Shown piece after piece: positions 1 through 51,520 of a DNA stretch of 51,520 bases. Below the pieces are notes generated by a model that was not told the DNA's origin, did not search any database, and saw only the letters and a list, made by a program, of their open reading frames with translations. The stretch is taken from positions 1 through 51,520 of the forward strand of contig JAJDDY010000016.1 in NCBI GenBank assembly GCA_029260075.1, written 5' to 3'. Source of the DNA: Phycisphaerae bacterium (GTDB lineage: Bacteria > Planctomycetota > Phycisphaerae > UBA1845). Numbering within the stretch: the first letter of the stretch is position 1; each line of letters begins with the position of its first letter. The position numbers were made by a program, and so were the translations under genes.

Positions 1-1
1 C

Positions 2-127
2 AGCAAACTGGAAGGGGTCAACAACAAGATCAAAGTCATCAAACGCATCGCCTACGGCTTTCACGATCTCGACTACTTCGCCCTCAAAGTCAAACAGGCC
101 CTACCGGGGCGTACTTCCAACAACTAA
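2..127 (+). CDS. ISL3-family transposase, C-terminal fragment
   Basis: An open frame enters from the left edge and stops at a TAA at 125-127. Its 41 codons read like the C-terminal end of ISL3-family DDE transposases, with the typical EGVNNKIKVIKRIAYGF stretch followed by a D-Y-F-x-L-K-V-K helix. The family catalyses cut-and-paste movement of insertion sequences. The start and the catalytic acidic residues lie outside the window, so it cannot be said whether the gene is whole. No terminal inverted repeat is evident just downstream. The fragment marks the left end of the window as mobile-element territory, next to an integrase. Confidence 0.75.
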   Translation, partial: SKLEGVNNKIKVIKRIAYGFHDLDYFALKVKQALPGRTSNN

Positions 128-841
128 TTTGGAGGAGAACCGTATTGTTCCAGCTTCTCTACCCAACATGCCTTGGAGCCGACGTATGCCGGCAGAAACT
201 TGGTCCCATTCATCTTTTTCCCCTACCTGTTTGGAAGTGGTTTTGAGCCAGCATGAGCTGGCGTCGTTCGACGCCCGTGGCCCGTTGCCACGTGCACTGT
301 GTGGTGTTGGTGGCGTTGTGTTTTGCCTACGGAAGTCTGCTTTCGACGAATGGGTTTGGGCGTGGTCGCAGGTGCGACTAGCTGTTGCACCGTGGGAGTG
401 GCACGGTGCGGTGTGCGGTCGGCGTAGCAGATGTTCCCCGAGGCCTGGTGGACGTCTGTCGTTTTCCTGATTCCCATAAGGCGTTCTAGATCGCGCCCGA
501 GAATCACCCGCCGAGCCGCTGCCGGCGTGACCTGGTAGTGCGACTCGAATCAGCGGATTTGGTGCGGAAACCGCTGCTCTTGGGCTTCTTGGCGGCTCGA
601 AAGTCGTAGGCCGCCGGCGAGAGTGCGGAGCACAGATGCGGCGGGCATCGTCGGTTGCGGCGGTTCAGCGAGCGCGTCGGAGGATCATGCCGGTGTGACG
701 AGTGACGCCGATAACGTCAGGTCGGATGTTGCATATTAAGCGGAGACGAGACGCGACCCTGGCATTGGTGACTCGGTGAGCAGGTGCGCGCGAACGGTGG
801 CCCGACAGGGATGGCGGCGCATCACTTCCGTAGGCAATCGC
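128..841. other. Intergenic stretch, no supported gene
   Basis: About 700 bases between the transposase end and the excisionase-like gene. The open frames here lack a ribosome binding site and recognisable protein features, and they conflict with each other. It holds one copy of the CGTAGGCCG word at 605-613, which recurs through the first 16 kb. Confidence 0.5.
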
Positions 842-862
842 GTTGCTTCCCCTTGAAGCAAC
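842..862 (+). other. Perfect 8-bp hairpin next to a start codon
   Basis: GTTGCTTC (842-849) pairs perfectly with GAAGCAAC (855-862) around a CCCTT loop. The first possible ATG of the next gene follows directly at 863. The hairpin could hide that start codon, mark a terminator without a U-tract, or be part of a recombination site. Confidence 0.4.
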
Positions 863-1525
863 ATGGTCGCCTCGACGCACATCCAACCCATGCGCCCGCA
901 GTTATCGGAGAGCCCGATAGACTGGCGCATGGACATCGAGCTACATAGCGGCGGGGACAACGGATATTCGTCGGGCGGATTCGGCTCGACGAATTCCAAC
1001 GGCCCATTGCGTCTACGTTTGAGGCAGCCGTGCGACGATGCCGTGGATTCTTCCACGACAGACCTACTTGTTCGAGAACTTCTTCATCGCATCAATGATC
1101 TCCAGGCGCGAATCGAATGCCTGGAGATTCGCCAGCAGACGTCGCAACGCACTGAGCCGAATTTCGACGCGGACGTTGAAGCGGAACCCGCCCAAGATGG
1201 ATTCGATGACCCGGACGAAGTCGTCGGCGCGGAACCATCACATTACGAAGAGCAAGACGGTGGCACACGGCTGAACGATCTGCCGCGCGGCCCGCTGGCC
1301 ATCGACGTCGTGGCGACGGCACTCGGCAAGACGGTGCGAACGCTGCGCGGCTGGTGCCAAGTCGAGAAATACGAGATCCCCGCGCACAAGGAGGCGGGCT
1401 ACTGGCGCTTCTATCGTGACGAACTCTTGGCCTGGCATGTGGACTATGAGCGAGTTTCCCGTCGCGATGCGAAACGCGCCCAAGCCAAGAGGAGGAAGAC
1501 GAAGCATGGCAACCAAAGGATATGA
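863..1525 (+). CDS. Excisionase-like helix-turn-helix protein
   Basis: A 220-residue protein. Residues 70-92 form a short leucine-rich coiled coil (LLHRINDLQARIECLEI). An acidic linker follows. Residues 145-195 look like a MerR/excisionase-type winged HTH (AIDVVATALGKTVRTLRGWC, then a GYWRFYRDELLAW wing). The C-terminal tail is strongly basic. The last 20 bases overlap the start of the integrase gene, so the two are translationally linked. By position and fold it is a good candidate for the recombination directionality factor of that integrase, but this is inference. The start is uncertain: the ATG at 863 sits at the foot of a hairpin and has no Shine-Dalgarno sequence, and the in-frame ATG at 929 is an alternative. 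Confidence 0.6.
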   Translation: MVASTHIQPMRPQLSESPIDWRMDIELHSGGDNGYSSGGFGSTNSNGPLRLRLRQPCDDAVDSSTTDLLVRELLHRINDLQARIECLEIRQQTSQRTEPNFDADVEAEPAQDGFDDPDEVVGAEPSHYEEQDGGTRLNDLPRGPLAIDVVATALGKTVRTLRGWCQVEKYEIPAHKEAGYWRFYRDELLAWHVDYERVSRRDAKRAQAKRRKTKHGNQRI

Positions 1526-2747
1526 CGGCGCGGCCCGCAAGGTCGGACTTCACGTCACGATCTTTCGGCCCAGGCGCAGCAACAACTGGTATATGCGATG
1601 GAGTACGAACGGTCGGGCGATGCCCACTCGGGTCGTGGAGAGATCTACGGGTCAAAGCGTCCTCGCGCTGGCGATGAAGGTAGCGCAGAAGAAAGAGGAT
1701 GAGTTCGAACGTTCGCGGCTCAACGGCGACAACAAGACGGAAAACAAGAGACGTATCCTTCTCGACCACGCCGTTCGCGTTCACCTCGACGACCTCAAGA
1801 GCGCGGGGCGGGGCCACGAACACCTCAAAAAGACGCGACAACGTCTGGTGAGACTCAAGACTTACCTGCGCCGCGACGGCATTCGCCACCTGGATGAGAT
1901 CACGACCCGTGTGGTGCAGGAATTCGTCAACATGCTGAGTCAAGAACACAGGCCGCGCACGGTGAAGAACTATGCGACGACGTTTACGAGCTTCTTCAAT
2001 GCGCTGCTAGCCTACGAATGGATCCCAAAAAACCCGGCCGGAATCGGCCGGGGCGGAAAGCTCAGGCTGCCGACGATACCGGAGGGCGAACAGCGCGCCG
2101 CCCGCAAGAAAGACCTGGCCAAGCGAGTCCCGACACGCACGGAATACCGCGACCTCCTCGATGCCTGCGACCCGTGGGCTGCGGACGCTGTTCAACTCAT
2201 CGCCAACACGGGCATCCGCTTCGGCGAGTTGATGTTTCTAACAGTTGGCGACGTTGACCTGGACGATCGGACACTGCTCGTCGGATTCAAGGAACTCGCA
2301 TATCCGATGCCCAAGTCAATCCACCGACTACTCAAGGATCCGTCACGAAATCTGTGGTGGCCCAAAGACGCGACCGACCGGCGGATTCCGTTGACGTCCA
2401 TCGCGCTCGACGTAATTCAGCGGCGTATGGCCATCGCCCGCAAGTCCGAGTGCCCGTGGCTGTTTGCCAACAACGCAGGCAACCCTCGCGCGCATAACAA
2501 GGCACTCGATCTGTTGAAAGCGGCGGCGGTCTCGTCCGACGTGATGATGGACGCCGACGGCAAGTCGCGTTTGGCATGGCACACCCTGCGCCGATACTTC
2601 GTATCCATCGCGTCAACGTGCATGAGCCTGCCGAGTGTTCTGGAGAGCGCGGGGCACGACTCCTACGCGATGTGGAAGCTCTACAAGGAGACGGACAACG
2701 ACGCCGTGCTGGAGGACTTCAAACGGTTCGATGGACTGATGGGTTAG
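1506..2747 (+). CDS. Tyrosine recombinase / integrase
   Basis: A 413-residue site-specific recombinase. The start at 1506 is chosen for a perfect AGGAGG at 1490-1495. Residues 80-170 form the core-binding (SAM-like) domain and the catalytic domain follows. Visible active-site residues are R238 (TGIRFGEL), H359 and R362 (WHTLRRYF), H384 (SAGHDS) and the nucleophile Y393, nine residues after H384 as usual in the family. Known members integrate and excise genomic islands, prophages and conjugative elements, often at tRNA or tmRNA genes. It overlaps the HTH gene upstream. A tmRNA gene lies 34 kb to the right with its 3' end facing this region, which would suit such an enzyme, but no second copy of that 3' end is visible on this side. 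Confidence 0.93.
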   Translation: MATKGYDGAARKVGLHVTIFRPRRSNNWYMRWSTNGRAMPTRVVERSTGQSVLALAMKVAQKKEDEFERSRLNGDNKTENKRRILLDHAVRVHLDDLKSAGRGHEHLKKTRQRLVRLKTYLRRDGIRHLDEITTRVVQEFVNMLSQEHRPRTVKNYATTFTSFFNALLAYEWIPKNPAGIGRGGKLRLPTIPEGEQRAARKKDLAKRVPTRTEYRDLLDACDPWAADAVQLIANTGIRFGELMFLTVGDVDLDDRTLLVGFKELAYPMPKSIHRLLKDPSRNLWWPKDATDRRIPLTSIALDVIQRRMAIARKSECPWLFANNAGNPRAHNKALDLLKAAAVSSDVMMDADGKSRLAWHTLRRYFVSIASTCMSLPSVLESAGHDSYAMWKLYKETDNDAVLEDFKRFDGLMG

Positions 2748-2805
2748 ACACTGGGGCGATTCGTGGATGTAGACATGATGAACGAACAAGCTGGCGGACG
2801 TGACT

Positions 2806-3162
2806 CTACTCCATCACCGCGTCGTATATTCCATGCATCCCCGGCAGACGCGGCGAATCTGAGGTCCAGGACTCGGATGCCAACACGTCATCTGATACGA
2901 GGTGGCCATCGAACATCAGGTCGTCGATCGAACCGTGATCCTCGGCGAAGTGACGGAGCGCGTGCAAGGCGGCCGCGAGCCTGTCCTGTCGAGTCTTGTT
3001 CGGAGGAAACTCCCTCTTGTCGAATACATAGCCAAGAATCATCTCAGCGGCGATGGGCATCTCGCCACGAACCGCACGATCGAAAACGCTTGCAACCAGC
3101 CGTTCCTGAGAAATATCCTGCGGCCAACCCAGTGCTGCGATGATCCTCGTCGTCTCGTCCAT
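2806..3162 (-). CDS. Small protein of unknown function
   Basis: A 118-residue protein that I do not recognise. The start is placed at 3162 because AGAGGAGA lies just upstream on the minus strand. A longer frame to 3348 has no such site. The sequence is mixed helical (MDETTRIIAALGWPQDISQE, then RLAAALHALRHFAEDHG), without membrane segments or cysteine clusters. It is one of few minus-strand genes in the 2.8-16 kb array and faces away from the leader-preceded genes. A CGTAGGCCG word lies upstream of it at 3285-3293. Confidence 0.6.
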   Translation of the reverse strand: MDETTRIIAALGWPQDISQERLVASVFDRAVRGEMPIAAEMILGYVFDKREFPPNKTRQDRLAAALHALRHFAEDHGSIDDLMFDGHLVSDDVLASESWTSDSPRLPGMHGIYDAVME

Positions 3163-3437
3163 GTGGTCTCCTCTGCGGTTCGACATGTCGCGGCGATTCC
3201 GCAAATCAATATCAAGCGGCGTCATCGCGCACCCGCGTTCCGCGCGTTCTTGCGCAGTTGAGCCAGGTCTTGCGACACCGAATCCGTAGGCCGCACTGGT
3301 AACGCATCGCCCGCAGAACCACATCCGATTGGAGCCAAGTCTCCCCATGATTCATCGTGGGCGGTCGGACTGGTGCCATTCTGCCTGGGCGCATCGCTCT
3401 CTCAACACGGGAGCCGAGCCCTCGCACGCCCGTCAAA

Positions 3438-3543
3438 ACAGTCCGCAGGAATAAAGGGGTATTGTTAGGTAGAGGACGACTTCGGGAGAGTCCCGGGTCG
3501 GAGAGACTAACTCACGGGCGAGGCGCCCAAGGGGAACGGAACA
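3438..3543 (+). ncRNA. L1 leader, copy a (predicted structured 5' leader)
   Basis: First of three related sequences that end right before small genes. Conserved parts are an AAGGGG..TTAGGTAGAGG block, a first stem CGGGA/TCCCG (3483-3487 with 3491-3495), the single-stranded-looking CTAACTCA, and a second stem GGGCG/CGCCC (3516-3520 with 3524-3528), then AAGGGGAAC and the ATG at 3544. Compared with copy c, a G-C pair in stem one is replaced by A-T, which keeps the pairing. It may be a structured 5' untranslated region, a promoter plus leader, or a small RNA. Its function is unknown. Confidence 0.6.
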
Positions 3544-3891
3544 ATGAAGGTGTGCGAACTATGCGAGGAACATCCGGCGGTGAACGACGGCATGTGCATC
3601 AAGTGCCATGAGGACATGGTCAGCTTCGAGAAGTCGCCCGAAGGCGTCGTGCTGAGAATCCTCAAGCAAATCCTGTCGGCGGCTGAGGAGGGAGGCCTCA
3701 TGGTCAGGCAGTCCAACGCCATCGCAGTCAAAGTCTTGAGGATGATAGCGAGGACAGAAGGCACGCTGTGCGGATGCCCAGAGTGCGACGGCACGGTGAC
3801 CGTGGATGACATCTGCGACGACGTGATTGGGCATGTCGAGGATATCATCAGCGAATTCCGCGAATTCGGATGCGACGACGACGCAGAATAA
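3544..3891 (+). CDS. Small zinc-ribbon-like protein behind leader L1a
   Basis: A 115-residue acidic protein. It opens with CELCEEH..CIKCHED, a likely zinc knuckle, and has a second cysteine group (CGCPEC) near residue 78. The last 20 residues (GHVEDIISEFREFGC) are nearly repeated by a stray fragment at 12394-12462, so this gene family had another copy in the array. It follows leader L1a with only a few bases between. No enzyme motif is seen. The zinc knuckles suggest protein or nucleic-acid contact, but that is inference. Confidence 0.65.
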   Translation: MKVCELCEEHPAVNDGMCIKCHEDMVSFEKSPEGVVLRILKQILSAAEEGGLMVRQSNAIAVKVLRMIARTEGTLCGCPECDGTVTVDDICDDVIGHVEDIISEFREFGCDDDAE

Positions 3892-3898
3892 ACGCTGA

Positions 3899-3923
3899 GG
3901 TGCCGGTTCATACCGGCGGCACC
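3899..3923 (+). terminator. Hairpin after the small zinc-ribbon gene
   Basis: GGTGCCG (3899-3905) pairs with CGGCACC (3917-3923), with an inner CCGG repeat. There is no U-tract after it, so factor-independent termination is uncertain. A related sequence follows the stray copy of the gene end near 12480. Confidence 0.4.
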
Positions 3924-4017
3924 ACCTTCGGCAGAAGTTGATGCGGATAGAACAGGCAGTGGAAGATCACGGAGCGTATCCGGATCCGAAGAACACAACT
4001 TACTTGGAGAAAATGCC

Positions 4018-4518
4018 ATGGAAAACATTCCCAGTGGACAGGCGAGGCAGACGCCGAAAGTCGAGACGCAATGTGCTCCCGAGACATGCGAAGACGGCCA
4101 GAACACTACGTTGAAGCCAGCCAAGGCGGGGTCGGTGCGGTTGTGCGAAGTGTGCGGTGAACCGGACTGCCTGGGAGCGAAGAGCGCGAACGTCTGGCAA
4201 GCCATCAGGCGCGGGAAGGCGCTCGACTCGCCACCGTACGGCTTTGCCGAGGCTTGGTGCCGGGGCGGCAGGAGGATGCTGATGGCCGAAGGCGCTGAGG
4301 AGTCCGAGGTAGTGACGAACATCATCGGGTGGAGGTCCTGCGGTGTGACCTGGCGCCGCATCACGTACTGGCTGAACGAAAAGGGAATCCGCATGCGGGA
4401 TGGTGGAGCATGGACTTGGACGCGCGTGCGCGCGGTAGCGGAGTTCGTCTACTACGATCAGTGGCTGCTGGTGGACCGATTCCCCATCGAGTCGCTTCGG
4501 GCCACGCCAAAATCGTGA
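4018..4518 (+). CDS. Protein with resolvase-like helical segment, unknown function
   Basis: A 166-residue protein started at 4018, behind a TTGGAGAA site. A small cysteine pair group (CEVCGEPDC) lies near residues 43-51. The C-terminal third (ITYWLNEKGIRMRDGGAWTW, then TRVRAVAEF) resembles the helix-turn-helix of the recombinase domain in large serine recombinases, where a phrase of this kind precedes DNA contact. No serine catalytic domain is present, so at best it is a DNA-binding relative. It lies in the small-gene array between two unrelated small genes. Confidence 0.55.
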   Translation: MENIPSGQARQTPKVETQCAPETCEDGQNTTLKPAKAGSVRLCEVCGEPDCLGAKSANVWQAIRRGKALDSPPYGFAEAWCRGGRRMLMAEGAEESEVVTNIIGWRSCGVTWRRITYWLNEKGIRMRDGGAWTWTRVRAVAEFVYYDQWLLVDRFPIESLRATPKS

Positions 4519-4713
4519 CTCGGTGAAGTACTCTGCTTCATTCGAGTTGGTTCCCAGCGATTGCCAGTCACCTGTCCGACGGGGGAGGAGATAGAACAGG
4601 TTGTGGCGGATCGCGGGCGAACCCGAGGGTTCTCATTGACGACTGACATCCGGACAGAACGAATGGGGGAGCGATTGACGACGTCTGAGCAATACGGAGA
4701 GAGTGACATCGGC

Positions 4714-5097
4714 ATGGAGACATGCGTGCACTGCCAGGCACTGACCGCCGAGATCGACTACTGCGACCGCTGCGACGAGTCGGCCTGCGATCGCTGCCTG
4801 GAGAGACCATCGGAGTGCATGATCGCCCCGCGACGCCGGCTGGAGGAGCTGGAGGAATTCCTTGCGGACTCCGACGAAATCACGCTGGCCGCCCTCAAGG
4901 AGCTGGCGATGGAGCGTACGCGGGGAGAGCTGCTGACCGATGCGCGGGGATTCTATGACGGGAGCAGAGCCAACGACCTTCTGCTGGAGGCGACCACCGA
5001 CGGGGCGACGCTCGGCGACCTCAAGGAAAGTGCAAGGCAGGTTGCAAACGGGGAACGCGAGTGGCTTCTCAAGAAACTGGGCTTGCGGGAGGGTTAG
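4714..5097 (+). CDS. Small zinc-finger protein with helical tail
   Basis: A 127-residue protein. The start at 4714 follows a GGAGAG site. An upstream extension to 4561 has lower-quality sequence and no binding site. Residues 3-27 hold a C-x2-C..C-x2-C..C-x2-C cysteine pattern (CVHCQALTAEIDYCDRCDES begins it), like a B-box or FYVE-style zinc fold. The remainder is acidic and helical (RRLEELEEFLADSDEITLAA). No known family is recognised. It is similar in style to the other cysteine-rich small genes of this array. Confidence 0.6.
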   Translation: METCVHCQALTAEIDYCDRCDESACDRCLERPSECMIAPRRRLEELEEFLADSDEITLAALKELAMERTRGELLTDARGFYDGSRANDLLLEATTDGATLGDLKESARQVANGEREWLLKKLGLREG

Positions 5098-5202
5098 CGC
5101 GACGTGTGTCCCGCTGGCCACGTCGATCGCCGACACCTACGGCGGGAGACCGAAATGGCAGGGAGTATAATGGTAGGGCAATGACGCCGGGGGAGAATCA
5201 AG

Positions 5203-5577
5203 ATGACTGATGAACACAAGAGGAAGAAGAGGATGCTGACGCGACGGGAACGCGAAGCGATAGGCGCTTTCGTCGAATATCGCGCGCTCACGGGTCTGTG
5301 GCACAAGCAACCTGGCATCGACAAGGTCGCCGACGAGTACGGCATCGAATCGGGGAGAATGGACACGCTGGCCAACTACGTCTTCGCCAAGCCTCCTTGG
5401 GACGGCGTCAACCCCGCGTGCGACGAGTGCGGGGAATACCTCGACAACGTCAATGACCCGGACGAGACCTACGGTTCATTCATGCTTTGTCCAAGCTGCG
5501 ACGCCGAGTATTGGGAACTCGATGCAGATGACCAGTCCGACTACCTCTACAACCTGTTTCCCGCGTCGTTCCGGTAG
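5203..5577 (+). CDS. Small zinc-ribbon protein, unknown function
   Basis: A 124-residue protein behind a GGGGGAGAA site. A basic start (KRKKRMLTRRERE) leads into a helical middle. A zinc ribbon of two C-x2-C pairs follows (CDECGEYL around residue 73 and CPSCDAEYW around 97). The tail is acidic. No catalytic motif is visible. The arrangement of an N-terminal basic helix with a C-terminal ribbon suggests nucleic-acid binding, by inference only. Confidence 0.6.
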   Translation: MTDEHKRKKRMLTRREREAIGAFVEYRALTGLWHKQPGIDKVADEYGIESGRMDTLANYVFAKPPWDGVNPACDECGEYLDNVNDPDETYGSFMLCPSCDAEYWELDADDQSDYLYNLFPASFR

Positions 5578-5772
5578 AAGCACTCGCACATAGGTTACGC
5601 CGAAGAGGGGGCTGAGCTACACAGGTCGCCGCGGCGGGCCCCTCTCCGGCGGGGTCTTGCGCTCCGTCAGCCGCTGAAACGAGGACAAACGGACACCGCC
5701 TTTCGGACATAGCCCTACAGGTCGCACAGAAAGGTTGCAGCATCGCTGACCACCCCGCATACTCGGCACCCC

Positions 5773-6918
5773 ATGAATGTAACACAGCGACAGGTCCATC
5801 TCGTTCTCAGGCAGGCGCTCGAGGACGGAACCGACGTGAAGCTCACCGAGCAGGCTCAGCGCTTCCGCGAGGAGGGTTTCGGTTGGCGTTACGACGGACT
5901 TGCCGACTGGACGATGGACGCGATCTTCGAGAGGCTGCGTGAGCTTGGCGTGGAAACGGACGCCGATCGGTTCGCCGAACAGGCTCGCACCGCAACTCGC
6001 TGCATGCTGCTGGAGGAGAACTGGCGCGAGGGCCTGGCCTTGGACGACAGCCCGTGGGACGACTTTCCGTTCCTGGCCTCCGAGGAGTTGTGGCGGCGAC
6101 TGACGCCGGAACTGCCGTGCCCCGAACTGATCGCCGAACGACTCGAGAAACACATCCGCTCCACTGACAGGCTAAGCCACGTAGCCACCTACGATCAACA
6201 GCGGGCGGACATGGCCGAGGTGGACCTCGTACTCGACTACCTCGATCGCTTCGAGAGCGGCGAACGCGCCGCGAAGTTCGATGAGCTGCGCGACTGCGGC
6301 CTCCACGACTTCGGTTCCTGGCTGCTTGAGCTGGTGCTCATGCGCGGCGACCTCTTTCCGGATGAGGTGACACGCCTCGCGGATCGCATGTCGGAGTTCT
6401 ACGAGGCCGAGAACTTCCAGGGCGACCTCGCCTGCGCGCTGGCCCACGCGAAGCGAGAGGACGAGGCTCTCGAACGGGTGCGCAGGAACCTCGAACTGTA
6501 CCCCGACGACGTGTGGATCCGGATCAAGGCCGGTGACGCGCACGAGGAGATGGGCGACGACGAGCAGGCGCTCCGGCTCTACAAAGAAGCCCTACCCATG
6601 GCGACCGAGCCGTACGACTGGGACGGCGTCGAGGAGCGCCTCGTCGATCTGCTGGAGGCCACCGGGCGCGCCGAGGTGTGGGAGGAACTCAGACGGAAAC
6701 ACCCGCGCCCCGCGTCGCCGTCCTTGTTGTCCACCAGCGAATCCGATCTCAGGTCGTTAGCCACACACGAAGGGCAGCCCCCCGGTTGGCTCGCCGAGGA
6801 TGCGGAACGCACGGCACCCGTGTTGCCATCACGTCCCGACGTCAAGGTCGGTAGAAACGACCCATGCCCATGCGGAAGCGGCAAGAAGCACAAGAAATGC
6901 TGCCTGGCTCGGGTCTGA
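5773..6918 (+). CDS. TPR-like helical protein with C-terminal SEC-C motif
   Basis: A 381-residue protein. The first 300 residues are alpha-helical and acidic. A tetratricopeptide-like stretch is seen around residues 210-275 ([20 protein letters not shown], then [20 protein letters not shown]). It ends in a textbook SEC-C zinc motif ([19 protein letters not shown]), the same type found at the end of SecA and in many small proteins. SEC-C binds zinc and mediates protein contacts. The last 50 codons and about 220 bases downstream are duplicated at 11379-11758. It may be an adaptor or chaperone-like protein, but the client is unknown. Confidence 0.75.
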
Positions 6919-7144
6919 GCTACAGCGAAACGGCTTCGCCGAATATCGCGTGCGGTGCGGAGCCTTGCGGCGGTCAGGTTTGCCTCCTCCATATCCCTGA
7001 ACGGGATCCCTTTCGACCATCAGAAGCGTAGGCCGGGCTCGATACCGCTCAGAGCCGTGTGGAAACGACCGCTCGCACGAAGTTCGCGAGACACGCATCC
7101 AGGTTACCGGTCGTTCGCTCGGCAAGCAGTGCCGGTTACCGGCA
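6767..7144 (+). repeat. Segmental duplication D1, copy A
   Basis: This segment covers the SEC-C end of the TPR gene and about 220 bases of noncoding DNA after it. It matches 11379-11758 closely in order and length. The noncoding part is at least as similar as the coding part. It ends in a palindrome (TGCCGG TTA CCGGCA, 7130-7144) present in both copies. Confidence 0.85.
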
Positions 7145-7309
7145 CCCAACGTCTCCGCCGCTTCTTGATGACCCCCTCCCCCTCTCCAAAAGAAACCCTC
7201 GCGCAACTCCGTAGGCCGTAGACGCACGCGGCAGTTACCAAGTGTTGGGACCAATGGGGTCGCGACGGGCAGAATTCAGTTGGGCGTCAAGCGCCGGGAG
7301 GCAACCGAG

Positions 7310-7876
7310 ATGAGTAAGCGAACACAGCGAAACCGGAAACTCCGGAAACGAGGCAAGCAGTCTCGCGCGAGACACGAAGACCGCAAGCTACGTAACGGCG
7401 AGAACACCCTGCTGTGGCACTACACCACGGGTCAGTGCTTCAAGGACATCGTTGACGACGGGGTCATCCGTCCCTCCACAGCGAGAGCCGCCAAGGGAGA
7501 ACGGCCAATCGTCTGGTTCTCGTCCAACCAGGAATGGGAACCGACCTCCACGAAAATCTTCGTCGCCCACAACGGCGAAACTTGGCGGCTGTCGAAGGAG
7601 GAGTTGCGGGTGACGGGCAACGGGTTGCTGCGGTTCGGAGTGACTCGACGCACTGCAAGACTCGACTGGACCGCGATGAAGCGACAAAGCGGAATGTCGC
7701 GTGCCACGGCACGGGAACTCAAGGTCATAGGCCGGAGGATGGGATCCAAGCCGGAATGGTGGTACGGCACTTTCTATCCCGTCCAGCGCTCCGAGTGGGT
7801 CGCCATCGACGTATTGGATGAGGGGCAGTGGGTGCGAGTGTTCAGGGACGGCGAACTGCTGGAACGGTGTGCGTAG
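7310..7876 (+). CDS. Unknown protein with ART-like opening motif
   Basis: A 188-residue protein started at 7310, behind GGGAGG. The N-terminus is highly basic (SKRTQRNRKLRKRGKQSRAR). It is followed by LLWHYTTGQCFKDIVDDGVI and, later, VWFSSNQEWEPT. An L-[WY]-H-[YF]-T start followed by I-x-x-x-G-x-[IL] is seen in several ADP-ribosyltransferase-fold families such as DarT-like proteins. The later catalytic glutamate cannot be assigned with confidence. A toxin or nucleic-acid modifier is possible. No antitoxin-like partner is adjacent, since the next gene is preceded by leader L1b. Confidence 0.6.
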   Translation: MSKRTQRNRKLRKRGKQSRARHEDRKLRNGENTLLWHYTTGQCFKDIVDDGVIRPSTARAAKGERPIVWFSSNQEWEPTSTKIFVAHNGETWRLSKEELRVTGNGLLRFGVTRRTARLDWTAMKRQSGMSRATARELKVIGRRMGSKPEWWYGTFYPVQRSEWVAIDVLDEGQWVRVFRDGELLERCA

Positions 7877-7904
7877 CGCGCGTTGAATTCGATGATGCGC
7901 CCGC

Positions 7905-8021
7905 GAGCCTACGAGACCGGTCCGCGAAAAGATAGGGGTAACATTAGGTAGAGGAAGACTGCGGGAGTGGCCCGGGTCAAAGACTGCTAACTCAAGGGCG
8001 AAGCGTCCAAGGGGGAACATC
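7905..8021 (+). ncRNA. L1 leader, copy b
   Basis: Second L1 copy. It shares with copy c the upstream block CGAGCCTACGAGA and GGTCCGC, then TAGGGGTAA and ATTAGGTAGAGG. Stem one is CGGG/CCCG (7962-7965 with 7971-7974). Stem two is GGGCG/CGTCC (7996-8000 with 8004-8008), where one G-C has become a G-T wobble. It ends 4 bases before the ATG at 8022. Confidence 0.65.
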
Positions 8022-8546
8022 ATGAAGATATGGATGATAACGGTGGCCGGAAACGACCGCCCACTACACATCGCGTCCACGCCGGAGAAGGCGCAGGCGT
8101 TCGCCAAGGTGTACCTCCACTCCAACTTGGACGAGGGCTTCCACCTGTCCGTCCGGCCGATGCAGTTGGACGGGAATCTCGACGCGGACGAGACCGAGTG
8201 GCTGGCCAACGGCGACCCCGACGTCTGCATGCTGATGTGCGACTTTGGCCTCGACCTGCACCGTGGGGAGATGGTCGAGATGGCGACGGGCGCGACCGAC
8301 ACGGACTGGTTCTGTTCGGAGTGCGCCGCCAAGCGCACCAAGCTAGAAACCGACGCATACGACGACCTGTCCGACCGCTTCACAGGCGAACCGTGTCTCG
8401 CCTGCGGCTGCCATGAGTTCACGGCGGTAGAACATATGGGCAGTGTGTTGTTCGGGTGCGACGGCGACGACTGCGTCATGGATGTCTTGGCGAACGTGGC
8501 GGTGACGGAACTCAGGAAGAGATACGGGAGCGAGAGACAGTCATGA
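8022..8546 (+). CDS. Small acidic zinc-ribbon protein behind leader L1b
   Basis: A 174-residue acidic protein. The first 50 residues look like a compact alpha/beta unit (MKIWMITVAGNDRPLHIAST). From about residue 92 on there are cysteine pairs CSEC, CLACGC and a later CDGDDC, consistent with a zinc ribbon. No enzyme motif is recognised. It follows leader L1b immediately. Together with the 3544 and 11958 genes it belongs to the set that shares this leader, although the three proteins themselves are not alike. Confidence 0.65.
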   Translation: MKIWMITVAGNDRPLHIASTPEKAQAFAKVYLHSNLDEGFHLSVRPMQLDGNLDADETEWLANGDPDVCMLMCDFGLDLHRGEMVEMATGATDTDWFCSECAAKRTKLETDAYDDLSDRFTGEPCLACGCHEFTAVEHMGSVLFGCDGDDCVMDVLANVAVTELRKRYGSERQS

Positions 8547-8643
8547 ACAAGCGGCCGCAGGAGACACCGTAGAGGCGTCACCGTCGGCAAGCCCGTGGCG
8601 ACCGTGCCGACGCCGACGGTCAAGTGATATAGGAGAGGAGATC

Positions 8644-8991
8644 ATGAACGACAAAGAAAAAGAACGAAACTGTGCGGATTGGGTGTGTACCCTGTTGACC
8701 CCGGGGACGGAGACACACTCGGCCGTGGTCGAAGCTGCAAAGATGGACAGCAAACGGCTGCACGACGAGCAGGCGGCGGCGGCGGTGGTGGTCATGGCGG
8801 AGATGTTGGGTCTCGAACAGTGCGACGAGACATTCGACGCCATGCACGCTGACCTGGAGCGACTGTTCCATCCGGGCATGCGGGCGGCCATGAAGCGGAG
8901 GATCGCGGACGGGACATTCGGCGACGAGGATTTGACCGTTCCGCAGGTGTTGGCGATGGCAGCGGTCGAGATGCGGTCGCGGTGGGAGTAA
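8644..8991 (+). CDS. Small helical protein, unknown function
   Basis: A 115-residue protein behind a strong GGAGAGGAGA site. It is predicted helical throughout, with an alanine-rich core ([20 protein letters not shown]) and no cysteine cluster or membrane segment. It is not recognised as a family. It starts about 100 bases after the previous gene and may be co-transcribed with it under leader L1b. A broken YcaQ-like fragment follows its stop codon at once. Confidence 0.6.
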
Positions 8992-8995
8992 CGCG

Positions 8996-9181
8996 CAGGA
9001 GATCAAGGCGACGATGAAACGCCTCGTCGAGAAGGGCAAGGTAATTCCGTGCCCCCACGGCGTCCTCCTGTCGCCGTTCGACCCGCTGCTGTGGGACCGC
9101 GTCCGGCGGCTCTTCGGCTTCGACCAGGTCCTTGAGATCTTCAAGCCAGCCGCGCGACGCACCTACGGCTACTACGCCTGA
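8996..9181 (+). pseudogene. YcaQ-like (HTH_42) gene fragment, shard 2
   Basis: An open stretch ending in TGA at 9179-9181 reads [12 protein letters not shown], then [20 protein letters not shown] and EIFKP..RTYGYYA. This is the middle-to-late part of the YcaQ/AlkX-like winged-helix family. It closely matches the gene at 13790-15124 at the same place, but lacks the piece between the first two motifs. It has no start of its own. It also carries the GF..EIFKP part that the larger copy has lost, so it is a remnant of another copy and not a simple duplicate. Confidence 0.75.
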
Positions 9182-9307
9182 TCGCATTCACCGCCTCGTC
9201 GTATTTCGTTTCTCTCACCGTATTGGCCTCGGCGGCATGCACGTCCGACTCCGAGGCTTTGCCTGCATCCGTCCGTGTCGCCCGCACTTTTGTACCGTTG
9301 GTTCCCA

Positions 9308-9505
9308 TCACGCACCTTCCTTTCTATCTCTTGGTTTCGCCGTGTCCCTGATCGGCCTGTCAGTTATCTTCGCCTTCTTCTTGACGGGCCTGACCCAGCC
9401 ACATTTGTGGCACACGACCCTGACCCAGTCGGAACCTATCCGCATACCCAACGCGGTGTTGTCGCACTCGGGGCACTTGCCACTTACTTCGCCTGTCATT
9501 GCCAT
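9308..9505 (-). CDS. Small two-knuckle zinc-ribbon protein
   Basis: A 65-residue protein on the minus strand. AAGGAGAGAAG sits directly before its ATG at 9505. Two C-x2-C knuckles (CPECDN and CHKCGW) are 19 residues apart, as in rubredoxin-like or transcription-factor zinc ribbons. The C-terminal half is lysine/arginine rich (VKKKAKITDRP). It probably binds nucleic acid or a protein partner, but the partner is unknown. The long plus-strand frame across this place is a shadow. Confidence 0.65.
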   Translation of the reverse strand: MAMTGEVSGKCPECDNTALGMRIGSDWVRVVCHKCGWVRPVKKKAKITDRPIRDTAKPRDRKEGA

Positions 9506-9757
9506 CGCTTCTCTCCTTGGTTTCTGCCGAACACTATTGCCCGGTCATGGAATTATACGCACTGAGGCCGAGCTACCTTCCGCTCTCGTGTCCGCCCAAT
9601 ACGCCAGCGACTCCGGCTTGCATCCTCGCTTCTGCCCAACCTCTGGAATCGACGCGGCTAGGTCACCGCAGTTGCAAACCGAATCCGTAGGCCGCGCCTG
9701 GCACGCACTGGTTGCAAACGGACGACCCTCCTTGGAGAGATTGTCGAGCCGACCGCT

Positions 9758-9860
9758 CCGAATCCAATCCGTCAACGATAGAACGTGTAGACGGAGGCCG
9801 TGGCATGTGGCCACGGCGACACTTGGACTAGGCAAGGGGCGATGCCCCGGAGGGAACGTG
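9758..9860 (+). ncRNA. L2 leader, copy a
   Basis: First of three copies of a second leader type. Predicted stems are TCCGTC/GACGGA (9768-9773 with 9790-9795), GCCGTGG/CCACGGC (9797-9803 with 9811-9817) and GGGGC/GCCCC (9836-9840 with 9844-9848). Then comes GGAGGGAA and the ATG at 9861. Stem three lies next to the Shine-Dalgarno-like GGAGGG, so it could gate translation. A CGTAGGCCG element precedes it at 9686-9694. Confidence 0.65.
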
Positions 9861-10127
9861 ATGAAGAAGCGAATCGAGATGGATGACTTGGACATCAACG
9901 CATGCACGCGGCAACAGGAGGAGGACAAGCGTGTCCCGGTGACGACGATCTGGAAGTGGAACACGCCCGAGGAGGCGAGTGCGTTTCTTGAGGGCGTGGA
10001 GTGGGTGAACGACGGTGCGCTGAGGGCCTGGATCGACAGGGAGAACCCATCAGACGTACTGGTGCATGACGACGAGACCATCGACGACTCCGACGAGTGG
10101 CCGATCGTGCGTCATGGCGGCGAGTAG
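9861..10127 (+). CDS. Small acidic protein behind leader L2a
   Basis: An 88-residue acidic protein. The start at 9861 is fixed by the leader, which ends with GGAGGGAAC seven bases earlier. It contains no cysteine cluster. The middle (TTIWKWNTPEEASAFLEGVE) looks like a small alpha/beta unit, and the end is rich in aspartate and glutamate. No family is recognised. The much longer frame that extends upstream crosses the leader and is not used. Confidence 0.6.
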   Translation: MKKRIEMDDLDINACTRQQEEDKRVPVTTIWKWNTPEEASAFLEGVEWVNDGALRAWIDRENPSDVLVHDDETIDDSDEWPIVRHGGE

Positions 10128-10217
10128 TGACAGGAGCATGAACTGCGTGGCAGAGACGGGCTGCAGGGGTTGTGGCCGTGCCTGGAAATCTTAGGAATGC
10201 GAAGAAGGAGACCGGAA

Positions 10218-10526
10218 ATGCAAGATGAGATAAGCAAGGATCAATTGTACTGGTTGGCGATCAACGGCGCATCGTGCGCCATGTCCAACATGCCTATGCC
10301 AGCGACTGTCACGGTCACGCCAAGGCCGCAGATGCTTGTGGGGTTCCTAACGCACGCGGAAGCTAAGACCGCGCAGCACAGCATGCTGACGGCCCCGATA
10401 GCCAAGTGCCGGAAGCTGATGGACAAGTGGAAGAGATGTGATGATGTGGTGATGAGGGTGTTCAAGAAGCCGGAACGTCCAACGCATGGGCCGACCATTT
10501 GGCAATGCCAAGGCGATGGTGGTTGA
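10218..10526 (+). CDS. Small protein, unknown function
   Basis: A 102-residue protein started at 10218 behind AAGGAGA. The first half is hydrophobic and mixed (QLYWLAINGASCAMSNMPMP), and the second half is basic and helical with scattered cysteines. There is no clear motif. It lies between two L2-led genes and may be transcribed together with the first. Confidence rests on the good ribosome binding site and the continuous frame. Confidence 0.5.
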   Translation: MQDEISKDQLYWLAINGASCAMSNMPMPATVTVTPRPQMLVGFLTHAEAKTAQHSMLTAPIAKCRKLMDKWKRCDDVVMRVFKKPERPTHGPTIWQCQGDGG

Positions 10527-10746
10527 GCTGCGGTGCGGTCAACCGGAAACGCTCGTGCGGAAGCACCGAGAGTCCTTTGATGAGTACGGGGATCTGGCTG
10601 TCGGTTCGCATGATCGCGCGGTGGCCGGCGGTATCCCCGTAAAGGAAGTCGAGGCTTGGCGCTTGACCCACCCGTAGGCCGCGCTCGGCACGCACGGGTT
10701 GCGATGGGCGTCCAGTCGAATAAGGCGCCCTTTGGTGCCAAGTACG

Positions 10747-10850
10747 CCGAATCCAATCCGTCCACTATAGAACGTGAGGACGGAGGCCGTGGCATGTGGC
10801 CACGGCGACACTTGCACTAGACAAGGGGCGATGCCCCGGAGGGAAAGAGA
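10747..10850 (+). ncRNA. L2 leader, copy b
   Basis: Second L2 copy, nearly identical in layout to copy a: TCCGTC/GACGGA (10757-10762 with 10779-10784), GCCGTGG/CCACGGC (10786-10792 with 10800-10806), the GGGGC/GCCCC stem, then GGAGGGAA before the ATG at 10851. The loop of the first stem differs between copies while the stem is unchanged. A CGTAGGCCG element again precedes it (10673-10681). Confidence 0.65.
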
Positions 10851-11264
10851 ATGAAGGAAGACAGTGGATCACAGAGGACGAAAGATAGCGAGATGATACT
10901 GGTCACGGACTACATTGATAGTGAGATCGGCACCAGCCTGTGGTTCTGTCCGTACGACCCGTGGGTCGTCAAGCATAGGCGGGCTTGCCGTAGGGCACTC
11001 AAGAGACTGCACGACGACAACATGCCCGAAGACCGCTTCAGGCTTTGGCTCGGCGATGCCATCGAGGTGACCCGGAGTCGGATCGACCAGGATGCGACAT
11101 GGCTCGATCGTTTCCCCGAATTCGCATGGGTCAAGTGCGCAAAGGACGCTCCGCCCTCACGCCGGAGTTCCGTCAACGCGAAGGTGTTCGAGATTCTGCG
11201 CGATCCCAATGTACGATCGCATTACCAGTGCCTTTGTCACAATTGTTGCGCCAAGGGGAATTAG
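10851..11264 (+). CDS. Small protein behind leader L2b
   Basis: A 137-residue protein with the start given by the end of leader L2b. A hydrophobic/aromatic segment lies near residues 27-40 (TSLWFCPYDPWVVKHRRACR). It is followed by helical basic and acidic stretches and a C-terminal CLCHNCC cysteine group that could bind a metal. I do not recognise the family. It is unrelated to the 9861 product although both have the same leader. Confidence 0.6.
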   Translation: MKEDSGSQRTKDSEMILVTDYIDSEIGTSLWFCPYDPWVVKHRRACRRALKRLHDDNMPEDRFRLWLGDAIEVTRSRIDQDATWLDRFPEFAWVKCAKDAPPSRRSSVNAKVFEILRDPNVRSHYQCLCHNCCAKGN

Positions 11265-11378
11265 TCCGCGGAGCCTAAACTGCGCCCGGCTTCGACAGGT
11301 TCGGTGAACCAATGGGACAGAACTCAAACCGCGCGGGATAGAACACAAGAAGTGGAGTCCCTGACTGGAGCCAGGTGA

Positions 11379-11531
11379 ACGAAGGGCAGCCCCCCGGGTT
11401 GACTCGCTGAGGATGCGGAACGCACGGCACCCGTGCCGTCGGCACATCCGGATCTCAAGGTGGGCAGGAACGACCCGTGCCCCTGCGGCAGCGGACGCAA
11501 GCACAAGAAATGCTGCATGGTTCGGGCCTGA
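11379..11531 (+). pseudogene. SEC-C C-terminal remnant (second copy of TPR/SEC-C gene)
   Basis: The stretch keeps the open frame for [19 protein letters not shown] and the stop codon but lacks the helical domain in front. It matches the end of the 5773-6918 gene. It is therefore a truncated copy carried along with the noncoding DNA behind it. The cysteines of the zinc motif are intact, but no plausible start with a ribosome binding site is seen. Confidence 0.75.
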
Positions 11532-11758
11532 GCTACAGGGACACAGACCTCCCCGAATAGCGCCTGCGCCGCGGAGCCTTGCGGCGTTCAGATTTGCCTC
11601 CTCCATATCCCTGAACGCGATCCCTTTTGACCATCAGAAGCGTAGGCCGGGGTCGATACCGCTCAGAGCTGTGTGGACACGACCGCTCGCACGAAGTTCG
11701 CGACACACTCATCCAGGTTACCGGTCGTTTGCACGGCAAGCAGTGCCGGTTACCGGCA
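11379..11758 (+). repeat. Segmental duplication D1, copy B
   Basis: It matches 6767-7144 through the SEC-C coding end and the following noncoding segment, up to the shared palindrome TGCCGG TTA CCGGCA (11744-11758). Leader L1c begins about 55 bases further. Copy A is followed by an L1 leader too, but about 760 bases later. Confidence 0.85.
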
Positions 11759-11811
11759 GGCTCGCGCCCTCCATACCCCTGCGCGTAGCGCGCGCCGACC
11801 TTCATGGAGCG

Positions 11812-11957
11812 CTCGCGAGCCTACGAGATCGGTCCGCAAAAAGTTAGGGGTAATATTAGGTAGAGGCAGACCGCAGGAGTGTCCTGGGCTGCGAGGGCTA
11901 ACTCATGGGCGAAACGCCCGAGGCTGCCGGCGAAGTCCGGCGAAAGGAGAAAAGGAA
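11812..11957 (+). ncRNA. L1 leader, copy c
   Basis: Third L1 copy. Stem one is CAGGA/TCCTG (11874-11878 with 11882-11886), where copy a has CGGGA/TCCCG. A second-position G-C pair has become A-T on both sides. Stem two is GGGCG/CGCCC (11907-11911 with 11915-11919). An extra GCCGG-type hairpin and AAAGGAG precede the ATG at 11958. Confidence 0.65.
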
Positions 11958-12371
11958 ATGAACAACAGCACAAGAATCGAGATGTCACAGGCTAGTGTGT
12001 TCCAGACAGACGCCATCGCGCTGGCCAAGGCGGCCTGCCCGGCACTCACGAACGGGGAATGGGAGGTCATACTGAACGCCCTCAATGGGCACAGGGACGC
12101 GGTGATGATCAGCGTCGAACGCGACCGGGGTGCTCAAATCATCGACGCACTCAGCGACACGCGGCTGAATGTATCTGACGCCGCGCACATGGCGGCGGGG
12201 ACGCACTCCGACTGGCCGATGGACGACCCGGATCCCGACGGCCCGGGGGCGTCTTTGTCGCACAAGTATCCAACATGGACGGAAACCCAGTGGCTGGCGG
12301 TGTCGCTGTTGGCGCAGGCGTTCTGGCAATGCGGGCTTCTAGCCGAAGGGCTTCCGTTGGTCGGCGACTGA
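11958..12371 (+). CDS. Small protein behind leader L1c
   Basis: A 137-residue protein started at 11958 behind GAAAGGAGAAAAGG. The N-terminal half contains helices (DAIALAKAACPALTNGEWEV), and the C-terminal half has a hydrophobic helix (ETQWLAVSLLAQAFWQCGLL) that is amphipathic and not a clear membrane span. No motif is recognised. A frame extending upstream runs through duplication D1 and the leader and is not taken as coding. Confidence 0.6.
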   Translation: MNNSTRIEMSQASVFQTDAIALAKAACPALTNGEWEVILNALNGHRDAVMISVERDRGAQIIDALSDTRLNVSDAAHMAAGTHSDWPMDDPDPDGPGASLSHKYPTWTETQWLAVSLLAQAFWQCGLLAEGLPLVGD

Positions 12372-12393
12372 ATCGGGCGGTACCCGCCCCGGC

Positions 12394-12462
12394 GTGATCG
12401 GACACATCGAGGAGATGATCGGCGAATTCCGCGAATTCGGATGCGTTGACAACGCGGATTGA
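12394..12462 (+). pseudogene. Remnant of the 3544-type zinc-ribbon gene end
   Basis: The frame from 12394 to a TGA at 12460-12462 reads VIGHIEEMIGEFREFGC, almost the same as the last residues of the gene at 3544-3891. No start or cysteine knuckle remains. It follows the 11958 gene by only 22 bases, as if a recombination event had joined the tail of one array gene to another. Confidence 0.7.
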
Positions 12463-12499
12463 CTGGTAATGCCCAGGTTCTTGCCGGCGGCGTCACCGT

Positions 12500-12530
12500 A
12501 GAAGGGCGTGCCCGGGGGGCACGCCCTTCT
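12500..12530 (+). terminator. Perfect 13-bp hairpin
   Basis: AGAAGGGCGTGCC (12500-12512) pairs with GGCACGCCCTTCT (12518-12530) around CGGGG. There is no long U-tract. It probably ends transcription of the 11958 unit before leader L2c begins. Confidence 0.55.
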
Positions 12531-12556
12531 TCGGCGGCATCGCCAAGCCGATCGCC

Positions 12557-12681
12557 CCGAATCCGATCGGTCAACGATAGAACGTGTAGACGGAGGCCGT
12601 GGCATGTGGCTGCGGCGACACTTGCAGTTGGCAAGCCGGATGGAAGGCTGCCGAAGATCACTATCAATTGGGAGGAGAGAG
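12557..12681 (+). ncRNA. L2 leader, copy c (diverged)
   Basis: Third L2 copy. The middle stem is GCCGTGG/CTGCGGC (12596-12602 with 12610-12616). Two of its seven pairs are now G-T wobbles, so pairing is kept although the sequence changed. The first stem has one mismatch, and the GGGGC/GCCCC stem is replaced by different sequence. It ends with GGGAGGAGAG before the ATG at 12682. Confidence 0.55.
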
Positions 12682-13167
12682 ATGAAGCTCAAGCTCTGTA
12701 CAAACGGGGAAGTGCTCTGGAATTCGGTGTCCGGGGACGACCTCCCAGGCGGGGTTGACTACGCCGAGGTGGCTGGCTGGTGGCGGGAGGCGGCGATTAC
12801 GGTCTTGGACCTGGCCTGCGTCGAATACGATGTGTCGCACCCGGGCCTCCACGCCTGGAACGGGGAGAACACGCACACCGGGCAGTGCGGCGGCCTGATG
12901 TGGTGGGGCAAGCCCACCACGGACGAAGACGAAGCAATCGAGCACGCATCCGATGTGGGCGACCGCGCCGTGTGCGAGGAGGCTCTCCGTTGCTACGGCG
13001 ACGACATGGAACACTGGGCCTCCGCCGTGTCCGAGGCGCAGGCCGAGGGCGCAGACGGTGTTGACGCCGAACTAGCCCACGCCCGCGAGTCGCTGGAGTG
13101 GGCGAGGGGGGCGCACACGCTCCTCCGCGAGGCACTCCGCGGCGTCACGGCGGTGAGTTCTGACTGA
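12682..13167 (+). CDS. Small acidic protein behind leader L2c
   Basis: A 161-residue acidic protein with a strong GGGAGGAGAG site. The middle holds several tryptophans and aspartates (VAGWWREAAITVLDLACVEY), then a glycine/histidine-rich stretch (HPGLHAWNGENTHTGQCGG). The C-terminal half is helical and alanine/glutamate rich (DDMEHWASAVSEAQAEGADG). I do not recognise the family and see no catalytic motif. Confidence 0.6.
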   Translation: MKLKLCTNGEVLWNSVSGDDLPGGVDYAEVAGWWREAAITVLDLACVEYDVSHPGLHAWNGENTHTGQCGGLMWWGKPTTDEDEAIEHASDVGDRAVCEEALRCYGDDMEHWASAVSEAQAEGADGVDAELAHARESLEWARGAHTLLREALRGVTAVSSD

Positions 13168-13290
13168 AGCGCACTTGATTAGCGGAAGAGGCTGCGGAGA
13201 CCAGCGCCGAACACGGCCGGCTAGAACATGAGTAAGAGGAATCAGATGGATACCATGTGAACGAAGGCAACACTAACGGAGGGTGAAAAG

Positions 13291-13710
13291 ATGGCAGACT
13301 ACTACACGCAGTATTCGGCAGAGATCGACAAACTGACGGACGACGAGATCAAATGGCTTGAGGTCCGACTCAAAGACATCGAGGACGCGCGTGCCGACGA
13401 CGATGGCCTTGGCGAGGACGACAACGACCTTGGCCAGGTGGAGCTGCAGGACCGGACACTCTGGTTCTGCGGCCGGGAGTCCGGGGACCCTTGGGCTATC
13501 GCCGAGTTCGTGCAGGGCTTCCTCAAGCAGTTTCGCCCGAACGGCAGCTTCTCGATGGAGCACACGTACTCGTGCAGTAGGCCCCGCCTCGACGGTTTCG
13601 GCGGGGGCGCCATCTTCGTTACGGCGGAGAGACTCGAACACGTTGACTCGTCCACATGGCTACGGGCGCAGTGCGAGGAGCACAAGAAGCGGATCACCGA
13701 ACAAACTTGA
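13291..13710 (+). CDS. Small acidic protein, end duplicated downstream
   Basis: A 139-residue protein behind GGAGGGTG. The start is strongly acidic (DKLTDDEIKWLEVRLKDIED), followed by a beta-rich middle with tryptophan and glycine (TLWFCGRESGDPWAIAEFVQ). The last 12 codons and about 100 bases after the stop are duplicated at 16032-16171. The family is not recognised. It directly precedes the GIY-YIG/YcaQ fusion gene, and the same junction recurs at the second copy. Confidence 0.6.
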   Translation: MADYYTQYSAEIDKLTDDEIKWLEVRLKDIEDARADDDGLGEDDNDLGQVELQDRTLWFCGRESGDPWAIAEFVQGFLKQFRPNGSFSMEHTYSCSRPRLDGFGGGAIFVTAERLEHVDSSTWLRAQCEEHKKRITEQT

Positions 13711-13811
13711 TAGGCGCGGCATCGGCGACGGCGGAATACTCGTGAACGAGTGGATAGGACGGGTAGGTCGGCGATGTTAGAATCCGATCATGCCCAACGA
13801 CCGCACAACCA
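13672..13811 (+). repeat. Segmental duplication D2, copy A
   Basis: 140 bases covering the end of the 13291 gene, the spacer and the first codons of the fusion gene. The copy at 16032-16171 has the same length, with scattered substitutions and no gap noticed. Confidence 0.85.
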
Positions 13812-15124
13812 TGCCTCGATGGTACGTCTATATCCTGCGGTGCGGGAACCGCGCACTGTACACGGGGATTGCGACGGATGTATCCCGTCGGCTCGACGAG
13901 CATCGCGAAGGCAAGGGCGCGAAGTACCTCCGGGGCAAAGGCCCGTTGCGTCTGGTGTTCAAGAAGGCGATCGGTGCCAAGGGCCTTACTCTGAGTGTGG
14001 AGGGACGCATCAAGAAGCTGTCCAAGGCTCACAAGGAAGCCCTGGTCGAGCGGGACGGCATGATCGAGCAAATCATCGCCCAGGCCAAGAAGGCGTCGAA
14101 CCGACGGGCCAGGCAATCGGCGGTTCGTGGCTCATCATCGGATGACGGTGCCGTGGAGTCCCTGACAGTCCGCGAGGCACGGCGGCTGGCACTCGCCAAG
14201 GCAGGTCTGCTGAAGCCCGAATGGACCGGATTCCCAATTCGCGCGAAAGGCTGCGGAAAACGCGCCAGGGAAGCCGCCGCAGACGTGATCCGGCGTTTCG
14301 GATACCTTCAACTCGACACCGTGTCGATCGCCGGCGCGCGGAGCCACACGTTAGTCCTTCTGTCCAGGTTGGAAGGGTTCGATCCCGCCCTCGGCGAGGA
14401 ACTCCTCCAGCCGGGCACGCCGCACTTCGAGTATTGGGGCCACGAGGCGAGCTGGATTCCCCTCGAACTCTATCCCGCGTTCGAGTTCCGCCGACGCGAG
14501 TTCCGCCGTCACCCGTGGTGGGGCGACATCGTGGGCGAGCACCCCGAGGTCGCCAGGAAGCTCCGCCGCCGCATCCGAGACGAGGGTCCGCTGCGTTCGA
14601 TCGACATGGAGGGCCGGGGGAGCAGCGGATGGTGGGATCTCAAGGTCGCGAAGCGCGTCGCCACCGCGCTGTGGTCGAGCGGGGAGTTGGCCATCCGGGA
14701 GCGAAAGAACTTCCAACGCACCCACGATCTCGCCGAGCGTGTCATCCCTGACGATGTACGGGGCAAGCCCCTCACCAAGCGGGATGGCATCGAAGTCCTG
14801 CTGCTCAAGGCGCTCGACGGCCACGGGTGGGCAACGACGGGAACACTCGCATCGACGTGGCGGCTGAGGAACAACAGGGCAGAGATAGCAGCAGCGTTGA
14901 AACGTCTCGTCGAGAAAGGGAAGGTCATGCCGTGCGCGCTCGAGAACCCCGACAAACGCGCCACGCCCGGATGGATCCGGCCCGAGGATCGGGAACTCGC
15001 CGCGCGGCTGGACACCGTGCGACCGCGCCGCGACAGCGGCGTTCTCCTGTCGCCGTTCGACCCGCTGCTGTGGGACCGGGCCCGCGTCCGACGGCTCATG
15101 GGTGCCGTGCCGGCGGCTCGATGA
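13790..15124 (+). CDS. GIY-YIG nuclease fused to a truncated YcaQ-like domain
   Basis: A 444-residue fusion. Residues 10-90 are a GIY-YIG domain of the UPF0213 type (WYVYILRC, then ALYTGIATD, R34 in VSRRLDEH and E71 in SVEGRIKKL). Residues 130-444 match the YcaQ/AlkX-like winged-helix family (HTH_42), whose characterised members unhook DNA crosslinks: LTVREARRLALAKAGL, then GYLQLDTVSIAGARSHTLVL and [14 protein letters not shown]. The family normally goes on with a GF..EI.VP..R..GYY segment and about 80 more residues, and here it stops abruptly at MGAVPAAR. The missing parts survive at 8996-9181 and 16187-16390. The start at 13790 lacks a good ribosome site, and 13811 is possible. Confidence 0.75.
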   Translation: MPNDRTTMPRWYVYILRCGNRALYTGIATDVSRRLDEHREGKGAKYLRGKGPLRLVFKKAIGAKGLTLSVEGRIKKLSKAHKEALVERDGMIEQIIAQAKKASNRRARQSAVRGSSSDDGAVESLTVREARRLALAKAGLLKPEWTGFPIRAKGCGKRAREAAADVIRRFGYLQLDTVSIAGARSHTLVLLSRLEGFDPALGEELLQPGTPHFEYWGHEASWIPLELYPAFEFRRREFRRHPWWGDIVGEHPEVARKLRRRIRDEGPLRSIDMEGRGSSGWWDLKVAKRVATALWSSGELAIRERKNFQRTHDLAERVIPDDVRGKPLTKRDGIEVLLLKALDGHGWATTGTLASTWRLRNNRAEIAAALKRLVEKGKVMPCALENPDKRATPGWIRPEDRELAARLDTVRPRRDSGVLLSPFDPLLWDRARVRRLMGAVPAAR

Positions 15125-15271
15125 TCATGGTCTTTTCGGAACGGCGAGAGATCCAGCCCCATGGAATTCCGTCGTCCGTACAGTCCCCGAAGAGCCGCGC
15201 GGTTGCCCTCGAGGAGACGGGGCCCGAAGGGGTTCCGACGGTCTCGCGCCGCCACCCGCCAGAGTCGATCT

Positions 15272-15305
15272 CACTCCCGGCGGCGCGAATGCGCCGCCGG
15301 GAGTG
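15272..15305. terminator. Perfect 15-bp hairpin between convergent genes
   Basis: CACTCCCGGCGGCGC (15272-15286) and its exact complement (15291-15305) enclose a GAAT loop. It lies between a plus-strand gene ending at 15124 and a minus-strand gene ending at 15323, where a shared terminator is expected. No U-tract follows on either side. Confidence 0.55.
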
Positions 15306-15322
15306 TCTCACCCTTCCTGCGA

Positions 15323-15703
15323 TTACCAGATCTCAAAGCCCCCGTCGGTACATGACCGGCAAAACACGATGAACTCGTGGATCATCTCACGATCCACTTC
15401 GTAGGCCGGCAGTCCGGGGACGTCCGTGAAGAAGCCCTTCTCATCAACATACGGGCCATCGCCGGAATCCAACGTGAACTTCTTGATTCTCGGCAACTCG
15501 GCGAGTCTGCGGTCGAGCGCATCGGCAATCGCCACGGCGAGTCCGCCGACGACGCGGTAACCGTCGTTGGTGGAAATGTAACAGACATCAGGGTCGTCAT
15601 TCGGCAACACCCCGGTCTCCAAGATCAGCTCCACAATCGGACGCCAACTCCAAACATTCGCCCGGAAGTACTGCTCGTTCGTCCCGTACAAATCAAAACC
15701 CAT
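15323..15703 (-). CDS. Conserved-looking protein of unknown function (MGFDLYG family)
   Basis: A 126-residue protein. A clear GGAAGGAGA precedes its ATG on the minus strand. It opens with MGFDLYGTNEQYFRANVWSW, a start I associate with a family of small proteins found in islands and phage-like regions. Later features are DRRLAELP and a C-terminal FIVFCRSCTDGGFEIW. It is compact and likely cytoplasmic, with no known activity. It is one of the few genes of the array on the minus strand. Confidence 0.65.
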   Translation of the reverse strand: MGFDLYGTNEQYFRANVWSWRPIVELILETGVLPNDDPDVCYISTNDGYRVVGGLAVAIADALDRRLAELPRIKKFTLDSGDGPYVDEKGFFTDVPGLPAYEVDREMIHEFIVFCRSCTDGGFEIW

Positions 15704-16031
15704 TTCGGTCTCCTTCCCCTATCGGAGAAAGCCATCATCTCCGGCCCGGTACGACACCCGGCCTCCAACTTAATATAGACACGGGTTGGAAACCGATTGA
15801 TCGTGCTGTGTAGCGGTGACCCGCTGCCACTTCCAACAACAGTCATATCTTGTCTTTTCGACGGTGACACATCGCGCCACTTGCTGATCCCCGTTACGGA
15901 CTCAGATGCATGATGACGGCAGCCTCCGTAAAGACACTTGATCGCTCAACCCAATCCGTAGGCCGTGCTCGGCGCGAAACGCCGCGGAGAAAATAGAACA
16001 CCTTGATTCATTTTCCTGGCTGTGGGAGCGA
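15704..16031. other. Intergenic stretch with a CGTAGGCCG element
   Basis: About 330 bases without a convincing gene. It contains CGTAGGCCG at 15957-15965, followed by GCTCGGC as at the copy in front of leader L2b, but no leader follows here. AT-rich sequence near 15770 could hold the promoter of the minus-strand gene at 15703. Confidence 0.4.
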
Positions 16032-16171
16032 TGCGAGGAGCACAAGAAGAGGGTCACCGAACAAACTTGATAGGCGCGGCACCGGCGGCAACGGAAGACT
16101 CGTGACCGAGTAGATGGGACGGGCAGGCGGGTGATGCTAGACTCCGATCATGCCTAACGACCGCACAACTA
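16032..16171 (+). repeat. Segmental duplication D2, copy B
   Basis: Second copy of 13672-13811, including the stop codon of the 13291-type gene and the start codon of the GIY-YIG-type gene. After 16171 the sequence jumps to the YcaQ C-terminal part, so an internal deletion removed the GIY-YIG and most of the YcaQ domain in this copy. Confidence 0.85.
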
Positions 16172-16390
16172 CGCTTCGGCCTGCCCGTGCTCTCGGGGGA
16201 GCGGCTCGTCGACCGCCTCGACCTCAAGGCCGACCGCAGGAGGGGCGTGCTGCGCGTCCTGACCTGCCGCTTCGAGGGAACGGCCAACTCAGCATCCGCC
16301 GCGAGCCGGGACGGCGAAGCGGCGCGGAACGCACTCATCCGCTATGCCGACGCACTCGAACTGAAGCCGACCGGATGGCGTCTCGGGTGA
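16150..16390 (+). pseudogene. GIY-YIG/YcaQ gene remnant, shard 3 (C-terminus)
   Basis: It begins with the same first codons as the 13790 gene (MPNDRTT). It then continues, in another frame, with FGLPVLSGERLVDRLDLKAD, RRRGVLRVLTC and a helical end with a TGA at 16388-16390. This is the usual C-terminus of YcaQ-family proteins, a part that the 13790 copy lacks. The joint is out of frame and most of the gene is missing, so it is a deletion remnant. Confidence 0.75.
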
Positions 16391-16642
16391 CATGCAGCGC
16401 GACAACACCCTCCGAACAAGAATCCACGCGTTAGCTCGACAAGCTCGTCCCATGATCGGCGAGGATGAGTGGCTGAAGAAGACGCGACGTCGGTACGCTT
16501 CAGCTCTCGTCAACGTAGCCTCAGCCTAGACGCCGCGAGCTTACGCAGATCTCTAGGGCAAGATCCGTGTTGTCTTGAAGGGAATGGGCCGCTGCGTCGG
16601 ATCTATTCGAGCCTCCACATGATTCAGCCGCCGGGCTTCGCG
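16391..16642. other. Intergenic stretch at array/defence boundary
   Basis: About 250 bases between the YcaQ remnant and the end of the ubiquitin-like operon. I see no gene, no repeat unit and no strong terminator. Confidence 0.4.
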
Positions 16643-17014
16643 TCACGACGTCTCGTCCAGATTCAGAGGCTCATCCGTGCACCAACACACCTCGCCTCGG
16701 CGTAGCCAGAAATGAGATTGACATCCGACCGTACGGGATACGGATGGGTGTAGCGAGACAGCCCCACCAAGACACACACTCAATCTCCAGCGCGGCCGCG
16801 CCCCCACGAGTCCCATCTGGAGAGTGTCACCGCAGCCGCACGGGCAAGGCATGGCTACACCCCACTGGGAGCGGCCAATTCCCATGACGTATACGCGCCT
16901 GCTGCGTAGGGTTTCGGGAGTTTCCTCCACAAAGACAGCCCGATGACGCTGGGAGAAAATATCCAACAGCGAATACAAGACCGGACGGGTTAGTGCGAGG
17001 AGCTTGGTAGTCAA
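16643..17014 (-). CDS. DUF6527-like zinc protein of the ubiquitin-like operon
   Basis: A 123-residue protein. Its TTG start overlaps the stop of the JAB-E1 gene as TTGA. The second half holds MPCPCGCGDTLQMGLV, then ARPRWRLSVCLGGAVSLHPS and GCQSHFWLRRGEVCWC. These cysteines and histidines fit a small zinc fold of the DUF6527 type. From memory, such proteins often accompany bacterial ubiquitin-like E1/E2 genes. A role as substrate adaptor or E3-like partner is plausible but unproven. Tight coupling with the E1 gene supports a shared function. Internal ATGs exist if the TTG is not used. Confidence 0.75.
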   Translation of the reverse strand: MTTKLLALTRPVLYSLLDIFSQRHRAVFVEETPETLRSRRVYVMGIGRSQWGVAMPCPCGCGDTLQMGLVGARPRWRLSVCLGGAVSLHPSVSRTVGCQSHFWLRRGEVCWCTDEPLNLDETS

Positions 17015-18408
17015 TGGACACCATCCATCACGCTGAGCTCTGGCATGTCCAAGAGAGGGTCGGCGTCTCCCCGTCCAACATGGCGGGCGAATACGGGGCA
17101 GGGTTCGCTCTCGGGTTCGTTGTAGATCGTCATATCTGAAAGCGACACTCGCGTCACCGCGTAACGGCTGTTCTCTTCATACCTGTACGGGTGAAGACGA
17201 GCGAGGAATTCCAGTACGGCCACGCTAGCTATCTGCATGTTGATGGCGATTACTGCTGGCTGAGCCTCTTGGGCGCCTTTGATGTACTTCTCCTGTAAGA
17301 GTCGCTCATAGGCCGGTATGTCGACACGCCGGAGCGCTTCTGCGCGGTAGTCCTCCAAAGAGTACACGCCGCGACTGAGCAGGCTTGACCGTCCGGGCTG
17401 GAGATAGTGCACAGTTCCCCATAGGCTGCTGACGCCGCCTGAGCCGTCGGCGTCGATCCGAACGCCCACATCGAAATACGGGAGGGAGTAGAAAGCCGCC
17501 AAGCGATTCAGTACATGGCGACCTTCCACGCCGTCCATACAACCGAACACGACATCGCAACCAGCGACGACGCGGACTGCCTCTGGCGAACAAATGTTGA
17601 GCGGCCAAGCGACCACATGCGTTCCCGTGCCCATCCGCTGGACAGCCCGCGCGAGTACGTGGACTTTCAGCGTTCCGCTTTCGGCGTCGTCTTCTGTCGC
17701 ATTCAAGATTCGGTTCAGATTCACGGGTTCTACGTGATCTGGATCGATGAGCACGAGCCGGCCGATGCCTAGGCGCGCAAGTTGCTCGACCACCGGACTG
17801 CCCGTTCCAGAACAACCAACAACCGCCGCCGACAGCATTTGCAGCGTGCTCGTGGTCCTGCTTCCAAACACTTGGGCGTGACGCTGGGTGAACTCGGCAG
17901 GTGGATGGGCGGACTCGGTCGCCCAGAATATGCGAAGATCATCACCAACGACTACTACACGATCGAGCGGCGAAAACGTGCCGTCCATGTGGACCAACCG
18001 CGCCCGTACGCACCCATCGGGCTGCATGATGGCGCTTCCATGAGTCTTGTCTTCGTCCGACCAACCGTGTAGGGACTGAAAGAGACGCCGATCTGAGTCA
18101 TCGTCCAGTCGTGAGAACCGGTCGAAGCCTCCCGGGTGACTGTGGATCTTGATGACGGACAGCCCTTGCCGTGTCGCCCGGACAAGCGACGGCAGTATAC
18201 TGGTTGTCTGCCAATGGATGCGTTCGGGTCCTCGTCGGCAGTCATCATGGGGAATGCAAACGATCTCTCGGCAAACAAGCACGAGTTCGTCCTGATCGGC
18301 ACCTCGACCACACAACAGAATCGCCGCCGCCTCTAAGCCATCCCCGGGCAGCAGGTGAGCGTGTAGTTCCCCATGCTGTTTGGATGACATTCTTAGCTTA
18401 GTGGCCAT
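17011..18408 (-). CDS. JAB (JAMM) peptidase-E1 (ThiF) fusion
   Basis: A 465-residue two-domain enzyme. Residues 10-130 are a JAB/JAMM metalloprotease with E26, H89-S90-H91-P92, S99 and D102, the full H-x-H-x7-S-x2-D zinc site. Residues 185-400 are an E1/ThiF adenylation domain with GCSGTG at 198-203, the acidic D222 after the second strand and VEPVNLNR after it. E1 enzymes adenylate the C-terminus of a ubiquitin-like protein, and JAB enzymes remove it or trim precursors. The start overlaps the E2 stop as TGATG. The fusion places activation and deconjugation in one protein. Confidence 0.92.
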   Translation of the reverse strand: MATKLRMSSKQHGELHAHLLPGDGLEAAAILLCGRGADQDELVLVCREIVCIPHDDCRRGPERIHWQTTSILPSLVRATRQGLSVIKIHSHPGGFDRFSRLDDDSDRRLFQSLHGWSDEDKTHGSAIMQPDGCVRARLVHMDGTFSPLDRVVVVGDDLRIFWATESAHPPAEFTQRHAQVFGSRTTSTLQMLSAAVVGCSGTGSPVVEQLARLGIGRLVLIDPDHVEPVNLNRILNATEDDAESGTLKVHVLARAVQRMGTGTHVVAWPLNICSPEAVRVVAGCDVVFGCMDGVEGRHVLNRLAAFYSLPYFDVGVRIDADGSGGVSSLWGTVHYLQPGRSSLLSRGVYSLEDYRAEALRRVDIPAYERLLQEKYIKGAQEAQPAVIAINMQIASVAVLEFLARLHPYRYEENSRYAVTRVSLSDMTIYNEPESEPCPVFARHVGRGDADPLLDMPELSVMDGVH

Positions 18409-18815
18409 CAGTTCAGCCCCGCGATTTCGCGCTCAAGCCAATGGCCGACGAGTACTATGTGACTGCCCAGATCATCGACCCCCGGCCGCCAAGGATTCTC
18501 TGAAGATCGATGCCGCGACCATCGTTGCCACGACGTCCCATCGATGGGATGGAGCGAGAGGGCTTTGATAACGCAACCGTCCGATCGACCCAGATGCGGA
18601 TTGAAGTAGGCCATGTCGATCTGGACATCAGGGTAACCCGGTTCAATCCGAAACGCCGCCGACAGTTCTCGATGGTCATACCCGGCAGGAGCCAAGAACT
18701 CGTGCAGTATTAGCCAGCGACCGCTACCGTCGACAATGGACTCCCAAGGGCCACCGCGCAGTTCGAGGAAACGCTCGTCACATGCAGGAAGTTTGAATTC
18801 GCGCCGCATGGTCAC
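18408..18815 (-). CDS. E2-like protein (Prok-E2_E family)
   Basis: A 135-residue protein that matches the Prok-E2_E family: LPACDERFLELRGGPWESIV, WLILHEF, GYPDVQIDMAYFNP, then SWQRWSRHRSSENPWRPGVD. E2 enzymes take the ubiquitin-like protein from E1 as a thioester. C81, in SDGC, follows the YPD region at the place expected for the active cysteine, while C12 is early and less likely. The GTG start overlaps the stop of the Ubl gene (GTGA). An ATG two codons later is also possible. Gene order Ubl-E2-E1 matches known bacterial ubiquitin-like operons. Confidence 0.9.
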   Translation of the reverse strand: MTMRREFKLPACDERFLELRGGPWESIVDGSGRWLILHEFLAPAGYDHRELSAAFRIEPGYPDVQIDMAYFNPHLGRSDGCVIKALSLHPIDGTSWQRWSRHRSSENPWRPGVDDLGSHIVLVGHWLEREIAGLN

Positions 18816-19135
18816 CCCTCGGTCTGGTCCAAGGGAAGAGTCACGAATCGCTCGACACCCGGAGGAGTGAAATCGGCGTATTCGTCGAGCCCGATCTCCT
18901 CGACCTGGCCACCATGCAGCTTTTGCAGGATCTTGAATCGCTCGGGCGGAGTCTTCCCTGCGAGAATCAGCAATTCGCTACCCGTCATCCTCGCTACTTC
19001 CACCACATACTTCTCGCGGTCGATTCGGATGCGCCAGCGACAACGGACGCCCGCCGGCGCCTCACGTCCGGCCTTCGCGTACTCTTCGACATCGATAATC
19101 TCACCTGCTGCAACATTCTGGTCGATTTCGTTCAT
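18812..19135 (-). CDS. Ubiquitin-like protein (Multi_ubiq family, single domain)
   Basis: A 107-residue protein. After an N-terminal tail of about 30 residues comes one beta-grasp domain of the Multi_ubiq type (CRWRIRIDREKYVVEVARMT, ELLILAGKTPPERFKILQKL, GGQVEEIGLDEYADF). It ends VTLPLDQTEG with glycine as last residue. In this family the C-terminal glycine is activated by the E1. Relatives often carry two or more such domains in tandem, and here there is one. Because it already ends in glycine, JAB trimming would not be needed for maturation. A clean AAAGGAGC site precedes the ATG at 19135. Confidence 0.9.
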   Translation of the reverse strand: MNEIDQNVAAGEIIDVEEYAKAGREAPAGVRCRWRIRIDREKYVVEVARMTGSELLILAGKTPPERFKILQKLHGGQVEEIGLDEYADFTPPGVERFVTLPLDQTEG

Positions 19136-19244
19136 TTTGAAGCTCCTTTTGCTGTTGAAATCTCATCCTGTTTGCGGATAATAACGAGAAGCTGTTCCGT
19201 GTCAACGCGAAAAGGATAATTATTTCCTGAAACAGGAGGTTCGC
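19136..19244. promoter_or_regulatory. Divergent promoters sharing one -10 box, with operator-like palindromes
   Basis: For the Ubl operon (minus strand): TTGACA at 19205-19200, 16 bases, TATTAT at 19183-19178. For the XRE gene (plus strand): TTGAAA at 19155-19160, 17 bases, ATAATA at 19178-19183, the same six base pairs. TCCTGTTT (19166-19173) lies inside the plus promoter, and TCCTG AAA CAGGA (19225-19237) lies upstream of the minus -35. They share a half-site, suitable for the XRE protein. AGGAGG at 19234-19239 serves the XRE start. Confidence 0.6.
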
Positions 19245-19634
19245 ATGCCAGAAAAGCCGGGTGGAATTCTCAAGCACGTCGCACAGCGCATCCGTGAGCT
19301 GCGTGATGCGGCAGGTGGAGGCATGTCTCAGGAAGCGCTCGCAACAGCGCTTGGCAAGACAGCGAACACGATATCCCGTTGGGAGACGGGCACTTACAAG
19401 CCCGCACTCGAAGACTTGGACGGCCTCAGCCGCTTCTTTGGTGTCTCGATTCTGGAGTTCTTCCCACGGGAGGACGCTCCCAGGAACGAAAAGCTGACCG
19501 CGCTTCTACGGGCAGCGAGTGAATTGAATGACAATGATGTCGAAGAATTGCGACGCTACGCGGAATTCAGGAAGGCGCGGAACCTGTACGGTGGCTCGAA
19601 ACCGCGTCCGGGGCGGAAGCGGAAGAATGTGTGA
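19245..19634 (+). CDS. XRE-family helix-turn-helix regulator
   Basis: A 129-residue protein. Residues 10-70 are a Cro/C1-type HTH (RIRELRDAAGGGMSQEALAT, LGKTANTISRWETGTYKP), followed by LSRFFGVSILEFFP. A helical tail ends in basic residues. It starts behind a perfect AGGAGG. The stop overlaps the start of the ImmA/IrrE gene (ATGTGTGA), a frequent pair in which the peptidase cleaves or senses the repressor. It is read divergently from the ubiquitin-like operon and probably represses it, and perhaps itself, through the palindromes in between. Confidence 0.88.
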   Translation: MPEKPGGILKHVAQRIRELRDAAGGGMSQEALATALGKTANTISRWETGTYKPALEDLDGLSRFFGVSILEFFPREDAPRNEKLTALLRAASELNDNDVEELRRYAEFRKARNLYGGSKPRPGRKRKNV

Positions 19635-20286
19635 AAGCCGTGGCGACTACTACAAACGCATGAAGACGCTCGCGCGGGAGCTTCGCGCCGAGTACGGCCT
19701 CGCAACCCCCCGCGTCACCCGTAGCGATCTTCGCGGCATCTATCGCGAAGAGGGGATACGCATAGACCTTTGGCCCCCGAGCCCGATGAACGGTACATGC
19801 AAGACCGGAACCCGGAAGTTGCGAAACCTTCGCGGCGCCTACTTCAACGACGAATTCGGCGCGAGCGTGCTAATCTCCCGCTACCTGCCCGAGGATCCGT
19901 GCGTGTTTACTATGGCTCATGAGCTCAAGCATCATCGCGTAGACAACCACCTTCGGTACGCGTGGTGCGACGCTTCCAACGAGAACGAGATGGTCGAGAT
20001 TGGCGCAGAGGTCTTCGCTGCCGAACTGATATTCCCCGAGACTGATTTTTTGGATCTGCTGAGTGAGCTGGGCGTAGCGTTCGGTGATTGTCAGCCCGAA
20101 CATCTTGTTCGCCTGAAGAAGGAAACTCGTACGACGCTCAGTTATGCAGGTTTGGCAAAACGGGCGGAGTTTCTTCAGCTCGCAACGAAGAAGAGTCTCC
20201 AGGGAATCAAGTGGAAGCTACTCGAGGAGCAGATCTACGGTGAGCCGGTATACAAGCGCCTCCGCCGCCAACAGCGTCGCAGGTAG
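19627..20286 (+). CDS. ImmA/IrrE-family metallopeptidase
   Basis: A 219-residue protein. It shows the zinc motif H-E-L-K-H-H (VFTMAHELKHHRVDN) and, about 30 residues later, NENEMVEIGAEVFAAELIFP, the usual third-ligand helix of the family. Known members cleave or inactivate a partner repressor in response to a signal, as ImmA does with ImmR. The start at 19627 overlaps the XRE gene. The longer frame from 19528 duplicates part of the XRE coding region and is not used. It probably releases the ubiquitin-like operon from repression during an attack, by inference. Confidence 0.88.
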   Translation: MCESRGDYYKRMKTLARELRAEYGLATPRVTRSDLRGIYREEGIRIDLWPPSPMNGTCKTGTRKLRNLRGAYFNDEFGASVLISRYLPEDPCVFTMAHELKHHRVDNHLRYAWCDASNENEMVEIGAEVFAAELIFPETDFLDLLSELGVAFGDCQPEHLVRLKKETRTTLSYAGLAKRAEFLQLATKKSLQGIKWKLLEEQIYGEPVYKRLRRQQRRR

Positions 20287-20504
20287 CACCGGAAGAACCA
20301 ATCCAAGAGCACACGTTTGTTTTTCCCCAATGGCCTGGAGGGGACTCCGGAAGATCGCTGTTTATCGAGACTTCGTGCGGCTGCACCCTAGCGAAGGGTT
20401 CAGCCAACTCGCCGCAGGATTGACAGCAACGGCTAGCAACTGTTAGATGGCCGATGGTTGCCAACGGCGGGACCCATGGTCTCGCGTTTCATCCGGATCG
20501 CGAT
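20287..20504. other. Short intergenic stretch
   Basis: About 220 bases between the peptidase gene and the HTH gene. No gene or clear terminator is seen. A promoter for the methyltransferase operon may lie here, but no convincing pair of boxes was found. Confidence 0.35.
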
Positions 20505-20714
20505 ATGGCGAAAGAGCGCGACAGAGTCATGACGATCACGGAGCTCTCAGAGTACCTGAAGATCTCGAAGTCGACGCTGTACAAGCTGGCGCAGGAGGGC
20601 AAGCTACCCAGCCAGAAGGTCGGCCGTCACTGGCGTTTCCGAAAGGAAACGATAGATCGTTGGCTTGATGCCCGCCATCGAGATGGCCGCGACAGACTGG
20701 ACCATCACGCCTGA
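20505..20714 (+). CDS. Excisionase-family (HTH_17) DNA-binding protein
   Basis: A 69-residue protein with a near-perfect HTH_17 domain: MTITELSEYLKISKSTLYKL, AQEGKLPSQKVGRHWRFRKE, TIDRWLD. Such proteins act as excisionases or as small regulators in front of restriction-modification genes. Here it heads a five-gene plus-strand operon of methyltransferases and a nuclease and probably controls its expression. The start at 20505 is preferred over 20529, but both are possible. Confidence 0.82.
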   Translation: MAKERDRVMTITELSEYLKISKSTLYKLAQEGKLPSQKVGRHWRFRKETIDRWLDARHRDGRDRLDHHA

Positions 20715-20768
20715 AGGCTAGTGCCTCGGGCGTTGTGCGACGAACGATATTGGATGAGGTAAACGGCT

Positions 20769-22613
20769 TTGCCAAGACCGACGAAGACAAATATGCCCAG
20801 TAGCGTTCGAGATGACTACAAAACTCTGTACAGTAGGCCCGTACAATCCACGCGAGGCGGCCCACTGTTCAACGCATTCCCGTATTCCACGAAAATCTCG
20901 CCCGAGGCGATCGCCCTTTTCATCGCTACGCACACGGCCCCCGGTGGGATGGTACTGGATAGCTTCGCCGGCAGCGGTTCAACAGGAATAGCCGCAATCC
21001 TTTGCGGTTGCCCTACCGCCAAGATGCGTCAGGAGGCAGACCGACTCGGCCTTTCTGTCAGCTGGGGTGCCCGTCGCGCCGTGCTCTATGAGCTTGGCGT
21101 GCTTGGTTCTTTCGTCGCCAGCGTTCTCTGTTGCCCACCCGACCCAGACGAGTTTGGCGAGGCAACGGAGCAACTCGTTCACGACGTTCGGCAGGAGTGG
21201 GCATGGCTCTATCGAGCCCGCGACCCAGACGGGAAGGAAGGAGAGATTCGTTACATCGTCTGGTCCGACACGCTTAGCTGCCCCACATGCCGCAAACGTG
21301 CGAGCCTATGGGACGCCTGCGTCTCGCGCAAGCCAGCTAACATCTCTGCAATATTTAGTTGCCCTCATTGCCAATCACAATCGGCGCTGGATTGTGTCAG
21401 CCGCATTCGGAAATCTATTGTGGACGATCTGCTGAAGACGAAGCGAACTACTCGGCATCGGATTCCTGCGTGGGTGTACGGCCAGACCGATGGACACACC
21501 TGGTCACGCCGCGCGACGGCTATGGACCTGAAGTTGTGCCGGAAGATCGAAGGCACAAAGCTCCCGCATGGGCTGCCCGTGCAGCCGATTCCGTGGGGCG
21601 ACCTACATCGATCGGGGTACCACGAAGGGATGTCCCATCTACATCATTTCTACACTCGGCGAAACCTGCTCGCTTTTTCCGCGATGTGGGAGGCAACTGA
21701 TCGATATCCGGAGCACCTTCGGCCATCCCTTCGGTTCTGGCTGTTGAGCTACAACGCTGCCCATTCCACCGTCATGACCAGAGTCGTCGCAAAGAAGGGC
21801 CAGGACGATCTTGTCGTCACGAGTGCCCAGCCCGGCGTTCTGTATGTAAGCGGCCTTCCCGTCGAGAAGAATATCTTCGCTGGCCTGCGTCGAAAAAGTC
21901 GCACGATGCAACAGGCCTTCAGGCTAACGCATGGCCACGACAGCCTCGTTAGCGTCCGGAACGCATCCTGTATGCAGCTCGACATGCCAAATGAGACGAT
22001 TGACTATGTGTTTACGGATCCTCCGTTTGGAGGGAATATTCCCTATGCGGAGGTCAATTTCATCAACGAGGCTTGGCTCGGAAAGCTAACTGATACTAAG
22101 GACGAAGCAATCGTCAGCCCGCACCAAGAGAAGACGGTGGAAGACTACCAGGATTTGCTACGCCGCGCGTTCAGTGAAGCATGCCGGGTGTTGCGGCCCG
22201 ACGGCAATGCCACAGTTGTTTTCCACTCAACTTCCGCACAAGTCTGGAACGCGCTTCGAACAGCCTGCGAACAGGCCGGATTCGACGTAGCCGACACAAG
22301 TATCCTCGATAAGACGCAGGGAAGCTTCAAGCAAGTAAGAACCGTCGGCGCAGTGAAGGGCGACCCATTGATCTTACTGAAGAAGACTTCGACCCCCGTT
22401 CATGTGCCTGAGTTAGATGTTTGGTCAGTCACGGATCGCTTGATGGAGCAAGCCATCCGCTCCGACGACCGGGTCGAGGTAACGGCGCAACGCCTGTACT
22501 CGCGGCTAGTGGGACACTATGTGGCAGTCCGACAAAATGTGCCCATCGGTGCGGGGGATTTCTATCGACAGCTCGGAGAAAGGCGCGCCGAGTATGCAGT
22601 CCAGCCTGTGTGA
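20769..22613 (+). CDS. DNA methyltransferase with zinc ribbons (COG1743-like)
   Basis: A 614-residue protein. The SAM motif DSFAGSGSTG (64-73) comes early. The catalytic DPPF motif (417-420, TDPPFGGNIPYAEVNF) is late, and between them lie two zinc pairs (CPTCRKR and CPHCQS). This layout resembles the adenine-specific DNA methylases of COG1743/DUF1156, which occur in phage-defence clusters. The product would modify host DNA at a target fixed by the middle region. A TTG start at 20769 is suggested by a GAGGT eight bases before it, and the ATG at 20793 is an alternative. Its end overlaps the next methyltransferase by 20 bases. Confidence 0.85.
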   Translation: MPRPTKTNMPSSVRDDYKTLYSRPVQSTRGGPLFNAFPYSTKISPEAIALFIATHTAPGGMVLDSFAGSGSTGIAAILCGCPTAKMRQEADRLGLSVSWGARRAVLYELGVLGSFVASVLCCPPDPDEFGEATEQLVHDVRQEWAWLYRARDPDGKEGEIRYIVWSDTLSCPTCRKRASLWDACVSRKPANISAIFSCPHCQSQSALDCVSRIRKSIVDDLLKTKRTTRHRIPAWVYGQTDGHTWSRRATAMDLKLCRKIEGTKLPHGLPVQPIPWGDLHRSGYHEGMSHLHHFYTRRNLLAFSAMWEATDRYPEHLRPSLRFWLLSYNAAHSTVMTRVVAKKGQDDLVVTSAQPGVLYVSGLPVEKNIFAGLRRKSRTMQQAFRLTHGHDSLVSVRNASCMQLDMPNETIDYVFTDPPFGGNIPYAEVNFINEAWLGKLTDTKDEAIVSPHQEKTVEDYQDLLRRAFSEACRVLRPDGNATVVFHSTSAQVWNALRTACEQAGFDVADTSILDKTQGSFKQVRTVGAVKGDPLILLKKTSTPVHVPELDVWSVTDRLMEQAIRSDDRVEVTAQRLYSRLVGHYVAVRQNVPIGAGDFYRQLGERRAEYAVQPV

Positions 22614-24741
22614 CAATGCAGCATTGTCCTTGGCTCGCAGCCGAGCGTCCTCGCATGGGGCGAACCTGCCCGCCGTCCGACGCAAGAAACTAGGCCAGTT
22701 CTTCACCGGACTTCCGCTAGCGCGACTCTTGGCCGCCCTTGGCGTGCGCGAGCCATGTGGTACTGCCATCGACCCAATGGCTGGGACTGGCGACCTGCTT
22801 GACGCGGTCGCCGAGCGATGTCACCGAAGAGGATTAAGTTTGCAATGCGTAGACGCAATAGAGATATGTACGAAGACTGCGGCAGCATGCCGGGACCGAC
22901 TGTCCGCTTGGTCGGAACTGTCAACGGAACTGGAGCAGCACGTCCATGCGGTTTCGGCTTTCGACGCCGCGATTCTGAATAAGCTGAAGCGTGGAACATA
23001 CGACCTAGCCATCACGAACCCACCGTACGTGCGATACCAGACCGTCGCGAAGAATGACAGTAACGGCGCGGATGCCCAATCGCCGGATATGATCCGGCGT
23101 GAGTTGCTCAACGCGGTTGACGCGCTGCCGTCGAGTTCCGAGAGGCCCGTCTGGCGGGCTCTCGTTGAGGGGTACTCCGGCCTCTCAGATATGTCGGTTC
23201 CGTCGTGGCTCTTAGCCGCCATGTTCGTCAAGCCGGGGGGTGTCCTGGCCCTAGTGGCACCGGCGACTTGGCGCAGTCGTGACTACGCCGACGTTCTGCA
23301 ATACTTGATCGCCCGCTTCTTCTCACTCGATGCAGTGGTAGCAGATGTGCAACCGGGCTGGTTTTCCGATGCTCTCGTTCGGACCCATCTGGTTGTTGCC
23401 ACGCGGCTGCACGCCGAAGAGGCGAGCGTACCACTTGTAGAGCGTGAGGATGGCATGAGAAGCTACACGTGGGCGGAAATCCATCCTGACGCTCAAGCTG
23501 GCGACAGTCTGGTTGGCGCGGCCTTCCCGTCCGCTGATCCAGAAGGCGACTTCGCGCACTGGCTGTCTGCGGTGCCGACGGCTTCTCCGAGCCCCAAGGG
23601 TATTCACCTGATTAGGCGAGGCCAAGCGGATGAGATCGCTGCGGTGTTGTCAAGGTGTGATCGCTCGAACTGGGTCTCGAAGGTGGAGCCGCTAAGCTGC
23701 GACGCTCCGCTGTTCGGGAGCGTTAGCCTGTCCGTGAAATGCACTGTCCCGCATGCTCTCGGCGACGCTCTGACGCGCGTTCCGACGGCACTGACCACAT
23801 TGGAACATCTTGGCATCGAGGTCAGCCAGGGACTGCGAACGGGATGCAACGACTTCTTCTATGTCGATCTGGTCGACTTCGCCGACGAGGATTCAGCAAG
23901 GATCAGACTCAGCGCGCTCTTTGGTCGCGTCAATCTCGTCGTTCCCGCCGACATCCTTGTTCCGGTGCTGCGGCGTCAATCAGAACTCGATGCGTTCCTG
24001 AAGGGTCTGCCTCTCACTGGACGAATCCTGAACTTGGCCGGATACGTGCTGCCCGAGGACTATGCGGACGTGGATCGCGCCAAGCCGGTCTACGAGCAAC
24101 TATCGCTGACCCTGCCCGCAATCATGCCGGCAGAACTGGCCAGCCATGTGCGACAAGCTGCCGCCTCACGCAAGGGCGCCGATCCGGACGCCAACCTGAT
24201 CCCAGATCTGTCCGCAGTCAGGACGAATGTGCGGGCGGCTAGGATGGGGTGCAACCCAAAGACACCGAGGTTCTGGTACATGCTGCCTGATCTGGCTCGC
24301 CGCCACCTTCCAGACGTCTTTGTGCCGCGAATCAACCAGCGAACACCCCGAGCCATACGCAACCGTTGCGATCCGGTCGTGATCGATGCAAACTTCTCCA
24401 CGGTCTGGCCTGAAAGCGGTTGCTGGACGGCGGCGACCATCACAACGCTGCTACGCAGTTCATGGTCTCGTGCCTGCATGGAGGCTATCGGCACACCCAT
24501 GGGTGGTGGTGCCCTGAAACTTGAGGCAACCCATCTGAGGCGCCTTCCGATGCCGGCAATGGATGATGAACACATTCGGCAACTCGAATCCATCGGCGAA
24601 CCCGATCATGTAGAGGCCATCGACCGCGTCTTCGCCAGCGCACTATGGCATGATGAGCCTGATGACCGTTCCTTGTCAGATCTGATTGACAGCCTGCGCA
24701 CATTCACCAAAGTTGCCGAACAGGCCAGACAGCGAGTGTAA
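22594..24741 (+). CDS. N6-adenine DNA methyltransferase, Eco57I/TaqI-like
   Basis: A 715-residue protein. KKLGQFFTGLPLARLLAAL leads into motif I (DPMAGTG, 60-66) and motif IV NPPY (142-145). A long region with target-recognition character follows, up to the C-terminus. This order (motif I, then NPPY, then recognition) is that of gamma-class N6-adenine methylases of type I, IIG and TaqI kind. No nuclease motif is seen at the N-terminus, so it appears to be a pure methylase. The start lies within the end of the previous gene behind GGAGAAAGG, and it is followed after one base by the third methyltransferase. Confidence 0.88.
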   Translation: MQSSLCDNAALSLARSRASSHGANLPAVRRKKLGQFFTGLPLARLLAALGVREPCGTAIDPMAGTGDLLDAVAERCHRRGLSLQCVDAIEICTKTAAACRDRLSAWSELSTELEQHVHAVSAFDAAILNKLKRGTYDLAITNPPYVRYQTVAKNDSNGADAQSPDMIRRELLNAVDALPSSSERPVWRALVEGYSGLSDMSVPSWLLAAMFVKPGGVLALVAPATWRSRDYADVLQYLIARFFSLDAVVADVQPGWFSDALVRTHLVVATRLHAEEASVPLVEREDGMRSYTWAEIHPDAQAGDSLVGAAFPSADPEGDFAHWLSAVPTASPSPKGIHLIRRGQADEIAAVLSRCDRSNWVSKVEPLSCDAPLFGSVSLSVKCTVPHALGDALTRVPTALTTLEHLGIEVSQGLRTGCNDFFYVDLVDFADEDSARIRLSALFGRVNLVVPADILVPVLRRQSELDAFLKGLPLTGRILNLAGYVLPEDYADVDRAKPVYEQLSLTLPAIMPAELASHVRQAAASRKGADPDANLIPDLSAVRTNVRAARMGCNPKTPRFWYMLPDLARRHLPDVFVPRINQRTPRAIRNRCDPVVIDANFSTVWPESGCWTAATITTLLRSSWSRACMEAIGTPMGGGALKLEATHLRRLPMPAMDDEHIRQLESIGEPDHVEAIDRVFASALWHDEPDDRSLSDLIDSLRTFTKVAEQARQRV

Positions 24742-24742
24742 C

Positions 24743-27700
24743 ATGCCAAACCAGCTCACATCGGCTCGACAAATGATCTCTCGGTGCCGTCGCCTACGCG
24801 ATGAGGGTCGGCCCGAAGCCGTTCTGCGTAGCGAGCTGGCATCGCGTTTGCGGCAGATATTCCCTGAAGATGCGGACCAGGCTTGGATCGACCATTATAC
24901 GGAGGGAACCGAAGCATTCACTCAAATTGCCAAGATCGACGGAACCACCGCTTCGCGGTTCATCGACAACCTGATCCGATCCACGGTTATCGAATACGAG
25001 ACCGACCTGCGGCTCGAAGCTCGCTGGATACAAGGCTACAAGCAGGTCAAGGAGTATGCGGCTGGAACGGTACGCTCAGGCGTCCCGGTGTCGGAAGTGC
25101 GTGGAATTCTGTCGGACACCATTGATTGGCACGTCTACGATGTCGGAGTCGCGGATGGTGTTTCCCCCGATGAGTGCACACATGATGACATAACACTGTC
25201 GGAAGTGGAAACCTTCAGCGCCGATGTGGCAGACGAGACGACGGCGCAGCGTTTCGTCGAGTTTCTCAGGAGGAATCTGGCGAGGGAGCAGTCACGCCCG
25301 GTCACTGCGACGTTCATCGCTGGCGACCTTGGGCTCGAAAGCCCCGCATATGATCGGCACGTTCAGGCTCTCATGAGACTGGTCGAGGACGGACGGTCCG
25401 CAGACGAATCCATCGCCTTGGCCACCGATCTGTGGTCTCGGTTCGTTGACTACCTCGAACACGCCGACGGTGAGTTTCGAGCGTCAGCGTATGTTGACGA
25501 GGCCTACATCGCGATCCTCGCAAGGCTGCTGTGCGCGAACATCCTAGAGCAACGAGCATGCCTCAGTGACGATACGGAATTGTCCGACATCCTAACCGGG
25601 CACTACTTCGAGAGCCGATTCCATCTTCACAACATGGTCGAGCAAGACTACTTCGGCTGGATGCTGCGGCCGGAGCATCTGCCTCAAGTACTGCCAATTG
25701 CTGGTGAGATGCAGGTCGATCTGTATGCCTATGATTTCTCGCTCATCAGCGAGGAAGATTTGTTCGGCCGATTGATGGCGCAACTGGCGCGAAGGGCGCA
25801 GCGCAAGCTTCTCGGTCAGGAATGGACACCCCAATGGATTGCGCGTGCGCTGGCGGAGAAGTGCATCTCCCTCATCTCCGGCGATGAATTCCCCTGTTTC
25901 ATCGATATGTGCTGCGGATCGGGATCGATCGTGGCGGAGGTAATCAAGGCGACGAAGGCGGCTCGGCCCGCCGCGCAATTTGGGGAATTGGTCTCGGCGG
26001 TAACGGGATTCGACATCGATCCGTTGGCCGTCATGCTCGCAAAGACCACCTGGGTCGTCACGCTTGCCAACGAGATACGTTCTTCGTCAATGCTGACCAC
26101 CGTGCCCATCTACCACGCCGACTCGCTGTTCGCGGTCACGCCGATTACCCGCAATATGCCGATGCCCGGAGAGGCCAACGAGATCATCGTAGAACTCGAC
26201 GGGAAGAGACTCTCGCTCCCCGCGATGCTGATCAGTCCGACCTTCCGGCCACTCTTCGACGGCATCGTGGACTGGTGCTATGACGAGGCGCGTAGTGCTC
26301 AGGAATCGGGAAACGTCGTAGGGGTCACCCATGCTCGCGCCGTACAACTGGTCGAGGCCCTCGCTGGCAGAAGTGGCATGGAGCTCCAGGACGAAGAGAA
26401 GAGCCAGATCGGAACGTCGGTGTATGAGCTCGCGCACCGGATGGGCGAACTCGCGGCACGCAACCGAAACGGCATTTGGGCATTCATTCTCCGCAACACG
26501 TACAGGCCGGGACTTCTTGCGGGCCAGTTCAACGGCGTCGTCTCAAACCCACCCTGGTTAGCGATGAGTCAGTTTGCGGACAACCCCTACAAGGAGCATC
26601 TGGCGGAGCGAGCACGGTCCTATGGAATCAAGCCGGGCGGCGCGGCGCACCTCCACCTGGAACTGGCCACGACGCATCTGCTTCATGCGGTGGATCGATA
26701 TCTCAAGACCGGGGCGGCGGTAGCGTGCCTCGTTCCTGGCACTATATTCAACGGGCAACACCATGCGAAACTACGCGACGCCAAGTACCTGGATGCTGAT
26801 CGTCCTGTTCCGTTTGAACTCCAAGAGGTTTGGAGTATCCCCGCTGGCACGTTCAAGATTCGCTCTGCTGCAATCGTTGGATTGAAGCGTGCTACCGCCA
26901 CGGCAGTGGCTCGGACCGATCCGACTGGCATGGTTGCATCTGCCGGTGAGGTCCGAACCGTTTCCCTGACCGTGCGCCACCTCGGTAGCCGCACAGCCTG
27001 GGTACTCGGTGGCTCGACATCGACCGTCGGGACTGGAACCGATGAAGTCCCGCCACAGGGGGCAGATCTCATGCCCCGCCCCGGTGTGTGCGTCGAGGTC
27101 ACCGATCGCAGGGGTACCGAATGGCGCGTCAAGACACCGACCCGAAACGATGCGAGCTACTTTGCCGTGAAAGACGCAAAGAAGCTCCAAGCCAAGATGT
27201 TCAATGGCTCCGTCGCGGCCTGCTTCATTCACCGGATGGCTCAGTCCCTCAATTTGCTGCCGTTCACGCTGGACGGGAACTTTGTGCAGATCGCCATTCC
27301 CGCGCGACGGGACGACGAGGGGCAATGGGAGATCATGGATGCAGCGGCTATTCGCACTGCCGGATTCAGCCAGACGGCGCGTAGATTCCAACGGATCGAT
27401 CGCGCGATGGCCGACGATAATGTCGTCAAGCCGTTGCACGAGAAGATTGACGAACGGCGGAAACTAAGCCTTCAGGTCTTTCCTCCGGATCAGTATCTCG
27501 TCCTGAACGGCGCAGGCGGCGGCGTGGCGTGCGCGGCCATGCTCTCGCTGGCGGAGTCGCCGAACATCGTCATCGACCAAACGCTCTACTGGAGTCTAGT
27601 CGCCAGCAAGGACGAAGCCTGGTATCGCGTGGGCCTCATCAACACGGACGTCCTCACTCTGGCCATCCGCGAGTTCAACCCAGAGGGCGAACTCGGCCCT

Positions 27701-27958
27701 CGGCACCTGCACACGCTGCCGAACCGCGTGATTCCGCCGTTCGACTCTGCAAGTTTCGACCATGCAGAAGTCAGAGACCTAGCGGAGCGGCTATCCAGGC
27801 TGGCCGACCCGCTCATCGCGGCGGACAAGAGCATTGCCGATCCGACAAGGCCGATTGCGAGCCGCAGACGTCGACTGCGGAATGAACTGAAGAAGCTGGC
27901 AGAGTTTACAGCATTGGAAGACGCTAGCGCGGCAGTGCTGGGCGTGGCATCGCCGTAG
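24743..27958 (+). CDS. Large N6-adenine methyltransferase with N-terminal extension
   Basis: A 1071-residue protein. Residues 1-370 form an N-terminal extension. Within it, FIDNLIRSTVIEYETDL (D75, E84, E86) followed by GYKQVKEY resembles the core of PD-(D/E)XK-type domains in type IIG enzymes, but the usual lysine is replaced by glutamate. Motif I (DMCCGSG) begins at 388 and motif IV (NPPW) at 602. The rest is recognition-like and ends in a basic helix. It may be a type IIG-like enzyme or a BREX PglX-style large methylase. It starts one base after the previous stop. Confidence 0.87.
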   Translation: MPNQLTSARQMISRCRRLRDEGRPEAVLRSELASRLRQIFPEDADQAWIDHYTEGTEAFTQIAKIDGTTASRFIDNLIRSTVIEYETDLRLEARWIQGYKQVKEYAAGTVRSGVPVSEVRGILSDTIDWHVYDVGVADGVSPDECTHDDITLSEVETFSADVADETTAQRFVEFLRRNLAREQSRPVTATFIAGDLGLESPAYDRHVQALMRLVEDGRSADESIALATDLWSRFVDYLEHADGEFRASAYVDEAYIAILARLLCANILEQRACLSDDTELSDILTGHYFESRFHLHNMVEQDYFGWMLRPEHLPQVLPIAGEMQVDLYAYDFSLISEEDLFGRLMAQLARRAQRKLLGQEWTPQWIARALAEKCISLISGDEFPCFIDMCCGSGSIVAEVIKATKAARPAAQFGELVSAVTGFDIDPLAVMLAKTTWVVTLANEIRSSSMLTTVPIYHADSLFAVTPITRNMPMPGEANEIIVELDGKRLSLPAMLISPTFRPLFDGIVDWCYDEARSAQESGNVVGVTHARAVQLVEALAGRSGMELQDEEKSQIGTSVYELAHRMGELAARNRNGIWAFILRNTYRPGLLAGQFNGVVSNPPWLAMSQFADNPYKEHLAERARSYGIKPGGAAHLHLELATTHLLHAVDRYLKTGAAVACLVPGTIFNGQHHAKLRDAKYLDADRPVPFELQEVWSIPAGTFKIRSAAIVGLKRATATAVARTDPTGMVASAGEVRTVSLTVRHLGSRTAWVLGGSTSTVGTGTDEVPPQGADLMPRPGVCVEVTDRRGTEWRVKTPTRNDASYFAVKDAKKLQAKMFNGSVAACFIHRMAQSLNLLPFTLDGNFVQIAIPARRDDEGQWEIMDAAAIRTAGFSQTARRFQRIDRAMADDNVVKPLHEKIDERRKLSLQVFPPDQYLVLNGAGGGVACAAMLSLAESPNIVIDQTLYWSLVASKDEAWYRVGLINTDVLTLAIREFNPEGELGPRHLHTLPNRVIPPFDSASFDHAEVRDLAERLSRLADPLIAADKSIADPTRPIASRRRRLRNELKKLAEFTALEDASAAVLGVASP

Positions 27959-27992
27959 CAGATGGATGCGCGCCGTTCAGGAGCCACATGTG

Positions 27993-29063
27993 ATGTTCGT
28001 GCTACAGAACGGAGCGGCACCGAACCAGGTGTTGTTTGCATTCAATGATGTTACGCATGCCGGGTTGTTGCAGGCACGGTGGGCAGTGGCCTATGTAACG
28101 GCCAGGGGATCTAGAAGACTCCACGACCATCTCGGATACCTCATCGGTAGCGATGGATGGCGGTGTGCCGAAAAGACCCTCGTGACCTGCTTTGATTACG
28201 GGATTACTGAGCCGAGTGCGCTCAGATATTTGATGGATGAAGCTGGGTTTGCCGTTTTGGTCCACGATGTCGCTATTCTTGAGAGGTCGCGCCTCAGGCC
28301 TCTCTGCGCCTTTCATCCCAAAGGGTACTTTTTCGTTTATTCCGATCGTGCTGCCGCCGTCATCGGATCAGCGAATCTAACGGAAGCGGCCCTTGTTTCC
28401 AACACAGAGATAGTCTGTGCGTCGAACGAATTGACGATTGATGCCTGCAACTCTCTATGGGAGAGAATATGCGCGGAAACGACACCTTTGGACGGCGAGT
28501 TGCTCAACGCGTACGAGGTGCGGCGAGGCGAGTTGCCCGCCGATACCGGAGAGGCTGAGGGCGAGCCCGAACCAGAGGCAGAGGTCGAAGCCACCCAGGT
28601 GCCGGTGTTGTGGCATGAGCTGGAGGGTGGTCGCGTACGACTAGGGGAGTACCGCCAACTGTGGATTGATGCGGGTTCCATGTCGTCGGGAGGGTCGCGC
28701 AATCAACTTGAACTGCCGAGAGGGGCGAACCAGTTCTTCGGGTTTCGGTTCACCGAATACGGTAATGACCACGAGACAATCGGGCAGCCGCGATTGGTGG
28801 CCGGGACAAGAGCGTGGACGAATCGGTATCTGACATGGCATGGTGAAAATGGGATGGAGAGACTGAATCTCCCGACGCGTGCGAAGGGAGGCTTCAACTA
28901 CTCTGACACCGCAATCCTGTTTCGTCGAAGGCGTAACGGGTTCGAGCTCAATGTAGCGGCTTGGGATGATCCGGCGGCGGTCGCCTGGAGGAGAGCGTCA
29001 ATTCAAGCGGGTCGCGTTTTCCGACTGGGTGGAAACTCTAACCGCACTTGCGGCCTGTTCTGA
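27993..29063 (+). CDS. Phospholipase D-type nuclease (NgoFVII-like)
   Basis: A 356-residue protein. The start at 27993 follows AGGAG by nine bases. The PLD signature is seen once: H108-P-K110, then S117, D118 and GSAN (125-128) in FHPKGYFFV..AVIGSANLTEA. Single-motif members act as dimers, like the BfiI and NgoFVII restriction nucleases. An acidic linker (EAEGEPEPEAEVEA) at about 180-200 leads to a C-terminal domain that may bind DNA. It closes the methyltransferase operon and is its most probable cutting enzyme. DISARM also has a PLD protein, but its helicase genes are absent here. Confidence 0.85.
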   Translation: MFVLQNGAAPNQVLFAFNDVTHAGLLQARWAVAYVTARGSRRLHDHLGYLIGSDGWRCAEKTLVTCFDYGITEPSALRYLMDEAGFAVLVHDVAILERSRLRPLCAFHPKGYFFVYSDRAAAVIGSANLTEAALVSNTEIVCASNELTIDACNSLWERICAETTPLDGELLNAYEVRRGELPADTGEAEGEPEPEAEVEATQVPVLWHELEGGRVRLGEYRQLWIDAGSMSSGGSRNQLELPRGANQFFGFRFTEYGNDHETIGQPRLVAGTRAWTNRYLTWHGENGMERLNLPTRAKGGFNYSDTAILFRRRRNGFELNVAAWDDPAAVAWRRASIQAGRVFRLGGNSNRTCGLF

Positions 29064-29258
29064 GGGGTCCATGCTCGACGAGTTCGGGCCAAACTAAGAT
29101 TCCGCAGTTTGACAGACATGCGCATCCTTGCTCAAGACGAGGACTTGTGCCGCTTTGGCAACCGTCAGCTATCTGCATAACCTGGACATGGCCGCGGCAA
29201 AACTGGGGACATAACGCCCGATGCGCGTTATCATCGTCGTCGAGAACGGTAGATGTTT

Positions 29259-31049
29259 TCACAGCATCGCACCGATTCGCTGAAGCCAGCCCTTTACTTC
29301 GCCGCCTGCATCCCGTGCCTCAACGCGCTCGACCGTCATCGCTGGGAATGCTTGCGCAGCAAGCTTCTTTTTCGCCGTCTTGCTGTTCCACCCTCTCTCA
29401 CGTCCCACGAGGGCGGAAACGTCATCGGTGTCGCCGAACGTTACGGTGCAGCCTAGCCCCTCCTGGATGGCGTCCGGGTGGAGGTAGTTCTCAATCTCGC
29501 GTTTCGTCGTCTGTACGCCCCATGAGCGATCGCCTCTTGCATTGACCTGCGCGATCGCCTTCCCATAAACCTGAACGTCATTGTCGTAGATGTGCACCTC
29601 AGGTTTGCCAAGGGGCCGCAAATAATGCTCGTTGACCCAATGACACAGCGTACCACCGCCTAGCACCACGAAAGCGATCCGCGTGTCCTGATCCAGATCC
29701 GGTACGGACGCGTCGTCAGCGTGCAGAATGCGACTAAGACACTTGAGCGCCATCACGTCGGTTGGGCCCTCCACACACACGAGGACGCCGACGCGGTTGT
29801 CGGGTACAACGCCGAGAGTTTGAGTGACCCGCTCGAAAACCGCGTCGTTACCTTCCTCGGCGATACGCCGTCCGTCCGGTGCTCGCGAAACAAAGCGGAA
29901 ACTGTCGAGGGGCAGGTAGTTAGCAAAGCTCGGGCTGTGCGTGCTCAGCAGGACCTGGCAACCAGACTCTGCTGCCAGATCCTGAAATGATTCCAACAGT
30001 AACCGCTGGTTGTGTGGGTGCTGCGACGTCTCCGGCTCCTCGATCGCGTAGATGATGTTCCTGCTGGTTCCCTCAGCCAAGCGGCGCTCTGCCTCAGCGC
30101 GAAAGAAGCTCACCAGGATCAAGCGGCGTACGCCACTGCCACGCTTGTTGACGGGAATTCCGTCGTCGCTGTTGAGCGACAGCGAGAACAATCCCGACCA
30201 CTTGGGGTCCGATTTGAACGCGGGTGTGAGCTGCTGCGCCAGCGCTGGATCGAGTTTCGCCAGCACACCGTGCGTCCGCTCGGCGACTTCGACGGCCTTC
30301 TCTCGGACGGCGTCGACGATCTCGGAGAGCTTATCCTGAATCCCTGGCTCGCCCAATGCCGCCGCAACGGCCAGCTTCATCGGATCTTGGACTTCGGCAT
30401 CCGAGTCACGGCTCGGGCGGTCACTCTGGAAGACCGCAAATAGCGGAAGATGGAGGTTGAGCTTGTCCCAGATCCGTTTTCCATCCTCTTTTGCAACTGG
30501 GATTTCGACGTCCACTAACTGAAGGTTCGGGCAATGCCCCCAGATCGCCCGGCGAATCGAGACATTGCTATTCAACTGGACGTTGTCTTCTGGGATTCCG
30601 AGGTCCCGCAGTCGCTTCTTCAGGTTTGCGATGGTCAACGAGAGCAGATCCCCGTAGCTATCGGCAGTGGGGTGGTGAGCGCAGACGAACACTTCCTCCT
30701 TTGCCTTGACACTGCCACAGCCGAACCGCTTCTTGATGCGCAGGCGTCCGCTCTGCGTGAGCAGGTGCTCCTGGGCAAGGCCGGTCTCGGCCTGGGCATC
30801 AAGAACAAGAGGCTCAGGCAGATCGGAGAACTCGCAAGTGATCTCCACGGTGTCGCCCTCTGCGTGGACGTTTAGATCACCCGGCTCGATCTTCACGATG
30901 TCGTTATTGAAGAAGATCTCGAGCGCCTCAAGCACGCTCGATTTCCCGACGTCGTTGCGTCCGATGATCGTAGTGAGGTCACCGACTCGGATCTCGGTTT
31001 CCTCCCGAAACGCGCGGAAGCTCTTGAGTGAGATGGATTCGAGCCTCAT
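29259..31049 (-). CDS. OLD-family ATPase/TOPRIM nuclease
   Basis: A 596-residue protein. It starts at MRLESISLKSFRAFREETEI with Walker A GRNDVGKS (30-37). The ABC-type signature region (KRGSGVRRLILVSFF) and Walker B (IYAIEEPETSQHP) follow. The C-terminal part is a TOPRIM domain: E427 in VEGPTDV, D489 and D491 in YDND, and REIENYL (517-523). OLD nucleases nick or cut DNA and take part in phage exclusion, sometimes with a helicase partner (Gabija). No helicase is adjacent here. The ATG overlaps the stop of the HsdM-like ORF as ATGA. Confidence 0.9.
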   Translation of the reverse strand: MRLESISLKSFRAFREETEIRVGDLTTIIGRNDVGKSSVLEALEIFFNNDIVKIEPGDLNVHAEGDTVEITCEFSDLPEPLVLDAQAETGLAQEHLLTQSGRLRIKKRFGCGSVKAKEEVFVCAHHPTADSYGDLLSLTIANLKKRLRDLGIPEDNVQLNSNVSIRRAIWGHCPNLQLVDVEIPVAKEDGKRIWDKLNLHLPLFAVFQSDRPSRDSDAEVQDPMKLAVAAALGEPGIQDKLSEIVDAVREKAVEVAERTHGVLAKLDPALAQQLTPAFKSDPKWSGLFSLSLNSDDGIPVNKRGSGVRRLILVSFFRAEAERRLAEGTSRNIIYAIEEPETSQHPHNQRLLLESFQDLAAESGCQVLLSTHSPSFANYLPLDSFRFVSRAPDGRRIAEEGNDAVFERVTQTLGVVPDNRVGVLVCVEGPTDVMALKCLSRILHADDASVPDLDQDTRIAFVVLGGGTLCHWVNEHYLRPLGKPEVHIYDNDVQVYGKAIAQVNARGDRSWGVQTTKREIENYLHPDAIQEGLGCTVTFGDTDDVSALVGRERGWNSKTAKKKLAAQAFPAMTVERVEARDAGGEVKGWLQRIGAML

Positions 31050-31405
31050 ATAGTCACCCCTTCTGGGCTGTACGCGGGCTCGTCTGCCCCGTTCAGCATC
31101 ACACGGAACTTGCGGCGGCACAACCGTGGCCCAGTCGACGTGTCCCTGATCCGACCTGCTGTTGATGGGATCGTCGATAGCCTCATATGGTCACAATGCA
31201 TAGCGAAACTGCTCATCATGTGTTGATCGATATCGTGTGCCGGTGAACGCTGACGCCCGAGACGGACCTCGTCCGAGCATCGCTTGAGAGAGAGCAAACC
31301 GAATATGTAGTCCTTGTAGGTCACGGCGTCCGTCCCCTCGCGGCGCAAGATGTCAGCGGCGCCGCAGAGGTGGCGTTCGAGTTTAGCGAGTGAGAGCTTG
31401 GCCAT
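31046..31405 (-). CDS. HsdM N-terminal chimera
   Basis: A 119-residue frame. Its first 46 residues match the N-terminal helical domain of type I methylase subunit HsdM (MAKLSLAKLERHLCGAADIL, TYKDYIFGLLSLKRCSDE). After this the HsdM similarity stops and unrelated sequence follows up to a TGA that overlaps the OLD start. The methylase catalytic domain is absent. It is either the scar of a deleted hsdM gene or a retained small protein, and its two tight junctions (6 bases after the YhaN-like stop, ATGA with OLD) leave the second option open. Confidence 0.65.
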   Translation of the reverse strand: MAKLSLAKLERHLCGAADILRREGTDAVTYKDYIFGLLSLKRCSDEVRLGRQRSPAHDIDQHMMSSFAMHCDHMRLSTIPSTAGRIRDTSTGPRLCRRKFRVMLNGADEPAYSPEGVTI

Positions 31406-31411
31406 GAGCGA

Positions 31412-33709
31412 TCAGCGTTCCTTGGCTTCCGAAGTAGCTGTCTGGTCTGAGGGCACGAGATCGTGCACAAAAAGGTCATCCGTTGGCAGCGTGTCACGTG
31501 CGATGTCGACAAGGTGTCGATGGTGCGTGAAAAACACGACCTGCGTGCGGCGGGATAGGTCACCCAAGACTCGCAGCGTCGCCTGCGCGCGTAGGTCGTC
31601 GAAGTTCACGAGAATGTCATCCACGATGAACGGCATCGCTTCTTCTCGATCAAGGAGCTTTTCAAGGTACGCGAGGCGCAGAGAAAGATAGAGCTGATCT
31701 TGGGCGCCGTCACTCATCGCTTCAACGCCCAGAGACCCGGTCCCATCCGCGCGGTTCCCGACGATCACCGGTTGGTCGTTGTCGTCGTAATCGGCCCGCA
31801 GCCCTGAGAAGGAACCGCAGGTCAGCGTCGCGAAGATGTCGCTGGCTCGTGAAAGGAGTGGATCCTGCGTTTTCGTGCGGTGATCTTCGATCCGCTGGCG
31901 CAGAACGGCGGCCGCCAGGCGCAGCCGAATATAGCGCCCTGCAGCCTCGTTCACAGCCGTGAGGATTCCCAGAGCTTTTTCGTCTGCCTCCGCCGCGGCA
32001 CTGCTTCCGTCGATCGTGTCCCGTTCGTTCTCCAGTTCACGGATTCCCCCTACGACTTCATCACGCCGCCTATCGACCTCGCCTATTTCGTCATCGATGG
32101 ATTGAATCCGCGCCGCAAGGTCATCAGCGTTTTGTCCCTGGGAATCGGTCACCAACTCATCAATTGTCATGCCTTGGCCAAGCTCGATCAGTTCGTCGCC
32201 GATTTCCTTGAGGCGGATATGAAGGAGCGTGACCTCGGCGGACACTTTCTCGGCTTCCTCCAACAGGTCATGCGTTTCCACTCGTGCCACGCGACAGAAC
32301 GCTTCCAGTTTCGCAGTTCTCTCGCGAACCGTTGCCTCCAGATCTTCGATCTCTTCCTGTTTCGCAGCTGCTTCCTCCTGGAGGTGGTCCAGCCTCACCT
32401 TAGCGATCCTGGCCTCGCCGAGTCGCGCGGTGAGTTCAGCAGCCGCCTGTGCGGCAGGCAGCCCGACCAAATCTGGTGCAACACGTTCTGCCAAGCTCTC
32501 AACTTCGGCATGGAACTGCTTGGCATCGGCTTCTATAGCGTTGTTGCGCGCGTCATCTCTGTTCGCCTCGTCCACGTTGCTGAAGAGGTCTTCGATGAGC
32601 ACGATTCGGGCATTGGCGTCCTCGGCTGTCGCATCTGCCGGACAACCGAGCAATCTCATGTGAGCGGACCACTTGCCATCCCATGCGGCAAGATTGTCCG
32701 TGGCTTGGCTCCGTTCCGCAGAGCCCCTCGTGAGTTCAGCCTCGCTTTTCGCTATCGCGTCCTCCAACTCGGTGCGTTTGCGGGACACATCGTCGATCCG
32801 TTGGGCTACATCAACGCAGCGGTCCACAAGAGCTGCAAGTGTTTCCTCGGACGTCGGCTCGGCTTCATTAACGGCAGCAAGACACTGCGCGAGTTCATTC
32901 CGGTTGGCTGCGATCCGAGTTCGCAGACGCTTAACAGCCTGCCTCGCCTCGCTTGCTTCCTCAGCTACTTGCTTCAGCTCGCTGTATCGTTCCAACCACG
33001 CCCGCATCTCAGTAGGAGAAAGCGGATTGTCGATTCCGGTGCTCGCCCATTGGTTACGCCAGTCTTCGTTGCGTGATTCACGCTTGTCATTCAGGGCCTT
33101 ACACTCCCCGGCGTCAGCACTTAATCGCTCAGCGCAGTGGGCCTTATTCGTCTCCTGCTGTGCGAGTTCCGCGACACGACTTGCCTCACGCCGTAGCCTG
33201 TCAGCCACTTCGTCGCTACGATGCACGCTCTCTTCATATACATCAGCGAGAAGCTCATCCCCCGCGAAGCCCCTGACTTCTTCGGCGTCGACGTGGCCCT
33301 CAAGCCAATCATCGCGAATGAGGCGCCATCCCTTCTCGCGCCGCACTCTCGTTAGGCTCAGCTGTTCCTCGGTTGGCACTTCCCCGGCCCGCTGGAGCGT
33401 GTCTATCTTCTTTGCCGCGTCATCGACTTCTTCGCGCAGCTGACGTTCCCGCTCCTTGAGTCTGTCTCGTTGTTTGGCGAAATTGTCGAAGTCTCTTCCG
33501 AAGAGGTCGATTGTCTCGCGCAGCGGCACGACAAGCCGTTCGACCTCGGCCAGCGATCCCTTCCAGAGTCCCAATGCACCGAGTCTCTGCTCGGCGACGG
33601 CCAAAGCGGCGTTTAGCGCATCGTCCGCATCCCTGAGCTGGCTGTCCAGGTCGCCGTCCTTCTGCACGCGCGAGCGTTCTCTTGAGTGGGACCGAATCTC
33701 GAGGAGCAT
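31412..33709 (-). CDS. YhaN/Rad50-like ATPase, C-terminal part
   Basis: This frame continues the protein of the overlapping N-terminal frame after a frameshift near 33670-33700. It holds long coiled coils (QLRDADDALNAALAVAEQRL, ERERQLREEVDDAAKKIDTL) and ends with the second half of an ABC ATPase head: signature SDGAQDQLYLSLRLAYLE, Walker B PFIVDDILVNFD and FFTHHRH. About 765 residues. The ATG at 33709 is only formal, because real similarity starts at RVQKDGD just after it. Without frame correction the two heads cannot form one chain. The HsdM-like ORF follows six bases after its stop. Confidence 0.75.
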   Translation of the reverse strand: MLLEIRSHSRERSRVQKDGDLDSQLRDADDALNAALAVAEQRLGALGLWKGSLAEVERLVVPLRETIDLFGRDFDNFAKQRDRLKERERQLREEVDDAAKKIDTLQRAGEVPTEEQLSLTRVRREKGWRLIRDDWLEGHVDAEEVRGFAGDELLADVYEESVHRSDEVADRLRREASRVAELAQQETNKAHCAERLSADAGECKALNDKRESRNEDWRNQWASTGIDNPLSPTEMRAWLERYSELKQVAEEASEARQAVKRLRTRIAANRNELAQCLAAVNEAEPTSEETLAALVDRCVDVAQRIDDVSRKRTELEDAIAKSEAELTRGSAERSQATDNLAAWDGKWSAHMRLLGCPADATAEDANARIVLIEDLFSNVDEANRDDARNNAIEADAKQFHAEVESLAERVAPDLVGLPAAQAAAELTARLGEARIAKVRLDHLQEEAAAKQEEIEDLEATVRERTAKLEAFCRVARVETHDLLEEAEKVSAEVTLLHIRLKEIGDELIELGQGMTIDELVTDSQGQNADDLAARIQSIDDEIGEVDRRRDEVVGGIRELENERDTIDGSSAAAEADEKALGILTAVNEAAGRYIRLRLAAAVLRQRIEDHRTKTQDPLLSRASDIFATLTCGSFSGLRADYDDNDQPVIVGNRADGTGSLGVEAMSDGAQDQLYLSLRLAYLEKLLDREEAMPFIVDDILVNFDDLRAQATLRVLGDLSRRTQVVFFTHHRHLVDIARDTLPTDDLFVHDLVPSDQTATSEAKER

Positions 33710-34979
33710 CCAACTCTTCCAGAGCAATTCGATTAGCGCTGAGCTTGACGCGGGTATCGGCCTCATTTCGTTCCAGCTCGGCTGGCCGCCCACGCATCGT
33801 TTTCTCGAGATTGCCCATGTTCTGGATGGCGACCTTGCGGTCCGTTGCGAGTCGGAGGCTATTGACGTCATCCCACGGCAGTTCCGGCTTCAACTCAGCC
33901 AGTTGAGCCCTCGCCTTGGCTCGCAGGGTCTCACAATTAAGCCGCAATTCAGATTGGTCCTTGGCCGCCTTCTGATGACTACCAAGGTCTTCGTGCAACT
34001 TGGTGATCAACTCCGCTTGCTCCAGAACACCTTCAGGCATCGAAATGGCGGCGATTCTGTTGCGCAGGCCGTTTACTCCCTCGAGATCTTCGCGAAGACG
34101 CGGAACGCGTTGGGCGGCATGCTGAAGTTCGTTCTGGCAGGTAAGACGCGTTTCGCGGCTGTACGATGTTGGCAGGACTACGACATCTCCCAGTTCGCCA
34201 AGCTCACCAAGGATATGTCCTCGCTCTGCGACACGCGGCAGAGCTCGGCGAAGGCGATCCATGCGACTGGACTCCACCCGCAAAGACTTCAGTTGTCCAG
34301 TCAGTTCGTCGCGCTGCGCTCGTGTCTTACCGATGGATCGCTGTAATTCCTCCCACTGGCTGGTCGGCACCTCAGCGCTTCGCCTTTCCTGCAGAAACTG
34401 TTTGTGATCCTTGAGGAGCTTTCGGATTGTCGTTGTTGTGCGCCGCGGCGCGTAAAGTTCCCTTGCCTCACCATCGAGCGTCTCAAGCGTCTTGCTAAGG
34501 CCCGCAATTCCAAGGCCGGCGGCAAAGAGGCTCTCACCCACAAGTCCTCGCATGGCCTTCAGTTCCATCCCGCCACGCGTTAGTTCTTCGTACCCGATTC
34601 CGTAGACACGGCCAAACGTCTCACTGTCCATTTCTGCGAGATACGCATCCAGGATATCATCCGGATAGGCCGCGCCTTGTGGGTCATCAGGATTAAGGAG
34701 GGTGGCCGCGTTTCCCTTCCGACGTATGAAACTGACGACGGCGCCCTTGCTGTTTTGTATTCGAGCACCGATCCGCAGCTTGTTGTATTCATGCACAAAG
34801 CTATCGATTGTCTGGCCGGGAATGCCAAACAGAGCCGCATGCGTCGCGCGGAGAGCCGCGCTTTTGCCCGCCTCGTTGAGACCGTAGACAACGTGTAAGC
34901 CATGCTTCCCCTGAGATAGATCCAGAGCAACGTTTGTGAACGGCCCAAACGCGACGAAGTTGAGATCGAGGAATCTCAT
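33420..34979 (-). CDS. YhaN/Rad50-like ATPase, N-terminal part (frameshifted)
   Basis: It starts with MRFLDLNFVAFGPFTNVALD and Walker A GLNEAGKS (33-40). Then come the YhaN-typical IGYEELTRGGMELKAMRGLV stretch and coiled coil. About residue 430 (EELDAPRDSVPLKRTLA) the sensible protein ends, and the remaining codons are arginine-rich out-of-frame sequence. The continuation is in the next frame on the same strand. SbcC/Rad50-like proteins pair with Mre11-like nucleases to process DNA ends. The start overlaps the YhaO stop as ATGA. The frameshift is compatible with one extra base or two missing bases in a CGCGCG-rich stretch. Confidence 0.8.
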   Translation of the reverse strand: MRFLDLNFVAFGPFTNVALDLSQGKHGLHVVYGLNEAGKSAALRATHAALFGIPGQTIDSFVHEYNKLRIGARIQNSKGAVVSFIRRKGNAATLLNPDDPQGAAYPDDILDAYLAEMDSETFGRVYGIGYEELTRGGMELKAMRGLVGESLFAAGLGIAGLSKTLETLDGEARELYAPRRTTTTIRKLLKDHKQFLQERRSAEVPTSQWEELQRSIGKTRAQRDELTGQLKSLRVESSRMDRLRRALPRVAERGHILGELGELGDVVVLPTSYSRETRLTCQNELQHAAQRVPRLREDLEGVNGLRNRIAAISMPEGVLEQAELITKLHEDLGSHQKAAKDQSELRLNCETLRAKARAQLAELKPELPWDDVNSLRLATDRKVAIQNMGNLEKTMRGRPAELERNEADTRVKLSANRIALEELDAPRDSVPLKRTLARAEGRRPGQPAQGCGRCAKRRFGRRRAETRCIGTLEGIAGRGRTACRAAARDNRPLRKRLRQFRQTTRQTQGAGTSAARRSR

Positions 34980-36253
34980 GGGGGGCCCCCGGACTGAAGA
35001 AGCCGTGCGACAAGAATATCCTTGACATCTGCAAGGACGGCCTCAAGCTGATTTGGGGCGTCAAGGTCAATACGATCATCAGCGCAGCGTGGGTCGGTAG
35101 GGAGTATCTTACGCATCTCGTCGAGGTCGCTGCGCACCTCACGCATCGCCACATCAAAACAGTCCAAGTCGCGGATTCCGCGAAGCAACTCACCCAGTGA
35201 ATCGTCGCGATTGGCCAGAGTATCCACATCCACTGAAGCTTGCGTGCGTAATTCCACCTTCTCCAACCACACCCTGTCGTCAAAGCGGTCCACGATGTCG
35301 TGTAGGAGTTCCTCTTGCCAGTGTGCAGGGTGCGAACATAAGTGGAAATGCGCAGCGGTCGAACCCGTCACCTGCAAACGCACTGCGAGCATTCGGCCTT
35401 CAGCACGGGCCAGGGAGTCTGCAATGGCATCACCGACGATCGTCAGCACTTCGCCGGAGTCAGCGCAGCCGCTCGCGTCCACGTGGCAGCGCATCCACCG
35501 TACGACGTCCAATTCACGATGCTCGACGCTGCTGATTCGACCGTCCTCCACTGTGACCAGCGCACATCCTTTCTGGCCCTCTTCGTTGATGTGGCGCCCT
35601 TGGATGTTGCCGGGATAGACGATCCACGGGTCGTGCTTATGGACAACTTGCCGCTGGTGAATATGCCCGAGCGCCCAGTAATCGTAGCCCTTCGCCACTA
35701 GACCTTCGGTCGTACTGGGGGCGTAATTATCATGCCCTTCGACAGCACCACAGTTCGTGTGAAGCAGCCCAATGTTCAGCCAGCCGCGTCGTGATGCCGG
35801 ATAGCCCGCGGACAGGTCTTCCGTAACCGATGCAGTAGCGAAGCCTTGTCCGTGCACTGCGACCTGCAGCTTGTCAATCGAGACTGTCTCGGGGCCTCTT
35901 GTCGCGAACAGATGGACGTTGTCCGGCAGTTGAAGCCCAAAAGCCTTCTTCATGCGGCTTTGCGCGTCGTGATTGCCTTGGATAATGAACACGCTCGCGC
36001 CCGCAGTCTTCAATTCCTCCATTTTATTGCGTAGCCACCGTGGCGTGTTAAAATCCCTACAGTCACCGTCGTATAAATCACCAGCGATGAGTACAAACTG
36101 AACCTCTTCCTCGATCGCCAACTGAACGAGGTTGTTGAGGGCCTGCCGAGTCGCGCCCCGGAACGCCTCGACCGGTGCGTCCTCGTATCGTGCCAAATTG
36201 AGCAATGGGCTATCGAGATGGATGTCGGCGGCGTGCAGAAATCGGAACGTCAC
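34976..36253 (-). CDS. YhaO/Mre11-like metallophosphoesterase
   Basis: A 425-residue nuclease subunit. Metal-site motifs are D10-x-H12 (HAADIHLDSP), GDLYD, GNHD (IIQGNHDAQSRM), and later H-T in GLLHTN and GHIHQRQ. The C-terminal part is the capping and ATPase-contact region. With YhaN it forms an Mre11-Rad50-like pair, as in the Bacillus YhaO-YhaN pair. Such pairs repair breaks but also occur in defence islands where they attack foreign DNA ends. It is the first gene of a minus-strand operon that runs on to OLD. Confidence 0.9.
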   Translation of the reverse strand: MTFRFLHAADIHLDSPLLNLARYEDAPVEAFRGATRQALNNLVQLAIEEEVQFVLIAGDLYDGDCRDFNTPRWLRNKMEELKTAGASVFIIQGNHDAQSRMKKAFGLQLPDNVHLFATRGPETVSIDKLQVAVHGQGFATASVTEDLSAGYPASRRGWLNIGLLHTNCGAVEGHDNYAPSTTEGLVAKGYDYWALGHIHQRQVVHKHDPWIVYPGNIQGRHINEEGQKGCALVTVEDGRISSVEHRELDVVRWMRCHVDASGCADSGEVLTIVGDAIADSLARAEGRMLAVRLQVTGSTAAHFHLCSHPAHWQEELLHDIVDRFDDRVWLEKVELRTQASVDVDTLANRDDSLGELLRGIRDLDCFDVAMREVRSDLDEMRKILPTDPRCADDRIDLDAPNQLEAVLADVKDILVARLLQSGGPP

Positions 36254-36961
36254 TGATACGCTCTCCTCGTCAGGACACGTTCAGGCCTTCGTGTAAATGC
36301 CCCCCGACTAACTTTCAATGCCCACGAACAGGTTGAATCTATTGGCCTTCCCTCGGATTCATACCAGTTGCTAGGTTAGTCGAACGACGCTTCGCTGCCC
36401 AGGAGCGGGCGAAGCGGAACGAGCGACGAGCGAAGCGACGCTTGCCGGTGATCGACTGATCGCCGCCGCCTGCGGGGCCAGCGGTGCTACGCAGGCGGTT
36501 GGCCGGCCCTCAGCGGCGTACGAAGCGACCGCACCTGAAGCGACGCGACCGGATCTTCGCGGTTGGGCTTGGGTGACTGCGGTCCGGCTGGCGGTCCTGC
36601 AGCGCCGCGGCGCCCGAGCCGGACTCGACATATCACCTTGGACGGGGGGGAGAAGGACGCTCTTGCCGCCCGCAGGAATCGGCGCGGCCCGCTCGCAAAA
36701 CTGCCCAAGGTCATTACCGCAGACCGGTGTGATGGACCGTCGCCTCTCTGGGACCGTGGGTTGCAGTTCGTCGGAAACAGCGCAGATTTGGTCTTCGGGA
36801 GGTTCGCGATGCTTCCCGTTCGGCTGCCCAAGCCGGTTCACGCGGCCCCAGCGGGACCGGGCATTCGCCTTCCGTTAGGGTATTTCGACCCCAATCAGCC
36901 AGGAACTAGCCAGGAAGTGTTTTTGGTCGCCTGTAACTCCTTTGTTTACAAGCACTTACAA
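36254..36961. other. Island-chromosome boundary zone, no supported gene
   Basis: About 700 GC-rich bases between the YhaO start and the 3' end of tmRNA. It contains repeated GAAGCG/GACGAGCG words and a 9-bp stem (CCGCCTGCG at 36466-36474 with CGCAGGCGG at 36490-36498). Frames in this zone lack ribosome sites and overlap the tmRNA or each other. The attachment-site remains would be expected at its right end. Confidence 0.5.
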
Positions 36962-37312
36962 TGGAGGCGGGGGGAATCGAACCCCCGTCCCGCGACGGAT
37001 TCAGATGTGCCTCTACGTGCGTAGTCGGTCGTTTGAATCTCGGGTTGGTGGACGCCAGCCGACAGGCTTCCACCTTCCCCAGCCCGACTGTTTTCTCATC
37101 CCGGAACGGTCAGGCGTCATTCCGAGACCAGCCCACTAATCGGCGCCTCACGGGATAGCGGACGTCTCCCGATCGACGGACCGCGTTTTCTACGCAGCCA
37201 TGGCAAACGAGTTGTTGCCAGTTAAGTTTTTTGCCAGGTGTTTTACGAGGCCGCCTGACAACCTCGGCACGCCACACGTCCTTCAATCGCCCGGTCGAGC
37301 CCATTCGCCCCC
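36962..37312 (-). ncRNA. ssrA: tmRNA (transfer-messenger RNA)
   Basis: A 351-base RNA. The 5' end GGGGGCGAATGGGCTCGACC and the 3' end with T-loop GGTTCGATTCC are typical. The first seven bases GGGGGCG pair with CGCCTCC, with A as discriminator, and CCA is not encoded. The resume codon GCA at 37234 opens a tag frame AKNLTGNNSFAMAA that ends in TAG (37192-37190). tmRNA with SmpB rescues stalled ribosomes and tags the product for proteolysis. Its 3' end faces the defence island, and tmRNA 3' ends are common integration sites. A weak -35 (TTGACC, 37382-37377) lies upstream. Confidence 0.96.
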
Positions 37313-37835
37313 GAACCCGCAGAGCATCCCGCAAAGTATTGGATGCCTAATATCCTTACCGGTACACTCCACACGCGGTCAATTGTACCGCTACGATATC
37401 GATCGGACAATCAGCAATTCGGGGCGAGGATGCGCCACGTCAGCGGAACCGCATGCTAAGTGTTTTCGTGCGGCATCGGCTTGGCCTGCTGCCCAAAACC
37501 TGATCCAGACGTTATGAGAGTCTCGGCAGCCGGATCCGCGCTCTTGGCCGCGCGAAGCACGGGCAAAAATGCGCAACGAAGCTTCCACCGACCCTATCGG
37601 CCTGTCGAACAACGCCGGTACCCATCCATGTCGACGCGAACCCGACTGTGACAACAGGCCTGCGTCTCGGCAAGCTGCACAGCGATCTGTTAGTACTGTT
37701 GCGTGCGTCAATATCGCCGTGGCGTTGGGCATCTACGCCATCGTACTACTCGTAGAATATCGTACGATCGGAGCAGGGCTGTTGAGTCGGCGTTCGCTGG
37801 CGCGGTGTAATGGTTCACTTTTGCGAATATTCTTG
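37313..37835. other. Intergenic stretch, no supported gene
   Basis: About 520 bases between the tmRNA start and the promoter of the MarR-type gene. Frames here have no ribosome binding site and no family features. It should contain the tmRNA promoter on the minus strand. Confidence 0.45.
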
Positions 37836-37865
37836 TTGCGAAGGTTGTTCTGGCCGACTTATAAT
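37836..37865 (+). promoter_or_regulatory. Promoter of the MarR-type gene
   Basis: TTGCGA (37836-37841), 18 bases and a perfect TATAAT (37860-37865). The GTG start at 37887 lies about 21 bases after the -10 box and has no Shine-Dalgarno sequence, so the message may be nearly leaderless. Confidence 0.55.
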
Positions 37866-37886
37866 CTGGGAGCCTGATCGCACAAC

Positions 37887-38360
37887 GTGGAGACATTCGC
37901 CTTGCCCGACAGCCAAGAAACACTCGACAAGATGGCCGGTGAAATATTCGAACTCTACCGGCTTGTCGCTATCGCACGCTCGCGCCGTCCGTCCGGATCC
38001 GACGATCTCTCGGAGACGGAGTTTCTCACGCTCGACCTTCTCGCGAAGGAACAGCCCAGGACGATTGGCGAGGTGCAGAAGCAAATCGGCGTGCTGCCCG
38101 CGCAGATGTCGCGTATCGTCAGAGCGTTGGAAGACGAGGATGGGCGCGGATACGTCGAGTGTAAGATTAACCCGCGCGATCGACGGCGTATCAATATCAG
38201 CCTGACGGACGCCGGGCGCAAGGCGTACGAAACCTACCGTACTGTTCGCCTCGGATCGATGCAGCAGATTCTTCGCGTGCTGCCGCCCAACGACCGAATG
38301 CATTTCATGAGAATCCTCGGCCAGATCCGAGACGCCTTTCTGCAAGTTGTTTCTAAATAA
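37887..38360 (+). CDS. MarR-family winged-helix regulator
   Basis: A 157-residue protein. The winged helix is seen at residues 45-115: ETEFLTLDLLAKEQPRTIGE, QKQIGVLPAQMSRIVRALED, then the wing RGYVECKINPRDRRRINISL and TDAGRKAYE, all typical for MarR. N- and C-terminal helices would form the dimer interface. MarR proteins usually repress a neighbouring operon until a small ligand binds. The nearest downstream gene encodes a secreted protein, but no operator was identified. The GTG start is close to the promoter. Confidence 0.85.
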   Translation: METFALPDSQETLDKMAGEIFELYRLVAIARSRRPSGSDDLSETEFLTLDLLAKEQPRTIGEVQKQIGVLPAQMSRIVRALEDEDGRGYVECKINPRDRRRINISLTDAGRKAYETYRTVRLGSMQQILRVLPPNDRMHFMRILGQIRDAFLQVVSK

Positions 38361-38506
38361 ACTAAAGCCATAATACATTCAATTGTAATATATTGCGCGT
38401 TGGTTGATAGTCTCATAAAGATAGTATACACTAAGACTGATCGGTTGAGTGGGCTGCACGACCGACGCGATGGTTCCTAGGTATGCCCGGTTTGGGAGTA
38501 TTGATC

Positions 38507-38890
38507 ATGTTATATACGAATCGACTCGGCGTTGTTCTGGCGGCGGGAGCTTGGGTTGCAGTGTCGTTTGCGGGCATGTCGACGGCGGAGGCGGGTCACC
38601 GGTCATCGTGTCGTGTGACGTACGTTGAGCACGCACCCGCTTACCGGTCAACGTATGTCTACGTTGCTCCGAGCTACGCTCGACACGATTACTACGCTAC
38701 TGGCGCGTACTATTACGGTGGACGCCACTACTCGTCGGCGCGGTACAGTACTCGCCACGCCCGCGGTCATTACTACCGCGGTTACAGCTACGGCGCGTAC
38801 ACGAAGGGCCACGGTGGCGGTCACTACCGAAGCGTGCACGGCAATCGCCACGGACGCAGCGGGCACTCCCGGCATGGACGTCGACACTGA
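38507..38890 (+). CDS. Secreted His/Tyr/Gly-rich protein
   Basis: A 127-residue protein. An N-terminal signal peptide (RLGVVLAAGAWVAVSFAGMS followed by a likely STAEA cleavage site) leads to a mature part rich in histidine, tyrosine, glycine, serine and arginine, with HYYRGYSYG-type repeats and a basic GRSGHSRHGRRH tail. Two cysteines remain at most. It could bind metals or surfaces through its histidines. Location next to a NikR-like regulator is suggestive only. The ATG at 38507 is chosen because the signal peptide begins there. Confidence 0.65.
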   Translation: MLYTNRLGVVLAAGAWVAVSFAGMSTAEAGHRSSCRVTYVEHAPAYRSTYVYVAPSYARHDYYATGAYYYGGRHYSSARYSTRHARGHYYRGYSYGAYTKGHGGGHYRSVHGNRHGRSGHSRHGRRH

Positions 38891-39047
38891 TCGCCGTTGG
38901 GCATGGATCAGCTACCGAAGCGCGTGATGCACGAGCGTACCATTATGTAATGGCGTCACCTGTCGCTCGGGGTTAACTTGTCGCGGGACGGTCCTTGCTG
39001 TCGCCAGGTGGCGTGGCGACGGATCTTTTCGGGACAGGTGGTTGATC

Positions 39048-39479
39048 ATGGCGCAGATCGATAGATTCAGCGTGTCGCTCGATACGGAACTGCTCGCCGC
39101 GTTTGATCGGCACATCGCCGGGCGGCGTTACGAAAACCGATCCGAAGCTGTGCGCGATATGATTCGTGATCAACTGCTGACCGAACGCCTCGGCGATGGT
39201 GACAACGCGGTGGCAGGCACAGTCACGTTCGTGTGTGATCATAGCGAGCACGATCCGGCGATGCGTGTGCGATCGTCCTTAGCCGCTCATAGTGCCGCAG
39301 TCGTTGGGTCGCTGTGGATTCCGTTGGATGGTCAGCGCGATTGTGTTACCGTCGCGTTGAAGGGTTTGGCGAAGGACATCCGAACGGTTGCGGACGAGCT
39401 TCAGGCCATACGTGGTATCGCGCATGCTCATTTCTGGGTCGTGCCGGCGAGGGACTTGATTCCGGTACCGTTAACCTAG
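39048..39479 (+). CDS. NikR-like regulator lacking the nickel HxH pair
   Basis: A 143-residue protein. Residues 3-45 are a ribbon-helix-helix domain (IDRFSVSLDTELLAAFDRHI, YENRSEAVRDMIRDQL). Residues 58-135 are the ACT-like ligand domain of NikR (GTVTFVCDHSEHD, then VVGSLWIPLDGQRDCVTVAL). The nickel-binding HxH of NikR is here W90-x-P92. The first histidine of the site aligns with alanine, with H81 nearby, and only the cysteine (C99) is kept. It is therefore unlikely to bind nickel in the usual square-planar way. Its stop codon lies in the left arm of an inverted-repeat element. Confidence 0.82.
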   Translation: MAQIDRFSVSLDTELLAAFDRHIAGRRYENRSEAVRDMIRDQLLTERLGDGDNAVAGTVTFVCDHSEHDPAMRVRSSLAAHSAAVVGSLWIPLDGQRDCVTVALKGLAKDIRTVADELQAIRGIAHAHFWVVPARDLIPVPLT

Positions 39480-39602
39480 GCTTTGTCCCAAAACTCCCGG
39501 CCAGCCACCCACGACGATGCTAACGGGTCGTTTCTCGCGGAAAAAGAGTGTCGTCTTGCAGCGACTCGTGTACTTGAAACGAGTTTTGGGACAAAGCCTA
39601 GG
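39475..39602. mobile_element. MITE-like element with 22-bp terminal inverted repeats
   Basis: CCTAGGCTTTGTCCCAAAAC and two more bases (39475-39496) are perfectly inverted at 39581-39602. Total length is 128 bases with no coding capacity. CTAG at both ends may be the target duplication, as in some IS5-related elements. The left end supplies the stop codon of the NikR-like gene. Confidence 0.7.
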
Positions 39603-39678
39603 GTTTACGAAGTCCGCTCCCTCACGGTCGCGGCTCTGATCGGACAAACGCAACCCTAAGATTTTGCTGTGACGCAAC

Positions 39679-40851
39679 CTACACGTGCCGCTTTGAGAAC
39701 AACCCGATGCTGGCGGTGAATCCGTGAACGAAGTTCTTGCCGCCGATCGGGCCGATCTCGCCACCGCAGAAAAAACCGGCGACGGGCACATCCCCCAGCA
39801 GTTCGTGCAAGACATCCACGTCGTGTCCGGGCTCGGACCACATGTGCGTTCCTCGACCGTTGCAACCAAACAACATCGCGCCGCAGACGTCGATGTCCAC
39901 GTGCGGCGCGAGCATGGCTCTTAGATCTTGGTCCGCGGTGACGGCATCGCGTACGTGGAACTGAACCGTACCGCCGACGCGTACATGACCGGCCAGCGCC
40001 ATGGCGCCGCTCTCGCGATCGACGCCGATGATGTTGTGGATGAGGAAATCGCCCGGCGTGAACCGCTCTTTGTACTCATCGATCACGCGCCCGAGGAACA
40101 GCGATTGGCGAACGAGTCGCTTGTCCTGCTCTCCGAGGTTGGCCAGCACGTCGTGTAGCCCTTGCAGCGCGGGCTTGCCGCCCAGTTCTGTGACGAGGTT
40201 TCGCTCGCACTTGGTGACAACGAACGGACGACCGATCGGTCGACAACCCTGCGAGACGACGGTCGTTACCGAGAGGGCGCCGGTCAGGGCGATGCCCACC
40301 AATCCCTCGCGATGAAGTTCGCCATTTAGGACCAGCCGGTTCTGTTCGGGCATGACGCCGGCGCTGGCGACGCCGCCCATCAGTGGGGTGCCGGGGTAGA
40401 ACTCGTTAATTTGGTCGACAAAACGCTGAATGGCGAATCGGAACGGGTCGGCGAGAACGATGAACGTGGGTGAACTCTCGGGCGCGACGCCGACAATGCG
40501 TTCCCAACCCGAGCTGTCGGTTACGCGCTCGAGTTGGGCTTGATTAATCTTGAACGGACGAACGCTCACGTCGGGCATCGAAGCGGCGAGGAGCGACATG
40601 GACGCTACGCGCTCCAGTTCTCTGTCGCTGCCGATTGTTCCTTCGGCTGTGCATCCGAGAATGACGGCGCCTGGAAATGTTGACGCCACCCGTTCGAGCA
40701 CATCGTCGAGGTCGTCACGAAAGTGGGCGGTCACGAACAACAGGACGAGATCGACCATGCCCGGTGTCACGCGCGTATCGATAGATTCGAGTAGTTCGTC
40801 GACCGCAGCGGGCGCCTCTTTGGCGCTTGTAATCGAAGACGCAAAACGCAT
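39679..40851 (-). CDS. FIST domain sensory protein
   Basis: A 390-residue protein with FIST-N (GMVDLVLLFVTAHFRDDLDD, AVILGCTAEGTIGSDRE) and FIST-C features (FCGGEIGPIGGKNFVHGFTA near the end). FIST proteins are cytoplasmic sensory modules, probably binding small ligands such as amino acids. This one stands alone with no kinase or cyclase domain, so it may act with a partner elsewhere. There is no neighbouring signalling gene. The upstream region contains short dispersed repeats. Confidence 0.85.
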   Translation of the reverse strand: MRFASSITSAKEAPAAVDELLESIDTRVTPGMVDLVLLFVTAHFRDDLDDVLERVASTFPGAVILGCTAEGTIGSDRELERVASMSLLAASMPDVSVRPFKINQAQLERVTDSSGWERIVGVAPESSPTFIVLADPFRFAIQRFVDQINEFYPGTPLMGGVASAGVMPEQNRLVLNGELHREGLVGIALTGALSVTTVVSQGCRPIGRPFVVTKCERNLVTELGGKPALQGLHDVLANLGEQDKRLVRQSLFLGRVIDEYKERFTPGDFLIHNIIGVDRESGAMALAGHVRVGGTVQFHVRDAVTADQDLRAMLAPHVDIDVCGAMLFGCNGRGTHMWSEPGHDVDVLHELLGDVPVAGFFCGGEIGPIGGKNFVHGFTASIGLFSKRHV

Positions 40852-40932
40852 GGTTGCTCGCTTCTAACCCTTTGAATGCTTCCGTTCGAGCCGCCGGCAG
40901 TTTCCGGCCGGTCATCATCGCTTCTCGAATAC

Positions 40933-41055
40933 CTGGAGCGTGAACACCTAACTGTAAGCGCTCGCTGGAGCGTGAATCCCTTCTCGCGCCATGCCACGCC
41001 ACGCATATCGAAGCATCCTCTAGCTGGAGCGTGAATCCTTTCTCGCTCCATGCCA
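40933..41055 (+). repeat. Three tandem copies of a short GGAGCGTGAATCC repeat
   Basis: CTGGAGCGTGAATCC begins units at 40965-40996 and 41024-41055, each going on with YTTCTCGCNCCATGCCA. A shorter unit starts at 40933. Two related units in inverted orientation follow purQ at 45137-45191, so the purLQ segment is flanked by inverted copies. Confidence 0.75.
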
Positions 41056-41300
41056 TGCACAACGACGAATCCCTAACGCGAGGCAACGATAGCACCACTG
41101 GCGAAAGAATCAATTGTGCGATATGGTCGGTGGAGTTGGGTGGCTCGCTTTCGTGCCGACGGGCTGCGTCGTTGTGACTTGTTGAACAGCGTCAATGGAT
41201 CACCGACCAAGAGCCGGTGCCACACTTTATCAACCGGTTGTCGTGGAACGTGAACGTGACGACGACTCGGCAAGAACACACTCAGGAAACGCTGGACGAA

Positions 41301-44216
41301 ATGGCGCAGAAGAGCGACGATGCTTCCGTGTATTGGCACATCAGGGTTCGCCCCAAGACTCCGCACTTGGACGGGCACGGTCGCGATATGCTGCACGAAA
41401 TTCGCCGCATCGGCCTCGGACACATCGAGGGCGTCCGATCGAGTCGGGTCTATTTGCTTCGCGGCCGGCTCGACGAGGCGCAGGTGCGCCACCTGTCGGA
41501 GGCGTTGTTGACCGACCCCGTTGCCGAGCTTGGTGAAGTTGGATCCGGACTCGTCCATCGCGTCGACAAGCACCCGTCGATCGAAGTCCACACCCTGCCC
41601 GGCGTCATGAATCCCGCCGCAATGAGCGCGCTGGAGGCTGCATCGCGCGAACTTGCGCACGGCGCCGTTGGTAAGGCTGGTCTTGAAGAAGTTCAAACCG
41701 CCCGGCGGTATGAAATCATCGGTGCGCGCGATGCGTCTGAATTGGACCGCATTGCTTCCGGTGTGCTGGCCAACAGTTGTATGGAATCGTGGTACATTTC
41801 AGGATTCGATCGGTCCGATTCGCTTCCGACTGAGTTGGCTGTTCCGCCCGCCGGCACGTTTGCGCTCAAGCATATATCACTCATCGATCTGGACGACGAA
41901 GGATTGGCGCGACTGTCGCGCGATGGGCATCTTTTTCTATCGCTCGACGAAATGAGGACCATTCGCGACTACTACCGCGACCTGGGTCGCGAACCGACGG
42001 ACCTGGAGTTGGAAACGCTGGCCCAGACTTGGTCGGAACACTGCGTCCATAAGACACTCAAGAGCGCCGTCGATTATCGTGGCGACGATTTTGGTCGTGC
42101 GGGAAGCACGCAGCAGCACTTCGACAATCTGCTGAAGGACACGATCATGGCGGCGACGAAGCGCCTCGATCGTGATTGGTGCTTGTCCGTCTTCACCGAC
42201 AACGCCGGGGTGATCGCGTTCGACGACGAGCTTGGCGTAGCCTTCAAAGTCGAAACGCACAATCACCCGTCGGCCATCGAACCCTACGGCGGATCAGCCA
42301 CCGGCATCGGCGGTTGCATACGCGACATTATGGGTTGCGGGCTCGGTGCGAAGCCGATCGCCTCGACCGATGTGTTCTGCCTCGCGCCGCCCGACTTCGA
42401 CGCCGCCCGCCTTCCCAAAGACGTGCTGCATCCGCGCCGCGTTTTGCGCGGTGTGGTCCGAGGCGTTCGCGACTACGGCAACCGGATGGGCATCCCAACC
42501 GTCAACGGAGCCCTTCATTTTGATGAACGCTACCTTGCGAACCCGCTCGTGTTCTGTGGCTGCGTAGGAATTATTCCGCGCGATCGAGTCGACAAGGAAC
42601 CGCGTCCGGGCGATCGCATTGTTGTCGCCGGTGGTCGGACCGGTCGTGACGGCATTCACGGCGCCACGTTTTCGTCGGCGGAACTTACGGAAACGCACGC
42701 GGATGAGTTTTCCCACGCCGTGCAAATCGGCCACGCCATCGAAGAGAAAAAGGTGCTCGACGCATTGCTGCTCGCACGCGATTTCGAGGGTGGCTGTTTG
42801 TACTCCTCCGTAACCGACTGCGGTGCGGGCGGACTCAGCAGTGCGGTGGGGGAGATGGCCGAGCACCTCGGAGCCGTGGTCGATCTCGAACAGGTGCCGC
42901 TCAAGTATACTGGTCTACGCTACGACGAGATTTGGATATCCGAAGCGCAGGAGCGCATGGTCTTCGCGGTCCCGCCGGAGCAACTCGACAAGTTTCTGAG
43001 GGTCTTCGCGAACGAAGAGGTTGAGGTGACCGTGATAGGCACGTTCAGCGACGACGGGAAGCTCCGCATTCGCTTCGACGACGTCACCGTCGGCGAGCTA
43101 GATATGAAGTTCCTTCACCACGGCTATCCCAGACCAACGGTTAGTGCCACTTGGACGGCATCCGGCAAGGCAGCCGATCAGCAATGTGAAGCTGATGCGG
43201 ATGCGGCGTCGAACGAGCGACTTCTTGCTGCGTTATCGGATTGGGGTACGGCCTCGAAGGAATGGGTGATTCGCCAGTATGACCATGAAGTTCAGGGGCG
43301 GAGCGTGGTCAAGCCTTTGGCGGGACCGGGTATCGGACCGTCGGATGCTTCGGTCGTGCGGCCGCGCTACGACAGTTTGCGCGGTGTGGCGATCGGATGC
43401 GGTATGGCTCCGGAGTTGGCCGACGTCGACCCATACCTTATGTCCATCGCTGCTGTCGACGAGGCGTTACGCAACGTGATTTGCGTTGGCGCCAACCCGG
43501 AACATACGGCGATTCTTGACAACTTCTGCTGGCCCAAAGCGGATACACCGGAATCGCTCGGGGCGTTGGTGCGCGCCTGCCGCGGCGCTGCCGACGCCGG
43601 TGTCGCGTATGGGCTCCCGTTCATTTCCGGCAAGGACTCGCTGAACAACGAGTTTTCCATGAGTGCCGCGGAGGCTGTACGTACCGGTCTGCCAGAACAG
43701 ATTGCTATTCCCTATACCCTGCTGATCAGTGCCATCGGCGTCGTCGAAGACGTCAGTCGCTGCGTGACCATGGATCTTAAGGACGACGGCAATCGACTTG
43801 TCCTGGCGTCCGCGCCGTATACAAGCGTTGGGTTGGCTGAAGCGTGTGCGATGCATCACCGCGTGGCTGAGTTAATTCAATCGGAGTGCGTACGATCGGC
43901 GCACGATGTTAGTGACGGCGGACTTGCCGTGACGATCGCTGAAATGTGTATAGCCGGGAACCTCGGCGCTTCCATTGACGTATCTTGCGACGTGTTTGGT
44001 TCTGCGTTGCTCGACCCGGTGACCACTACGTATGTTTTGGAAATGACACCGGCTGACGCTGACGAATCCGGCTTGCCGGTCATCGGACGGGTCGAGCGTC
44101 TACCGAAGCTAATGATACGCTGGGACGACGTGGATGTCGTCGCGCTTGCTGTGGACGAATTGGCGAAGGCGTGGCGATCTTCGCTGGCCGATGGCGGAGG
44201 CGGGAGCGATGGCTGA
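41301..44216 (+). CDS. purL: Phosphoribosylformylglycinamidine synthase, PurS-PurL fusion
   Basis: A 971-residue enzyme of step four of purine synthesis: FGAR to FGAM with ATP and ammonia. The first 75 residues resemble PurS (YWHIRVRPKTPHLDGHGRDM, RLDEAQVRHLSEALLTDPVA). PurL follows with AQTWSEHCVHKT, ETHNHPSAIEPYGGSATGIG and SGKDSLNNEF. PurS is normally a separate small protein in the three-subunit type. Here it appears joined, and PurQ follows as its own gene. The ATG at 41301 begins just before the PurS-like fold. A GTG at 41217 would add 28 residues without family similarity. Confidence 0.94.
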   Translation: MAQKSDDASVYWHIRVRPKTPHLDGHGRDMLHEIRRIGLGHIEGVRSSRVYLLRGRLDEAQVRHLSEALLTDPVAELGEVGSGLVHRVDKHPSIEVHTLPGVMNPAAMSALEAASRELAHGAVGKAGLEEVQTARRYEIIGARDASELDRIASGVLANSCMESWYISGFDRSDSLPTELAVPPAGTFALKHISLIDLDDEGLARLSRDGHLFLSLDEMRTIRDYYRDLGREPTDLELETLAQTWSEHCVHKTLKSAVDYRGDDFGRAGSTQQHFDNLLKDTIMAATKRLDRDWCLSVFTDNAGVIAFDDELGVAFKVETHNHPSAIEPYGGSATGIGGCIRDIMGCGLGAKPIASTDVFCLAPPDFDAARLPKDVLHPRRVLRGVVRGVRDYGNRMGIPTVNGALHFDERYLANPLVFCGCVGIIPRDRVDKEPRPGDRIVVAGGRTGRDGIHGATFSSAELTETHADEFSHAVQIGHAIEEKKVLDALLLARDFEGGCLYSSVTDCGAGGLSSAVGEMAEHLGAVVDLEQVPLKYTGLRYDEIWISEAQERMVFAVPPEQLDKFLRVFANEEVEVTVIGTFSDDGKLRIRFDDVTVGELDMKFLHHGYPRPTVSATWTASGKAADQQCEADADAASNERLLAALSDWGTASKEWVIRQYDHEVQGRSVVKPLAGPGIGPSDASVVRPRYDSLRGVAIGCGMAPELADVDPYLMSIAAVDEALRNVICVGANPEHTAILDNFCWPKADTPESLGALVRACRGAADAGVAYGLPFISGKDSLNNEFSMSAAEAVRTGLPEQIAIPYTLLISAIGVVEDVSRCVTMDLKDDGNRLVLASAPYTSVGLAEACAMHHRVAELIQSECVRSAHDVSDGGLAVTIAEMCIAGNLGASIDVSCDVFGSALLDPVTTTYVLEMTPADADESGLPVIGRVERLPKLMIRWDDVDVVALAVDELAKAWRSSLADGGGGSDG

Positions 44217-45018
44217 TCTTCGTGTGCTCGTGCTTCGTGCTGCGGGCATAAACTGCGACGAGGAGACCGTGCATTGTTGGCGTCTCGCGGGCGCGCGTCC
44301 GACGTTGATGCACGTCAACGAAGTCTTGGCCAATCCCGCGACGATCGATGACTACACGATCGTGACGATACCCGGCGGGTTCAGCTACGGCGACGACATT
44401 GCTGCGGGGCAGATTCTCGCGCAACGTCTTAGTCATGGGCTGGCGGAGCCGCTGCACCGTCTCGTCGAGCGCGGTGGGGGCATCCTCGGGATTTGCAACG
44501 GGTTCCAAGTGTTGGTCAAGATGGGTTTGCTACCCGGCGGTGACACGCGGCGCGACCGCGTCACGGTTACCTACAACGACTCAGCCAAGTTTGAAGCCCG
44601 CTGGGTTCGCCTGGCAGTCGACACCGACCGGTGTGTGTTTCTAAAAAGGGGCACGCATTTGGAGATGCCGGTGGAACATGCGGAGGGTAAGGTGGTGACG
44701 GCTGGTGACGGCGTTACGAACGACCTCCGCGAAGCCGGTCAGATCGCCGTTCGCTACGTCGACGACAACGGCGCGTACGACACGTATCCCGCCAACCCCA
44801 ACGGAAGCGTTGCAGGTATCGCCGGTCTTTGCGACGTAACCGGACGCATCTTCGGACTCATGCCCCACCCCGACCGAGCGTTCGAGCACACCCACCACCC
44901 GCACTGGACGCGCCGATCGAACGACGGCGTCCCGGACGGCTTGACGGTTTTTCAAAACGCGGTGTCGCACTGGACATCCCAGAAGTTGTTCAAGCCCCTT
45001 ACCGAGCCGCGCCCGTGA
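44209..45018 (+). CDS. purQ: Phosphoribosylformylglycinamidine synthase, glutaminase subunit
   Basis: A 269-residue class I glutamine amidotransferase. Catalytic triad: C96 (GICNGFQ), H220 and E226 (MPHPDRAFEH). The oxyanion strand PGGFSYGDDI is present. It releases ammonia from glutamine for PurL. The start at 44209 overlaps the purL end by eight bases, so the two subunits are made together. Length is somewhat larger than the small PurQ of Bacillus and near that of other long PurQ forms. Confidence 0.94.
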   Translation: MADLRVLVLRAAGINCDEETVHCWRLAGARPTLMHVNEVLANPATIDDYTIVTIPGGFSYGDDIAAGQILAQRLSHGLAEPLHRLVERGGGILGICNGFQVLVKMGLLPGGDTRRDRVTVTYNDSAKFEARWVRLAVDTDRCVFLKRGTHLEMPVEHAEGKVVTAGDGVTNDLREAGQIAVRYVDDNGAYDTYPANPNGSVAGIAGLCDVTGRIFGLMPHPDRAFEHTHHPHWTRRSNDGVPDGLTVFQNAVSHWTSQKLFKPLTEPRP

Positions 45019-45136
45019 GGAAGCGGTCCTGGCTCACGCTGGGACGTGATTCGCATCTCGCCCTTCCGCTCAAGTAGGTTGCTCATTCTGCGCTCCCTGG
45101 CTCGCGCAACGCACGGGGCGCGAGATACGCGAATGT

Positions 45137-45191
45137 GGGTGCGAGAAAGGATTCACGCACCAGCACGTGTGATAAGGGATTCATGCACCAG
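45137..45191 (-). repeat. Two inverted copies of the CTGGNGCGTGAATCC repeat
   Basis: On the minus strand CTGGTGCGTGAATCCTTTCT (within 45137-45163) and CTGGTGCATGAATCC (45171-45191) match the repeat units found before purL. They lie in the spacer between purQ and the rRNA methyltransferase gene. Confidence 0.7.
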
Positions 45192-45258
45192 AACGCGAAC
45201 GGCTCGAACTGACCTCCACCTTCCGATGTTTCCATCCATCGGCTACACTCTGCAGACC

Positions 45259-46560
45259 ATGGCTGAGATCGCATCGTGCCCCCATTTCCCCCGCTGCACG
45301 GGTTGCACCGCGATCGGCGTTGACTATGCAATCCAGCTTGCGACGAAGTTGCAGGCGTTTCGACGGACATTGGCTGCGTCCAAGCTGAGGACCGTTCAAG
45401 CCGACGCCGTCGAATCGATCACGCGTAGTCCTACGCCGCACCACTATCGCAACCGGGTGAAGCTCGTGCCGCGCGAATCCGTCACGATCATCCGCCGCAG
45501 TATGTCCGCAGCGGCCAAGTCGTCACGCGCCGCGACGACCGGTTCGGTTTCGCTGGGGTTGTACGAATCCGGATCGCACGACGTGGTCGATATTCCCACT
45601 TGCCCGGTTCAGTTGGAATCCATTAACCGCGTGGTCGAGGTTGTTCGCAGGGGTCTCGATTCGTGTCGTGTGGACCTCTACGACGAACGCACGCACCGAG
45701 GTAGCCTTCGATTCGTGTCCGTTCGCGCCGGGCAGCATACGGGGCAGGTGTTGGTGGGTCTCGTCACACGTGATCCATCGTACCATGCACTAAGCAAACT
45801 AGCCCGATACATTATGACGCAAGACGAGGACGTCGTTGGTGTCGTACAGAACATCAATCCCCATAGGAGCAACGTCATCTTCGGTCGAACCGACCACACC
45901 GTTGCGGGGTGCGGCGTGCTTGAAGAGGTCGTGTGCGGCGTGCCGATTCGACTCGGTCTGACCAGCTTTTTCCAAGTGAACACATCCGTAGCAGAGTTGG
46001 CCTATCGTGCTATTCGGTCCAACCTCTTGGATCGACCCGGGTGCAACGGCACGCCATCGCCCGCCAAGACGGCGCTTCTCGATTTGTACAGCGGAGTTGG
46101 CGTCATTGGTTTACTTCTCGCAGACGCCGTACACCGTGTCGTTTCGGTGGAGTCTGATATGCACGCCAATTCCCTTGCGCGGGCGTCGGCGGCGCTCAAC
46201 AAGTGCGACAACATCGAACATCGCGAGGGACTGGTTGAAGACGTGGTTACGGACATTGTCGGGCGACTTCGGCGGGATCATGGACGCGATACGGATATCG
46301 TTGCGGCGGTGAATCCACCGCGCAGGGGGCTTGACACGCGCGTTGTCGAATCGCTTGCCGATGCCGGCGTGCGACGCATTGCGTACTTGTCGTGTGCGCC
46401 CGACACATTGATGCGCGATCTGGCCCGGTTCGAGAAGCGTGGTTACTGTGTCCGCCACATCGAGCTGTTCGATATGTTTCCACAAACACCGAAGACAGAG
46501 ACGTTGGCCATCGTAGATCGCGAGTCGCCGGACTTGGGCGGCGGTGGTATTGAGCCATGA
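45259..46560 (+). CDS. 23S rRNA (uracil-5-)-methyltransferase, RlmD/RumA type
   Basis: A 433-residue enzyme. The Fe-S cluster cysteines are visible as C7, C13, C16 (CPHFPRCTGC) and C115 (IPTCPVQ). The SAM motif DLYSGVGVIGLLLA, the NPPRRGL motif, the catalytic nucleophile C379 (YLSCAPDTL) and the base E414 (TKTETLAIV type) follow in the order usual for the family. It methylates C5 of a uridine in 23S rRNA or, in some relatives, tRNA. Which position is modified cannot be told. The ATG at 45259 is chosen because the cluster begins seven residues later. The next gene overlaps its stop. Confidence 0.9.
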   Translation: MAEIASCPHFPRCTGCTAIGVDYAIQLATKLQAFRRTLAASKLRTVQADAVESITRSPTPHHYRNRVKLVPRESVTIIRRSMSAAAKSSRAATTGSVSLGLYESGSHDVVDIPTCPVQLESINRVVEVVRRGLDSCRVDLYDERTHRGSLRFVSVRAGQHTGQVLVGLVTRDPSYHALSKLARYIMTQDEDVVGVVQNINPHRSNVIFGRTDHTVAGCGVLEEVVCGVPIRLGLTSFFQVNTSVAELAYRAIRSNLLDRPGCNGTPSPAKTALLDLYSGVGVIGLLLADAVHRVVSVESDMHANSLARASAALNKCDNIEHREGLVEDVVTDIVGRLRRDHGRDTDIVAAVNPPRRGLDTRVVESLADAGVRRIAYLSCAPDTLMRDLARFEKRGYCVRHIELFDMFPQTPKTETLAIVDRESPDLGGGGIEP

Positions 46561-46877
46561 CCGAACTCATCAGTGAGCCGATCAAACCGCATGCGGGTAC
46601 GTTCGACACGTCGCGCATGGGGCGCGGCGAGCCGGGTCTTCCGGACGGATTCGATTGGCGCGACCAGTACTATGAAATCGTCGAGGAAGTTGGGGCATGG
46701 AAGAAGAGTTCGCGCGAAGGGGGTGTGGGTGAACTCTACTTGCGTCGCCACTATTACAAGCTGCTCATGTCGGACGACTCCGTGTGGACGGTCTATTTTG
46801 AAAGACAATCGACCCGGTCTGGTAATCCCAAACAGCGATGGTTTCTGTATACGCTGGAGGCGTCTTCGGAATCGTAG
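46557..46877 (+). CDS. DUF6504-like small protein
   Basis: A 106-residue protein. Its ATG overlaps the preceding stop codon (ATGA). The C-terminal half (YLRRHYYKLLMSDDSVWTVY, FERQ..QRWFLYTLE) has the compact beta-rich pattern I associate with DUF6504, a family of unknown function often found near DNA-repair polymerases. Here it is coupled with an rRNA methyltransferase. A convergent pseudopilin gene ends 90 bases further. Confidence 0.65.
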   Translation: MTELISEPIKPHAGTFDTSRMGRGEPGLPDGFDWRDQYYEIVEEVGAWKKSSREGGVGELYLRRHYYKLLMSDDSVWTVYFERQSTRSGNPKQRWFLYTLEASSES

Positions 46878-46968
46878 CATACCGTGCCAACCAGCCCACG
46901 AGCCGACCACGCGCCAACGGCGAGAAGCCGGAGGCTTGAGGCCACAGCCATGCCTCGTCGATACGCAA

Positions 46969-47433
46969 TCAGTTGACGATTCGTTGCCAGCTTCCCGGCA
47001 CGATCACCCACCCGCCCTTGAGCGCGCTCAATGTGACGGACATCTTGTACGTCGCGTCTCCCTGCTTACCGGTACCGGTAATGACGATCGTGTTGAGCAG
47101 GTTGTTTTGCAGATTGTTGTTCACGGGATCAACGACGTCGACCGATAGGAATCCCTTGCCGATCGGCTGCATCGATATCCAGTTGCCGTTTGTCTGAGTC
47201 GTCTTCCACTTCGGGTCATCGTTCATCATGAAGTACGCGAGATCCACCGCCGACTGCGCGTACAGGCGGGCAGAATTGAAATCGGTGGAACCCTGCGTCG
47301 CACGCCGTTCAACTCGAATGGTCATCAACGCCGACATGCCGATGATCATGACGGTCACCGAGGCGCCGAGAATGGCGACGTACATCGAGCCGCGACGTCG
47401 ATAGCGCAGGCAAGTGGTGCGTTCCATGATCAT
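46969..47433 (-). CDS. Pseudopilin-like protein, last gene of operon (PilX/GspK-like)
   Basis: A 154-residue protein. A short basic leader (RYRRRG) is followed by a hydrophobic segment SMYVAILGASVTVMIIGMSA and a region with LYAQSAVDLAYFMM, a typical N-terminal helix of PilX- or GspK-type minor pseudopilins. It is exported and placed in the inner membrane, with possible cleavage after RRG. The start at 47433 is 10 bases after the previous stop. It may prime pilus or secretion-pseudopilus assembly. Confidence 0.7.
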   Translation of the reverse strand: MIMERTTCLRYRRRGSMYVAILGASVTVMIIGMSALMTIRVERRATQGSTDFNSARLYAQSAVDLAYFMMNDDPKWKTTQTNGNWISMQPIGKGFLSVDVVDPVNNNLQNNLLNTIVITGTGKQGDATYKMSVTLSALKGGWVIVPGSWQRIVN

Positions 47434-47443
47434 GACATTGTCT

Positions 47444-48673
47444 CTATTGCGTTTGCTGCGGCGTGGGGGCCACTGGAAGTTGATCGAGTTCGGCCGCCCA
47501 TTCGATCGCGCGTTGCATGATGGTGAGTCCGTTTGCGTCGAGCGCGTTGATGTCGAATCCTGGTCCCCCCCACGGCAATTGCACTCTCCGGGCAGCGGCT
47601 GTTCCACTTGGGTAGAGCGAGTCGCCCGTATTCAAAACCGCAAGCGACGGATAGTAGAATTGACCGCCCGTGTTCGTGTATCCGAGGTAGAGCGCGTCCG
47701 GCGTTCCGAATCCCTTCAACGTGTAGACCGCCTGATCGCTCGTAGTCATCGTGATCACTGCCGCAGGAAACGTTGACGTGATGTAGTGCGTATTGTCGTT
47801 TATCCAGATTTGCCGTTTGGTTACGTATTGTCGGTTTGAGGAGAAACCGATCTCATCGGTCAATTCACCTTGCTCGTTGAGCACGCCCACCGCCGCATCC
47901 CTGAGCTTGCTTCCAAGCTGCGTGGGGTCCACTTGTTCGGAAATGTACGCGGCCACCACATCGACAAGTGCAGCATCGATCTTGGTTTGCTTGGCGGAGG
48001 CATCGATCAGATTGACGGTGAAACCCCACGAACTGATAAGCGCCACGCGGGCGGCTTCCTGGGGCGTAAGGGCTTCTACATCACCAACAACGAGAAGAAT
48101 GATCGGGCCGTTGGACGGCGGCGGTGGACCCTTCGTGCGTATCCCGACCAGTTTGGCCACGACATTCGTCGGTTCGTCGGCGCGCACGACCGTGACGGTG
48201 ACGCGTTTGATGTTTGTTGTTGTTAGGGAGACGGTTGTCAGATCCGCCGCATTGACCCACTCCACATTCGACATCCGGATCCACGCTGCGTATCCTGGAA
48301 TCAGCGTACCCAATTTCTTCTTGGCGCCGTTGCTGCCGTTCCAGGCTCGGTAGTCGTCCACATCATCGAAACCGGCCCGAGTGGGTGTGCTTTCGGCCGG
48401 TTCCGGGCCAAAAACCGGATTTCCGTCTGGATCCTCATACGGAAGGACCATGATTTCCGTCATGAGATCGCGGGCGAGTAGATCGGCGATGGAACGATCA
48501 TTGACGCTCTGTTGTGCGGTCGCGGATGCGCCTACCGTATTGAGGGCGGCGACGAGTAGACCGCCCACGAGAACGATCGAAAAAACCGACTCAACCATAC
48601 CGAAGCCGCGCCGGGCGGCGGTCGGCGGGCGGCTTCCGGTTGGACCGTGGATCGTTCGGCTCGTCGGCATCAT
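47444..48673 (-). CDS. Pseudopilin fused to a Rossmann/GATase-like domain
   Basis: A 409-residue protein. The N-terminus is a prepilin-like signal, a basic stretch then GFGMVESVFSIVLVGGLLVA. About residues 185-400 contain PIILLVVGDVEALTPQEAAR, SSWGFTVNLIDAS and AAYISEQVDPTQLGSKLRDA, which look like a Rossmann or GATase-like alpha/beta domain known from secreted planctomycete proteins. Minor pseudopilins are normally below 250 residues, so a catalytic-like or binding domain exposed on a pseudopilus is unusual. The start overlaps the preceding stop (ATGATG). Confidence 0.72.
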   Translation of the reverse strand: MMPTSRTIHGPTGSRPPTAARRGFGMVESVFSIVLVGGLLVAALNTVGASATAQQSVNDRSIADLLARDLMTEIMVLPYEDPDGNPVFGPEPAESTPTRAGFDDVDDYRAWNGSNGAKKKLGTLIPGYAAWIRMSNVEWVNAADLTTVSLTTTNIKRVTVTVVRADEPTNVVAKLVGIRTKGPPPPSNGPIILLVVGDVEALTPQEAARVALISSWGFTVNLIDASAKQTKIDAALVDVVAAYISEQVDPTQLGSKLRDAAVGVLNEQGELTDEIGFSSNRQYVTKRQIWINDNTHYITSTFPAAVITMTTSDQAVYTLKGFGTPDALYLGYTNTGGQFYYPSLAVLNTGDSLYPSGTAAARRVQLPWGGPGFDINALDANGLTIMQRAIEWAAELDQLPVAPTPQQTQ

Positions 48674-49197
48674 GGCGTGGCTAGCACCGGTAGGTTGGGT
48701 GTGGGGATCTTGGTCACGGAATTCGTTGTCTGGTAGGGACCGATCCGCAGTCCGATTTGCACACATGCGAGCTTGTTTGGGCTCCCGGTTGTCGTATCTG
48801 TCGCGTACTGAAGGTCAAATCCATACACATTTTTCGCGACGGCGACCGCCGGTGTGGCGTTGTATTGGCGTGTCAGGGCATCACCCGGCGTGCCTGACCA
48901 TGCGTAACGGATCGTTTCCGGTATTCCGTCGGTGTTGCGGTCGGCGACGGTGAACGTGATGCTCGTCGCAGTGTCCTCCGTAAGCGTTCGCATCTCGATC
49001 AGTTCGTTGGCAAGCTGGTCCACGACTTGGTATGACGCCAGCTTGGCGGCCTGTGGGTTGTTGCTTCCTGGCATGGCGCGGCTGGCGAGCACCATGGCCG
49101 ACCCCACACCCCCCATTAACACGGACATGACGCCAAGGCTGACGGTCATCTCGATGAGTGTGTAGGCTGACCTGCGATGTCTACGGAGATGGATCAT
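48670..49197 (-). CDS. Minor pseudopilin (GspI/GspJ-like)
   Basis: A 175-residue protein. The start MIHLRRHRRSAYTLIEMTVS with hydrophobic VSLGVMSVLMGGVGSAMVLA is a prepilin-type N-terminus (cleavage before AYTLIE or similar, glutamate at +5). The mature part is beta-rich with TSITFTVADRNTDG. It overlaps the previous gene by four bases and the next by the stop codon, so the whole cluster is transcribed as one unit. It probably helps form the tip complex of a type II secretion or type IV pilus-like fibre. Confidence 0.78.
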   Translation of the reverse strand: MIHLRRHRRSAYTLIEMTVSLGVMSVLMGGVGSAMVLASRAMPGSNNPQAAKLASYQVVDQLANELIEMRTLTEDTATSITFTVADRNTDGIPETIRYAWSGTPGDALTRQYNATPAVAVAKNVYGFDLQYATDTTTGSPNKLACVQIGLRIGPYQTTNSVTKIPTPNLPVLATP

Positions 49198-49718
49198 TGA
49201 AGTACCGCCATGGCTTTCGTTACGACAATGTCACCCGTCCCCGACGCGTTGCTTATGGTGAACGTCAAGTCTTGATCGCGCACTCTGACGACAATAGATC
49301 CGCCGGTGACGGGGACTCCATACGCGTCGTAGGTTAACACGGACGGTCCTCCGAAGTTTGCTGACACGATCGTGGCGTTGTACGGGCCCTGATCCAGTTG
49401 CACCTGGAATTCAGTTCCCGGACGATCCAAGTCTGGAATCTTCTTTAGCGTGTACGAGTCATTCAGCACGTCGAATTGGATCTTCTGCTTCTTGCTCTTA
49501 AGACGTGCGCACCGCTGAGCGTAGGCGAGGTCGGTTTGGATTTTTCGCTGGACGGCGGCGAGTTGTTGGTTCGTGATCGTACTAAAATACCTCGGCGTAG
49601 CGATGCCCGCCAACAGGGCCATAATGATCAGAACGAACAGCATCTCGATGAGCGTGAAACCCCGATCGCACCGACGCTTCGTCGCGTGTTGCTCGCGTTG
49701 ATTATTGGCTTCGAACAT
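49194..49718 (-). CDS. Pseudopilin (GspH-like)
   Basis: A 174-residue protein with a clean prepilin signal: RRCDRGFTLIEMLFVLIIMA, with glutamate at +5 after the expected cleavage at G/F. The C-terminal part is beta-rich (GGSIVVRVRDQDLTFTISNA). The length and the LAYAQRCARL helix agree with GspH/FimT-type minor pseudopilins. It follows the first gene of the cluster by nine bases. Confidence 0.85.
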   Translation of the reverse strand: MFEANNQREQHATKRRCDRGFTLIEMLFVLIIMALLAGIATPRYFSTITNQQLAAVQRKIQTDLAYAQRCARLKSKKQKIQFDVLNDSYTLKKIPDLDRPGTEFQVQLDQGPYNATIVSANFGGPSVLTYDAYGVPVTGGSIVVRVRDQDLTFTISNASGTGDIVVTKAMAVLQ

Positions 49719-49727
49719 GATGGGGAA

Positions 49728-50282
49728 TTACCTATTGCCGGCAAACTTCCGTGTGACGATTGTCGTATCGATCTTGTTGAGTTCCGCGTTGGACGCGCTG
49801 ATTCCGAAATATCCGTGAGATAGGACAGCCACCCAGCCGACGCTGCCGTCTGCGGGGTCGGCTTCGCCTGGTGAAGCCTTGACCTTCACGGTGCTGAGAT
49901 CGTTGGTCGGATTCTTGGGAAAGGGAGCACGCAGATAGGGTCCGAACAAATACGGACTGCCTGGAACGGTGCTTGTCTTTCCATCGGCGTCCGTATACCG
50001 AGTCAGTTGCTTGGCGAACATCGTGTCCTGGGGCAGCCCTGTCGAAGAATTGTATCCGGGGTATGAACCATGCTCCGCGTAGTAGGCGTCGATTGCCTTG
50101 CGCACGTTCTCCAGCGTCGCCATCAGTGCGGTCGAGGCAGCCGATGTTCCGGCGCTGCTGATGCGCGGCACGGCGATGGCTGAGATGATACCAATGATCA
50201 CCACAACGATGACGAGCTCGACGAGTGAGAACCCCCGTTGTGTTCGCGCGTTCACGCAATTGTTCCTTCCAAAGCGTTGCAT
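49728..50282 (-). CDS. Major pseudopilin (GspG/type IV pilin-like)
   Basis: A 184-residue protein, first in the five-gene operon. Prepilin signal RTQRGFSLVELVIVVVIIGI, then a helix (LMATLENVRKAIDAYYAEHG) ending in SYPGYNSSTGLPQ, as in GspG and related pilins where Y-x2-H-G-x-Y-P is common. The rest is a small C-terminal domain. A prepilin peptidase and the assembly ATPase are not in the window. It should be the main fibre subunit. Confidence 0.87.
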   Translation of the reverse strand: MQRFGRNNCVNARTQRGFSLVELVIVVVIIGIISAIAVPRISSAGTSAASTALMATLENVRKAIDAYYAEHGSYPGYNSSTGLPQDTMFAKQLTRYTDADGKTSTVPGSPYLFGPYLRAPFPKNPTNDLSTVKVKASPGEADPADGSVGWVAVLSHGYFGISASNAELNKIDTTIVTRKFAGNR

Positions 50283-50785
50283 TGGTACCCCGGTGCTAAT
50301 GTACGATACACGCGATTGATTGTGGTCGAGGATGGTCCGCGTAAACCGGCGGGACGGTCTCGCACGCGTGGTCTGGCGGCGCGTCGGTAGGTGTGTGAAC
50401 GAGCGTGATGTATTATCGGCGATCGCCGATCTCGCACGTGCGCGTCGAGGTATGACTGAGTCCTAAAAAACGGTTGCACAGTGCATCACGGCGAGGGGTA
50501 GTTAGGAATCGACCGGGTGCGTGACACAATCGGCGGGCAGATTTCAGAGCCCGAAGCGCCAGCGCCGGGTCTTGGGTGTCAATCAAGCGTGTCGGGACCC
50601 GCTCGCTTGCGCTCGGGGCTCTGACAAGAACTACGGCGGCGACTGAAACGCGCACAGGTTCAATGATTCGCAAGCCGCCAGCAGTGTCACGGACCCGAAT
50701 CGACCTGTCAGTTGGGTATGACGTTGATTCCGCGCTATGATACGTGGTACGCTGGTCCGAGTGGTTCTACGGCCAATGTAACTTC
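50283..50785. other. Intergenic region with GC-rich hairpin repeat
   Basis: About 500 bases between divergent genes. CAGAGCCC (50545-50552) pairs with GGGCTCTG (50616-50623), next to CCGAAGCGCC and CGCTCGCTTGCGCTCGG sequences. Repeats of this wording are, from memory, common in planctomycete genomes. No gene is supported. Promoters for both flanking genes should lie here. Confidence 0.45.
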
Positions 50786-50796
50786 AGGGAGTGATC

Positions 50797-51210
50797 GTGT
50801 CACGAGGTGTTCTACCGATTCTTGTTGCGACGCTCGTTGCGATCGGCGGCTGCGGTGCGGATGTCAACATTCCGGCTGTTGAGACCGTGGGTACATCGGG
50901 ATTGGCCTTCGATTCGAGTGGCGCGGACGGCGGGGTGGGCGCTCCGGCGCCGGTCGTCGCGCTCACGCCCATTAACCCTCTGCCGGGTGTCGACACGTCC
51001 ACGGGTTCGCCGCTGACTGATCTTACGCTGTTTCCGTTGCTCGGGTTTGGTGTGATTGATGACTTGTTGCTGAGTGTGTCCGACGATCGTATTTTGGAAC
51101 TGCTGACGCCGAGCGCACCCCTGCTCAACACGTCCCAAACGTTTCTTGAACGAACGTGTCGAGACGGCGGCGATACGCTAACGTTCTGCCGCCAGCGGTT
51201 TTCCCAATAG
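50797..51210 (+). CDS. Small lipoprotein, unknown function
   Basis: A 137-residue protein with a GTG start at 50797, five bases after AGGGAG. The signal peptide GVLPILVATLVAIGGC ends in a lipobox (IGGC), so the protein should be lipid-anchored at the inner or outer membrane. The mature part is glycine, proline and leucine rich with little motif character (PLTDLTLFPLLGFGVIDDLL) and two late cysteines. I do not recognise a family. Confidence 0.65.
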   Translation: MSRGVLPILVATLVAIGGCGADVNIPAVETVGTSGLAFDSSGADGGVGAPAPVVALTPINPLPGVDTSTGSPLTDLTLFPLLGFGVIDDLLLSVSDDRILELLTPSAPLLNTSQTFLERTCRDGGDTLTFCRQRFSQ

Positions 51211-51520
51211 GCGTCGCGGGGCGCGCCGACATCGCCGCGTGGCCTGGTGTTCGTGTACGCGGTTCGCAGGGCGCGACGGACGCGATGTCAACAATCGCGT
51301 ACGAATGAAACAGCCTTGACCTTCGAGTCGTCGCCCCTAGACTCCACCTGTAGTTTCAAGATACGCTCGCTAGCGCCGCGCCTTGTACACTAGGCCCCTA
51401 AGAACGTGTATGAGAAGATGCATTAGACGGTTTGCGATGAACCGAGCCGCGCCCGGGGGGGAGCCGGTTTAGCCCGCGAGCTACGATAGCTTCCACACCG
51501 GCGCGGCGCGGTAAGAGGCG
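51211..51520. other. Right-edge intergenic stretch
   Basis: About 300 bases after the lipoprotein gene. I see no open frame, RNA or repeat that can be supported. Confidence 0.4.

Follow-up and report, generated by a model that had tools for sequence, protein, structure and literature searches.

Genes and leaders at the locus

The window, by which we mean the whole stretch of 51,520 nucleotides analysed here, belongs to a Phycisphaerae bacterium and encodes near its start a phage-type tyrosine recombinase. Small orphan ORFs and remnants of genes form an array between this integrase and a set of defence-type genes, and all of the leaders described below, which we term A, B and C, fall within it (Table 1).

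Table 1. Position, strand and surroundings of the leaders and neighbouring features, numbered from the first base of the window.
Feature	Position	Strand	Remarks
HTH_17-like ORF	863-1525		overlaps start of tyrosine recombinase gene
Tyrosine recombinase (phage-type integrase)	1416..2747	+	443 aa
Leader A, copy a	3438..3543	+	precedes ORF 3544-3891
Core of leader A, copy a	3465..3506	+	TTAGGTAGAGG block and first hairpin; 37/42 bases the same in copy d
Distal part, copy a	3507..3533	+	CTAACTCA linker, second hairpin GGGCG/CGCCC, start of purine-rich ribosome-site stretch; not conserved in copy d
Candidate leader C1 (weak)	3946..4017	+	GATAGAACAGG..., 72 nt upstream of ATG of ORF 4018-4518
Candidate leader C2 (weak)	4590..4662	+	GATAGAACAGG..., 73 nt upstream of ATG at 4663 (ORF to 5097)
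SEC-C gene 3' end and non-coding tail	6767..7144	+	second copy at 11379-11758, upstream of copy c
Leader A, copy b	7905..8021	+	precedes ORF 8022-8546
Leader B, copy B1	9758..9860	+	precedes ORF 9861-10127 (88 aa)
Leader B, copy B2	10747..10850	+	precedes ORF 10851-11264
Leader A, copy c	11812..11957	+	repeat up to 11923, then own 34 nt; precedes ORF 11958-12371
Leader B, copy B3	12557..12681	+	alike up to 12635, sequence differs after; precedes ORF 12682-13167

The initial annotation described three copies of leader A with common blocks before start codons, and the positions, the ATGs (3544, 8022 and 11958, directly after a, b and c) and identities of 75-82% all bear this out. By BLAST within the first 16 kb, a and b are 79% identical over 95 nt (E 5e-16), b and c 80% over 145 nt (E 1e-30; 82% with a shorter query), and a and c 75% over 93 columns (E 1.6e-9); elsewhere in the same genome the three have no further match. 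Conserved blocks alternate with variable linkers: TTAGGTAGAGG and CTAACTCA do not vary among the copies, and TAGGGGTAA is exact in b and c, with AAGGGGTAT in its place in a. By eye, a TAnnnT hexamer can be seen leading into the TTAG block of each copy. The repeat proper ends about 10 nt short of the ATG in a and b, and the private nucleotides of c (11924-11957) carry an extra hairpin. Leader B, like A, stands before small orphan genes, and each of its pairs (B1/B2, B1/B3 and B2/B3) is significant in the same BLAST comparison. C1 and C2 form a weak third pair.

The proteins behind the leaders were said to be unlike each other, and we agree: the best pair among 15 proteins compared all against all reached only E 0.059, and past the ATG the DNA identity falls to 32-34% for a/b and 32% for B1/B2. 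ORF 8022 has relatives in 1 of 114 genomes of the order, its own, and none in viral contigs; ORF 13291, of which a second, partial copy lies inside the window, was found in 1 of 397 genomes of the class, again its own. ORFs 12682, 13291 and 4018 have no relatives in phages, and the first two none in viral contigs. When the DNA of 3000-10800 was compared with plasmids and phages, it matched only at a SEC-C motif stretch and a glycosylase-like stretch. None of seven minus-strand ORFs in the region has a Pfam match at E 0.01; five of the seven overlap leaders. The integrase gene suggests that the region is a mobile island, here a predicted one, whose ends were not found. As an attachment site, the tmRNA 3' end was rejected: there is no second copy of at least 14 bases in the window, and one 12-mer occurs on the minus strand at 38980.

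A second genome and the question of passive copying

One homologue of leader A was found outside the window, in a Planctomycetota MAG of the same family (G022, contig JADFMZ010000054.1, L008:1502-1543, E 1.2e-6). This copy, d, matches the core, shares 37 of 42 bases with copy a and lies 106 nt upstream of an unrelated 129-aa ORF; its second half differs, and it has neither the outer-stem partner nor the second stem. An IS element is located at this copy. The leader A pattern matched a single stretch of the GTDB genome contigs (own genome possibly not included), on this same contig, and in viral contigs neither the A nor the B pattern had a match. A model of the leader A core (R1) hit 2 of 51 family genomes, own counted, and, with E allowed to rise to 0.1, 4 of the 397 genomes of the class, where the weak matches in G233 and G344 (27.6 and 23.8 bits) were judged to be chance on inspection of their sequence. 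A leader B model (R2) hit 4 of 397 genomes including its own; the other three matches are weak (25.5, 25.2 and 22.5 bits) and were set aside, one resembling a CRISPR-type repeat array, one overlapping long open frames, and L080 by score alone. Rfam at the gathering score has no match in the leaders, its sole match in the window being the tmRNA (36959-37312), and at E up to 5 it gives one match in 3200-13300, outside the leaders at 12141-12336. In the literature, judged by titles, we found nothing on point concerning such leaders in planctomycetes.

Could the leaders simply have been carried along? Besides 145 nt of leader, copies b and c have in common 380 columns of the duplicated SEC-C gene end further upstream, and so belong in part to one duplicated block rather than being independent. 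Remnants of gene 3' ends, dispersed across the array, show that recombination has taken place there. On this basis the leaders might have been copied only with duplicated or recombined segments and have no common function. However, copy a has only the leader in common with b and c, repeat edges fall near start codons in both A and B, conserved blocks alternate with variable linkers, and the core is found again in another genome, ahead of a further unrelated ORF; we think passive copying unlikely. The earlier proposal that the leader was kept for itself is supported by these observations, namely that the A and B repeats end near the starts of unrelated genes and that the A core recurs in a second genome.

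Pairing, palindromes and promoters

The proposed stems comprise 4+4 bp and 5 bp in A, and 6 and 8 bp in B. In A, the first stem reads CGGGA/TCCCG in a, CGGGA/GCCCG in b, where the last pair is A-G, and CAGGA/TCCTG in c; the second reads GGGCG/CGCCC in a and c and GGGCG/CGTCC in b. The stem changes quoted in the initial annotation are thus all present, and its spacing of 20-21 bases holds at 20, 21 and 20 nt in a, b and c. Almost all proposed pairs are kept. There is one compensatory pair, in copy c; one pair is broken in B3, and two of the four pairs of the TTAG/CTAA stem, which RNAalifold did not select, are broken in copy d. Columns vary less often in stems than in unpaired positions (6/34 vs 20/38 in family A, 3/36 vs 9/42 in family B), a comparison biased by the choice of helices by eye from the same sequences. 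By hand tally, the proposed stems show seven one-sided transitions; six preserve the pair when the gene strand is read as RNA, and the seventh would do so only for the opposite strand (binomial 0.06, for events that are not independent).

The earlier interpretation is partly supported; a structured regulatory RNA is a possibility. In favour of pairing by the gene strand are the compensatory pair in c and the changes that retain a wobble pair. Against it, the covariation score was reached by 172 of 500 shuffles for three copies of A, 130 of 500 for four copies and all 500 for family B; leader A, with fold-energy z-scores of -1.6 (a), +1.1 (b) and -0.9 (c), folds no better than most shuffled sequence; copy d has neither the outer-stem partner nor the second stem; and d is the single homologue known from outside the window. 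The z-scores of B1, B2 and B3 are -2.2, -3.3 and -0.9. In all nine leaders tested, the ribosome site is predicted to be exposed to much the same degree as in shuffled leaders, the difference staying within roughly one standard deviation, and folding gave no sign of the leader hiding or exposing that site. That the leader may act as a structured RNA is, in our view, plausible.

The repeat may instead act at the level of DNA only, as a promoter or operator: a regulator would bind its imperfect palindrome, GACnnCGGGAnnnTCCCGgGTC, in double-stranded form, and the RNA fold would be incidental. We regard this as a serious but tentative possibility. The first hairpin, being a nearly symmetric dyad, would be equally usable as an operator, and a palindrome accounts for the symmetric change in c no less well than an RNA does, whereas the wobble-type one-sided changes speak weakly, 6 to 1, for the gene strand. 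As an RNA, leader A shows no unusual stability, and the TAnnnT hexamer before the TTAG block would suit a DNA element; yet the repeats reach nearly to the start codon, which a promoter would not need, and the second hairpin adjoins the ribosome site in a and b. A scan of 2700-13800 for sigma-70-like sites, which may not fit planctomycete promoters, gave one consensus match on the minus strand and none on the plus strand. For inverted repeats of their own, in the phage elements compared below, the authors of PMC3203893 prefer DNA binding.

It is also conceivable, though we consider it doubtful, that leaders A, B and C have diverged within a single class of structured 5' untranslated RNAs carried by planctomycete mobile islands. 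All would then have in common a start block (GATAGAAC / RGRTAGAGG) 70-106 nt before the ATG; orphan genes, once captured, would plug into this universal 5' UTR, and one factor encoded by the element would read it. The window holds five exact copies of GATAGAAC vs 0.72 expected; with one mismatch the excess is small (38 vs 26.3 expected, matched by 3 of 100 shuffles). As a general motif it was rejected, an unbiased 8-mer search of upstream regions having not recovered it. A longer version of the pattern has 24 matches in the genome, and among 20 loci viewed in part, 16 of them outside the window, no similar leader was seen. A T7-type RNA polymerase, considered as a possible reader of a promoter resembling that of SP6, had no match here, but none in control genomes either, so that this negative carries no weight.

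A candidate portable 5' cassette and its parallels

The leaders are repeated, their edges lie near the start codons of unrelated genes, a second family accompanies the first, and the core of A recurs in a second genome. We propose, at a probability of about one half, that leaders A (and B) are a portable 5' expression cassette, comprising regulatory region, 5' UTR and ribosome site, of an integrase-bearing island that re-uses it for incoming accessory genes. Recombination would place copies of the leader before unrelated small orphan genes, and each incoming gene would come under the same control. Once transcribed, the downstream part of the regulatory region would supply the mRNA with its 5' untranslated region and ribosome site, and the conserved part of the leader may form one or two short hairpins ahead of that site. 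Most likely, a common trans-acting factor of the element or host, either a protein or a small RNA, would recognise the conserved part and co-regulate the genes. If confirmed, this would show for a planctomycete genomic island, outside phages, how new genes of no known family come to be expressed and jointly controlled, namely by arriving downstream of a leader that is itself portable, and it would help to tell real, co-regulated orphan ORFs in such islands.

Known phage elements offer parallels. In PMC3203893, the SAS and ESAS of cluster K mycobacteriophages are described as repeats that directly precede start codons in the non-structural half of the genome, where the genes behind them belong to different families. 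Their orientation is almost always the same; roughly half carry an inverted repeat on the upstream side of the ribosome-site part, and departures in these repeats do not, according to the authors, generally support RNA pairing. The leaders here likewise adjoin start codons of unrelated genes in one orientation, and the earlier suggestion of a start-associated repeat like those before small phage genes is supported. They differ from SAS/ESAS in that the 13-bp ribosome-site sequence GGGATAGGAGCCC is absent from 3001-13800 on both strands at up to 2 mismatches, that there are 3+3 copies vs 11-19 per phage genome, that most one-sided stem changes keep RNA pairing, and that the proposed stems are shorter than the paired imperfect 17-bp inverted repeats upstream in SAS/ESAS, no 17-bp inverted repeat lying inside a leader among the longest 25 of 37 pairs. 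Similarly, the promoter early stem-loops (PeSLs) of T4-like phages are, as described in PMC4503421, small regulatory cassettes that carry a stem-loop and sit where small genes have been shuffled, a layout that the predicted stem-loops of our array may resemble. In contrast, PeSLs are phage elements with an early promoter, and the scan here, which covers sigma-70-like sites only, recognised no such promoter; the comparison is one of description. We consider the layout akin to those of SAS/ESAS and PeSLs, by analogy.

Unrelated small ORFs, several with a repeat, beside a tyrosine recombinase also recall integron gene-cassette arrays, in which case the leaders would be recombination sites of an integron-like cassette system moved by that enzyme. 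Integron attC sites lie 3' of their cassettes and have boxes in the order RYYYAAC...GTTRRRY, whereas the leaders, inspected by eye, lie 5' of their genes, read TTAG...CTAAC and have no such boxes; moreover, the recombinase scores 30.7 bits against the integron integrase model TIGR02249, with a cut-off of 265. We find this origin very improbable.

The integrase has relatives in 14 other genomes of 114 (19 rows besides that of the window). The 15 regions around such relatives that were compared with themselves, several of them short where contigs end, contain no array of small genes behind repeated leaders such as A or B. They have repeats of other sorts. In L066, a 73-nt intergenic repeat (93%) lies 87 nt before a 281-aa ORF and 66 nt before one of 349 aa, and in L069 a 59-61-nt repeat (77%) occurs once before a 157-aa ORF and once within a larger ORF. 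The repeats of L061 and L065, and one pair each in L063 and L074, fall within coding sequence. The second set of repeats in L074 proved to be a short tandem repeat, and L063 and L071 have repeats resembling the tmRNA 3' end.

Repeated leaders ahead of small ORFs

The three leader copies reported by the initial annotation (leader A; a, b and c) were recovered, each followed immediately by an ATG. Pairwise they are 75-80% identical across 93-145 columns (E 1.6e-9 to 1e-30, self-comparison), a likeness far beyond chance, and neither TTAGGTAGAGG nor CTAACTCA differs among the copies. The 8-9 nt that separate CTAACTCA from the first hairpin are variable. An all-against-all comparison of 15 proteins (best E 0.059) showed those behind the leaders to be unrelated, which supports the earlier proposal that the leader was kept for itself before unrelated genes.

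The pattern is wider than these three leaders, as it includes a second family, leader B, and a weaker pair, C. The shared part of leader B is 86-92% identical (self-comparison), and the likeness of B1 and B2 runs through the sixth coding base, after which the sequences diverge. Pair C (3946 and 4590; 81% over 27 nt, next ATGs 72-73 nt downstream) is weaker than A and B and fell short of E 1e-3 in self-comparison. Neither leader A nor leader B was found elsewhere in their own genome (4.92 Mb, 93 contigs). The 8-mer GATAGAAC occurs on the + strand only, in B1, B3, C1, C2 and at 11337 (5 observed vs 0.72 expected); since an unbiased search did not recover it, we treat it as a lead only. Copies of the 10-mer CCGTAGGCCG stand 28-154 nt upstream of a leader, ORF or gene remnant.

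Features of the leader region and its neighbours (window positions)
Feature	Position	Strand	Remark
Tyrosine recombinase	1416-2747		left of array
10-mer CCGTAGGCCG	3284, 7209, 9685, 10672, 15956	+	five exact copies, one strand only
Leader A (a, b, c)	3438-3543, 7905-8021, 11812-11957		ATG at 3544, 8022, 11958
Pair C (C1, C2)	3946-4017, 4590-4662
Leader B (B1, B2, B3)	9758-9860, 10747-10850, 12557-12681		before ORFs 9861, 10851, 12682
ORF 4018			weak Pfam 'Recombinase' match, 7e-5
ORF 5203			Pfam HVO_0758 match, 3e-6
ORF 5773			Pfam SEC-C/TPR motifs
GIY-YIG/AlkZ-like ORF 13790, 3' (C-terminal) remnant	8987-9118		longer version elsewhere in window
SEC-C gene, 3' (C-terminal) remnant	11382-11525		longer version elsewhere in window
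ORF 3544, 3' (C-terminal) remnant	12394-12459		longer version elsewhere in window
ORF 13291, 3' (C-terminal) remnant	15984-16067		longer version elsewhere in window

Proposed pairing on the gene strand and probable working of the leaders

The evidence on the putative stem pairing comes from 3-4 sequences. In its favour, the share of cells with standard pairs is 98% for copies a to c of leader A, 94% when copy d (a core copy from another genome) is added and 98% in B, against 6-60% in slid-partner controls. There is one compensatory pair, in copy c. After a second-stem change in b and two changes in the 8-bp stem of B3, the bases can still pair on the gene strand but not on the other. Six of seven one-sided transitions, including those at columns 16-37, 19-34 and 3-49, keep gene-strand pairing (binomial 0.06); the seventh, A-C at 17-36 in c, does not. 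Stem columns also vary less, with 9 of 70 variable versus 29 of 80 elsewhere, for helices chosen by eye from the same sequences. Against pairing, neither strand could pair at three mismatched positions (columns 12-35 of B3; columns 4-48 and 6-46 of d), b carries an A-G mismatch at columns 25-29, and the outer TTAG/CTAA stem is broken in d. Shuffles matched the covariation score in 172/500 cases for the three A copies, 130/500 for A with d and 500/500 for B; only B1 and B2 have fold energies clearly below shuffled, those of A being ordinary; and RNAalifold paired columns 6-8 with 45-47 instead of TTAG with CTAA. Judged from its sequence, leader A may be a regulatory RNA.

Each repeat begins a few dozen bases before the core and stops at the ribosome site or the start codon. 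Such edges fit a 5' regulatory region rather than a gene, and we read the leader as a probable portable expression cassette. Its 3' half would form the 5' UTR, with one or two predicted hairpins ahead of the ribosome site. Simple exposing or hiding of that site by the leader was not supported, as predicted exposure on folding lay within about one s.d. of shuffled sequences in 9 of 9 leaders. The roles left are therefore recognition by a shared factor, protection of the mRNA 5' end, or a DNA-level promoter or operator. We rank first a shared factor that would bind the leader RNA, and second a DNA site, for which the dyad would be incidental; the leader might otherwise protect the 5' end of the mRNA.

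Relatives in other genomes and known leader systems

Outside its own genome the leader A core was found once, as copy d (contig JADFMZ010000054.1 of G022, a 3.2 Mb Planctomycetota MAG of the same family). From the TTAG block on, 37 of 42 bases are identical with copy a and then the likeness stops: other sequence replaces the CTAAC partner and second hairpin, and an unrelated 129-aa ORF begins 106 nt past the motif. Because an insertion sequence, recognised by eye from its terminal repeat in the fetched stretch L008, directly abuts the TTAG block on the 5' side, the upstream half of d is not comparable. Own genome included, leader A is present in 2 of 60 relatives and 2 of 51 family genomes, and convincingly in 2 of 397 class genomes, where two further matches are weak. 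Leader B is present in 1 of 60 relatives, its own genome. Across the 397 class genomes it matched 4, own included, and the three other matches are weak.

An IS transposase-like ORF (L008 88-1410, -) lies directly 5' of copy d. On the far side of this ORF lies part of an unrelated gene; a rearrangement linked to the IS may therefore be preserved in the contig. In another genome, G003, an intergenic 73-nt repeat (L066 5964-6036 and 6974-7046, 93%) with a CCCGGCGCGCCGGG palindrome precedes a pair of larger ORFs, 281 and 349 aa long; it is leader-like, with sequence unlike the window leaders.

The leaders matched no Rfam family. In layout they match the Start-Associated Sequences that cluster K mycobacteriophages carry, as described in PMC3203893, but lack the 13-mer and 17-bp repeats mentioned there; by analogy, they may work like Start-Associated Sequences without being one. 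The PeSL cassettes of T4-like phages, as described in PMC4503421, offer a second parallel. A literature search, judged in part by title, turned up no report of leaders like these from planctomycetes, which is weak evidence of absence. We regard the leaders as a form of start-associated leader cassette, a known kind.

The array and its neighbours

Between 3544 and 13710, 14 ORFs were taken as genes, and 11 of these matched nothing in Pfam at E <= 0.01 (for ORF 4663 the scan began at an inner ATG, 4714). Given its repeated leaders, gene 3' remnants and recurring short motifs, the region has the look of an array of small orphan ORFs that undergoes recombination. No ends of a mobile element were found around it, and a run of defence-type genes lies to its right. 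Integron membership was ruled out by the integrase score.

The 209-nt tail behind the SEC-C gene exists in two copies (6936-7144 and 11550-11758) at 92% identity, better kept than the preceding, mostly coding 154 nt (82%). The window's integrase has relatives in G002 and G054 that lie close to direct repeats resembling a tmRNA 3' end (L071 2112-2159 and 6700-6747; L063 10080-10106 and 15269-15295); tmRNA genes may thus be the integration sites of these two. Beside the array, a ThiF-family E1 with a JAB domain adjoins a Prok-E2_E protein (17011-18815, -), a bacterial ubiquitin-like conjugation gene pair. The defence-type cluster at 20769-31121 encodes a PglX-like DNA methylase, a type IIG-like restriction enzyme and an AriA/OLD-type ATPase, with weak matches to an Eco57I-type methylase and a PLD domain.
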